From a virus: 47,139 bases of DNA. How positions within the stretch are numbered: position 1 is the first letter of the stretch; each line of letters begins with the position of its first letter. The DNA lies in IMG/VR virus record IMGVR_UViG_3300025652_000131, positions 1-47,139 of that record; one strand, 5' to 3'. The position numbers and the translations under genes are program-made. This document shows, piece after piece, positions 1-47,139 of the stretch. The notes under the pieces were generated by a model, which was not told the origin of the DNA, did no database searches, and was given only the letters and a program-made list of their open reading frames with translations.

Positions 1-852
1 ACTGGTATAGATGGGTTAGATAACATATTAAATGGTGGTCTAGCTAAAGGAGAAATCGGTGTTGTATTAGCTCCTACTGGTGTTGGTAAAACGACACTAT
101 TGACAAGATTTGCTAATACAGCTTATAACATGGGGTATAACGTACTACAAATATTTTTTGAAGACAACCCAAAAATAATCCAAAGAAAACATTTTACTTG
201 TTGGACAGGGATACCATCACAAGATTTGGGAGAACATAAAGAAACTGTTTTAGATAAAGCTGATGAAATGAAAAAAACTGGTGGTAGATTAATACTAAAA
301 AAATTACCTTCAGACGAATTAAATATGTTACAAATAAAAAATCAAGTACGTAAGATAATATCTGAAGGGATTAAATTAGATATGGTACTTATAGATTATA
401 TTGATTGTATAATACCAGATAGAAGTTTTAATGACGAGTGGAAAGGTGAAGGTTCTGTTATGAGAAAATTTGAAGGTATGTGTCATGAACTTAATTTAGC
501 CGGGTGGACAGCAACACAAGGTAACAGGTCATCAATATCGTCAGATGTTGTGACAACAGACCAAATGGGTGGTTCCATTAAAAAAGCCCAAGTAGGGCAT
601 GTAATAATATCTGTAGCCAAAACATTACAGCAAAAAGAAATGGGGTTAGCAACCTTAGCGATTGTAAAATCTAGGTTAGGTAGAGACGGTGTAGTTTTTG
701 AAAACTGCAAGTTTGATAACGCCACACTAGAAATAGATACAGACGCAACATCAACGTTCCTAGGATTTGAGGAAGAAAAAACAAATAGAAATCGTGAAAG
801 AGTTACCAGAGCTCTACAAAGAAGGGAACAAGTAATAAATAAAAATAACTAA
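1..852 (+). CDS. gp41: Replicative DNA helicase, DnaB/T4 gp41 type (5' partial)
   Basis: The gene enters from the left edge in frame 1; 283 codons are visible before TAA. This is the RecA-like motor half of a hexameric helicase that unwinds DNA at the fork and normally partners with the primase. Seen: Walker A APTGVGKTT at visible residues 24-32, Walker B MVLIDY at 128-133 with D132 as the acidic residue, and TQGNRSS at 172-178, matching the DnaB-family Q..R motif. The N-terminal domain lies outside the window. An internal TTG at base 100 is not a credible start because it falls after the Walker A lysine. The C-terminal tail is basic and charged. A primase gene at 40356 on the same strand fits this role. 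Other KaiC/RecA-fold ATPases (RadA, UvsX) are less likely given motif spacing and context. Confidence 0.85.
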   Translation, partial: TGIDGLDNILNGGLAKGEIGVVLAPTGVGKTTLLTRFANTAYNMGYNVLQIFFEDNPKIIQRKHFTCWTGIPSQDLGEHKETVLDKADEMKKTGGRLILKKLPSDELNMLQIKNQVRKIISEGIKLDMVLIDYIDCIIPDRSFNDEWKGEGSVMRKFEGMCHELNLAGWTATQGNRSSISSDVVTTDQMGGSIKKAQVGHVIISVAKTLQQKEMGLATLAIVKSRLGRDGVVFENCKFDNATLEIDTDATSTFLGFEEEKTNRNRERVTRALQRREQVINKNN

Positions 853-866
853 TAAAAAAAGAAAAT

Positions 867-2798
867 ATGGAAGTATCAAATAAGATTCTGTCGGATATTA
901 CTGTGTATATGAAATACGCAAAATATATCTCTAAATTAAACAGAAGGGAAACATGGGAAGAGCTAGTAACTAGGAATAAAGAAATGCATATTAAAAAATA
1001 CCCTAAACTAAAAGACGAAATAGAAGAAAAATATGAGTTAGTGTATGATAAAAAGGTACTACCATCCATGAGGTCAATGCAATTCGGAGGCAAACCTATC
1101 GAAATATCCCCAAACAGAATATATAATTGTGCTTACTTACCTTTAGACCATGTAGATGCTTTTAGTGAAACTATGTTTTTATTGTTAGGTGGGACAGGTG
1201 TTGGATATTCTGTACAAAGACACCACGTAGAAAAATTGCCAGTAATTCAAAAACCATACCCAAAGAGAAAGAAAAGATTTTTAATCGGTGACTCAATTGA
1301 AGGTTGGGCTGATTCCATTAAAGTTTTAATGAAGTCTTATATGAATGGAGGTGGCAGTAGAGTAGAATTTGATTATTCTGACATTAGACCAAAAGGTGCT
1401 AGATTAATTACGTCTGGTGGTAAAGCTCCAGGACCACAACCATTAAAAGAATGTTTAGTTAAGATAGAAGGGCTACTACACCAAAAAGAAAATGGAGAAC
1501 AATTAACTTGTTTGGAAACACACGATATTGTATGTCATATTGCCGACGCTGTACTAGCTGGTGGTATACGTAGAGCGGCTTTAATTAGTTTATTTAGTGC
1601 TGATGATGAACAAATGATTGGTTGTAAATCAGGTAACTGGTGGGAATTAAACCCTCAGAGAGGTAGAGCAAACAATTCTGCTTGTTTAATGAGACATAAA
1701 ATTACTAAAGAGTTTTTTATGGACTTATGGAAACGTGTTGAATTATCTGGAGCCGGAGAACCTGGTATATACCTTAATAATGATAAAGATTGGGGCACAA
1801 ACCCATGTTGTGAAATAGCACTAAGACCAAATCAATTCTGTAATTTATGTGAGGTAAATGTGTCAAACATAGAATCACAAGAAGATTTAAACGAAAGAGT
1901 TAAAGTGGCAGCATTTATAGGTACACTACAAGCGGGATATACTTCATTCCACTATCTAAGAGAAATATGGCAACAAACAACTGAAAAGGACGCTCTTATA
2001 GGTGTGTCAATGACAGGTATTGGTAGTGGAAAAGTACTTACACACGACATGTCAAAGGCAGCCAGTTTAGTAAAAAGAGAAAACACCAGAGTCTCAAAGT
2101 TAATAGGTATAAACCAATCAGCAAGATGTACAACAGTTAAACCAGCAGGTACAACATCATTAACATTAGGAACGTCATCAGGTATTCATGCTTGGCATAA
2201 TGATTTTTATATTAGAAGAGTTAGGGTTGGTAAGAACGAAGCTATTTACACTTACTTATTAAATAACCATCCTGAATTAGTAGAGGATGAATATTTTAGA
2301 CCACACGATACAGCGGTAATTAGTATACCACAAAAAGCACCAGAAGGTTCTATAATGAGAACAGAGTCACCCTTCCAATTATTAGAACGAGTTAAAAAAG
2401 TTGCTACAGAGTGGGTAAAAGCAGGTCACAGAAACGGTTCAAACTCACACAACGTGTCCGCAACAATTTCTTTAAGAGAACATGAATGGGACCCAGCTGG
2501 TGAATGGATGTGGGAAAATAGAAAATCTTATAATGGTCTTTCTGTTTTACCTTATAATGGTGGGACATATACACAAGCACCGTTTGAAGATATTACAGAA
2601 GAAAAATATGAAGAAATGATGGAGTCTCTAAAAGATGTTAATTTAAGTATGGTTGTTGAATTAGACGATAATACAAACTTAACTGGTGAATTAGCTTGTT
2701 CTGGTGGTAATTGTGAAATAGATGTTGATTTAAAAACTATAGACTTAGAAACAAATGGTGAGGATAAAGAAATAAAAATTAGTGAAACACAGATATAG
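867..2798 (+). CDS. nrdJ: Adenosylcobalamin-dependent (class II) ribonucleotide reductase
   Basis: This enzyme reduces ribonucleotides to deoxyribonucleotides using a B12-generated thiyl radical, supplying precursors for phage replication. At 643 residues it is somewhat shorter than the about 739-residue Lactobacillus leichmannii enzyme. Seen: NCAYLP with C88, the expected first redox cysteine. NPCCEI at 312-317 gives the catalytic N312/C314/E316 set. C325 lies 11 residues after C314, as C419 does after C408 in the reference enzyme. KPAGTTSLTLG follows in the nucleotide-binding region. A C-terminal ACSGGNC pair fits the reducing tail. I see no intein or frameshift. The leader is A-rich (AAAAAAAGAAAAT) with no Shine-Dalgarno sequence. 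It sits 14 bases after the helicase and its end overlaps the next small gene. No class I NrdA/NrdB genes are in the window. Confidence 0.9.
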   Translation: MEVSNKILSDITVYMKYAKYISKLNRRETWEELVTRNKEMHIKKYPKLKDEIEEKYELVYDKKVLPSMRSMQFGGKPIEISPNRIYNCAYLPLDHVDAFSETMFLLLGGTGVGYSVQRHHVEKLPVIQKPYPKRKKRFLIGDSIEGWADSIKVLMKSYMNGGGSRVEFDYSDIRPKGARLITSGGKAPGPQPLKECLVKIEGLLHQKENGEQLTCLETHDIVCHIADAVLAGGIRRAALISLFSADDEQMIGCKSGNWWELNPQRGRANNSACLMRHKITKEFFMDLWKRVELSGAGEPGIYLNNDKDWGTNPCCEIALRPNQFCNLCEVNVSNIESQEDLNERVKVAAFIGTLQAGYTSFHYLREIWQQTTEKDALIGVSMTGIGSGKVLTHDMSKAASLVKRENTRVSKLIGINQSARCTTVKPAGTTSLTLGTSSGIHAWHNDFYIRRVRVGKNEAIYTYLLNNHPELVEDEYFRPHDTAVISIPQKAPEGSIMRTESPFQLLERVKKVATEWVKAGHRNGSNSHNVSATISLREHEWDPAGEWMWENRKSYNGLSVLPYNGGTYTQAPFEDITEEKYEEMMESLKDVNLSMVVELDDNTNLTGELACSGGNCEIDVDLKTIDLETNGEDKEIKISETQI

Positions 2799-2976
2799 TA
2801 AAGAAATTTTATATCATTTTAATTGTGGTAAATGTAACAAATGGTGGTCAATTGCTGACTACCATTTGTTTTCTAATAATGTACCAGAAAATGAAAAAAA
2901 GGTACCTATGTTAATAATATGTCCCCACTGTGGGCATAATGAAGAAATAAAAGAAGTGAAAAATGAGGAGAAGTGA
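2782..2976 (+). CDS. Small zinc-ribbon-like protein, function unknown
   Basis: This is a 64-residue protein with two CxxC pairs, CGKC (15-18) and CPHC (48-51), typical of a small zinc ribbon. It starts at GTG and overlaps the end of nrdJ by 17 bases; no in-frame ATG precedes the first CxxC, so GTG is the only sensible start. Its own end overlaps the next gene by 14 bases, suggesting translational coupling. I do not recognise a specific family. The position beside a ribonucleotide reductase could mean a regulatory or redox accessory role, but this is inference from neighbourhood only. Reality as a gene is supported by the paired cysteine motifs and the overlap geometry. Confidence 0.6.
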   Translation: MKHRYSKEILYHFNCGKCNKWWSIADYHLFSNNVPENEKKVPMLIICPHCGHNEEIKEVKNEEK

Positions 2977-3175
2977 TGACTGGATTAGTGACTTACACTA
3001 TAGAGAGTTTGTTAAACCTAAATTTGAGGGCAAAGATTTTTATTGGGAAGGTGGTAATATGGTAATGACAGAAGAATACCATAAAAAAAGGGGTAGTTGT
3101 TGTGGGAACGGCTGTAAACACTGCCCTTATTGGCCAAAACACCAAAAAACAAATAAACAACTTAAAGATAAGTAA
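2963..3175 (+). CDS. DUF5522-like small cysteine protein
   Basis: This 70-residue protein has the compact motif RGSCCGNGCKHCPY at 43-56, preceded by MTEEYHKK. This arrangement matches small proteins annotated as DUF5522, known mainly from Bacteroidota chromosomes, where function is unknown. The ATG lies inside the upstream zinc-ribbon gene (14-base overlap, different frame). Four clustered cysteines could bind a metal. The gene is the last before the tail block, with a 44-base gap carrying an AT-rich element. Family recall is from motif memory, so the domain name is less certain than the gene itself. Confidence 0.6.
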   Translation: MRRSDDWISDLHYREFVKPKFEGKDFYWEGGNMVMTEEYHKKRGSCCGNGCKHCPYWPKHQKTNKQLKDK

Positions 3176-3201
3176 ACCTGAAAACAAACCCACATTGCAA
3201 G

Positions 3202-3214
3202 TATTTATTATAAA
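3202..3214 (+). promoter_or_regulatory. AT-rich putative late promoter element upstream of the gp25-like gene
   Basis: TATTTATTATAAA lies in the 44-base gap before the baseplate block, starting 18 bases before the ATG at 3220. The same core recurs upstream of four other genes in the window (5601, 20383, 32988, 46966). It resembles the T4 late-promoter core TATAAATA on either strand. Assignment rests on recurrence only, in an AT-rich genome. Confidence 0.4.
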
Positions 3215-3219
3215 AAACA

Positions 3220-3687
3220 ATGCCCAACCCAAAATACGGTATATCATTTCCATTTAAAGATAGTCAAGAAGGTTTATTTCTTCATATGAATGAATTGCCT
3301 GAAGATGAAGTAAGGTCAAACCTAATACATTTGGTTTTGTCTATAAAAGGTTCTAGATATTTTTTACCAGATTTTGGTACAAATTTAATGAAACATATAT
3401 TTGAACCTTTAGATTCCGCGACCAAAACCTCCATAGATTTAGAAATTAGAGAAGCTGTAAAACAATTTATACCAAACCTAAACATCAATGAAGTTGAAGT
3501 TAAATCAGCGGAAGACCTAAGAGATGAGGAAAATACCCAAGAGGAAGACCCAACTAGGGACCAGAAAACGTTTAGTTTTTCTGATAAAAAACACGGAGCA
3601 AATGAATTTACATTACGAGTACGTATTGATTACAGTATTGGTAGTGGTGTTTTTGAAGCTAGAGATTTTGTAATTATAAATTTATAA
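3220..3687 (+). CDS. gp25: Baseplate wedge protein, gp25/GpW lysozyme-like fold family
   Basis: This 155-residue protein is close to T4 gp25 (132 residues), a wedge component next to the sheath that helps start sheath assembly. Seen: the N-terminal pattern GISFPFKDSQEG, then RSNLIHLVLSIKGSRYFLP and DFGTNL, the characteristic family segment (usually a short block then R...P.FG..L). A polar acidic insertion (about 105-125, rich in E/D) precedes the C-terminal strand region. The next gene starts one base after its stop and is gp6-like, the conserved gp25-gp6 order of contractile-tailed phages. The start at CAATG is the first ATG after the promoter-like element. Confidence 0.85.
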   Translation: MPNPKYGISFPFKDSQEGLFLHMNELPEDEVRSNLIHLVLSIKGSRYFLPDFGTNLMKHIFEPLDSATKTSIDLEIREAVKQFIPNLNINEVEVKSAEDLRDEENTQEEDPTRDQKTFSFSDKKHGANEFTLRVRIDYSIGSGVFEARDFVIINL

Positions 3688-3688
3688 T

Positions 3689-5530
3689 ATGAGTGATAAA
3701 AAAATAGCATACACGGAAAGAGATTTCTTAGGGATAAGAAACGAACTTGTTAGGTTAACCAATAGGTATTACCCAGACTTAATTAAAAACGCAAATGATG
3801 CGTCAATGTATTCAGTATTTTTAGATTTAAATGCTGCAGTAGCTGACAATCTAAATTTTCAGATAGATAGAACATTCCAAGAAACGGTACTACAATATGC
3901 TCAAGAAAGAAGTTCGTTATATAATTTAGCAAGAACATATGGTTTAAAAATACCAGGTAATAGACCGTCTTTGACTGTTTGTGAGGTGTCTATTGTGGTT
4001 CCAGCCTTAGGGGATAAAGAAGATTTTAAGTATTTAGGGTTGTTAAGAAAAGGGTCTCAGTTTAAAGGGGGTGGAAATATATTTGAATTGATGGAAGACT
4101 GTGATTTTTCAACACAATATAATAGTGAAGGTATAGTAAATAGAACCAAAATACCAAACATAGATTCAACTGGAATTATAAGAAATTATACTATAACTAA
4201 AAAAGTTTTAACAGTAAATGGGGTTACAAAAATATTTAAAAAAGAAATAACTGACGTATTAACAAAACCGTTTTATAAATTATTTTTACCAGAAAATAAT
4301 GTTGTGGGTGTAACATCAGTAATACAAAAAGATGGTGTGGGATACCAGAGTCTACCAACAAATTTAGAATTTATGGATAATACCGCTAATATTTGGTATG
4401 AGGTTGACGCTTTAGCACAAGAAGAAGTTTTTGTAGTAGACCCATCATCACCACAAGATAATGTGGGTATTAAAGTTGGTAGGTACCTTAAGGCAAGTCA
4501 AAGATTTATAACTGAGTATACACCAGAAGGCTTTTTTCATTTAACTTTTGGTGGTGGAAATGAAACACCACAAAACTTATTAAATAGTTTTAGTAAAAAT
4601 GGGATTAAAATAAACATGTCTAAGTTTTTAAATAATATGGCCTTAGGTGATATGGTTAAACCAAATAGTACCATATTTGTACAATATAGGGTTGGTGGTG
4701 GAAAGGCTTCTAATGTTGGTGCAGGAGCTATAAATACACTTAATACATATGATTTTGTAATTGCTGGACCAAGTCAACAAATAAACCAATCAGTAGAACA
4801 AAGTTTGTCTGTAACAAATATTACAGCAGCAATTGGTGGTGCAGACCAAATGTCTATAGAAGAAATAAGAAATTATATAACATATAATTTTTCAGCTCAA
4901 AATAGGGCAGTAACAATAAATGATTATGTTTCTAAAGTAAGGACTATGCCTGGCGTGTTTGGTGCTGCCGCAAAAGTGGGTGTCAGTGAAATAGAAAATA
5001 AAATAATGTTAAATATATTATCTTACACACCCAACGGCAAATTAACCTCTATGGTACCACAAGCTCTTATAAATAACATATCAGAATATCTATCCAACTA
5101 TAGAATGATGAATGACTATATTAGTGTTGGGTCAGCTAAAGTTATAGATATAAGTTTTATTATAGATTTAATATTAGAAGACTCGGTAAATCAAGGTGAG
5201 GTGGTGACCAACGTAATAACCCAAATAGGTGATTATTTTGATGTTGATAGGTCAGAAATGGGTGTAGACATATCTTTAGGTGAAGTAAGAAAATTAATTA
5301 TGCAACAATCTGGCGTGTTAAACATTGTTGATGTAAAGGTGTTTAATAAGGTTGGTGGTGAATATTCACAATCTATCTCTACACAACCGTATATACCACA
5401 AACAAATAGAGAAATACAATTAATTGACGATACTATTTACGCACAACCAAATGAAATTTTACAGATTAGAATGCCTAATAAAGATATAGCCATTAGAGTC
5501 AAAAAACCTCAGAAACCCACTTTCTCTTAA
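3689..5530 (+). CDS. gp6: Baseplate wedge protein, gp6/baseplate-J-like
   Basis: This 613-residue protein is comparable to T4 gp6 (660 residues), which forms the iris-like ring of the baseplate with gp25 and gp7. Seen: an N-terminal segment, YTERDFLGIRNELVRLTNRYY, followed by DLNAAVADNLNFQIDR, a typical gp6/baseplate-J start. Further on are GGADQMSIEEIRNYI and NRAVTINDYVSKVRTMPGV (about 390-435), the conserved J-like core. The gene begins directly after the gp25-like stop, so the two are likely co-translated. A 70-base gap follows. The assignment is by motif order and synteny. Confidence 0.85.
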   Translation: MSDKKIAYTERDFLGIRNELVRLTNRYYPDLIKNANDASMYSVFLDLNAAVADNLNFQIDRTFQETVLQYAQERSSLYNLARTYGLKIPGNRPSLTVCEVSIVVPALGDKEDFKYLGLLRKGSQFKGGGNIFELMEDCDFSTQYNSEGIVNRTKIPNIDSTGIIRNYTITKKVLTVNGVTKIFKKEITDVLTKPFYKLFLPENNVVGVTSVIQKDGVGYQSLPTNLEFMDNTANIWYEVDALAQEEVFVVDPSSPQDNVGIKVGRYLKASQRFITEYTPEGFFHLTFGGGNETPQNLLNSFSKNGIKINMSKFLNNMALGDMVKPNSTIFVQYRVGGGKASNVGAGAINTLNTYDFVIAGPSQQINQSVEQSLSVTNITAAIGGADQMSIEEIRNYITYNFSAQNRAVTINDYVSKVRTMPGVFGAAAKVGVSEIENKIMLNILSYTPNGKLTSMVPQALINNISEYLSNYRMMNDYISVGSAKVIDISFIIDLILEDSVNQGEVVTNVITQIGDYFDVDRSEMGVDISLGEVRKLIMQQSGVLNIVDVKVFNKVGGEYSQSISTQPYIPQTNREIQLIDDTIYAQPNEILQIRMPNKDIAIRVKKPQKPTFS

Positions 5531-5578
5531 TCTTTACTAAAAATAACGTAAACTTATCATTAGTTTTAGTGGAATAAC

Positions 5579-5585
5579 TATTTAT
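5579..5585 (+). promoter_or_regulatory. TATTTAT core upstream of the 1167-residue gene
   Basis: TATTTAT, followed by CTATTAAAG, sits 22 bases before ATG 5601 in a 70-base gap. It is the weakest match of the five recurrent elements. The gap also holds a short inverted repeat (ACTAAAA at 5536-5542, TTTTAGT at 5564-5570), too AT-rich and long-looped to call a terminator. Confidence 0.3.
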
Positions 5586-5600
5586 CTATTAAAGTAATGT

Positions 5601-8600
5601 ATGTCATCTAAATCATTTAGGGTTAGAACCCAGGTCGGTAAAGACCAAAATTTAACGTTTGAAATAAAACAAGATTTTGATTTGTTAGAAATCTTAAGCT
5701 TATCTCTAACACAAAGAGATGTGTATACTAGGATGTGTGCTGATTTTGGTGTGGTTTGTGGTAGAGTTATTGTTAATGGTGGTTTTGGTATACCTAACGC
5801 AAAAGTTTCTGTATTCATACCCTTAGACGGGTTAGATGAAACTAACGAAGTTATTAAACAAATTTACCCATACACCCAACCATTTGATAAAAATGAAGAC
5901 GGTATCAGATATAACCTACTAAGCAAGGACCCAACATTTGATTGTCATACACCAGTAGGTACTTTCCCTAATTTAGACGACGTACTAACCCAACAACAAG
6001 TAGAATACGTATATAAAAAATATTATAAATTTACAGCAAAAACAAATGAAGCTGGTGATTTTATGATTTATGGTGTTCCTGTAGGGTCACAAACTATTGT
6101 TATGGATGTAGATTTAAGTGACATTGGTTGTTTTTCTATGTTACCAGAAGACTTTAAAATTAAAGGAGCTCCAGAATCTGATTTTGATGGACCAAAATTT
6201 AGGTCGGACAATGAGATAGATAGTTTACCACAAATAGTTAATCAAACCAAAGTCATAAACATAAATCCTTTTTGGGGTGACGAAGATGAGTGTCAAGCTT
6301 CCATAACAAGAGTGGATTTTGATTTAGGTATTTCAGGCGTTAGAATAGACCCAACAGCAGTATTTATGGGTAGTACAGCAACAGATACGGATAAAGACTA
6401 TGTAAACAAACAATGTAGACCTAAAAAACATATGGGTGAACTATGTAGTTTAATAAGTCAACCTGGAATTATAGATTGTATAAGGTATACACCCCTCACA
6501 ACATTTGATGAAGACGCTTATGGGTACAGCACAGCAACAGGTGGTACAGTCCCAGTATTAGAAAGATATTATTTAGAAGATGGTGGTAGAGTGATAGATG
6601 AAAGTGGTGCTTGGTTAGTTCATTTACCAATGAATTTAGACCATATAACAACAAATGAATTTGGTGAATTAGTTTTATCTTACGACCCAGAAGTAGGTGT
6701 AGCTACAAGAAGTAGGGTAAGGTTTAGGGTGAGACCAGAACAAGCTAGTGGAAGTGCAAGACAATCTAGGAGAGCTTCTTATTTGTTGCCGAATTTAAGG
6801 GAATATAACTGGACATCACAAGGTGATTGGCCTGGTATAGATTATAGGTCATACGCTTTTAGTACAAAATATTCTGATTACCCACCACACGCACAGCAAG
6901 AACTAATGCCGGCCGCAAAAGATTATTTTTACGACATGACGTTTAACAGGGTTTATACACCATCACAATTTCATGACCACGTAAAACATGGAGGACGAAG
7001 AGAGTTTACTGGTGTTAAAGAAATATTACCAGAAGCAGAACAACAATGTGCTACTAGTGCAATGTTTTTTCCTGTAAATAGTGCGGTAAGAAGAAATAAA
7101 TTTATGATAATGCTGTATATGTTTTTATTATCAATACTACATGGATTGTATTTCTTTTTACAGGCTTTGGCCGCAATACTAGCATTTGTGGTTGGTATAA
7201 TATTTTTTATTGTATTTTTAATAATATACGTACTTTGTCAAATCATGTGTGCGTTAATACCTATAGGGGTTAGTTTTTCAGTTTGGAGTTGGGGTTTTTC
7301 TTTCTACCCATTTGGGTTTTTAACACCAATTGCTTCATCCTTAGGTTGTGGAAGTATTCAGATATTTCAGAGTAGCTGTCCACATGAACCAAACGGATGT
7401 GGTTTTTATGGGTTTAGGTTTGGTATTGTAATGTACTCCCTACACCAACAAAAATACCCAGAATGTGAAAGGTGTAAATGTAGAGCAGGGGCAAATTCAG
7501 ATATGCAAAACTTATCAAACAGTACTTGTTGTGAACTTATGGACCCTAACTGTGGTACTACTGGTGGTGGGGTACCTACATCACCATGCTCTGTAGGTAA
7601 TGCACCTGGAGGAGCTAGTGTGTTTAATTTACTTATTTGGACTGACGATATTTGTTGTCCTGATTATAATTCCGAAGACGAAATATGTTGTCCAGATAAC
7701 TATGGGTACGACTCGACAGCTAACGGTACAGGTTCAGGTGGTGGAAAAGATGAGTACGCGGGTGGTGGTTGTTATGTAAAAGTTATATGTATAAACCCAG
7801 CTTGTATAGCTAACAACTTTAATATGGTTGTAATAAACGAATATATACGTAGAGAAAAAGTAGCTGTAGCCTTATGTAATGGTATTATGAATTATTTTTG
7901 GGAAAATGATTGGGTTAGTGGATTCCTATATCAATTCCAGTTTAGAGCAAAATTACAATTTGCTGTTGGTGGATTTACAGACTATAAGGGTATTGTTCAC
8001 GATACCTACACAGACTCAAGTTACTGTAAAAAAACAGCATACATACACCCAATAGACCACGTATTTTACTATAGGTCTTGTCCAGCACAAAACGTAAATC
8101 AAGCTAACCCAGGTGCCTTTATGGGTGATGATGATGGTGTGTATAATCCTTGGTGGGCTTTTGCTGGTAGTAGTGGTAGTGACCATGCATCGGGAGATAT
8201 GAATAGACATATATTATTTCCAACAACTATAGTAGATATGGGTTCTAGAAACCAATGTATACAACAAGTATGTTTTGATGAAAGATTCGGTACAGAATGC
8301 TCTGTTACAGACCAAATAGGTAGTACAACATTCCAAGACATTACAGATTTAGTTTCAGACGTATATAACATGAAAATGGATAACCCAAATATGGCTCTTT
8401 ATTCATTCTTCGTAAGACCAGAAAAAGAAATTGGTGGTGATGTAGCACAATGTTTAATGCAAAATTGTATGTTGGGAGTATTTGGGTACGAAACCAATGT
8501 AGGTGGTACAGAATGTGAGTGTCCAACTGGACCAACAACAACACCACCAGTTAATGCACAAATGGAGTATCCAATACCTAACGTAGCTGTAGGCCCTAAT

Positions 8601-9104
8601 GGAACAGGTATTTACGTACCCAACGCACTTAACATAATGGGAGCTACATATTATGATATTGAATGGGAACCACTTATGTTTACAGCATCAACACAAACAA
8701 TGATGACTGGGGTAGATTTAATAAATTGTTTAACTTACGATTTATCTGCCTCATCACAAACAGTACCATTTTATTCTTGGCGTTTAGATGGCGCTCCAGG
8801 AGCAGCATTTGGTACATGGAAAAATGATTGGGCTGGCACTTTAGGGGAGTATGAGTTTGATACTTGGGGTGGAGCCTCTGTAACATCTACTAGTCCTTGG
8901 GGTAATAACCCAATTTTAGCGGGGGACTATCAAAATAATATGGCACCATCACTAACCAGACCAATACTAACACCAACATCCGACTCAAATATAAATTTTT
9001 CACAACCACTATTTTATTATTTTGGGTTAAGACCAGGACAAACAGCATTTAACACTTTTGTACGAAAATATGTTGATGAAGAACTAGCTAATTCTGTTTT
9101 ATAA
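5601..9104 (+). CDS. Large virion protein with carboxypeptidase-regulatory-like domain and central hydrophobic segment
   Basis: This 1167-residue protein follows gp6, where T4 encodes the large wedge protein gp7, so a baseplate role is likely, though I see no sequence match to gp7. Seen: GRVIVNGGFGIPNAKVSVF (about 53-72), then TNEAGDFMIYGVPVG (about 148-163), the hallmark of a carboxypeptidase-regulatory/CNA-B-like beta sandwich. Residues 502-560 are almost entirely hydrophobic, enough for two membrane spans. A cysteine-rich stretch with CxxC and CC pairs follows (about 615-700), then a non-repetitive C-terminal half. The start is ATG after an AT-rich leader. The stop overlaps the next start by one base (TAATG). 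A membrane-spanning length is unusual in a baseplate protein and may be released on contact with the cell. Confidence 0.7.
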   Translation: MSSKSFRVRTQVGKDQNLTFEIKQDFDLLEILSLSLTQRDVYTRMCADFGVVCGRVIVNGGFGIPNAKVSVFIPLDGLDETNEVIKQIYPYTQPFDKNEDGIRYNLLSKDPTFDCHTPVGTFPNLDDVLTQQQVEYVYKKYYKFTAKTNEAGDFMIYGVPVGSQTIVMDVDLSDIGCFSMLPEDFKIKGAPESDFDGPKFRSDNEIDSLPQIVNQTKVININPFWGDEDECQASITRVDFDLGISGVRIDPTAVFMGSTATDTDKDYVNKQCRPKKHMGELCSLISQPGIIDCIRYTPLTTFDEDAYGYSTATGGTVPVLERYYLEDGGRVIDESGAWLVHLPMNLDHITTNEFGELVLSYDPEVGVATRSRVRFRVRPEQASGSARQSRRASYLLPNLREYNWTSQGDWPGIDYRSYAFSTKYSDYPPHAQQELMPAAKDYFYDMTFNRVYTPSQFHDHVKHGGRREFTGVKEILPEAEQQCATSAMFFPVNSAVRRNKFMIMLYMFLLSILHGLYFFLQALAAILAFVVGIIFFIVFLIIYVLCQIMCALIPIGVSFSVWSWGFSFYPFGFLTPIASSLGCGSIQIFQSSCPHEPNGCGFYGFRFGIVMYSLHQQKYPECERCKCRAGANSDMQNLSNSTCCELMDPNCGTTGGGVPTSPCSVGNAPGGASVFNLLIWTDDICCPDYNSEDEICCPDNYGYDSTANGTGSGGGKDEYAGGGCYVKVICINPACIANNFNMVVINEYIRREKVAVALCNGIMNYFWENDWVSGFLYQFQFRAKLQFAVGGFTDYKGIVHDTYTDSSYCKKTAYIHPIDHVFYYRSCPAQNVNQANPGAFMGDDDGVYNPWWAFAGSSGSDHASGDMNRHILFPTTIVDMGSRNQCIQQVCFDERFGTECSVTDQIGSTTFQDITDLVSDVYNMKMDNPNMALYSFFVRPEKEIGGDVAQCLMQNCMLGVFGYETNVGGTECECPTGPTTTPPVNAQMEYPIPNVAVGPNGTGIYVPNALNIMGATYYDIEWEPLMFTASTQTMMTGVDLINCLTYDLSASSQTVPFYSWRLDGAPGAAFGTWKNDWAGTLGEYEFDTWGGASVTSTSPWGNNPILAGDYQNNMAPSLTRPILTPTSDSNINFSQPLFYYFGLRPGQTAFNTFVRKYVDEELANSVL

Positions 9105-10894
9105 TGAGTAATGAAAAAAATATAAGAATAGTAAGGGGTGTTTCACGTTATGCTGGGTCACAAAATAAAGACGTGTCACTAACCCCTTTAATTAACTCAG
9201 ACAGGAGAACTTTAATACAAGGGGAAAGAAATCGTTCTTTAAATCTAGTAGACCAATTTGAGGCAGAAAGAGAATACTCTAGTACATATAGATTGTATGG
9301 AAAAATAGATGTTGTTTATAATAACATAATAAGTGGTGAAACATTTTTAAATGATGTTAATTATGTTAAAAATATGTACTTTATGCCTGACTATATTGGT
9401 TGTCCTGGTGGTACACCATGTTTAGGCACACCACCATCTAGTGTGTTTGATTTTATACCACCAGATAGATATGGGTTAACGGCTACGGTTGGTGGATATG
9501 AAGATTTGACAGCATACCAAGACAATTGGGTGACATATATTTCTTACGTTTTTTCTGCTAATACAGGACAATCAATGACATACTATAGTGACTACACTGG
9601 GTCATCTGGTATGAATTTTATATCTTCAGATGGAATTCCTTTTGAGTTGGATGTAATAAGTGGTGACACACCAGACAGTCAATTAATTGCTAGACTAACA
9701 TGTCCTGTACCACATAATCTAACAGCGGGACAATACATACAACTACAACCTACACCCACACCAATAGGAGGTTCTAACATAATTAGTTCACTTGATATTG
9801 AATACACATATAATGTTGCTCCTGGTACTAGTAAACAAGAGAACGTATTTAAAATAGATTTTTTAGGTAGTGAGGTAACAAATAGTGAAAAATATGTAGC
9901 AAACATAAATTTAGTCGGTCAAGCATTAAATGTTGTGGGTAATAACGATGTAGGAACTTTTAAAAAAATACTTAATTTAGAAAATAGTGGAGAAACACTT
10001 TCCCAATACTATGTCCACGAACATAAACTAATTACAAACCCAAATGACTATACTTTAGATAGTGCTGGGTTCCAAGAAGGGATTTATAAAAAACGAGGTA
10101 GGGTTTTTAACGCTAGAAAAACACCAGACAACGTAACAAAAACAGTTATTAGAGAAGACTTCCCATCATATTTGTGGAATTGTAATGTAGATATAGACCG
10201 TGAATTGTATTACGATAATTTAAATAGACCAGTAGGTGATTTTTATTTAACCATATTTGCCACTAATCGTAATTTAGTTTGGGACTTTTTATCTGCTCCT
10301 AATTTTTCACCAGCTGGGTATGGTTGGGACTGGAATTTTAGGCATGACGGAAACGTTGACCCAGCAATAGACAATGCAACCAACCCAACTAGGTTAATAC
10401 AAAATGGGTTACTAGGGATAAATTTACCAATTAAAGGTGATATTTTTAGGGGAGCTTTTGTTGAGTATAACCCATATGAATTACAAGAATATAGTATTTC
10501 CGAAATAGGCCATACATTAAAATTTAATACTGATGCGATGATGGAAGTTGGCAACTATGGTGGTACAGTACTATCTAAATACAAGTACCAACCACACTAT
10601 AAAATACCTGTAAGAAAATTCTCAAACACAATTGATTCTAATATTGATTTTAAAACTTCACCACAATACGCTAAATATTTACAATCAGAAGCCACACATA
10701 GATGGAGACCAATACTGCCTGTAGGGTTTTATGAAGAACTTGGTGACTTTAAAAAATTAGGGGTAAGTTACCCATACTTAAATGATGCACATTATCCTTA
10801 CTTAGGGATTAAATTTATGATAGAACCACTATTACACGGTTATAGTGCAGGAACCCTAAACTTTATACAACAATTTGGAGATGTCTGTGAATAG
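9104..10894 (+). CDS. Structural protein of the baseplate block, unrecognised
   Basis: This 596-residue protein has no motif I can assign to a family. It is rich in Y, N, T and G with few long charged helices, typical of a beta-rich virion protein. A short CPGGTPC segment sits near 106-112. There is no signal peptide or membrane segment. The one-base TAATG overlap with the upstream gene and 14-base overlap with the downstream gene point to coupled translation and fixed stoichiometry within the baseplate operon. The role is inferred from context. Confidence 0.6.
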   Translation: MSNEKNIRIVRGVSRYAGSQNKDVSLTPLINSDRRTLIQGERNRSLNLVDQFEAEREYSSTYRLYGKIDVVYNNIISGETFLNDVNYVKNMYFMPDYIGCPGGTPCLGTPPSSVFDFIPPDRYGLTATVGGYEDLTAYQDNWVTYISYVFSANTGQSMTYYSDYTGSSGMNFISSDGIPFELDVISGDTPDSQLIARLTCPVPHNLTAGQYIQLQPTPTPIGGSNIISSLDIEYTYNVAPGTSKQENVFKIDFLGSEVTNSEKYVANINLVGQALNVVGNNDVGTFKKILNLENSGETLSQYYVHEHKLITNPNDYTLDSAGFQEGIYKKRGRVFNARKTPDNVTKTVIREDFPSYLWNCNVDIDRELYYDNLNRPVGDFYLTIFATNRNLVWDFLSAPNFSPAGYGWDWNFRHDGNVDPAIDNATNPTRLIQNGLLGINLPIKGDIFRGAFVEYNPYELQEYSISEIGHTLKFNTDAMMEVGNYGGTVLSKYKYQPHYKIPVRKFSNTIDSNIDFKTSPQYAKYLQSEATHRWRPILPVGFYEELGDFKKLGVSYPYLNDAHYPYLGIKFMIEPLLHGYSAGTLNFIQQFGDVCE

Positions 10895-11744
10895 AATACA
10901 AATAAGAGTAAAACCAGGTGAAAAAAATATCACCGTACCCTTGGGTCAAGTATTTGATGAGGCTGGTAGAGAACAACTTATAACTGATTACGAACAAGTA
11001 GAGTTAGAAGATGCGGTAAATATGATACAGGATTATGAAACTACCAGATATTATTATGGTAACACTACTTCTAATAATAACATATTCTACGAATTTAGGT
11101 TTTTTGATAGTGTTAACGGAAATTATGGAGCTAACAGTATTAATTTTAATAACGCTGGATTTACAGACGGGGACTTATATAGAAATAAAAAATCGTTTAC
11201 ACAAAGTTTTTGGAAATTTGATTTCTACGACACACCAGTTAGAGAAGAACAAAAACTAATGTTCACTATTGTACTACCAACAACAAACTGTGACAAATAC
11301 CAAGTACCCATAGACCCAGACGAAGACCCAGTAGCGTACTACCAACAAGCCGCACAAGGACTAAGTCCTGTGTATGATGTTTGGGAACCAAAACTAAATT
11401 TAGGGCCTATAAGAGGAAAAGATGAGAGTTACTATATACATTGGTTAAAAAATAGAGACCTTTTTGAAATAGAAACTTTTTATATGTCGTGTAAATTTTT
11501 TAATGCATTAGACGGAAAAATTGTAAGATTTATTAACGCTGACCCTACGGGTAATATAGACCCAATAGAACCAACAAATTGGTTTTATTATAGGGTTGAT
11601 ATAGATGTTAATGAATTGGTAACACCAAAATATAGTTATAAAGTGACGGAATTTAATAATAACGCTTACACCATGAACCTTATACTGGGTGAAGTGGGTA
11701 TGACAACAGGGCAACCAATAAGATGGTACGAATATATTATATAA
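10881..11744 (+). CDS. Structural protein of the baseplate block, unrecognised
   Basis: This 287-residue protein starts MSVNRIQIRVKPGEKNITVP. I chose the ATG at 10881 over the in-frame TTG at 10875, because ATG is the norm here. The start lies 14 bases inside the end of the upstream gene. The sequence is acidic and aromatic-rich, with PIDPDEDPVAYYQQ near the middle and a beta-rich C-terminus; no family is recognised. The next gene, encoding the giant cysteine-rich protein, starts three bases after its stop, so it may act as that protein's attachment point or chaperone. This is inference from adjacency. Confidence 0.6.
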   Translation: MSVNRIQIRVKPGEKNITVPLGQVFDEAGREQLITDYEQVELEDAVNMIQDYETTRYYYGNTTSNNNIFYEFRFFDSVNGNYGANSINFNNAGFTDGDLYRNKKSFTQSFWKFDFYDTPVREEQKLMFTIVLPTTNCDKYQVPIDPDEDPVAYYQQAAQGLSPVYDVWEPKLNLGPIRGKDESYYIHWLKNRDLFEIETFYMSCKFFNALDGKIVRFINADPTGNIDPIEPTNWFYYRVDIDVNELVTPKYSYKVTEFNNNAYTMNLILGEVGMTTGQPIRWYEYII

Positions 11745-11747
11745 TCA

Positions 11748-14700
11748 ATGGAAGTACAAAAGTTTAGAATAAAAAGAATAAATCCAGACATACACTGGGA
11801 GATACCCTGTAGTGGGGGGACCAATTTTTGGCCTATAAATACTAGTACAAATTGTTCAGGAGTTACCATGTACAACGCAACTGGGATTGATGTTATGTCA
11901 GCAATTAATGGTGATATACTTAATATATTTCCTGAAGAATTAAAACACTGTTCACCTATAGACCCTTGTGTAATTTTATGGAACACCGGACCAAGTAGTA
12001 GTCCATTCCATTGTACAAGTATTGACGGTTTTCAATATACGTTATTTAAAGGTTTAAATGTTACTTTATCTGGAAATACATATACGGATAGTTTTAACCA
12101 AACACAAAGTGTTATAAGCATCGGTAATGCTAGTATTAGCCCAGTTAACATAACACCAAATACATTTGGTTGTGAATGTCAAAATCCGTTAGGAGAACAA
12201 CTAAGTAAAATACCAATTTTTATAAGCCAAGATTTTAATGATATTGGACATTACTCTGTTTGGGATGGAAATATATCACAACAAGAAATTTTTGCAAATT
12301 TTATATTTTCAGGAGTATCTTCAGGTGGTATGGACGTGTTAGTTACTAACACAACAGACTTTGGCTACTACGAAACATTTCAAAAGTCACCATATACTAT
12401 AGATTGGGGTGTACTAGGTATGTCTACACAAGTACTGTACTACCCAAGTTTAACAACACAATCACTACACACCTACACAACACCAGGACAATATACCATA
12501 ACAATCACTCAAGACTCACCATGGGGACCGCTAAGCACGTCAAAAGTTATAACAGTACCTCTAGAGACTTACGCTGTAATGGCTGGGTCAGTAATATCAC
12601 CAACAAACCCTACATTACAAATGGACCAAGCTAGCCCATTACTAGGACCTATGACTTATGATATATTTGGTAATCCAAGTGGTTTTCAAGGTGGTTCTAC
12701 AGGGTATTTTAACGATTACCCTAATATGCCTCTTGATTCTGGAACACATATAAATCAGTATAGTGGTATGACTTTTGGTGCTGGTTCACAAGGAGGACAA
12801 CCATGTTTTACAGTATCAGGAATTACAGACAGTATTTTAGGAAATTTCCAAACATACACTAACTCAAACACCGCTAACCTACCACCAGGATTTAATGCTG
12901 GGGTTACAGTACCTATAGGTGGTGACGTACTAGACCCAATAACTAATGGATTTTTAACTGGGGTTTATGGTACTATAGATTTTGCTGGAGCAGCTTATAC
13001 AGCTTACACAATATCTTCAGCAGCTAATTCTACAGGTGTTGCAGATGGTGATACACCTATTAGATTCTGGGACTTTAATAATGGTATAACAATTTTTGAA
13101 GCTACTAGTTGTGGTTTAGATAATTTAGCTTGGGGTGCTGAGGAATGTATAGCTTGTCCATCAGGAGATTGTGAATATTGTACAACAAAAGATGAGTATG
13201 TAGATAGAGTAACTGGAGTACCACACAGTATTGGTCCTGGTGTTGTCGTAGGTGACTGGTCACCAAGTGGAAACTACAGTATAGGTGATATTGTTTACGA
13301 CGTAACATTTAACTCTTGTTGTTGTTATATGGCAGTTACAAACATATCATCATCAGACCCATGGTTTGGTACTGCACCTGTTATGATGGAAGAAGGTACC
13401 TATAACGATGGTGGTGTATATACACATGTGTGGGAAGCATGTGCACCAGAATGTGTTTCATGTCCACCAGGAACAAATACACCGTGTAACGACTTTACAT
13501 TAGTAAGTTACATTTATAGTTCAGGTAACTTTTATAACGCTGGTGATTATGTAGAAGGAGAATATGGAAATTGTTACCAAGCTTTAGTTAGTGGTACTTT
13601 AAGTGCACCTACTGGTTATACAATGCAATACTCAACTGAATGGGATTATATAGGTTGTGTAAGTTGGATTTGTCCTGTAGAGGGACCAGAAGCAAATTGT
13701 GATTATGATTGTATAGCTAACCCACCTATAAACGGTATTTGGAATGCAGGTCAAATGAATAGTGCTCCATTTGGTTGGTTAGGTGGAGTATGGAGCTCAG
13801 GATTTGGTTTATATTTTGAAAATGATACAGCAAATTATAATGGTGTTTGTTATGTTTGTTTAAATGCTAATGTTGCAGCATACTTCCCTTGCTCTGACAC
13901 AGCAACCTATGGACCACCAGACACATCACCAATGTGGCAAGCATGTCCTCTACCTGGAGCAAGTAATCTTGATTGTATTATGATATCTGGAGCAACACTA
14001 GATACATTAGACCAATTTGGTAACCCAATAACTGTAACGGGTGAAATGTTTTGGGGTGACTGTAACATTAACTTAATAAGTGGTACCTGTTTTGAAAATA
14101 GGTGGAAATGTATATCTCAATACTCATGTCAAGGATGTATACCTATATTATCTGATGACCCACTATACTTCACACCATTATCATTCGCAACAGAACAAGA
14201 TTGTATTGATTATTGTGAACCACCAGCTTATTCGTGCACAACACCATCAGCTGTTGGGGTTCCTTGTTGTGATGAAATAAATTGCTTTTTAGACGAACCT
14301 CTTTATGTTAATACTATGATTAGTGTTAACGCGATAAATAGTACAGCTACGGACCTAGCTTACAATCATGACCTATTTATAAGTCCAATATACAATATAA
14401 ATGACTGTAATAATGGTGTGGCAGCTAACACCTTAAATAATTTATTTTTACCACCAATGAATATAGCACCTAATGGGGCTATATTAGAATGTTGTATTAA
14501 TACAGTCTGGACTTGGAATTGTGAAACTGGGTGTGAGTCAACTGGTGGGTTACCATCACCAGGACCTTTAACTATTGGTTCAGAAATACCAGGTAATGTA
14601 TTATGGCCTACATCAGCAGATTGTGAACAAAATATGTTGATATATTATGGGGTTGCAAATGTTATTGGTGATGTTCCTTGTAGTTGGTGGTGTGAAGACC

Positions 14701-17700
14701 CTTTTTTACCATATAATCCACCATCACCAGGACCATATCAAAGTCCTTGTATACCATGTTATAGCATATCTTCATGTCCACCAGTACCAATTGCATCACC
14801 AGGTGGTGCAGGTCCATTCCCAACGGAAGCAGCTTGTGTAACAGCTTGTACTTCCGTACAGACATGTTGGCTTTGTGATTGTGACAACTCTACCCCATGT
14901 GTAGATACATGGCCAGACCCTTGTCCCACACTTATCTCTCAAAATCCTAACCTATATGGTCCAGACCCATCAGGAGGATTAAACGGGATAGTATCTTTCC
15001 CTAGCCAAGCGGACTGTTTAGATTTTTGTCAATGTAATTTTGGTTGGGATTGTTTTACTGATACAGGACAAACACCAAGTGTTAATGTTGGGTGTCAACT
15101 TGGGTCTTCCCTTGCTAATATAAATGCTTTAGGTTGGCAAACTAGTGACCCAGACCCTCTATTTACTGGTTATACTAATTACTCAGCGTGTTGTTACGCA
15201 AATGAAGGTTGTTGTTACGCAAAATGTGATGATGACCCAACATCCAACCTAAATCAAAACTTTTATCCAACAGCCGGAATACCTTCACCTCTAGGTGATT
15301 GGCCTTGTTCATACGAAGTATCGTTATTTGTAACCCCAGGACCACCAGCCGGATGTAACGACCCAACGCAACCGGGTTATGTCTATGACCCAAATCTTCC
15401 ATGGTGTTTTATGTTTGATTGTACTAACGCCTTATGTTCAGGAGATACATATCCAACATGTTGTGACGAAGAAAGTGATGCGTGTGATTGTGCATGTCAA
15501 GCACCAGTAAACTCAATGGGTGCTTGGGATAGTTTATATAACTTTTACGATTTAAATGATGCTGTTTACTGGGGTGATACAGATACTGATTTCTGTTGTT
15601 TTAAATGTCATTGTGATATTATACTTCCACCAGGACAACCATTTACTCCAGGTGATGCAAGTACATACGATTGTAACCATTTTACTCCTGGAGACCCACC
15701 TCATATGGGTGTACCTAATTGTTGGAGAAGTTGTAATCAAACACCAGGACCAATTCCTTTACCGTTTGTATGGCAAGGAACATCTTATAACCCATGTTCA
15801 GCTTGTACAAGTGGTGGGTATGACCCAGGATATTCATGTACACCAGATGGGTGTCAACCTAGTGGGTGTAATCCAGGTCTAGGAACAGGACCACTAGTTA
15901 ATTGTTACAGTGGCCCAACCTGTGATGATGGTAGTGGCCCTGAGTGTGTTGCACAATGTTTTTGTGTACCAGGAACAAGTCCTTGTTTACCTATGTGTGC
16001 AACCTACCAACAAGAATTAATTCTAGCGTCAGGACCAATACCAACAGACTGTCCACCAAATGTTTATGCTTATAACTCCTATAATGAATGTATGGGTATA
16101 AACCCAGTTAATCTTTTATTACCAGATTGTTGTCCTACGGTACGACCTCCACAATGGTATTGTGATGATAGTGCACCTTGTAGTAGTAATTATCCACCAG
16201 TAGTAAATGTAGATGGTACTGGTTGTGTACAGGTAAATTCTGGTCATGCACAATACCAAGACCCTATAACTACAAACTTTACTTCATTAGCCAATTGTCA
16301 ACAAGAATGTAATTGGTGTTGTGATAAAAATGGTTTGTCCGTATGTACTTTTGTTGGTAACATAACAAATTGTGCTGGTACGGCATACGTTAATGCTTTA
16401 GATTGTTACTTAGCGACCGCAACAAATACACCGTGTGATTGTTCATTAGACGCAAAAGAAATTTGGTGTCATTACGACCAAGTAAACGATATTGGTGGTT
16501 GTGTAAGTAACACTAGTGGTTTATTAGATGTAAATTTATTTGGTTCAGGTGGTTTAGATAGAGCCACAGACCCAGGAGGGTTCTTTACAAGTTTAGGTAA
16601 TTGTAAAGAAGCTTGTAAATTTTGTTGTGATTGTGATATTAGTGGGGAGTGTTTATTAAATTGGTACTGTGCGGCGTTAAATCCAGGAGGAACTTATGGA
16701 TGTGCATGTCACTCATGTTATGAGGACTTATCACTTTGTGCTGTAAACGAAGAACCATGTGTTACCATATATCAAGATTATTATTGTGATGATATTTTGG
16801 GTTGTGTAGTTTACCCTGTAATTAATAATTTAATTTCAGGTCCATATACAGGACCTTCAGCCTTATCAAGTTGTCAAAAAGTATGTCAATTTGAATGTAA
16901 TGATGCGTGCGTGTGCGAAGTTACATCAACACCAACTAACCCACTTAATTGGTCTCCACCATGTTTTTCATTGGCTTGTTGTGATTCTTTAACAACTTTT
17001 GGTGAGAAGTGTTGTGGTTGTGATGAATGTGAAAACGGTACATACCCATATTCTTACGATAATGGGTTAGGTGTGTTATTAACTTATTGGATTACGATAA
17101 CAACTTTTAATAACACCCCATTAGGTTGGTCTCCAGCAGGTAATCCAGTAACCGGAGGACCATACCAATATGGTGATATTGTAACCCAAGACGGGTGTTG
17201 TTATATAATGATACTGGCAGACGGTGATTGGTCTAGTTATGACACTACAATGTTACCTTCAGATTATTACAACATATATATGAATGTTATGAATACCACA
17301 GGTTTACCAGTATATGGTACTGATATAATGTGGATTCCATGTGACGCAGATTGTCCACCTGTTACATATAAAGAAAGATGGTGGTGTGACTCAAACCTAG
17401 CTTACAACACCACCTACCCTAATATTCAACATAGTCAATCAACTAATTGTGTACAAGAATATCCCTACATTGATAACCAAGTAAATTCTATTGCTACTTA
17501 TGGTGATTTTGTTTATGGTACAGCAGGAAATACAAGTGCTCAACTAAGTTATAATTTAGGAGCTACCCCTTTTGATAGTTTAGCTGAATGTCAGGAATTA
17601 TGTGTTTTTTGTTGTGACCCTACACCTACAGCACCTTGTTGTTGTTGTAAAGATGATGGTTTCGGTCAGTGTAGCCCAGGAACATCACAATCACCAGTAA

Positions 17701-20324
17701 ATCCATTAGGACTTCCTTGTGACCAAGCATGTGCTAATCTTACTTTAATTGAGTGTCCACCAGCACCTTGTTGTTGTTGTGAAGATGATGGGCAAGGAGG
17801 GTGTTTACCTAACACACAACAGATGATGTTTAACCCAACAGGACTTCCTTGTAACCAAGTATGTTCAGGTCCTGGAATTATTGAATGTAAATCAGGAAGT
17901 GGTTTGGGTAATTGTAAAATATGCTGTCAACACAATGATGGTCAAGGAGGTACTACTTTTTATGTGGTACAAGGCCCAATACCTTGTAAGTGTAATTGGG
18001 GTGACACTCAAGTAGGTATGGGTAATTGTGGTATAATGCCAAACTTAACTAATGCTAGTAGTCCACGTAGTTATGTGGCAACAGAAATGAATAAAGAGGC
18101 TATGATTACTGACCCAACAGGACCATTAGGACCACTAGGACCAGTAATAGGTCCAGGAGGACTTATACCAGCTACAAACGCTGGACCATCACCATGTTGT
18201 ATAGTATGTCAAACACCAGGAGGGTCACAATACCAAGTAAACGGTTTTAATCCCCCAGGATGTAAATGTCAAAGTTTCCTGGATTTACAACTACAACAAC
18301 CCTGCATAACATCACCACCAGTAAGTCAACCATGTTATTTAGATTGGAATTGTAATACATGTACAAATGATTGTCATGATAGTTACTATAGTTGTATGAC
18401 ATTAACCAATAATTGTTCACAAGCGGATTGTGCAGATTGTGTAGGTAAAAAAATAGAGTGGATAAGACAAGGGCCTGGGTTTAATGGGTATTTTAATCCA
18501 ATATTACACCCTACAACTGGACAATTTACGATGTCACAAATTGGTGTACCAGCTACATTTGATGGTTGGTTTTTTCCAAATGTAATACCACATTCAACAC
18601 CACAAACATGGACCAACACAGAACCATATTGGAATTATGGACAAATAGTGATAGACCCAGCAACACCAGATTGTTGTTGGGTTAGGACCGTAATGTGGGA
18701 TACTAACGATGTCCCAAATCTAACTCCTGACCAGTATTCACCATCAGAACATTGGTGTAATTATTTATCAGGTAATAGTGCAGATGGAGCAAATATGTAT
18801 AACCCAATTGGAGGTACTGCAATAGGGGCGACTCAGCAGGGTGGTGTACCTGGTGGAGGTTCTCACCCATGGTGGGCACCTTGCGATAAAAAGTGTGTAT
18901 CATGTCCAACTGGGGGAACACCTACATTAACATGGAAGTGTCAAGAAAATGTATCTTTAAGTGTTGGTTGTGTACAAGGTAATTACCCTCCTGGTGACCC
19001 ACATGTTTTCGCAAATCAACAAGACTGTAATGATAAGTGTTGGAGTTGGTTATGTAATACTAATCCGTTTTGGGGTGGGTACTCTAAATGTAGTACAACT
19101 AACCATAGTGGTGTGGTAGGTTCGGGAGAAGACTTTATAAATTTCTTTATTAATCATGTTAACCCTAACTTACAAGCTATAAATATGGTGTATACTTTAG
19201 GTGCAGCATTGATACCATCTCCAAGTTTTCCGACGTGGGTTGTTTGGCCACCAGTTAACACATATTACCCTTGTCCTATTACAACAGGACCTAATGCTTC
19301 GGGCTATTTATTTACAGTAGACTCAGCTCTATTACACGCACACTACACTAACTCCGGTAACGGTCCTTGTGCGTTCACACTTAGTCAAGCTTTTAGTACT
19401 GGTTCTGATTGGGCTAGTACATATACTAACGTCCAAATTAACTACAACACACATATTGAAAATTGTATAAGTCTTGCTGACGTAAATGATGTTATGCGTA
19501 ACGATAATTGTCAATATACACCAGGACCATTCGCTACTACTCATCCATGTTTTGGATTACCAGGAGCTGGTACTTTAGCTGTAACAACTGTGGGTTCTGA
19601 AAAATTTAATGATTCGGGTCTGTATACAGACCCAGGTGCACCAACATTATTATGTCAAGTATATGACGCTTCAAAAACAAGCTATGCAAGTCAGGGTTGT
19701 TGTGTTGAGATGAAACACCACGCATACAGGTCATGTCCTTGTAACTTTGGTTCGTCAATTTGTGATTGTTGGCAAATAACAGGTACTGGTACAACGGGAG
19801 GCCCAGGAAATGTTTGGGACTATGCATTCCCGATAGACGACTATACGGGATGTACACATTCTTGTTGTCAAGGTACTTGTGGTTGTTGTGAACCAAATTT
19901 ACAAAATGCTGGTTATATAGGGCCAAATGACAATTTAACTTGGGTTGGATTAGGAGCTTCATCATTTTCTACAACCCCATCAAACAAAACACTTCAGATT
20001 GGTGAATGTTTTATGGTACCTGATGGTACTTATGCTGGTGGAAATTATGGTCCTGACGTAAGTGGTTTGTGGAATTATGGTACAGGTACATTATCGGGGG
20101 GTTGTTGTGTGTGTTGTGTAGCTGGAGGAACCGGTATTGACCCAGACCCACTAAACGATGGAATACCAGGGAATTGTTTCTTTACTATAGACTCATCAGA
20201 TGGTTCATCAGGACAATCTGGACTTTGGGATATATTTAACCTTTATGAATATGATGGGCAATTTGTTTCATGTGGGGTTGATGAAAATTGTGATGGTTGT
20301 GGTACTGGCATAGTACCGTTATAG
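11748..20324 (+). CDS. Giant cysteine-rich modular tail adhesin (PKD-like, CBM5/12-like and disulfide-knot modules)
   Basis: This 2858-residue protein is by far the longest gene here. Seen: an N-terminal region with few cysteines containing a PKD-like domain (about 185-275, with HTYTTPGQYTITI). From about 480 onward cysteine density is very high. At least six segments resemble CBM5/12 carbohydrate-binding modules (W...Y..GD.V......CC/CY......W..C) near 502-568, 584-632, 663-729, 1257-1325, 1792-1861 and 2292-2375. Interspersed are knot-like units of the form W.C...GC...F.S...C...C, for example near 1467-1522, 1570-1630, 1675-1718 and 1875-1957. Two near-identical 44-residue units with a CCCC run lie at 1962-2049. 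No signal peptide or membrane segment. It most likely forms a disulfide-stabilised fibre or surface array binding host polysaccharide. The CBM and PKD calls are by eye; the function is inferred. Confidence 0.65.
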   Translation: MEVQKFRIKRINPDIHWEIPCSGGTNFWPINTSTNCSGVTMYNATGIDVMSAINGDILNIFPEELKHCSPIDPCVILWNTGPSSSPFHCTSIDGFQYTLFKGLNVTLSGNTYTDSFNQTQSVISIGNASISPVNITPNTFGCECQNPLGEQLSKIPIFISQDFNDIGHYSVWDGNISQQEIFANFIFSGVSSGGMDVLVTNTTDFGYYETFQKSPYTIDWGVLGMSTQVLYYPSLTTQSLHTYTTPGQYTITITQDSPWGPLSTSKVITVPLETYAVMAGSVISPTNPTLQMDQASPLLGPMTYDIFGNPSGFQGGSTGYFNDYPNMPLDSGTHINQYSGMTFGAGSQGGQPCFTVSGITDSILGNFQTYTNSNTANLPPGFNAGVTVPIGGDVLDPITNGFLTGVYGTIDFAGAAYTAYTISSAANSTGVADGDTPIRFWDFNNGITIFEATSCGLDNLAWGAEECIACPSGDCEYCTTKDEYVDRVTGVPHSIGPGVVVGDWSPSGNYSIGDIVYDVTFNSCCCYMAVTNISSSDPWFGTAPVMMEEGTYNDGGVYTHVWEACAPECVSCPPGTNTPCNDFTLVSYIYSSGNFYNAGDYVEGEYGNCYQALVSGTLSAPTGYTMQYSTEWDYIGCVSWICPVEGPEANCDYDCIANPPINGIWNAGQMNSAPFGWLGGVWSSGFGLYFENDTANYNGVCYVCLNANVAAYFPCSDTATYGPPDTSPMWQACPLPGASNLDCIMISGATLDTLDQFGNPITVTGEMFWGDCNINLISGTCFENRWKCISQYSCQGCIPILSDDPLYFTPLSFATEQDCIDYCEPPAYSCTTPSAVGVPCCDEINCFLDEPLYVNTMISVNAINSTATDLAYNHDLFISPIYNINDCNNGVAANTLNNLFLPPMNIAPNGAILECCINTVWTWNCETGCESTGGLPSPGPLTIGSEIPGNVLWPTSADCEQNMLIYYGVANVIGDVPCSWWCEDPFLPYNPPSPGPYQSPCIPCYSISSCPPVPIASPGGAGPFPTEAACVTACTSVQTCWLCDCDNSTPCVDTWPDPCPTLISQNPNLYGPDPSGGLNGIVSFPSQADCLDFCQCNFGWDCFTDTGQTPSVNVGCQLGSSLANINALGWQTSDPDPLFTGYTNYSACCYANEGCCYAKCDDDPTSNLNQNFYPTAGIPSPLGDWPCSYEVSLFVTPGPPAGCNDPTQPGYVYDPNLPWCFMFDCTNALCSGDTYPTCCDEESDACDCACQAPVNSMGAWDSLYNFYDLNDAVYWGDTDTDFCCFKCHCDIILPPGQPFTPGDASTYDCNHFTPGDPPHMGVPNCWRSCNQTPGPIPLPFVWQGTSYNPCSACTSGGYDPGYSCTPDGCQPSGCNPGLGTGPLVNCYSGPTCDDGSGPECVAQCFCVPGTSPCLPMCATYQQELILASGPIPTDCPPNVYAYNSYNECMGINPVNLLLPDCCPTVRPPQWYCDDSAPCSSNYPPVVNVDGTGCVQVNSGHAQYQDPITTNFTSLANCQQECNWCCDKNGLSVCTFVGNITNCAGTAYVNALDCYLATATNTPCDCSLDAKEIWCHYDQVNDIGGCVSNTSGLLDVNLFGSGGLDRATDPGGFFTSLGNCKEACKFCCDCDISGECLLNWYCAALNPGGTYGCACHSCYEDLSLCAVNEEPCVTIYQDYYCDDILGCVVYPVINNLISGPYTGPSALSSCQKVCQFECNDACVCEVTSTPTNPLNWSPPCFSLACCDSLTTFGEKCCGCDECENGTYPYSYDNGLGVLLTYWITITTFNNTPLGWSPAGNPVTGGPYQYGDIVTQDGCCYIMILADGDWSSYDTTMLPSDYYNIYMNVMNTTGLPVYGTDIMWIPCDADCPPVTYKERWWCDSNLAYNTTYPNIQHSQSTNCVQEYPYIDNQVNSIATYGDFVYGTAGNTSAQLSYNLGATPFDSLAECQELCVFCCDPTPTAPCCCCKDDGFGQCSPGTSQSPVNPLGLPCDQACANLTLIECPPAPCCCCEDDGQGGCLPNTQQMMFNPTGLPCNQVCSGPGIIECKSGSGLGNCKICCQHNDGQGGTTFYVVQGPIPCKCNWGDTQVGMGNCGIMPNLTNASSPRSYVATEMNKEAMITDPTGPLGPLGPVIGPGGLIPATNAGPSPCCIVCQTPGGSQYQVNGFNPPGCKCQSFLDLQLQQPCITSPPVSQPCYLDWNCNTCTNDCHDSYYSCMTLTNNCSQADCADCVGKKIEWIRQGPGFNGYFNPILHPTTGQFTMSQIGVPATFDGWFFPNVIPHSTPQTWTNTEPYWNYGQIVIDPATPDCCWVRTVMWDTNDVPNLTPDQYSPSEHWCNYLSGNSADGANMYNPIGGTAIGATQQGGVPGGGSHPWWAPCDKKCVSCPTGGTPTLTWKCQENVSLSVGCVQGNYPPGDPHVFANQQDCNDKCWSWLCNTNPFWGGYSKCSTTNHSGVVGSGEDFINFFINHVNPNLQAINMVYTLGAALIPSPSFPTWVVWPPVNTYYPCPITTGPNASGYLFTVDSALLHAHYTNSGNGPCAFTLSQAFSTGSDWASTYTNVQINYNTHIENCISLADVNDVMRNDNCQYTPGPFATTHPCFGLPGAGTLAVTTVGSEKFNDSGLYTDPGAPTLLCQVYDASKTSYASQGCCVEMKHHAYRSCPCNFGSSICDCWQITGTGTTGGPGNVWDYAFPIDDYTGCTHSCCQGTCGCCEPNLQNAGYIGPNDNLTWVGLGASSFSTTPSNKTLQIGECFMVPDGTYAGGNYGPDVSGLWNYGTGTLSGGCCVCCVAGGTGIDPDPLNDGIPGNCFFTIDSSDGSSGQSGLWDIFNLYEYDGQFVSCGVDENCDGCGTGIVPL
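17631..17894 (+). repeat. Tandem 132-bp (44-residue) CCCC repeat, two copies
   Basis: Unit 1 is 17631-17762 and unit 2 is 17763-17894, directly abutting and in frame. Both open with the same 18 bases, GCACCTTGTTGTTGTTGT (APCCCC). Both keep eight cysteines at identical positions (3-6, 14, 30, 34, 42) plus the shared segment GLPC.Q.C. Looser relatives follow (NCKICC..., PCCIVC...). This is a recent tandem duplication inside the giant adhesin gene. Confidence 0.85.
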
Positions 20325-20364
20325 AAATTATATTTATAATCATACAAATAAATGAGTACCTAGA

Positions 20365-20377
20365 TATTTATAATAAA
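20365..20377 (+). promoter_or_regulatory. AT-rich putative late promoter element downstream of the giant gene
   Basis: TATTTATAATAAA starts 18 bases before ATG 20383, the same distance as the element before the gp25-like gene. It lies in a 58-base gap after the giant adhesin gene, where a new transcript would be useful. Confidence 0.4.
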
Positions 20378-20382
20378 AAACT

Positions 20383-20604
20383 ATGTCTTTACAAAAAGTT
20401 GAAGTAAAAGGGTGTATAGTTCCACTAACAAAAGAGGAAGTATTGATGAATGTGTGTGAAAGACCAGAAGTTAGGTCTAACATATTCATAGAAAGAGGTA
20501 GGATTACTGTTTTTGAAAGACCACAAAGGTTAGGACAGGTACCAAATCTAGGTGAACTAGAATTACACGGAAGAGGATTCTATAAAATTGACAAACAACC
20601 TTAA
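20383..20604 (+). CDS. Small conserved-looking virion-block protein
   Basis: This 73-residue protein has no cysteine-rich or membrane features. It is charged, with a proline/arginine-rich centre (FERPQRLGQVPNLGELELHG). The family is unknown. It starts after the second AT-rich element and is followed three bases later by another structural gene, so it opens a new cluster. The ATG is the first in frame after the element. Confidence 0.5.
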   Translation: MSLQKVEVKGCIVPLTKEEVLMNVCERPEVRSNIFIERGRITVFERPQRLGQVPNLGELELHGRGFYKIDKQP

Positions 20605-20607
20605 TAT

Positions 20608-21528
20608 ATGGCATTAGGAGCATACGGAATAAAAAGACCAGCTGATGTACTTCCAGATGACATGGAAGTAATTGTGCATTCAGCACCAAATAGAGACGCT
20701 ACTAGTAATACCACGTTATTTAAATTACAAGCAAATACAGTACTTACACCATACTATCACGCTGCTGGTACTGGAGGTCCAGCATCTGCTGGTGTTGAAG
20801 TTTTAGGTGGACTGTACAACCTAAATTTACCATCAAACATTTTTGCAAATAAAGGAATATATACTGTTTACATAAGACCAGCAGAAATAAGAACAGAAAT
20901 TGTGGATTGTGGTATACTATCATCACTACCAAACGTAAAAGGATTGGTATTCGACTTAAACAACATACCAACAGAATATAGAAGTAGGTTCCAACCACAC
21001 GGTCTAGTTGGGTACAGAATAGAATATCTACAACTAAACGACGAAAAAATACATAATTTTTATAGAATAGTAACATCCAACTTTTTTTGTGAACCAGTAA
21101 CAGCAAATCTATCAAATCCAAATCAAATATCACCAAGGTATGTGTACACCAATAAACAAACCAATTTAATTTTTTGTACACTAACACCAACAAGTGCACC
21201 ATCCAATAACCCAAATGCTATACCATTTATTGGTCAACCAGGTCAAAAAGTTATAATAACTAACACGTTTTTTAATCCACTAGTATTGGATATTGAAATG
21301 GTAGACCACGACTTTGAAACATTAGCTATAGCAGCTTATGGAGACCAAACAAAATCTATGGAGGATGGAATATATACATTGTATGATTTATCCGGTAATA
21401 ATAACATATACGCTCAATACGATTTATATGAGGTTAGAGACCAATATAATGACCAACTATATGAGGTTAGACAAAATAGGGGTAATAATATAGATTTTGG
21501 TAAGATTTTTAGCAATATAAAAGTTTAA
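20608..21528 (+). CDS. Structural protein of the tail block, unrecognised
   Basis: This 306-residue protein starts MALGAYGIKRPADVLPDDME. Composition is beta-rich with many N, T and P. Near residues 270-290 a short repeat reads YDLYEVRDQYNDQLYEVRQ, two copies of YEVR. No family is recognised. It is only three bases downstream of the 73-residue gene and ten before the 1258-residue gene, so all three are probably one transcript. The size is similar to mid-sized wedge or completion proteins, but I cannot match one. Confidence 0.6.
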   Translation: MALGAYGIKRPADVLPDDMEVIVHSAPNRDATSNTTLFKLQANTVLTPYYHAAGTGGPASAGVEVLGGLYNLNLPSNIFANKGIYTVYIRPAEIRTEIVDCGILSSLPNVKGLVFDLNNIPTEYRSRFQPHGLVGYRIEYLQLNDEKIHNFYRIVTSNFFCEPVTANLSNPNQISPRYVYTNKQTNLIFCTLTPTSAPSNNPNAIPFIGQPGQKVIITNTFFNPLVLDIEMVDHDFETLAIAAYGDQTKSMEDGIYTLYDLSGNNNIYAQYDLYEVRDQYNDQLYEVRQNRGNNIDFGKIFSNIKV

Positions 21529-21538
21529 ATTCGGAATT

Positions 21539-24500
21539 ATGGCAAGTAATAAATTCCGATACCCTCCAGCACCACCAAACGGTAGTGAAACATTTAGTGA
21601 TAATTTAGTCGGTAATCAAATAACTGACGGTTCTTCACAAATGACTAACAGCACATTCTCCTTTACTCAAAATGTGAGTAATCCAGTACCAGTAGGCTAT
21701 GAAATAAACAGTTTTTCTAACCCAATAACACTATCTACTTTAGGTATAGCTGATTTAGAAATAGCAAAAACTACAGCAAGTAACCATATAGAAGTTTTTA
21801 TAAATAATGATACTAGTGATTTAAGTAGTTTTGTTTTATATGGTTCTTTAAAGAAAAGATTAAACGTAGCTGTAGACAATATTATTAATATTTTTCCAGC
21901 AGCGTTATATTTTGACGGAACAGATATCTATGAAACAACTGGGTACACAACAGCGTATAATATAAGTTACAATATAACAACAAATAGAACAACGTTTAGA
22001 AGTGAAGTAAATTACATATCTAATCCATTTAACATAGAATTTACAACTAACGGTAATCTTTTAGATGGGCATTTAACCCCTGAAGCTATATTATTAAATT
22101 TAGAAAATTTAGGTAATACAGCAACCACAATAACTAAAATTGCTGAAGGAAAAACATCTAAACTAAGAAACTTAACGAATGAATATAAAGATTATGTTTT
22201 AACTTTTAACAATAAAATTGGCACCAAAGAATATAAAGTAGTTGAATTTACAGCACAAACTTTGGGGTCAGACTTTATTGTGATGTCCGTAGAAGGAAAA
22301 CCTTTTGGTGATAATACAACAACCACCAATACAAAATTTTATTTAAAACCTAATAGTTCTGAAAGTGAAAGGCAATTAAAATCTTTAAAAGGTATTGAAG
22401 CTTTTTTAATGACTAGAGATGTAAAACCTATCTATACAGCTAAATTTAAAATAATCAAAGAAACAAGTTCTGGTGTTAAGTATTATGATTACATAAATAA
22501 AACTTGGCCTTTAAGTGATGATGTAAATTTAGATGTGGTTAGTTCCGGATACACCAACTACTTAAAAAATTTGGCAGACATAGGTGACGAACTAGATAAC
22601 ATAAAAACAAACCTAGTATCTAGATTTTTAACATCACCAACACTAAAAGAGTTTGACACATCAGACCAAAAAATAGAAAAAACACTTCAAATATACGGTA
22701 GGAGTTTTGACGACATAAAAACTTTTGTAGATGGGATAGCATATATGACTAATGTAACCTACGATGGTAAAAATAACATACCTAATGGGTTAATTAAGAA
22801 TTTTGCAAAAACACTAGGGTGGTCAACACCAAGTACGTTAGATAAGGTAGGATTTTTAGATAGTGTGTTGGGGGTAAGTAAACCTACCTACTCAGGAAGT
22901 AGTGTTGGAATGACCCCAGCTGAATTAGATGTTGAGTTATATAGAAGAATATTATTAAACACCGGTTATCTATTTAAATCAAAAGGTACAAGAAAAGCTA
23001 TAGAATTCTTATTAACGTTGGTGGGTGCACCTGAAGCATTAATTGAATTTAATGAATATGTTGTTTTAGCGGACACAAGAATTAACATGAAATCCCCACT
23101 AACATTTGTATGGGATGATAATAGTCTTAATGCGATGACAACAGGAGGTACTTACCACTATGAACAAATGCCTAATAAATTTAATAGTAGTTGGTCCGGA
23201 ATATCTGGAGGAACCTATTCATCATCAACAATAAATTACAGTGTACCACTAAGTCAATTTTACTACGAAACAGGGACAACATCACACAACTTCCAAAGAA
23301 GTGACTACCCAATAGACAATGAAGGTTTCCCGATAAGGCCAAGAATAACAAACAACTACTTTTTCCAAAGAGGAGCTGGATGGTACCACAGAACAGAAGA
23401 ACATAAATCAGATGTGGTAGTTAATCAAGACAAATCTATTTTAACTGGTTGTACACCATCTATAATAAATAAATTTGAAAATTTTACCTGGGGTGGTTTT
23501 TGGACTGGTGGTGAATATTCTAATAGGGTTAAATCACCTTATCTAGATAGGTTTAGAAGATTTCCACATATGTATTTTGGTTTTGGTCTGACAAGGATGA
23601 TTGATGATAAAAAATCATGGAATAGAAAAGAACCTGAACTAGAAACAAGAGATTGGGTATACGACACAAGAGCTTCGTACTACCAAACACAAGACGAAAG
23701 ACTAGTATTGAATGTAAAAAATGTTGACATATCCTTGAATATAGGTCAAGCATTAGTATATGATGTCTATAAACAATCAGTTGAATACGATTGTTTCTTT
23801 AGTGCTGACACAACTATGACAGGTGGGACACTATACAGTACATTTCAAAAACCAGTTATTAATAGTGGAACTACACCGGACAAATGGTATGGAGCAAATT
23901 ACTCACAAACTATTGTAGGAAGTACAGATGGTAATAAACCATATACTGGTAGTAAATTTAGAGCTTTAGGTCCAGTTAATTGGAATGGTGGATTTGCTTC
24001 ACACAGACATTTTAGAAGGTCTAAAGGAGCTATATTAAGATTTGAGGTTTGTGTAAACCAAGCAAGACCAAATACGTTTATAGGTTTTGTAAAAGGAACC
24101 ACAACAAGTGCTGAAATAGGAACAACCCTCAACATGACAAACTTATCACAAGAGGGAATCATTTTTGACCAAAATAAAATTTTCATTCATGGAGATAATA
24201 ATAATAGTGGGTCAGCAACAATAATCGCAACTTTCCAAAACTATGATAGTTGGCCAACAGGTACTGATAAATTTTTTAAATGTGAAATTAAGTTAAAACG
24301 TGGTGGTGGAGCAGTTTATACTGTTTACGCGGACGGTAGCCCAATGGCTTTAGGTACCTATGAGACCTACGGAAATACTATGGAAGATATGAAGATTGGT
24401 GTTTTGGATGATTATTTTGTTGGTCAGGACTTAATTTTAAATCACATATATACATTTGATGAAACAAAAGCAGGTTTTAGTATAGATACTAGAAACATGC

Positions 24501-25315
24501 ATTTTAAAAGATTTCTTAACAATTTCTGGAAAGTTTTAATTGATGTTAGAAATAGGATGACAATTAATGATGGTAAAACAGGTGGTTATCCAGTACTACA
24601 AAAAATATATTTACAATACTTAGAGGAATATTATGGTTCTTGTGGTGACAACAATAAGTACACCTATAATAAGATGTTAGATTATGTTAGTGAATTAGGG
24701 AGTTATTGGATTAAACTTGTTGAAAAAATGGTTCCAGCAACAACATTATGGACAAGTGGTGAAAAAGTAGAAAATTCTGCATTTCATAGAGATAAATTTG
24801 TTTACAGATGTTTTAGCCCAACAGGAAACACAATGCCAATTATCCCTCAGATGTTATTAACTGGTACCGCCTTAAGTGGGTATACTTCTTATCCACAAGC
24901 AATGGTGAATAGTACCCCTATGAGTATGAGATTACCAGCACCACCGACACCAGGTTCTCTATACTTTAACAGTATTATAAGTGGAGCTACACAAAATCCA
25001 ATATCTAGTTACGCCAACCAATACAATATAGATAATCAAAATCAAGCTGCGGGAAGTGAAATAGTTAGGGTTGTTACAAATAGGTTAGCAAATAGTTACC
25101 ACAGTAATAAAGACAAATACTTATCACAATCTATATTTACAAAACAAGGAGCAACGGATAATATTCTACATATAGAAGGTCTTAAATGTTTTGGGACATA
25201 TACACAATCTTGGATTGATGGTTATAATATAGTGACAACCACAACTATAGGAAATTATGGTAATCAAGCACAAGGACAAAGTAATAATGTAAGTAGCTCT
25301 AATTTTAGTTATTAA
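21539..25315 (+). CDS. Large baseplate/tail protein with tail-protein-I-like segment and lectin-like region
   Basis: This protein has 1258 residues. Near residues 468-504 it has YRRILLNTGYLFKSKGTRKA followed by IEFLLTLVGAPEA. The KGT..A...LL...G pattern is that of P2 gpI-type tail proteins, which link baseplate and fibres. Near 815-985 a region of short beta strands (ILRFEVCVNQ, FKCEIKLKRGG, MKIGVLDDYFVGQ) reads like a concanavalin/LamG-type jelly roll. The N-terminus (about 1-60) is serine/asparagine-rich. No membrane segments. It lies between structural genes and leaves only four bases before the next start. A large wedge or fibre-hub component is the likeliest role; the domain calls are by eye. 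Confidence 0.6.
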   Translation: MASNKFRYPPAPPNGSETFSDNLVGNQITDGSSQMTNSTFSFTQNVSNPVPVGYEINSFSNPITLSTLGIADLEIAKTTASNHIEVFINNDTSDLSSFVLYGSLKKRLNVAVDNIINIFPAALYFDGTDIYETTGYTTAYNISYNITTNRTTFRSEVNYISNPFNIEFTTNGNLLDGHLTPEAILLNLENLGNTATTITKIAEGKTSKLRNLTNEYKDYVLTFNNKIGTKEYKVVEFTAQTLGSDFIVMSVEGKPFGDNTTTTNTKFYLKPNSSESERQLKSLKGIEAFLMTRDVKPIYTAKFKIIKETSSGVKYYDYINKTWPLSDDVNLDVVSSGYTNYLKNLADIGDELDNIKTNLVSRFLTSPTLKEFDTSDQKIEKTLQIYGRSFDDIKTFVDGIAYMTNVTYDGKNNIPNGLIKNFAKTLGWSTPSTLDKVGFLDSVLGVSKPTYSGSSVGMTPAELDVELYRRILLNTGYLFKSKGTRKAIEFLLTLVGAPEALIEFNEYVVLADTRINMKSPLTFVWDDNSLNAMTTGGTYHYEQMPNKFNSSWSGISGGTYSSSTINYSVPLSQFYYETGTTSHNFQRSDYPIDNEGFPIRPRITNNYFFQRGAGWYHRTEEHKSDVVVNQDKSILTGCTPSIINKFENFTWGGFWTGGEYSNRVKSPYLDRFRRFPHMYFGFGLTRMIDDKKSWNRKEPELETRDWVYDTRASYYQTQDERLVLNVKNVDISLNIGQALVYDVYKQSVEYDCFFSADTTMTGGTLYSTFQKPVINSGTTPDKWYGANYSQTIVGSTDGNKPYTGSKFRALGPVNWNGGFASHRHFRRSKGAILRFEVCVNQARPNTFIGFVKGTTTSAEIGTTLNMTNLSQEGIIFDQNKIFIHGDNNNSGSATIIATFQNYDSWPTGTDKFFKCEIKLKRGGGAVYTVYADGSPMALGTYETYGNTMEDMKIGVLDDYFVGQDLILNHIYTFDETKAGFSIDTRNMHFKRFLNNFWKVLIDVRNRMTINDGKTGGYPVLQKIYLQYLEEYYGSCGDNNKYTYNKMLDYVSELGSYWIKLVEKMVPATTLWTSGEKVENSAFHRDKFVYRCFSPTGNTMPIIPQMLLTGTALSGYTSYPQAMVNSTPMSMRLPAPPTPGSLYFNSIISGATQNPISSYANQYNIDNQNQAAGSEIVRVVTNRLANSYHSNKDKYLSQSIFTKQGATDNILHIEGLKCFGTYTQSWIDGYNIVTTTTIGNYGNQAQGQSNNVSSSNFSY

Positions 25316-25319
25316 AGGT

Positions 25320-28300
25320 ATGGCAAAAATTTATAATAGTAGTGTTGATTTTAGGGTACTCAGTAATGAGTTAAAGTTTGTGTTTTATGCTTCAGGCACA
25401 TTTAATAATAAAACATATAATAAAAGAAAGTGTTTTACTTTAACATACGACACACAGTTTCCAGCTGAAGTTTTTGTAAAAACAGAAAATAACAGTAAGA
25501 GATTATTCCTAAGATTCAAAGCAAAATACGTAAAAGTAAAAAAATATTTAGACCCAATAGGTATTAATAAAACAGACATTGTTTTAGAAGTTTTTGTTGG
25601 TAGTAACGGAAAATATTCTTTTGAGTCAGTAAAAGGCAAAGACTTTGGAGCATTTTTATCTCATAGAAATTATTACAACCCACAAAAAACCAGTACTGGG
25701 GGTGTTATAGGAGCTCTAAAACCAAATACAGGACAACACCCAATCAGAATGGTATTGCCTAGTGTAGGTAAAAAAAATGTTGACAGTTTTTCTTTTGACA
25801 TGGACATTCTATCTCAATACTGTGGACAATACACAACTTCTTTAAGTTTTAACTGTGAGGTTACTGATAATGTTGTTATAGAAGGTTTTATGCCGGACAT
25901 AATAATACCTAAACAAACAATAGTCCCAAGAAAAAAAATAAATCTTAGTACTGTTTACCTAACACTAGATAATAGTGATTTAAGTTCTGGTGAGGTTAGG
26001 TATGACTATAAAAAACAATTAACCAAACAAAACATACCAGCAGAAGCTTTGGAGTTAGTTAATAGCCAAGTATATGCAATAGAAAATGACTTTAAAATTA
26101 ACGCTAACCTAATGGATTTTAATTTAGGGTCTACTAATAAAATTGAAATACCTTATAATATCAGTAGAGAAGTTAATCAGGGTGAAATAAAAGAAACACC
26201 AAAAGTAGTAATTAACGGAAAAGAAATAAGTATTATAGATTGGCCAAGTGAAATAAGAAATAACGAAATATTTTCATCAGGTAATAAATGTATATCACTA
26301 AAATTCACTAACGAACAACAACAAATAGCCTTTAGTGAAAAATTAAAAACACAACAAATAGGTAGTAAAGAAACATATAACGTTGTAGAACCTAATGGTG
26401 GGATAAGACCGGTAAGTAGGGTTTATAGTGACATTTCACAATGGATTAAACGTTCAACACTAAACCAATTTAACGATGTTAGGTTTACCTACGATAATAA
26501 TGATTTAATAAAAGAAATTTTAATATGTCCACGTAAAAAAACTGTAATAGGTTCTACAAAATCTGGTAGACAAAATGGGTTGCATACAAAAGGAAATGAA
26601 TTACTTCTAGATGGTAATGACTACATAGGTTTTTACCATATAGGTAATAATAGTGTGCCATATACCGGAAGAAGCCCAAAAAGTTTGACCAATGAAGATA
26701 CATCGTACCAAACAACCGGAGGTGAAGCACCTAAAAAATTAACATTCTTGTTTAAGGATGCCCCAATACAAAAAAATAGTAATACAGATTTTTGTTTTAC
26801 AACCAATGGTAGGTACGGAGGAATATATTCTGCACACACAACAGCTATAACAAACACCTACGACATAACAATTAGTGGGGCTTCATACTCAGCTAACACA
26901 TCACTACCAATAAGTGATTTTAATTTAAACAACCCTATTAACTTAATAGGGGATTATACAAAAAGTTATAGACCATACGCTTTTTACAATGTTTATAATG
27001 ATGGGTTAATATTAAACAATTCTGACAGTGGTGATTATATGACTTATAGTGCTCAAAGTAATGGTTTATATAGGCTAACATATAAAGGTTATTTAACAGT
27101 TGGGTATAAAGACACTAAATGGTGTGAATATTTAAGTAGTGTTTATGCTTCTGCTATGACAGGAACTTACCCTTCTACCGACTACGAAATTAAAAGATTG
27201 GTAAACACCTCTTTAATTAACGCTGGAATAGGTGAAACAACTACAGCATTAATGGACACTGGCTTTAAGTATTATCCTGGTAAAAGGGGGGAAAACACTA
27301 ATGGAATAAAAGGTTTTTCTTTTGTAGTTTCTTTAATTAAAACATCTTCCGCTGGAACAGAAACTACGTTAGCGGAACACAGAGTTCTAAGAACTAGTGA
27401 TGATGGTGTAGCTAACGACTATTTAAAATTACAAGTAACAGATATAGACAAGTTTTCTAGTGCTTCTACAGTTTGTAATATGACTGGGACTTCAGGAACA
27501 ACAATATTTGAATACAATGGTGAAGTTAACGTTGATACTGGGTTTGTTAATTTAATTAAAGGAGATAAGGTTCAGTTAAAGTATGCTTGTGTTACAGAAA
27601 CAACATCTAAATTAGGGACTGGTGGTACAACCACTATAACAGTAAATTTAGGTCATAAATTAAATGATGATGGTAAGGAATCAGAATCACCATTTTTTAG
27701 AGCTATTAAATCAGCAAGTAAAGTAAGTAAAAAAGACCTATTTTTTGACCCAACAGAAGCATCTCAAGGGTTTGAAATGGTTAAAGGAAATAATCGTAGA
27801 ACAGTCAACCTAGAAGGTTCCCTATACATAACAGACAACGGTTGTAATACAATAAGTGTACCTAAAGTTAACACCCAAACATTTAATAACCTTACTTTTA
27901 TAGATAGTAATGGTAATAACAATATACTAACTTGGGATATAATTAAAAATAGGCCAACAAATAAATGGCAATCTCTAATAGAAAAAAACCTAATAAAAGA
28001 TTACACACTTAAAAACGGTACTATTGATTATATGACAAAAATGCTTAAAGACGGTATTTTTAAAATGTGTTTACCACAATATGACCAAGATTATAAAGCA
28101 ACTTGTTTATATAAGTTTCCACAACAAAGACATTCTTATGTGGTTGTAAATACATTTAAAGATTTGTACGGTAAACAAATTATAAATTATATTGTTATAA
28201 CACCTAAATGTGGGTTATTTAAACCATGTTCACACGAAAAACCAATAACTTCATATGACATATTACATAAAACTACACCGGATAAATGGAAAGTAGTTAA

Positions 28301-29528
28301 TGTTGACAAAGAGATAACTATTGACGGGAAGGTAATAACAATAGTAGACCCAAAAACCGCGGTTAAACCAGCTTCAGTAGACTGTCAATACTACTGTAAA
28401 TGTGGGCAAAAAATGGCAAACAAACTAAAAATAGACCCGATATTTGGAATATCAGAAATAATGACTGATGGTGACTCTATTGATTGTGTTGATTGTGTTA
28501 CTAGAGCAAATAACCATTGTAAAAAATTAGGGCCAAGCTGTGAACCAGTAGTTATAAATTTTTGTGCAAAAGATGGTGAACTTGTTAATGAAATTATTAC
28601 ACCAGGAGTCACACCTATAAAACCTAAAGGTGTTTTACCAGTCAAGTCAAGTGATGGTGGTGGGACTAATCCGGGACCATCAAAACCAATTACAGATTGT
28701 AGTTATGGCCCATGTAGGTATAGTTGTGGAAGAGTTGGTGGTAATTTAGGTAGGACTAGTTATGATGGTAACACTGGATGTATAGAAGACCCTAGAGGTG
28801 AATTTAGTAGTTATGATGATTGTGAAAAATCTTGTAGGGATAGAAGTGGTAGTGGTTTAGGTAGTACAACTTCACTATACGCTTGTGTTAGAAATGCCGC
28901 ACCAACAGAAAAATCAAGACAAGGTAAATCAAATGTTGGGTCAATAAGGGTCTCAAGTGCTTGTATAGAAAGTCCTCAAGGAACATTTAAGTCGATAGAA
29001 GACTGTAACAAAGTTTGTGTTGAAAGAAAATGTGGATGTAGGTGTGAACCAGGGGGTTGCAACCCTACTGAGCCAACAGGATGTGGCAAATGGAATAACT
29101 GGTGTGGTTCAGGGTATGGTTCAGGTTCAGGTGATGGTGGTGGTGAAATAGAAAGATGGTCTTGTTTTGAAGGACTATGTTTTGAATCGGAAGGTAGTGC
29201 AATGCCTGCAGGACCCGTGTTCAGTAGTCTTAAAACATGTAGTGAATTTTGTAAAAAACAGGTTATAACTGAAACTAAAGATGATGAAAGAGAAAAAGAA
29301 AAAGATGAGGTAATAACTGACGAACAAAAAGAAAAAGAAAAAATAGACCAAATAGAAAACCCACTTGTACCGGAAGCAATAAAAGAACAACTTATTAAAT
29401 TATCCGGTAGTGGAGATGGGGCGTCAACAAAAGATAAAAGTGATTCTAGTGGTATTTGCCCTAAAGGTACCTATTTTTGTAAAGTAATAAATGAATGTTT
29501 ACCTAATGATGTGGTTTGTCCAAAATAA
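25320..29528 (+). CDS. Large tail protein with C-terminal disulfide-knot repeats
   Basis: This protein has 1402 residues. The first about 1080 residues are an unrecognised beta-rich region; cysteines begin to pair near 1018 (CQYYCKCGQ). From about 1123 three units follow the pattern C....C...GC(I/V)E...G.F.S...C...C, near 1123-1170, 1186-1235 and 1277-1311. The same pattern occurs in the 2858-residue protein. Glycine/serine linkers (GSGYGSGSGDGGG) separate units. A highly charged K/E/D stretch (about 1317-1348) then leads to a final small cysteine module ending VVCPK. No signal peptide. The shared knot ties this protein to the giant adhesin, suggesting a common surface or assembly role. The start ATG lies four bases after the upstream stop. 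Confidence 0.6.
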   Translation: MAKIYNSSVDFRVLSNELKFVFYASGTFNNKTYNKRKCFTLTYDTQFPAEVFVKTENNSKRLFLRFKAKYVKVKKYLDPIGINKTDIVLEVFVGSNGKYSFESVKGKDFGAFLSHRNYYNPQKTSTGGVIGALKPNTGQHPIRMVLPSVGKKNVDSFSFDMDILSQYCGQYTTSLSFNCEVTDNVVIEGFMPDIIIPKQTIVPRKKINLSTVYLTLDNSDLSSGEVRYDYKKQLTKQNIPAEALELVNSQVYAIENDFKINANLMDFNLGSTNKIEIPYNISREVNQGEIKETPKVVINGKEISIIDWPSEIRNNEIFSSGNKCISLKFTNEQQQIAFSEKLKTQQIGSKETYNVVEPNGGIRPVSRVYSDISQWIKRSTLNQFNDVRFTYDNNDLIKEILICPRKKTVIGSTKSGRQNGLHTKGNELLLDGNDYIGFYHIGNNSVPYTGRSPKSLTNEDTSYQTTGGEAPKKLTFLFKDAPIQKNSNTDFCFTTNGRYGGIYSAHTTAITNTYDITISGASYSANTSLPISDFNLNNPINLIGDYTKSYRPYAFYNVYNDGLILNNSDSGDYMTYSAQSNGLYRLTYKGYLTVGYKDTKWCEYLSSVYASAMTGTYPSTDYEIKRLVNTSLINAGIGETTTALMDTGFKYYPGKRGENTNGIKGFSFVVSLIKTSSAGTETTLAEHRVLRTSDDGVANDYLKLQVTDIDKFSSASTVCNMTGTSGTTIFEYNGEVNVDTGFVNLIKGDKVQLKYACVTETTSKLGTGGTTTITVNLGHKLNDDGKESESPFFRAIKSASKVSKKDLFFDPTEASQGFEMVKGNNRRTVNLEGSLYITDNGCNTISVPKVNTQTFNNLTFIDSNGNNNILTWDIIKNRPTNKWQSLIEKNLIKDYTLKNGTIDYMTKMLKDGIFKMCLPQYDQDYKATCLYKFPQQRHSYVVVNTFKDLYGKQIINYIVITPKCGLFKPCSHEKPITSYDILHKTTPDKWKVVNVDKEITIDGKVITIVDPKTAVKPASVDCQYYCKCGQKMANKLKIDPIFGISEIMTDGDSIDCVDCVTRANNHCKKLGPSCEPVVINFCAKDGELVNEIITPGVTPIKPKGVLPVKSSDGGGTNPGPSKPITDCSYGPCRYSCGRVGGNLGRTSYDGNTGCIEDPRGEFSSYDDCEKSCRDRSGSGLGSTTSLYACVRNAAPTEKSRQGKSNVGSIRVSSACIESPQGTFKSIEDCNKVCVERKCGCRCEPGGCNPTEPTGCGKWNNWCGSGYGSGSGDGGGEIERWSCFEGLCFESEGSAMPAGPVFSSLKTCSEFCKKQVITETKDDEREKEKDEVITDEQKEKEKIDQIENPLVPEAIKEQLIKLSGSGDGASTKDKSDSSGICPKGTYFCKVINECLPNDVVCPK

Positions 29529-29545
29529 ATTAATAATATAGAAAA

Positions 29546-32500
29546 ATGCCAACAAATAGTGGAAATATAATTTTTAGTCAATATAGTTTAAGAAACACAA
29601 TAAGTGGGACTTGTAGTGGGTATATAAACGAATTGGCGGTTTCAGGTGGAACTTCACCATACAGTGTTTCTTGGTCAGGTTCTGTAAATTCTTATACAGC
29701 TAACACTTTTGGGGTTTATAATTTATGTGAAGGAATATATACTGGAACAATAACAGATATTAGAGGTAATACAGGGTCAACTACATTTACTGTTAGTGGA
29801 CTAGTAAAACCAACTATGGAAGTTAGTTTAAGTGATAATTCCTGTGTTACAGATACAAATAAAAAATGTATAATAAGTGTTACTACAGCAACCACTCTAG
29901 GTGAAAATTTTAGATATGAATTAAGAAAATCTGATAAATTAATTGATGTTTATTATGGTACTTCCGCTGACACATCATACAACTTTACAAACTTAGATAA
30001 CGGTATATATAGTGTTACCATGGTTGAAAATAGACCAACAGTTGATAATGTAGAATATAGTTCCGGTTGTACAGAATTTGATTATAATAGTGGTTTAACA
30101 TACAGCGGTTGGAGTATGACAGATGTTCATGCAAAATGGGGTGCTTTTGTACCTTTTGCTTCTTATACTTTATTTTTTTCAGCTGGATGGGGACCAAATT
30201 GGCCAACATCCCGTAGAGTAGATTTGGGTCTATTCCAAGACGGTACAATTTACACGGACGACCCAAAAGTTTGGTTATATACTGGTGCTACAGCAAATAG
30301 ATTAACAGATGCTGGCACAGATTGGTATTTGGGAGCGTACAATATCGTAATGGAAGAAGGTAATGCTGATGGACCATCAGTAGGTATTGCTAATGGTGAT
30401 ATAGGTAAATTTTATTATAACACCCACCTTAAAAAGTTTATTATTAGATGGCCAACCACATCACAAGTACCATTAGTAAAATGGTTAACTGTGGACCCTA
30501 GACAAAATTATGGTCATTACGGTAATCCAAGAGCTTCAATGTGTACAGGAAGTACATATGGTATTAGAAATGTGGATGTTGATAGTAGTGATAGGACTGT
30601 TGATGCAAGTGGTAAAATAGCCTTAGCTAGTAATGTGTTAGGTGGAAGTCTTAGAAAATTACAAGCAAATACTAATAATTCACAAGCTACAGGACTAGTC
30701 AGTGCGTGTCCATCAGACAACTACACATGGGAAGTAACAGTAAACTCCACAAATACGGACGATGATACAGTTGCTTTACTTTTACACTCATTTAGAGATA
30801 CGTTAGGTTTACATGGCCCGATAGGTCTTAGACATAATCTTTCACTAACAATGAATGTTAGTTCAGGACAAGTAGCGGTAAGAAACAATAGTAATAATAG
30901 TGCTTATGGGTTTAATAGATACACAACACCAAACTTTAGACTATGTAATGCGGGTTGCACATCATCAACAGGTACTACTGAATACGGACAAACTATAATA
31001 CTAGCAAATAGTGGAAACACATCAGTCGTAGCCAACCAAACACAATGGTCAGCATTAAAGGGCGTGAGAATTCGTGTGACTAGAGCAAAAACTAGATTTA
31101 AAATTGAGTTTACTGACCCACTTAATGGTAGTATAGGTGATGTAAGACCATACAACCCAATATACGACATAAATTTTGATTTAAATAATAGTACAAGTTG
31201 GTCTGGAAATACTTATTCGGCACCAGATTGGGTAGATAATAACTCTTTATTAAAATACAAATCAGCTGGTAGAATTGGTATTTGGCAGTCTTCACAACCA
31301 CAATCAAACTGGTATCATATGACATTTAAATCTAATCTAGAAGGTCCTTCTACAACGGTTAGTGTTGCTGCATCCAGTGGTTCAACCACAAACATACTAA
31401 CAACACAAAGATGTAGACCTAAAACAACAAATAGATGTAACAAGGGTGTACCAGTAGTACAACCAAGAGTTAATGTAACACTACAAAACACACCAACACC
31501 AAGTACTACAATACCATTGTTGTCAAAAGCTAGTGTAACACCAACAACAACAATAGGTAACTTACCAGCATTGCCGGTTTATAACTCAAGTACGGACAAG
31601 TCAAAACAAATGAATTTCTTTTTTGGTGGTAACACAGATGATTTAATTTTTGGTGATAGTTACCCTAAATTTAGAGTATACCCATATGTTTTTGAAACTG
31701 AAGAAGTGGCTACATTACCAGACTATGAGTTTATGTTTGATACACTACCTTGTGGTATTGATAGTGCGACTGGAGGGTTTGTATGTACAGGAACTACAAA
31801 TATACCATTTTCAGCTTTATCTACAGACACTTCTTGGGAATATATTATTAGACCTAGTTATATAACTAAAGATAAAAAATCTAGAAAAAATATGTGGTTT
31901 GACACAGCGGAGTATCCACCTAGTAAAAAAATAAATTACGATAAAGATTTTTACATGGCGGTATTAAACAACCCACCAATACCAACACTATACCTAAGTA
32001 GTTTTGATTTGCCCCTAGAAATGACACAACTTAAAACAAATAGTTTTGAAATAAAAGATATGCAGGAGACAAATAACGGTAACGGGGCTATATCAGAAGA
32101 TTGGAGTGCACAAACTTTCACACATAGTATATATGACGCAAATGTTGGAAGTAACCCAATAGTCATAGTAAATGGGATTACTTTAAAACAAGGTCTGTCA
32201 GCAACCACAAATTATTTTAAACAATCAGAATATGGTACAGTTATAAGTCCAGCTAACGGTGATTATATGTACAATAAAACAACAAGACAAATAACGTTTC
32301 TTAAAGAAACTGTACAAAATGGTGACCAAGTACAGGTTATTTACGACACTCAAGGAGGGACAAACGTACAAACTTTACAAATACCACCTACAGTAACCAC
32401 AACTAAAACTGAAGAAATATTTAGTAAAGATGGTTTTTATTATATTAACCTTAATAAACAATGTGCAGGGGCTGTAACAGTTACAATTAACGGAATAATG

Positions 32501-32950
32501 TTATACAATGGAAAAGACTACCAAAAAACTAGTGAAACACAAATACAGTTAATGGGTAGTATGGATACTTTTATCGAGGGAGATGTTTTTGCGTTATGGT
32601 ACAAAACAATATATACAACAATAGGGGTTACAACAAATCTAACACCAACCATCCCAATCCAGTACTACAAAGATAAAACAATTTTAGATGAAATTATGGT
32701 AAAACTATTTGATGAAAACGGTTCATTAGTTAAAAACCACAAGATAAGCGTTGGGATAAATGAAGTTGGTAATATAAATAAATCAGTAATACTAAACCCA
32801 CCAACTTTTGGAACATACTCTTACATCGTTATAATAAAAAGGCATTACCCAATACTTAATGGTAAAACAATAGAAACTGAGTCACAAACAGACAGAGTTA
32901 CGTTTAAAATAACTAGAGATACATTTTATTCACCCCAAATTTCATATTAA
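29546..32950 (+). CDS. Tail fibre/adhesin with SprB-type repeat and lectin-like domain
   Basis: This protein has 1134 residues. At about 15-85 it carries a SprB-type repeat: LAVSGGTSPYSVSWSGS followed by YNLCEGIYTGTITDIRGNTG. This is the SGG..PY...W...L..G.Y...ITD..G layout of the repeat named for the flavobacterial gliding adhesin SprB. Residues about 390-600 look like a jelly-roll lectin (YTWEVTVNST, VRIRVTRAKTRFKIEF, GRIGIWQSSQPQS). The C-terminal part holds two related units, VIVNGITLKQG (about 872) and VTINGIMLYNG (about 979), each followed by a GD.V..WY/IY.T strand, common in phage fibres. The leader is A-rich (TATAGAAAA). A host-binding fibre is likely. Confidence 0.65.
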   Translation: MPTNSGNIIFSQYSLRNTISGTCSGYINELAVSGGTSPYSVSWSGSVNSYTANTFGVYNLCEGIYTGTITDIRGNTGSTTFTVSGLVKPTMEVSLSDNSCVTDTNKKCIISVTTATTLGENFRYELRKSDKLIDVYYGTSADTSYNFTNLDNGIYSVTMVENRPTVDNVEYSSGCTEFDYNSGLTYSGWSMTDVHAKWGAFVPFASYTLFFSAGWGPNWPTSRRVDLGLFQDGTIYTDDPKVWLYTGATANRLTDAGTDWYLGAYNIVMEEGNADGPSVGIANGDIGKFYYNTHLKKFIIRWPTTSQVPLVKWLTVDPRQNYGHYGNPRASMCTGSTYGIRNVDVDSSDRTVDASGKIALASNVLGGSLRKLQANTNNSQATGLVSACPSDNYTWEVTVNSTNTDDDTVALLLHSFRDTLGLHGPIGLRHNLSLTMNVSSGQVAVRNNSNNSAYGFNRYTTPNFRLCNAGCTSSTGTTEYGQTIILANSGNTSVVANQTQWSALKGVRIRVTRAKTRFKIEFTDPLNGSIGDVRPYNPIYDINFDLNNSTSWSGNTYSAPDWVDNNSLLKYKSAGRIGIWQSSQPQSNWYHMTFKSNLEGPSTTVSVAASSGSTTNILTTQRCRPKTTNRCNKGVPVVQPRVNVTLQNTPTPSTTIPLLSKASVTPTTTIGNLPALPVYNSSTDKSKQMNFFFGGNTDDLIFGDSYPKFRVYPYVFETEEVATLPDYEFMFDTLPCGIDSATGGFVCTGTTNIPFSALSTDTSWEYIIRPSYITKDKKSRKNMWFDTAEYPPSKKINYDKDFYMAVLNNPPIPTLYLSSFDLPLEMTQLKTNSFEIKDMQETNNGNGAISEDWSAQTFTHSIYDANVGSNPIVIVNGITLKQGLSATTNYFKQSEYGTVISPANGDYMYNKTTRQITFLKETVQNGDQVQVIYDTQGGTNVQTLQIPPTVTTTKTEEIFSKDGFYYINLNKQCAGAVTVTINGIMLYNGKDYQKTSETQIQLMGSMDTFIEGDVFALWYKTIYTTIGVTTNLTPTIPIQYYKDKTILDEIMVKLFDENGSLVKNHKISVGINEVGNINKSVILNPPTFGTYSYIVIIKRHYPILNGKTIETESQTDRVTFKITRDTFYSPQISY

Positions 32951-32964
32951 AGTGATATAAAATG

Positions 32965-32978
32965 TATTTATAAATAAA
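32965..32978 (+). promoter_or_regulatory. AT-rich putative late promoter element before the adhesin cluster
   Basis: TATTTATAAATAAA contains a perfect TATAAATA, the T4 late-promoter core, and begins 23 bases before ATG 32988. It occupies the 37-base gap after the SprB-repeat gene. Confidence 0.45.
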
Positions 32979-32987
32979 GAAAAAAAT

Positions 32988-35384
32988 ATGAGCTATATAA
33001 TTAAAAACAGTACACAAGGAGCGATTGTCGCTAGACTAACAGATGCCGGAAGAAAAAAGCTTTCAGAAGGTAAATTAAATATAGGGCTATTTCAATTAGG
33101 TGATAGTGAAGTTTGTTATGATAGTTATACACAATTACCAGCAGCTTATGCTGATTTAAATATTTTACAAGCTGAACATAACGCACAAAATTTAAATCCT
33201 TACCCAGCAAAAAATAAAGGGCATATAAAATACCCATTAAATGGTGGTATTAATACTACAGACACTTTTGGGCCTACAATACCACAACATAATGTGGTTG
33301 AAGTTTATAATAGTGCAACAACAAGAGGGTTTTTTACTGTACCAGCTTTAGGACCTTACATAGGTACCGCTGGTAATCATAATTATAGTGCAAATACAAG
33401 TAGTCAATACACATTATCATCTAATTGGACAGTTTGTTCTTCTGGTATGACAGGAACTAGTACTGTAGTTCTTACCTCAGCTTCATGTAGTTCACAAGTT
33501 TACGCACCACTAGTGGGTGACCTAGTATCCATAGCTTACACTTTTTCTGGTAATGGTTGTTCTGAATTAGTTTATTCAGCTGCTGGACCTACATTGTTCT
33601 ACCAAGTAGTTAGTGCGACCTACTACACAGCCACAACAGGAACTATAGTATTAACATTAGATAGAGCTATACCAGATTACGCTTCTGCGGGGGTCGTATC
33701 TAATTGTGTGTCAATGGCTGTATATCCGGCAGTTTCTGGTAACCCAATGACTACAACCGGAAGTATATATAATGTCGCAAACACAACATCATATTGGTGT
33801 GATGACACCTTATCTTTTAATGATTGTTGTAGTATTTCCACAAATGACGCCAAAATTTGGAATATGAATATAAATTGGTCTGAAAGTGTAGCAGGAATTA
33901 CTGCTGGATATGAAGACGTTAATAAATATGGGTCCACTGGGTACTGTGGGTCAAAAGAATATTTTGGGTATAACAGTAATGATGGTCAGAGTTTTAGTTC
34001 ACAAGAAGTAGACGCTTACGACCAAACAATTGGAGGGACATGGTATTATGACTCACAAAACAAACCAAGAGTTGTATTACCAGAACAACAAAAATGTATA
34101 GGTATTATACATTACACTAACAATTCTACAACGGATTTTTATGGTGAAAAATTTGCTTTAGAAGCAGAAAATTTTGCGGGTAATATAAATAACATCGGTG
34201 CCGCAAAAAACTTTAAAATACACATGCCTTGGTTAATGTGGCATAAAAAAGATAATCAGGGTTCTGGTACCGGTACTGGTATGGGAGATGAAACAGTTTT
34301 AGGACAAACTTTTTATGTGGACCCACCTATAAACAGTGTGTTTAACCCGACACCTAGTGTTATGCTTTCTAGTAAAAACATTAATATGAATGATGATGGA
34401 CTTAGATATTACCATTTAACAGATGATAATATTGGTAGTGGTAATACCCCTAACATTGTCGGTAAGGTATTTCCAGACTATAAAACGGTAATTATAGATG
34501 ACCAAGAACTATTAGCGGCAATGTCGTATAAATCTAATAGAAGTTATACGTTACCAGCACCAGGAACTAGTAAAGTAGCAGCAGGTACTGAATGTTCTGG
34601 TTCAGGTTGTACAGCTGGAGTTATACAAAACCCATATGAAAAAATTTACATAACATATATGTTAGCAGATAACACATTAGGTATGACTGGTATGCATTGT
34701 AATTATTATGTTTCTGAAACATTAGGGCCTAATGAATCTGTATTTGATGTTGGTATAACATTTGGACAAGAATTTCCTTATTTAAAAGATTTATCAGCTG
34801 GAGGACTAGGATTTGAAGCTGACAGATTATTAATACTATTTCAAGTAACAAACGGTGGTGACCCATTACCAGGAGCTTGGTCATATATAGATGCTACATC
34901 TGATATACCTAACCATACTACAGGAACTACTATTTCAGCAAATAATTTAGTTGGAACTACCGTATATTTAACAGGAAATAACACACTAGGTAATCCACCA
35001 TGTAGTTATTATTACGCACCTACAGGGTATACCTACGATAATTTTGTTAATGTACCAGCATCTTCGACAGCTGGAGCAGCTCAACTACAATTTGGGGACG
35101 AATACTTCTTTTACGGAACAGTGGAAACTGATATAATGGCAACAATTTATGAAATGAGACACGTGGTGTCTATAGGTACTGGTAACATGTCATTTACAAA
35201 CTCTGTAAACCCAACATACGTAAACTATAATTCAATAGCGGGAAATAGTACAAAACCAAAAATCAGTGAAATTGGGTTATACGATAATGAAAACGGTTTT
35301 CCAGACTTAATGGCGATAGCAAAACTACAGTCACCAGTAGAAAGAGACTCACAACAACAGTTTGTTATAACAATAGATTTTTAA
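32988..35384 (+). CDS. Virion adhesin with LTDAGR N-terminal module and EIGLYD C-terminal module
   Basis: This protein has 798 residues. Its N-terminus, ARLTDAGRKKLSEGKLNIG followed by LFQLGDSEVCYD, is related to the N-termini of the genes at 35385 and 36217. Its C-terminus, KISEIGLYDNENGFPDLMAI, matches the end of the protein at 38508. These shared ends look like docking modules on one virion site, with the variable middle doing the binding. The middle is T/S/G/N-rich, has several cysteine pairs, and shows no enzyme motif. The leader is A-rich with no Shine-Dalgarno. The stop abuts the next ATG (TAAATG), so the two are coupled. Confidence 0.6.
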   Translation: MSYIIKNSTQGAIVARLTDAGRKKLSEGKLNIGLFQLGDSEVCYDSYTQLPAAYADLNILQAEHNAQNLNPYPAKNKGHIKYPLNGGINTTDTFGPTIPQHNVVEVYNSATTRGFFTVPALGPYIGTAGNHNYSANTSSQYTLSSNWTVCSSGMTGTSTVVLTSASCSSQVYAPLVGDLVSIAYTFSGNGCSELVYSAAGPTLFYQVVSATYYTATTGTIVLTLDRAIPDYASAGVVSNCVSMAVYPAVSGNPMTTTGSIYNVANTTSYWCDDTLSFNDCCSISTNDAKIWNMNINWSESVAGITAGYEDVNKYGSTGYCGSKEYFGYNSNDGQSFSSQEVDAYDQTIGGTWYYDSQNKPRVVLPEQQKCIGIIHYTNNSTTDFYGEKFALEAENFAGNINNIGAAKNFKIHMPWLMWHKKDNQGSGTGTGMGDETVLGQTFYVDPPINSVFNPTPSVMLSSKNINMNDDGLRYYHLTDDNIGSGNTPNIVGKVFPDYKTVIIDDQELLAAMSYKSNRSYTLPAPGTSKVAAGTECSGSGCTAGVIQNPYEKIYITYMLADNTLGMTGMHCNYYVSETLGPNESVFDVGITFGQEFPYLKDLSAGGLGFEADRLLILFQVTNGGDPLPGAWSYIDATSDIPNHTTGTTISANNLVGTTVYLTGNNTLGNPPCSYYYAPTGYTYDNFVNVPASSTAGAAQLQFGDEYFFYGTVETDIMATIYEMRHVVSIGTGNMSFTNSVNPTYVNYNSIAGNSTKPKISEIGLYDNENGFPDLMAIAKLQSPVERDSQQQFVITIDF

Positions 35385-36164
35385 ATGGGTTATTTAAATA
35401 TACATAATGTTGCACTATCGGGTAATACTTTTAAGTTATACTTGACAGATTACGGTAAAACTTTGTTAACAACAGGTAGTGGATTTGTTGACGCAATAAA
35501 AAAATTTGGATTATCAGATTCAGATATTAATTATAAAGCATTTGTAGATTCTGGTAATTGTGTTTCAGATATAGATTTAAGTGCGTTAACCAGTAGTTGT
35601 TTTTACGACATACCAGCTAGTAGAGGTAGGGTACAAAGTAATACTGAAGTTAATTATGGTACTCTATCAGCAGTTATGGTAGGACCAAGTTGTGAGGTAA
35701 AAGATAGTAGGGTGGTTACCTATGATTTAGGTGTGGGTACAAACCCAACACAAGCAACAATATGGGCTAAATCCCCATCAAAGAGTAATAAAAATGGTAT
35801 AAATGAACCAGAAACAGGTATGTTTAGTAATTGTTGGACTGTAGGTGAGTCAGTAGTAAACTTTTTTCCAACCTACTGTACAGCGTGTGCGGATTTTAAT
35901 GGTGATGGTATTATAGACCGAGAAGACTTTAAATTATTAATTAATTTATTAGGTTCTACTGCAGAAGAGGGTGAAGAACTAATTGGTGATTTTAATGGTG
36001 ATGGAAAAGTTGATGTTGAAGATTTGTCATACCTTAACAAGTGTCTACTGTCCAATGGAGCTAATTTTTTTGATTATTGTTTGGACGATGAGATATATTG
36101 TATGTTGTGTGATAAATTAGGTGAAAAGTCTATTTGTCCTGGAGATTGTACAAAATGTATATAG
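35385..36164 (+). CDS. Virion protein with LTD-type N-terminal module and type I dockerin-like domain
   Basis: This protein has 259 residues. The N-terminus (KLYLTDYGKTLLTTGSGF, then KKFGLSDSDINY) is related to its neighbours' LTDAGR modules. Residues 170-182 (DFNGDGIIDREDF) and 202-213 (DFNGDGKVDVED) are two calcium-binding F-hand-like loops 32 residues apart. This is the exact duplicated layout of type I dockerins, which bind cohesin domains in cellulosomes and related surface complexes. Both loops keep the D/N/D/D ligand positions. A cysteine-rich tail follows (YC.....YCMLC...CPGDCTKC). I see no cohesin in the window. The dockerin may bind a host surface protein, another virion protein, or fold as a calcium-stabilised unit. 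Confidence 0.7.
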   Translation: MGYLNIHNVALSGNTFKLYLTDYGKTLLTTGSGFVDAIKKFGLSDSDINYKAFVDSGNCVSDIDLSALTSSCFYDIPASRGRVQSNTEVNYGTLSAVMVGPSCEVKDSRVVTYDLGVGTNPTQATIWAKSPSKSNKNGINEPETGMFSNCWTVGESVVNFFPTYCTACADFNGDGIIDREDFKLLINLLGSTAEEGEELIGDFNGDGKVDVEDLSYLNKCLLSNGANFFDYCLDDEIYCMLCDKLGEKSICPGDCTKCI

Positions 36165-36216
36165 AAGATAAAATAAAGTAGATAATTAGATAATTATATA
36201 ATAAGAAGATAATAAT
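36165..36216 (+). promoter_or_regulatory. AT-only leader with TAGATAAT tandem and TATAAT box
   Basis: This 52-base gap is almost entirely A/T. It contains TAGATAAT twice in tandem (36180-36195), further AGATAA copies at 36167 and 36208, and TATAAT at 36197-36202, 14 bases before ATG 36217. No convincing -35 box is seen. It may be a promoter or an unstructured translation leader. Confidence 0.3.
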
Positions 36217-38109
36217 ATGGGATTTATAAGTAGTGCAACAACAACAACATTAAATATACAACTTACCGATGCTGGTAGAAGTCGTGTACTTAACGGTGGA
36301 AATATAATTAATTTATTTCAAAAATTTGGTATTTCTGATAGTGACGTAGACTACAGAAACACTCAAGCCCATTCTGACACTAACGCAACAACTAATGATT
36401 CAGCTCAACTAGGATTTTTACCAGATGTTACTGGTGAAAAAAATACTTTTAGAAACGCGATAAATGACGGATACAATGTTAAGGATAGTGTTTGGATGAA
36501 ACCATCAAAAACGCAAGTCCACGCAATGGATAAAAAATATGTTGCTTTAGGTATGAAACAACCTAACGGCAATATGAAATATTATAGAGATACATGTGTT
36601 ATAGATTATTACGTACATGATTTATTTGTTCTACACAAACTATTTGCGTTTAGATACGTTTCAGACCATACAGGACTAACAGTAAACTCTGCAACGATTG
36701 TTACATCAGCAAATACGTATTTTAACACAACCTTAGGTATAGACACAAAAGGAGAATATTCACAATTCCTACAAACATTATCAGAGTATGGGTTAGGTAT
36801 GTATGGTAACATATGGGACTCTATAAAAGTTTATGATGGGAATTCATTAAAATCAGAAAACGTAAGGTTAATTTCACAAAAAGATTATGATTACTACAAC
36901 TCACTAATTTTAGCTGGAGGAGCATTTATTAGAAATATGGGTAATGGTCAACAAACAGGAATTGAGTATAATGGGACAACAATTAAAGGGTTTAAACAAG
37001 CATCACCGTTCTCACTATTTTTCTCACCAGGATTAAATGTAGACACAAAATCTTACAAATCAGGAGCTGGAGAAGCAAGTCTTGGTTTAGGAGCTTTTGA
37101 TTGGGGATATCTTAATCTAGGTGGTATGGTTGGTTGGAATAATAGTAGTAAAAATGTTTACCCTAAATTTGTTATGGATAACACTTTAAATGGTTGGGCA
37201 GGAGAGTCAACTAACATAAACGATTTGTATGTGGGGTTTGTAACAACCACAGATATGGAAATGGCAATACCAACAAGTACATTAGAAAAAGACGGATATA
37301 AAAACATAGACACCACACTACCAACAGCAAGATTGGTTTTAGATGTAGCAACATCTAACCTAAGTCCGGTATACTACCCAATTCCACCGTTTATGATGAC
37401 AGAAGCAAACGGTGACTTACTAAGTATTAATTCAAGAGGTAATAAAGGTATAAAAATAACAGACACACAAAACCCTACTGATGCTTATGGTAGAATAATA
37501 GGTTTAATGGAGTATAGTTCTAATTGGAACACAACACAAAGTGGTTTTAAATCTTCAGGAGCTTTATTTAGTGTGTTCCCTTCACAAGCTGGTGGTAAAC
37601 CCACAACACCAAGTAGAGTGGCTTCAGGAAATGACCCACACTACACAATGTTGGGTAGAATGTTAAAAATGGCTGACAATATGTTTGTTGGTGTAGCATC
37701 ACAATCCAATAGTTTTTGGAGTACAAATAAATACAGTGGGGGTTATAAAAGTGGGTTAAGTGGTACTAGTGTGGATATGTATAATATTTCCATACCAGTA
37801 ACGTGGAAAATAGAATCTATGGAATCACCAATGACAACACCATTAAACGTTACTGTTAATTTTATATTTAATAAAGCGGCTATTACAGAATCTATAAAAT
37901 ATAAAAACGCTTCATCACAAAACTACTATGGTATATATGATAATGCTATATTTAAATTTTATGGTGAAGATGGAGCAACTAGAGGTAGTTACTCACAAGA
38001 CCCTAGAGGACATGGGTATACAAGTAGTGGAACAACATCTTATGAAACAAATGGTGGAAAAAAGTTATTCCGTAAATTAATAAGTGGTCAAGAAATAAAA
38101 GCAAACTAA
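36217..38109 (+). CDS. Virion adhesin with LTDAGR N-terminal module
   Basis: This protein has 630 residues. The N-terminus (LNIQLTDAGRSRVLNGG, then LFQKFGISDSDVDY) is clearly related to the two preceding genes. The remainder is beta-rich, with a long, weakly hydrophobic glycine-rich middle (SLGLGAFDWGYLNLGGMVGW near 288-307). No catalytic or membrane motif is seen. The upstream gap is AT-only. The next gene starts one base after its stop. A tail-attached receptor-binding or decoration protein is likely; no family name can be given. Confidence 0.55.
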   Translation: MGFISSATTTTLNIQLTDAGRSRVLNGGNIINLFQKFGISDSDVDYRNTQAHSDTNATTNDSAQLGFLPDVTGEKNTFRNAINDGYNVKDSVWMKPSKTQVHAMDKKYVALGMKQPNGNMKYYRDTCVIDYYVHDLFVLHKLFAFRYVSDHTGLTVNSATIVTSANTYFNTTLGIDTKGEYSQFLQTLSEYGLGMYGNIWDSIKVYDGNSLKSENVRLISQKDYDYYNSLILAGGAFIRNMGNGQQTGIEYNGTTIKGFKQASPFSLFFSPGLNVDTKSYKSGAGEASLGLGAFDWGYLNLGGMVGWNNSSKNVYPKFVMDNTLNGWAGESTNINDLYVGFVTTTDMEMAIPTSTLEKDGYKNIDTTLPTARLVLDVATSNLSPVYYPIPPFMMTEANGDLLSINSRGNKGIKITDTQNPTDAYGRIIGLMEYSSNWNTTQSGFKSSGALFSVFPSQAGGKPTTPSRVASGNDPHYTMLGRMLKMADNMFVGVASQSNSFWSTNKYSGGYKSGLSGTSVDMYNISIPVTWKIESMESPMTTPLNVTVNFIFNKAAITESIKYKNASSQNYYGIYDNAIFKFYGEDGATRGSYSQDPRGHGYTSSGTTSYETNGGKKLFRKLISGQEIKAN

Positions 38110-38110
38110 T

Positions 38111-38506
38111 ATGAATATAGAAGCGTTAGAATGGTTTAGAGTAAATAGTGTTGGTACTGAAATGGTGGGATTGGTATATTTCGACGGTATTAATATGGGT
38201 GGTGGAGTAAGATATAGTGATAAAGTAAGAACTAAAGGTTTAAAGTTTTTTGGTACACCTTCTGAGTATAGTGCAACCTATGCAGCATCAAAATATATAT
38301 CATTAAGTGATTCACCAGAAAAAGCAAAAACTTTTTATATAGATTATCCAGCCAATTCTAAAATAACTAAAACAGACGTGTTTCCAGCTAATTCTAGTAA
38401 TGATAGGCTTGAAACAAAAGCAAGTCCTTTCCATATTTTAAAACTTAATGTGGGGTCTAATAAAATATCATTAAGTTTAAATAACAATACTAAAACTTGG
38501 AGTTAA
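38111..38506 (+). CDS. Small virion-block protein, unrecognised
   Basis: This 131-residue protein starts MNIEALEWFRVNSVG. It is a soluble, lysine- and serine-rich sequence with no cysteines, no membrane segment and no recognised motif. One-base gaps separate it from both neighbours, so it is surely part of the same transcript. A chaperone or small structural role for the flanking adhesins is possible, based on position alone. Confidence 0.5.
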   Translation: MNIEALEWFRVNSVGTEMVGLVYFDGINMGGGVRYSDKVRTKGLKFFGTPSEYSATYAASKYISLSDSPEKAKTFYIDYPANSKITKTDVFPANSSNDRLETKASPFHILKLNVGSNKISLSLNNNTKTWS

Positions 38507-38507
38507 A

Positions 38508-39713
38508 ATGGGAAAACTTAAAAACATACAACCACAACAAAAATTAATAAAAACTGAATTAGTACCTTTTTTAGGTAATGGATGGACAGCAACTACAGGA
38601 ACGTCACTAACGTTTACAGCAGCTCAAAGAAATGCTACAAACGGTAGAGCTTTTTCTAATTTATATTCGTCATTTAGTCTACCTACAACTTGTGCACAAA
38701 CAGAATCTTATAGGTCTACTTGGGTTAATAATGGCATGAGTGGGTTAATGCAATCAGAGGTTATTGTAGTTAACATAGACTCAACTAACTACGGAGAACT
38801 TATAGATGGTAGGACAATTAAATTTAGTTTTCCAGCTTTAACACCAAACGCTTCTGGTAGAAGAGCAATTCACACACTATATAGTTCTTATTACGAACCA
38901 AAACCATTTTCATCTGACAACTCCTTTGAGGCAGCATATTTCGGTAATCCGATAATTAGAGGTAATGTTGTTGGTAGTCCAGGTTTAGCGTCATCTAACA
39001 GAGCATTTTTATTTTCAGACACCATAGCAGGACCAACACTTTCAGGGACAAACGCAAATACAGCTAGTTGGTCTAGTGGGTGGCAAACATCGGTAATTCC
39101 CACTGGTTATGAGGGTAGTTCTACAGACACATTTAGGTTTATAGATACAGTATCCACATCTAACACCCCTAAAGCTTACGCACAATCAGGTGACATACCA
39201 GTAGGTATTTGTTACCTAGATATGGGATTCATGGTTATAACACACCCAACACTAGTCAATGATTTTTGTTATAGTTGTGGTACAATAGATGGATTATCTG
39301 CATATACACACGACATAACTCCAACAACAGCAGGAGCATCCGGTTTTACTAACCTATATTTTACAGCTAGTACCTCAGCTTCTTCTCAATACTATTCTTT
39401 TGAAAAAGAATGGTGTTTAACTGTTAATATTGTTGCCGATTCTGGTGAATTTTATGTCACAGAAAATCAAACTGCGGCTAGTGCAGAAGCACCGTATTAT
39501 GGAGCTGGTGGTAAAAATACTGGTATGCAATTTAAAACCCCTTTTGGTGATGTTTATAATATTTGGAACATGTCTGATGTTGGTTCTACATTTATAACAG
39601 AGATAGGTTTATACGACGATAGAAATCAACTACTAGCAATCGCAAAACCAGATAGACCAATCAAAAAGTTAAAAGACACACCAACAAACTTTACTTTGAA
39701 GATGAAATTCTAA
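38508..39713 (+). CDS. Tail fibre-like protein with EIGLYD C-terminal module
   Basis: This protein has 401 residues. The C-terminus (ITEIGLYDDRNQLLAIAKP) matches the end of the 798-residue protein at 32988. The same type of ending occurs in many phage fibre and collar proteins. The body is S/T/G/N-rich and beta-like, and includes a pair of cysteines (CYSCG) near residue 257. Unlike its neighbours it lacks the LTDAGR start. It is the last virion gene before the DNA-metabolism block, and only ten bases separate it from the RuvC-like gene. Confidence 0.6.
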   Translation: MGKLKNIQPQQKLIKTELVPFLGNGWTATTGTSLTFTAAQRNATNGRAFSNLYSSFSLPTTCAQTESYRSTWVNNGMSGLMQSEVIVVNIDSTNYGELIDGRTIKFSFPALTPNASGRRAIHTLYSSYYEPKPFSSDNSFEAAYFGNPIIRGNVVGSPGLASSNRAFLFSDTIAGPTLSGTNANTASWSSGWQTSVIPTGYEGSSTDTFRFIDTVSTSNTPKAYAQSGDIPVGICYLDMGFMVITHPTLVNDFCYSCGTIDGLSAYTHDITPTTAGASGFTNLYFTASTSASSQYYSFEKEWCLTVNIVADSGEFYVTENQTAASAEAPYYGAGGKNTGMQFKTPFGDVYNIWNMSDVGSTFITEIGLYDDRNQLLAIAKPDRPIKKLKDTPTNFTLKMKF

Positions 39714-39723
39714 TATTTGTCTT

Positions 39724-40320
39724 ATGGCAAAAACAGGAAAAAAACCAAAAGTACTAGGACTAGACATTTCAACTAAAACCATAGGTTGGGCATTGTTTGA
39801 CATACAAAGCAAAGATTTATTAGAGTTAACACATTTTTCACCTAAGATAAAAGTAAAAACAGACTCAAAGGTAGAAGAAATGATGATAAAAGTAGACCAA
39901 TTTAAGACCAAACTACAAGATTATCAAAATTTTGGAATAACAAAAGTTATAATAGAAGAACCATTAATTAGTTCTAACAATATTAGAACAGTAGCAACAT
40001 TAATTAGATACAACTCTTTTATAACTAGGGTTATTTATGACGTTTTGGGGATACTACCAGAATTCATATCAACATACGACTCTAGAAAATTCGCTTTCCC
40101 ATCCCTATTTACCGAAAATAAAAAAGGTAAAAAAGTTTTATTTGGGGCATACACCAAAGGTTGTGACAAAAAACATATTATTTGGCAAAAAGTTTCAGAT
40201 AAAGAATCTCATCTTACTTGGGTATACACAAGAAACAACACCTTAAAAAAAGAAAATTATGACATGTGTGATGCTTATACTTGTGTTCTAGGTCAAATGA
40301 ATAAAATCAATATCTGGTAA
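39724..40320 (+). CDS. RuvC-like Holliday junction resolvase/RNase H-fold nuclease
   Basis: This 198-residue protein has the RNase H-like fold markers of RuvC: GLDIST with D14 on the first strand, VIIEEP with E79/E80, and a C-terminal DMCDAY with D180 and D183. These supply the expected acidic metal-binding set. The length is close to bacterial RuvC (about 170-180). It would cut branched DNA before or during packaging; T4 uses the unrelated endonuclease VII. A TAATATTTG string overlaps the upstream stop and may be a weak promoter box, but no -35 fits well. A strong promoter follows immediately after its stop. Confidence 0.75.
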   Translation: MAKTGKKPKVLGLDISTKTIGWALFDIQSKDLLELTHFSPKIKVKTDSKVEEMMIKVDQFKTKLQDYQNFGITKVIIEEPLISSNNIRTVATLIRYNSFITRVIYDVLGILPEFISTYDSRKFAFPSLFTENKKGKKVLFGAYTKGCDKKHIIWQKVSDKESHLTWVYTRNNTLKKENYDMCDAYTCVLGQMNKINIW

Positions 40321-40349
40321 TTGACTATACCATAAAAAATCCATATAAT
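40321..40349 (+). promoter_or_regulatory. Sigma70-like promoter placed for leaderless transcription of the primase
   Basis: TTGACT (40321-40326), a 17-base spacer, then TATAAT (40344-40349). Six bases later is the primase ATG (40356). The gap between stop and start is exactly 35 bases and is wholly occupied. An RNA start at the usual distance would fall on or next to the A of ATG. Confidence 0.65.
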
Positions 40350-40355
40350 TCACTT

Positions 40356-41270
40356 ATGGAAGACCCTATTCTACTAATAGAATTACTACACGAAGTTTTA
40401 GGTGAAGAAAATTCTCACTACCCAAACAAAGGACAAATATCCTTTGACTGTCCTGTTTGCTCTTATGACATTAAAGGTTTAAACACTGGTGACGGAAAAG
40501 GAAACTTTGAAGTAAATTATTATATGGGTGTTTATAAATGTTGGTCTTGTTCAGAAACAATGGACACACACGGGTCAATAAACAAACTATTTAATAAATG
40601 GGGAAATAGAAGGTCACGGGAAACTTGGAAACTAATAGGTGGTGACTTTATTAAAAAAACCGAAAAAAAATACCAGAAAGTAAAATTACCTAAAGAGTAC
40701 ACCACCTTTAAAAATGGTATAAAATTAAGTATACCATATAAAGAAGCTTACAATTACTTAAGAAAAAGAGGGTTAAGTGATGATACCATAAACAAGTTTA
40801 AAATAGGGTATGTAACAAAAGGTCAATACAGTGGAAGAATAATAGTACCTTCATATGATGTTGATGATGAACTTAATTATTTTGTTTCACGCTCATACAC
40901 TGGACATAAAAATAAATATAAAAATCCAGAAGCGGAAAAAGATAAAATAATATTTAATGAGCATTTAATTAATTGGGAAGAAGATATATATTTGGTAGAA
41001 GGTGTTTTTGATATGTTTTTTGTAGAAAATTCCATACCAATACTAGGTAAAAGTGTTAGTGAAAAATTATGGACTATGTTGTATGATAAATCACAAAAGA
41101 ATGTAATTATATGTTTAGATGGAGATGCTTGGGAAGACGCACAAAAATTGTATAGAAAATTAGAAGGGGGTAGGTTGATGAATAAAGTTAAACTAATTAA
41201 ATTACCTATAGATAAAGATGTTGGTGAACTAGGTGGCATTAAAGGTTTAAAAGAAATAACATTATTATAA
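40356..41270 (+). CDS. gp61: DNA primase, DnaG/T4 gp61-like
   Basis: This protein has 304 residues, near T4 gp61 (342). It synthesises RNA primers and works with the hexameric helicase encoded at the left edge. Seen: a zinc-binding domain with CPVC (C32, C35) and CWSC (C62, C65). A central basic linker is followed by LSDDTINKFKIGYV (about 139-152), a typical DnaG pre-TOPRIM helix, and then a TOPRIM fold with VEGVFD (about 214-219) and CLDGDAWEDA (D255/D257 region). The start is set by the promoter 6 bases upstream. One base separates its stop from the nuclease gene. Confidence 0.85.
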   Translation: MEDPILLIELLHEVLGEENSHYPNKGQISFDCPVCSYDIKGLNTGDGKGNFEVNYYMGVYKCWSCSETMDTHGSINKLFNKWGNRRSRETWKLIGGDFIKKTEKKYQKVKLPKEYTTFKNGIKLSIPYKEAYNYLRKRGLSDDTINKFKIGYVTKGQYSGRIIVPSYDVDDELNYFVSRSYTGHKNKYKNPEAEKDKIIFNEHLINWEEDIYLVEGVFDMFFVENSIPILGKSVSEKLWTMLYDKSQKNVIICLDGDAWEDAQKLYRKLEGGRLMNKVKLIKLPIDKDVGELGGIKGLKEITLL

Positions 41271-41271
41271 A

Positions 41272-42039
41272 ATGAAAATAACAAGAGAATTAGCGAAATT
41301 TAATAACATTAAATTTCATGACCAAGAACACATTTATTATATGAATGGTGTTAAGACTAAATCAGTAACATCCATAATAGGACAATATAAACATCCTTTT
41401 GATAAAGATTACTGGTCACAAAAAAAAGCTGACGAAAGAGGTATAACAAAAGAAGAAATATTAAAAGAATGGAAATATAAAGCTGATTTTTCTTGTGAAA
41501 GAGGCTCTGCTTTTCACGAGTTTGCTGAAAACTATCTAAGCAATAAAGTGTTCCCATTTCCAGAACATAAAATAACAAATGTGTTGGGTGATAAAGAAAA
41601 AATGCTAGAATGCAAAGAAGGTGTTTTTAAAATTATAGATATGTTTAAAAAATTCTATGATGATTCTCATGGGAAATTAATACCTGTTAGAGCTGAGGTA
41701 GTTGTGGGTGATGAAGAGTGGAGTGTAACCGGAATGATTGACCAACTGTTCTTTAATGAAAAATCAAAACAATTAGAAATATGGGATTGGAAAACAAATA
41801 AAGATATAAAAAAAGTTAATAAATGGCAACAATTTAAAGAACCTTTATCTCATTTGGATGTGTGTGAGTTAAATACCTATTCATTACAACTATCTTTTTA
41901 TAGGTTAATTGTTGAGAGAAATACTGACTTAGTATTAGGTGACTCTTACATAGTTTGGTTTAATGAAAAAAATAAGGAATACAAAGTTATGAAATGCTAC
42001 GACTTTAGAGACGAAATATTAAAAATAATGTCAAAATAA
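41272..42039 (+). CDS. PD-(D/E)XK superfamily nuclease
   Basis: This protein has 255 residues. Seen: GSAFHEF at about 78-84 (the conserved helix histidine), GMIDQLF with D157, EIWDWKTNK with D172 and K174, and a later LQLSFYRLI helix. This order is that of RecB/Cas4-type exonucleases of the PD-(D/E)XK fold. The gene sits between primase and a ParB-like gene and upstream of gp47/gp46, so a recombination or DNA-end-processing role is plausible. Substrate polarity cannot be read from sequence. No iron-sulfur cysteine cluster of the AddB/Cas4 type is seen. The start is ATG after an AT-rich TTATTATAAA leader. Confidence 0.75.
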   Translation: MKITRELAKFNNIKFHDQEHIYYMNGVKTKSVTSIIGQYKHPFDKDYWSQKKADERGITKEEILKEWKYKADFSCERGSAFHEFAENYLSNKVFPFPEHKITNVLGDKEKMLECKEGVFKIIDMFKKFYDDSHGKLIPVRAEVVVGDEEWSVTGMIDQLFFNEKSKQLEIWDWKTNKDIKKVNKWQQFKEPLSHLDVCELNTYSLQLSFYRLIVERNTDLVLGDSYIVWFNEKNKEYKVMKCYDFRDEILKIMSK

Positions 42040-42046
42040 ATTAAAA

Positions 42047-43045
42047 ATGCCAAGAAAAAACTACAAAAATTACGACAACTATATTAAGGTTAAACTAAAA
42101 GATTTAATTGGTGATAACTACATATTTTACAAAAAAGGTGACTCCATAAAAGAAATACAAAAACAATGTGGGTCAACAAGTAACGAGTTTGTGAGAAAAA
42201 CACCAACAAATGACGAAGACTTAAAGACTGTTACCATATCCTTAAAAAATAAACCAAATCCAATCCAAAAACTAATAACTTGGGTTATTGTTAAATTTTT
42301 TGGATACCAATACGATTGGGATAAGATAAGGGAAGAAATGAAAAATGATGGATACAATTCAGCGAACACCCCAATACTAATACAACACCCAAACACAACA
42401 ACAATAACCAACAAATATTTTAAAATTACAAATTTACAGTTTGTTGAAGGTACTAGAAATAAAAAGCATAGATTGGTAGATGGTAATCACAGACTTAGAC
42501 TTTTAAAAGAACTATATGGTGGTGATTATGAGGTCGAGGTTGGGTATAGTAATAAAAATAATATAAAACATTACTTAGCAAAAATGGGTATTGTAATTTA
42601 CGATAATAGTCAGAGTACCGTAGAAAATCCAGAACCATGTTTTTGGTGTTCACTAGAGAATATTAAAAACTACTTTAAAACTTTTAATGTGATAACATTT
42701 ATTAGAACTATTAAAATTTTAACAGCTGTAATATATGTTGTGGTATTAAATCTTAACTCTTTGTTGCTAATCCTAGCAACACTAGCTTTTTATTCTATTT
42801 TAGTGGTAATTTTAAAAGGGTTTGATTTTGACCCTACTAAAGTAAAAGTTAATATTGAAAATGTATTATTAAAAAAAGTTATAATGACTATTTTATCTAA
42901 TGTAGCCTCATTATCATTAATCATACCTTTAATCATCATAATGTACAACATGATTGTAGAAGAACCGATAAACTTCATTATCTTTGGTCTTTTAATTTGG
43001 TTTTATGATAAACTTGAAAAAAAATACGAAAAAAAAGATGATTAA
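42047..43045 (+). CDS. ParB-like domain fused to a C-terminal membrane region
   Basis: This protein has 332 residues. The N-terminal two thirds are soluble and basic, with HRLVDGNHRLRLLKELYGG near 144-162. This is the DG.HR motif of ParB/sulfiredoxin-like domains, which bind nucleotides and in some proteins cleave DNA. From about 215 the protein turns hydrophobic. Segments near 235-262 and 278-315 are long enough for several membrane helices, and it ends in a lysine-rich tail. I know no well-described phage protein with this fusion. The stop overlaps the gp47-like start (ATGATTAA). It could tether DNA or a replication complex to the membrane; this is inference. Confidence 0.6.
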   Translation: MPRKNYKNYDNYIKVKLKDLIGDNYIFYKKGDSIKEIQKQCGSTSNEFVRKTPTNDEDLKTVTISLKNKPNPIQKLITWVIVKFFGYQYDWDKIREEMKNDGYNSANTPILIQHPNTTTITNKYFKITNLQFVEGTRNKKHRLVDGNHRLRLLKELYGGDYEVEVGYSNKNNIKHYLAKMGIVIYDNSQSTVENPEPCFWCSLENIKNYFKTFNVITFIRTIKILTAVIYVVVLNLNSLLLILATLAFYSILVVILKGFDFDPTKVKVNIENVLLKKVIMTILSNVASLSLIIPLIIIMYNMIVEEPINFIIFGLLIWFYDKLEKKYEKKDD

Positions 43046-43820
43046 CACTATAGTACATTATTCAGATTTACATCTTAAATTATATAAACAACATAAAAGA
43101 GATAAAAAAATATTAAAACAGGCTTTAAAAGAGTGGACAGAATTAAAACCAGATAGAATAGTGTTTACTGGTGACCTCGTACACTCTAAAAACCAAATGA
43201 CACCAGAGTTGATAAATTTAATGTCTTGGTGGATGACAGAAACCTCTAAAATATGTAAATGTGTTTATTTAATTGGTAATCACGATTTCTTAGAAAATAA
43301 TATGGATAGGTTAGACGCGATAAGTCCCGTGGTTACAAGTTTAAATAACCCAAACATAATTTATTATAAGGATAGGGGGTGTTATGTTGATGAAAATTTA
43401 TTGTGGTGCGTCTATTCTTTAATATCACACAATATAAAACCTGATATTCCAGATGATACACAAAAACACAAAATTGGTTTGTTTCATGGGATGATTGAGG
43501 GTTCATCTAATGACTTTGGTTTTACATTTAATGATGGTTATAGTGTTGATAGATTTGACGGATGCGATGTAGTATTGGCTGGTGACATACACAAAAGACA
43601 AACATATAAAATACCAAACAATAAAAAAGCTTATATGATTGGGTCTATGATATGTCAGAATTTTGGGGAAAGTATTAAAAAACATGGTTATGGTGTATAT
43701 AATATAAGTGAAAATAAGTACAAATATAAAAACTTACATAATTCACAACCATACCTTAATTTTAGAATAACAGATATTGATGATATCGAAAAAGAAAAAG
43801 AAATATTAGTAAATGGATAA
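43038..43820 (+). CDS. gp47: Recombination nuclease subunit, Mre11/SbcD/T4 gp47-like
   Basis: This protein has 260 residues from the ATG at 43038, chosen over an upstream in-frame ATG at 43005 because the 43038 start gives a classic 8-base overlap and an N-terminus leading straight into the first motif. Seen: SDLH (D10, H12), GDLVHS (D46), GNHD (N81, H82), H150 in FHGM, and GDIH (D183, H185), the full two-metal calcineurin-like set. It is shorter than T4 gp47 (339), so the C-terminal capping and partner-binding region is reduced. With the Rad50-like protein downstream it would resect DNA ends for recombination-dependent replication. Confidence 0.85.
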   Translation: MINTIVHYSDLHLKLYKQHKRDKKILKQALKEWTELKPDRIVFTGDLVHSKNQMTPELINLMSWWMTETSKICKCVYLIGNHDFLENNMDRLDAISPVVTSLNNPNIIYYKDRGCYVDENLLWCVYSLISHNIKPDIPDDTQKHKIGLFHGMIEGSSNDFGFTFNDGYSVDRFDGCDVVLAGDIHKRQTYKIPNNKKAYMIGSMICQNFGESIKKHGYGVYNISENKYKYKNLHNSQPYLNFRITDIDDIEKEKEILVNG

Positions 43821-44250
43821 AGAATTATTAAAAGAGTTTGAACAGTATTGTAAACTAAACGAAATTGAAGACACAAAAGAGTTTTTTAATAAATGTGCAA
43901 AAGATGGTTTAGTACTAGACAAATATGGGGTAGCACCTTTTTTACCTAAATCACAAATACAAGAAATTCCTGTAGAGAAAGAAGTTATAAAAGAAGTTAT
44001 AGTGGAAATACCAGTAGAAAAAGAAATTATAATAGAAAAAATTGTAACTAAAGAGGTTGACAATAAAGAATTATTGGATAAATTAGGTGTATATAAAGAA
44101 CAATTATTGGAAAAAGAAAATATTATAAATAAACAAAAAGATGAGATGAAAAAACAAGAGGATATTTTAGAACACTTTAAAAATGTGACAGTTAATAGGA
44201 GAGCTCAATACCTAAAATCATCAAATCTAAATGATACATACTTAGATTAA
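43813..44250 (+). CDS. Coiled-coil protein between gp47 and gp46
   Basis: This protein has 145 residues. The middle (about 54-76) is a repeated VEKEV/IIEK pattern (EIPVEKEVIKEV, then EIPVEKEIIIEK), followed by a predicted coiled coil rich in E, K and L (about 80-125). The start overlaps the gp47-like stop by 8 bases (ATGGATAA), implying co-expression. No family is recognised. Position within the Mre11-Rad50 cluster suggests an accessory or scaffold role, but nothing in the sequence shows a catalytic activity. Confidence 0.6.
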   Translation: MDKELLKEFEQYCKLNEIEDTKEFFNKCAKDGLVLDKYGVAPFLPKSQIQEIPVEKEVIKEVIVEIPVEKEIIIEKIVTKEVDNKELLDKLGVYKEQLLEKENIINKQKDEMKKQEDILEHFKNVTVNRRAQYLKSSNLNDTYLD

Positions 44251-44253
44251 ATT

Positions 44254-44589
44254 ATGGAAACACTTATTTGGATTTTAGCAGCTTACGGAATGTCACAAAT
44301 TCTAGTATTCGGTAGTATATTTGATACTATAAGAGATTGGATAACAAAAAAATCAACATTTTTTGGTGACCTACTGTCTTGTATGATGTGCACATCAACA
44401 TGGGTAGGATTCTTCTTTTCGATAGTATTTTATTCACCAACAATTACAATGGTTAGTATACCATACTCAAACATATTTTTTGACGGTATGTTAGCTAGTG
44501 GTTCTGTTTGGGCTCTTAACGCAATTATAGAGTGGTTTGAAGAAAATAAACCCAGTAAAAATGATGACTCAGGACCAGGGTTATTATAA
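44254..44589 (+). CDS. Small membrane protein, DUF1360-like
   Basis: This protein has 111 residues. Two hydrophobic segments (about 3-22 and 48-66) flank the motif LLSCMMCTSTWVGF, resembling the C..C...WVG signature of DUF1360 small membrane proteins found in phages and bacteria; their function is unknown. The C-terminus is short and charged. Three bases separate it from the coiled-coil gene. It ends at the 35-base promoter gap of gp46. Presence of a membrane protein between two recombination genes parallels the membrane-bearing ParB-like gene just upstream. Confidence 0.55.
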   Translation: METLIWILAAYGMSQILVFGSIFDTIRDWITKKSTFFGDLLSCMMCTSTWVGFFFSIVFYSPTITMVSIPYSNIFFDGMLASGSVWALNAIIEWFEENKPSKNDDSGPGLL

Positions 44590-44618
44590 TTGATATATCA
44601 ACAACATTATCCTATATT
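44590..44618 (+). promoter_or_regulatory. Sigma70-like promoter placed for leaderless transcription of gp46
   Basis: TTGATA (44590-44595), a 17-base spacer, then TATATT (44613-44618) and six bases to ATG 44625. The geometry and the 35-base gap length are identical to those of the promoter before the primase, and the -35 again begins on the first base after the upstream stop. Confidence 0.6.
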
Positions 44619-44624
44619 TTAAAT

Positions 44625-46952
44625 ATGGATATAGATAAACTAGAAAACCCCTTTATTAAGGTTACATGGGAAGACATTCCCGAAAACTTCACACAAGAAA
44701 AAATAAAAAGAGTTAGAAGTTACTTTCAACGAAAGTACAAATCTAAAAATGTCACACTCTTAACTAAATCTATTGATAGAGATGCTACAGGTGAACTAGA
44801 CATTGACATTGAGGAGAATGTTATGGACACCAACTACCAAAAAAACTTAATGGAACAATTTATAAAAAATAATTCTATTGGTGTTGATTTAGATTTATTA
44901 AAAAGGTTAGATGATAAAGTTAATTCTAAAATGTCTGACGAAATTAATTTAAACACTAGGTATAAAAGAGTTTACATAAAAAAAATAAAATTTTCTAATT
45001 TTTTGTCTTTTGGTAATGATAACATATTAGATGTAAATTCATTAGGTGGTATAACGGTAATTGATTCCAACCCACCTAATTTTGGTGGTAAATCGGTTTT
45101 AGCTGTAGATTTAATACTATTCCTATTCTTTAACGACACCACAAAGTCAGCTAAAGCTATAGACATTTTTAATAGGTTTACAAAAGTAAATGAAGTTTTT
45201 GTTCAAGGAGAGGTAGAAATAGACGGAAAAGATTATATTATAGTTAGAAAAATAAAAAGAAAAAAGACCAAAAAAGGGGGGTGGTCCGTAAGTACTTCGT
45301 TAGAGTTTCTACAAATAGAAGAAAATGGTAATTTAAAAAATTTTACTGGTGAACAAAGAAGAGAAACCGAAACATTCATAAAAGAATCAATAGGTACAAT
45401 GAGTGATTTTTTATTAACAGTACTTACCACAGCAGGAAATCTAGAATCCTTAATAGAATCAAAACCAACAGAAAGAGGTAATATATTATCTAGATTTGTG
45501 GGGTTAGAAACACTAAAAGATAAAGAAAGTACAGCTAAAAAAATGTACTCAGAATGGTCAAAAAAAATAATATCCAATCTATACAATATAGAAGATTTAA
45601 AACACGATATTAAAATTTTGACAGAAGAAAAAAATAACCTATTAGAGTTAAATGTCGATAATAAAATTTTATTAACAGAAACTAAAAAACTAATACAGAA
45701 AAGAAATGAAGATAGAGATAATTTATTATCTAGTAAATCTACGGATATAGATAAAAAAGTAGAAAACACAAACCCAAGACTAGTGGGTGAAGAGATTAGT
45801 AGTGAAACTAAATTGTTGGATATTATGACTAATAAATTAAAAATTTATGGAGATAATGAAATGCCTGAAGAAGTGGATTTGGAATTGATTAGAAATAAGA
45901 CAAAAAATAGAGATACCGTAAACACACAAAACATAAAAAACCAAACCAACTTAAAAAACTTAAATAAAACTTTAAATAATTTAATAGAGTCAGAAGTATG
46001 TCCTATGTGTAAACAAACACTTAAGGATGTAGACCATAAAGACGAAATAAAAAATCTAAAAAAAGATATTAGTAAATTAACAAAAGAAGTAAAAAAAGAT
46101 GAAGAAAAATTAACAGTGTTTGAAAAGGTTATAGAAACTTTAAATAATAAAAAAATAATTTTTGATGAATACGAAAAAGATATATTAAAAAAAGAAAGAC
46201 TAATTCTAGAAATAGACCAAAAAAAACTTACTATAGAAATATTATCTAGTAGTTTAAAAAAATGGGAAGAAAATAAATTAAAATTAGAAAAAAATAACAA
46301 TATAGATAAAAAAATTATGACTATTAAATCAGAAATTGATGTGTTAAATAATAAAAAAGATAAGTTAATTAGAGTTTTTGAAGAAAATAAGTCTAGGTGT
46401 AAAGTAATAGAAGATAATAATAAAATAAGTAATGAAAGAATAGACACTATAAATAAAGAAAATGATGTCGATAAAGTTTTTAGGGCTTACCTAACAGTTT
46501 TTGGTAAAAATGGTATAATTAAAACAATCATGAAAAGTGTGGTACCTAAATTAAATAACGAATTAATGAGTTTATTATCTGACGTTACTAAATTTAGTGT
46601 TAAGATTAAAGTTAATGATAAAAATGAAGTTGAGTTTTGGATGGTAGATAATGTTAGTGGTGTTGAAAAATTACTATTAACCGGTAGCGGTTACGAAAAA
46701 ACTATGGCTTCTTTAGCTATTAGAACAGTACTAACAAAGGTTTCATGTTTACCAAGACCAAACATAACAGTTTTTGATGAAGTGCTAGGTAAGGTATCAA
46801 ACGAAAATCTAGAAGAGGTAAGTATTTTCTTTAGTAGAGTAAAAGAGTATTTTGAAAATATATTATTAATTACACACAACCCATTAGTTAGAGAATGGTC
46901 AGACAACATAGTTACGGTCACTAAAGAAAAAAATATATCAAGACTTATTTAG
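44625..46952 (+). CDS. gp46: Recombination ATPase, Rad50/SbcC/T4 gp46-like, with N-terminal extension
   Basis: This 775-residue protein is longer than T4 gp46 (560). Seen: Walker A as NFGGKS (K156), long coiled-coil arms rich in K/E/N, and a zinc hook CPMC (C459, C462) at their tip. The ABC signature region is LTGSGYEKTMASLAIR (about 685-700), Walker B ITVFDE (about 714-719), and the H-loop LLITHN near 747. About 110 residues precede the usual first strand (YIKKIKFSNFLSF), a charged extension absent from T4 gp46. It pairs with the gp47-like nuclease to process DNA ends. The start is set by the promoter 6 bases upstream; leaderless translation is predicted. Confidence 0.85.
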   Translation: MDIDKLENPFIKVTWEDIPENFTQEKIKRVRSYFQRKYKSKNVTLLTKSIDRDATGELDIDIEENVMDTNYQKNLMEQFIKNNSIGVDLDLLKRLDDKVNSKMSDEINLNTRYKRVYIKKIKFSNFLSFGNDNILDVNSLGGITVIDSNPPNFGGKSVLAVDLILFLFFNDTTKSAKAIDIFNRFTKVNEVFVQGEVEIDGKDYIIVRKIKRKKTKKGGWSVSTSLEFLQIEENGNLKNFTGEQRRETETFIKESIGTMSDFLLTVLTTAGNLESLIESKPTERGNILSRFVGLETLKDKESTAKKMYSEWSKKIISNLYNIEDLKHDIKILTEEKNNLLELNVDNKILLTETKKLIQKRNEDRDNLLSSKSTDIDKKVENTNPRLVGEEISSETKLLDIMTNKLKIYGDNEMPEEVDLELIRNKTKNRDTVNTQNIKNQTNLKNLNKTLNNLIESEVCPMCKQTLKDVDHKDEIKNLKKDISKLTKEVKKDEEKLTVFEKVIETLNNKKIIFDEYEKDILKKERLILEIDQKKLTIEILSSSLKKWEENKLKLEKNNNIDKKIMTIKSEIDVLNNKKDKLIRVFEENKSRCKVIEDNNKISNERIDTINKENDVDKVFRAYLTVFGKNGIIKTIMKSVVPKLNNELMSLLSDVTKFSVKIKVNDKNEVEFWMVDNVSGVEKLLLTGSGYEKTMASLAIRTVLTKVSCLPRPNITVFDEVLGKVSNENLEEVSIFFSRVKEYFENILLITHNPLVREWSDNIVTVTKEKNISRLI

Positions 46953-46953
46953 A

Positions 46954-46966
46954 TATTTATTATAAA
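46954..46966 (+). promoter_or_regulatory. AT-rich putative late promoter element overlapping a start codon
   Basis: TATTTATTATAAA, identical to the element at 3202, ends on the A of the ATG at 46966. If it were a promoter with a downstream start site, the RNA would begin inside this gene, so either a later start codon is used or the element acts differently here. Confidence 0.3.
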
Positions 46967-47139
46967 TGAAAAAAAGAACAAAAAAATATTTAGTATTCAT
47001 GTTTGGTAGTTGGGAAACGGTAGAAAAAAGCCGTAAAATAATAACAAACATAAGAGAAGTTATGCAAACTATTGTTATTGATGACGAATTTTCATTTGTT
47101 ACTGGAACAAATATTGTTATAATGTGTGTAAAATCTAAA
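46966..47139 (+). CDS. Unrecognised protein (3' partial)
   Basis: The first 58 codons of an open frame that runs off the right edge, starting MKKRTKKYLVFMFGSWE, with no stop. The visible part has a basic start, a short hydrophobic strand, then TVEKSRKIITNIREVMQT and a second strand pattern (FSFVTGTNIVIMCV), consistent with a small alpha/beta protein. No family is recognised. It starts 13 bases after the gp46 stop with an A/T-rich leader. Confidence 0.5.
   Translation, partial: MKKRTKKYLVFMFGSWETVEKSRKIITNIREVMQTIVIDDEFSFVTGTNIVIMCVKSK

Follow-up and report, generated by a model that had tools for sequence, protein, structure and literature searches.

A giant cysteine-rich modular protein in the baseplate locus of a contractile-tail phage: a probable enlarged form of a small PKD protein

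Background

Phage tail proteins are usually poor in cysteine. The 47-kb viral record analysed here (47,139 nucleotides, referred to as the window) comes from a contractile-tail phage and contains a gene for a 2,858-residue protein with 227 cysteines. What is this protein, how did it arise, and what may it do for the phage? A first-pass annotation, made from the DNA letters, had read it as one cysteine-dense gene combining a PKD-like domain, at least six CBM5/12-like modules and many disulfide-knot-like units, and had proposed a rigid surface array that would bind polysaccharide.

Results

The giant gene

The open reading frame runs uninterrupted from the ATG at 11748 to the stop at 20324.

11748..20324, + strand: giant Cys-rich modular protein, 2,858 aa (ORF, translation, orthologs, dN/dS)

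The single frame of 2858 residues was confirmed, as was its cysteine density: cysteine makes up 7.9% of the residues, against 0-5% in the remaining genes of the window. Lysine and arginine together account for 1.7%, compared with 4.6-17% in the other window genes, and the net charge is about -210. No transmembrane segment and no obvious signal peptide were found. A tape-measure or helical-fibre identity was rejected, as composition and predicted strands are unsuited to either.

A full-length ortholog is found on a 210-kb viral contig with 60-64% identity. The genes flanking the giant are 68-95% identical to this relative, and the giant is thus the fastest-evolving of the compared cluster. Comparison with the nearest ortholog gave a dN/dS of 0.293/1.08 (0.27); purifying selection acts on the gene. 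Twelve or so additional contigs, assembled from other metagenomes, carry homologous unbroken ORFs of 2,440-2,991 aa. These two observations refute an assembly or annotation artefact or a decaying gene, which we regard as practically out of the question.

The baseplate locus

The window opens with part of a helicase gene and a ribonucleotide reductase; homologues of gp25 and gp6 follow, then a few large unknowns, the giant, tail-fibre-like genes and replication genes.

3220..3687, + strand: gp25-like baseplate wedge protein (Pfam GPW_gp25, 4.9e-12)
3689..5530, + strand: gp6/BppJ-like baseplate wedge protein (PHROG baseplate wedge, 5.9e-21; 28% to the baseplate wedge protein of Flavobacterium phage immuto)
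20608..21528, + strand: conserved baseplate-locus gene, 306 aa, used as synteny anchor and tree gene

The giant gene thus lies within a baseplate cluster, having gp25 and gp6 homologues upstream and tail-fibre homologues downstream, and the gene order is conserved across the 23 loci examined in detail. This is the position of a baseplate or tail protein. Phages immuto and Mel-JY01 and one 484-kb phage have only gp25, gp6, fibre and replication genes in common with the window, and no counterpart of the giant was found in these three.

Several neighbours were recorded as well. The ribonucleotide reductase (867-2798) is 68% identical to that of Microcystis phage Mel-JY01 and 63% to those of Vibrio and Oceanospirillum phages, although the window gp6 is just 27% identical to Mel-JY01 gp6; gene exchange is therefore likely. 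A 1,167-aa baseplate-locus protein at 5601-9104, with relatives up to 1,900 aa, is strongly hydrophobic at residues 501-557. The stretch recurs in the relatives, and a membrane-inserting tail component is possible. The 259-aa product of a gene in the tail-fibre cluster (35385-36164) scores above the Pfam cut-off for a dockerin domain of type I (2.7e-12) and has an N-terminus like that of the adjacent fibre-like genes; the same gene is present in the 210-kb ortholog phage.

Searches with tblastn gave no match to the giant among 50,697 phage records, and PHROGs gave none. No cultured-phage homologue was found by tblastn for the giant, the 1,167-aa gene, a 1,402-aa gene of the window or the small protein described below, in keeping with the first-pass annotation, to which no described phage system of this form was known. 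The anchor gene gave a single weak partial match to cultured phages (tblastn, E 6e-2), and no relative of it, prophage or bacterial, was confirmed in an 84,980-species genome collection. A 431-aa array segment was not found in 395 Bacteroidota genomes in a search run without a positive control.

One slot, three sizes

The size class of the slot occupant was read in 101 loci with the 306-aa neighbour as anchor. Most loci carry a small form, a Cys-poor PKD protein of 351-482 aa (0-2% Cys). About nine loci (L013, L016, L017, L029, L038, L039, L043, L044, L061) carry a split form consisting of two Cys-containing genes. The giant form occupies at least 13 loci (2,440-2,991 aa, 7.4-8.6% Cys).

The small protein consists of an N-terminus, a PKD domain, a second domain and a C-terminal peptide. 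By BLAST it matches giant residues ~155-490 as well as the first split gene, with E-values down to 4e-22. Its last ~55 residues reappear as the terminal part of the second gene of the split form, and in giants this peptide is a separate, easily missed gene.

20383..20604, + strand: 73-aa gene for the C-terminal peptide that the small/split protein carries undetached (LTKEEVLMNV..RSNIFIERG..VFE..QRLGQ..GELELHG.GFYKI; 24 family hits)

The extra part of the giants consists of CBM5/12-like modules alternating with short four-Cys units; the alternation proposed by the first-pass annotation is real for CBM-like and Cys-rich modules. Among viral proteins the best fold match came from an uncultured phage: a 'PKD domain-containing protein' of 364 aa (A0A6J5L9U6, E 8e-14). 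A scan of viral contigs with the giants' N-terminal alignment returned 28 loci, mostly giants. The giant is accordingly not a free-standing protein; it is the enlarged version of a PKD protein that is small and widespread and sits in this slot in other phages.

In the anchor tree the giants form one clade (100/99) and the small forms another, with the splits beside both, and the size-class labels require just two changes. Given this placement of the splits, expansion from a small ancestor and reduction from a split-like one are both compatible with the tree.

Some giant-type phages alone have an additional ORF of 192-213 aa between the giant and the 73-aa gene (L009:9136-9771, L014:9111-9740, L015:9108-9746, L034, L035, L041, L042), nucleotidyltransferase-like by eye. 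The first split gene of L013 has a segment similar-looking to the dockerin gene. The second split genes of L016, L017, L029 and L013 carry repeats of type GCTDPLALNYDPNATADDGSC, a pattern which we take to be one of Bacteroidota secreted proteins.

Phage and host

Three further Cys-rich giants of 2,948, 1,740 and 1,002 aa (5.0-6.0% Cys) are encoded by the 210-kb ortholog phage. The 2,948-aa protein (L123:7123-15969) has 146 cysteines and long runs of four-Cys units; the 1,740-aa protein (L123:1868-7087) has a central HINT/intein-like domain (PT-HINT, 1.5e-21). The best 80 matches of the DnaK of this phage are all from Bacteroidota (64-71%), and several of its proteins start with signal peptides of Bacteroidota-like appearance, as judged by eye. 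Together with the likeness of gp6 to that of a Flavobacterium phage, this indirectly makes Bacteroidota the likely host.

The same phage encodes HSP70, DnaJ, FKBP, cyclophilin, thioredoxin and glutaredoxin. HSP70/DnaK is also present in small-type relatives of up to 318 kb and therefore belongs to the broader group of phages and not specifically to the giant. A folding machinery dedicated to the giant is consequently unsupported, and neither the chaperones nor thioredoxin and glutaredoxin can be tied to it.

N-terminal part and PKD domain

11835..12182, + strand: N-terminal alpha/beta domain (residues ~30-145), present in giants (AlphaFold2 pLDDT 73-91 over most of it; conserved in 7 giants)
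12282..12578, + strand: PKD (Ig-like) domain, residues 179-277, part common to the small form (VIA-align fold match, Pfam in relatives, BLAST)
12804..13112, + strand: second domain, residues 353-455, which the small protein has too (columns that are invariant in the small, split and giant forms)

The PKD-like domain held up. Residues 180-271, modelled mostly at pLDDT 50-80, align with the PKD domain of the Bacteroides surface glycan-binding protein SGBP-B with Z 8.8, rmsd 2.0 over 77 residues and 23% identity (VIA-align), and the same region matches PrtV PKD1 with Z 7.7. The region has the Ig-like beta sandwich of ~80-90 residues that defines PKD domains. Pfam PKD scores 10.8 bits in the window protein against a gathering cut-off of 27; it was found in 6-7 of 21 family members, down to E 3e-5.

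CBM5/12-like modules

13257..13442, + strand: CBM5/12-like module 1, residues 504-565
13518..13658, + strand: CBM5/12-like segment 2, residues 591-637 (motif in giants alignment)
13740..13946, + strand: CBM5/12-like module 3, residues 665-733
15525..15734, + strand: CBM5/12-like module 4, residues 1260-1329
17127..17342, + strand: CBM5/12-like module 5, residues 1794-1865 (model matches chitin-deacetylase/chitinase CBM5/12, best Z 4.2)
18609..18884, + strand: CBM5/12-like module 6, residues 2288-2379

All six segments carry a pattern of the W..Y..GD.V...CC...W..C type, the weakest being 591-637 and 665-733, and the proposed minimum of six modules is thereby reached. The CBM5/12 core motif, W..Y..GD.V with a C-terminal W, is present, and W, Y, G and W are invariant in an alignment of 24 modules. 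Among giants, module 3 is found only in those of the window and of the nearest relative; the related 210-kb phage has a 50%-identical copy in a different gene.

With Pfam CBM_5_12 the window protein scores 8.8 bits (E 2.3; cut-off 26.2). The best relative reaches 19.6 bits, and a split relative E 9.6e-4, under the cut-off. We therefore call the modules CBM5/12-like and not members of the family. The label is fair, since the top five PDB chains found with a profile of the 24 modules are chitin-deacetylase CBM12 domains (E 0.04-0.06). In a fold search with module 5, the top ten matches were likewise all chitin-deacetylase CBM12 domains, at Z of at most 4.2 on a low-confidence model.

Four-Cys units

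14103..14216, + strand: four-Cys unit, residues ~786-823 (iterated HMM)
16155..16310, + strand: four-Cys unit, residues 1470-1521 (motif and iterated HMM)
16461..16616, + strand: four-Cys unit, residues 1572-1623 (motif and iterated HMM)
16758..16892, + strand: four-Cys unit, residues ~1671-1715, weakly similar in structure to Kunitz domains (iterated HMM, fold match)
17379..17603, + strand: four-Cys unit, residues 1878-1952 (motif and iterated HMM)
18963..19040, + strand: probable four-Cys unit, residues 2406-2431 (motif only)

An iterated HMM found at least five four-Cys units in the window giant, 4-8 in other giants and none in 60 shuffles; a looser motif gives about ten in the window giant. 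Each unit carries four invariant cysteines. Of the disulfide-knot-like units first proposed, the repeated Cys-rich units stand, and the knot does not: they are not knottins by any test made. A knottin or inhibitor cystine knot has six cysteines in a knotted topology, and no significant Pfam knottin match was obtained. Kunitz/BPTI domains, with six cysteines and three disulfides, were rejected on the same cysteine count. The top PDB matches of the four-Cys profile are Kunitz domains and non-significant (ixolaris, E 0.22; conkunitzin, E 0.25); the units weakly resemble the C-terminal half of these domains and are half-Kunitz-like at most. The AlphaFold model of residues 1455-1885 (pLDDT 54.5) is too poor for topology. 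The C-terminal part of the 1,402-aa protein (25320-29528) has similar four-Cys units.

Cysteine conservation

Compared with the nearest ortholog, at 62% overall identity (62-64%), 224 of the 227 cysteines are kept. Tryptophan comes next with 82%; lysine is at 43% and histidine at 34%. Among 13 giants (~35% identity), 119 of 149 gap-free cysteine columns are invariant, the next best residues being arginine and tryptophan (29% and 23%). Nearly all cysteines are conserved while the remainder diverges, which implies that they hold the fold. Non-conserved cysteines often seem to be gained or lost as near-neighbour pairs (window 1004/1010, L008 2601/2615, L041 924/929, L042 2430/2438). From the conservation and this local pairing we infer that disulfides are favoured over metal sites. 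Binding of Zn or Fe-S as the main role is disfavoured by the paired changes, the poorly kept histidine and the number of CxxC motifs (27 observed, 18 expected).

Discussion

Most likely, the phage is a jumbo myovirus of Bacteroidota and the giant an array that its tail turns towards host or particle; virion location, disulfides and sugar binding are what we infer for it. We see an even chance that a baseplate-locus protein has been expanded, by insertion of modules into the PKD protein, into a disulfide-stabilised, glycan-binding surface array on the tail. The N-terminal/PKD part would stay on the baseplate and the Cys-rich array would project from the tail. While the phage adsorbs reversibly to its Bacteroidota host, the CBM-like modules might touch polysaccharide on cells or particles, chitin-like or of another kind. 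The protein has no export signal, which leaves three possibilities for disulfides: they form once the phage is released, they form inside the cell by another route, or they do not form. As there is no signal peptide, we expect the cysteines to pair within modules, for the most part in oxygenated water once the cell has lysed.

The main competing reading is structural armour that binds no sugar: stapled by disulfides, the array would encase or brace the baseplate from outside, with the CBM-like folds serving as scaffold. Cysteines conserved far beyond anything else would be expected of such a brace, the disulfide-linked baseplate and sheath of phage Milano set a precedent (PMC10811340), and the baseplates of other tails and contractile-injection systems do contain CBM-like folds (8kec, 8fqc, 7b5h). 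We nevertheless hold armour alone to be rather unlikely: Milano structural proteins average far less cysteine than the giant, the small-protein relatives manage without an array, and the conserved tryptophans, with an invariant W and Y in each CBM-like module, are what is expected if aromatic faces matter.

A redox or metal device, whose cysteines bind Zn or Fe-S or form a switch that is reduced at the host surface and triggers contraction, would suit a Cys-dense protein made without an export signal, the thioredoxin and glutaredoxin genes of the related 210-kb phage and the requirement of Milano contraction for reduction. The low excess of CxxC, the few and poorly conserved histidines and the local paired gain and loss of cysteines make it improbable. 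Lower still we place a late protein outside the virion, which lysis would set free or the infected cell would display, perhaps to block superinfection or to aggregate cells. It would agree with the lack of signal peptide and transmembrane segment; the position amid baseplate genes in all relatives and the conserved core common to the small form in the same slot speak against it.

Beyond this locus, we tentatively suggest, as a possibility short of an even one, a class of Bacteroidota jumbo phages whose large tail proteins exceed all known ones in cysteine density. These would be glycan-binding arrays armoured by disulfides and encoded by multi-kilobase genes, of which one 210-kb phage has four Cys-rich giants; they would be synthesised in the reducing cytoplasm, become oxidised only on release, and attach the phage reversibly to cells or particles coated with polysaccharide. 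With ~180-255 highly conserved cysteines in one baseplate-locus protein, the means, place and time of forming dozens of disulfides in a tailed phage become open to test. The family also raises the question whether redox state gates assembly or infection, and the small/split/giant series is a natural experiment on host-recognition machinery growing by module insertion.

Comparison with known systems

Modular carbohydrate-binding phage proteins and disulfide-linked tails are already known. For the size, the cysteine density, the conservation and the small/split/giant series, the searchable literature holds no description; a keyword search of open-access papers found no description of such a giant, an absence which is weak evidence.

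Agrobacterium phage Milano has a contractile tail with functional disulfides in its structural proteins, which average 2.1% Cys (PMC10811340). A region of its receptor-binding complex (8fqc) is matched by a CBM5/12-like module with Z 3.1. Milano differs in having mainly inter-subunit links and no giant modular array, whereas the giant concentrates its 7.9% Cys in one protein. In modular adhesins of gut phages, Ig-type domains make virions stick to surfaces (PMC13370021). Their modules are Ig-like, they belong to other phages and another habitat, and the abstract does not mention a Cys-rich array.

The CBM5/12 domains of chitin deacetylases, chitinases and some phage fibres share the W..Y..GD.V pattern and a beta fold of ~45 residues with the giant's modules. 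The latter have an added CC and a terminal Cys and fall below the Pfam cut-off, and their glycan binding is putative. The four-Cys units have the last-cysteine spacing of Kunitz/BPTI domains, C...[FY].[ST]...C...C, and match them weakly by profile and fold, below significance and with four cysteines instead of six.

The closest known relative is the small PKD protein of uncultured Caudovirales phages (A0A6J5L9U6; loci L018-L028). It is homologous by sequence and fold, occupies the same slot and has the PKD domain, the second domain and the C-terminal peptide. Unlike the giant, it is without the Cys-rich array of 2,000-plus residues, and its peptide is undetached.
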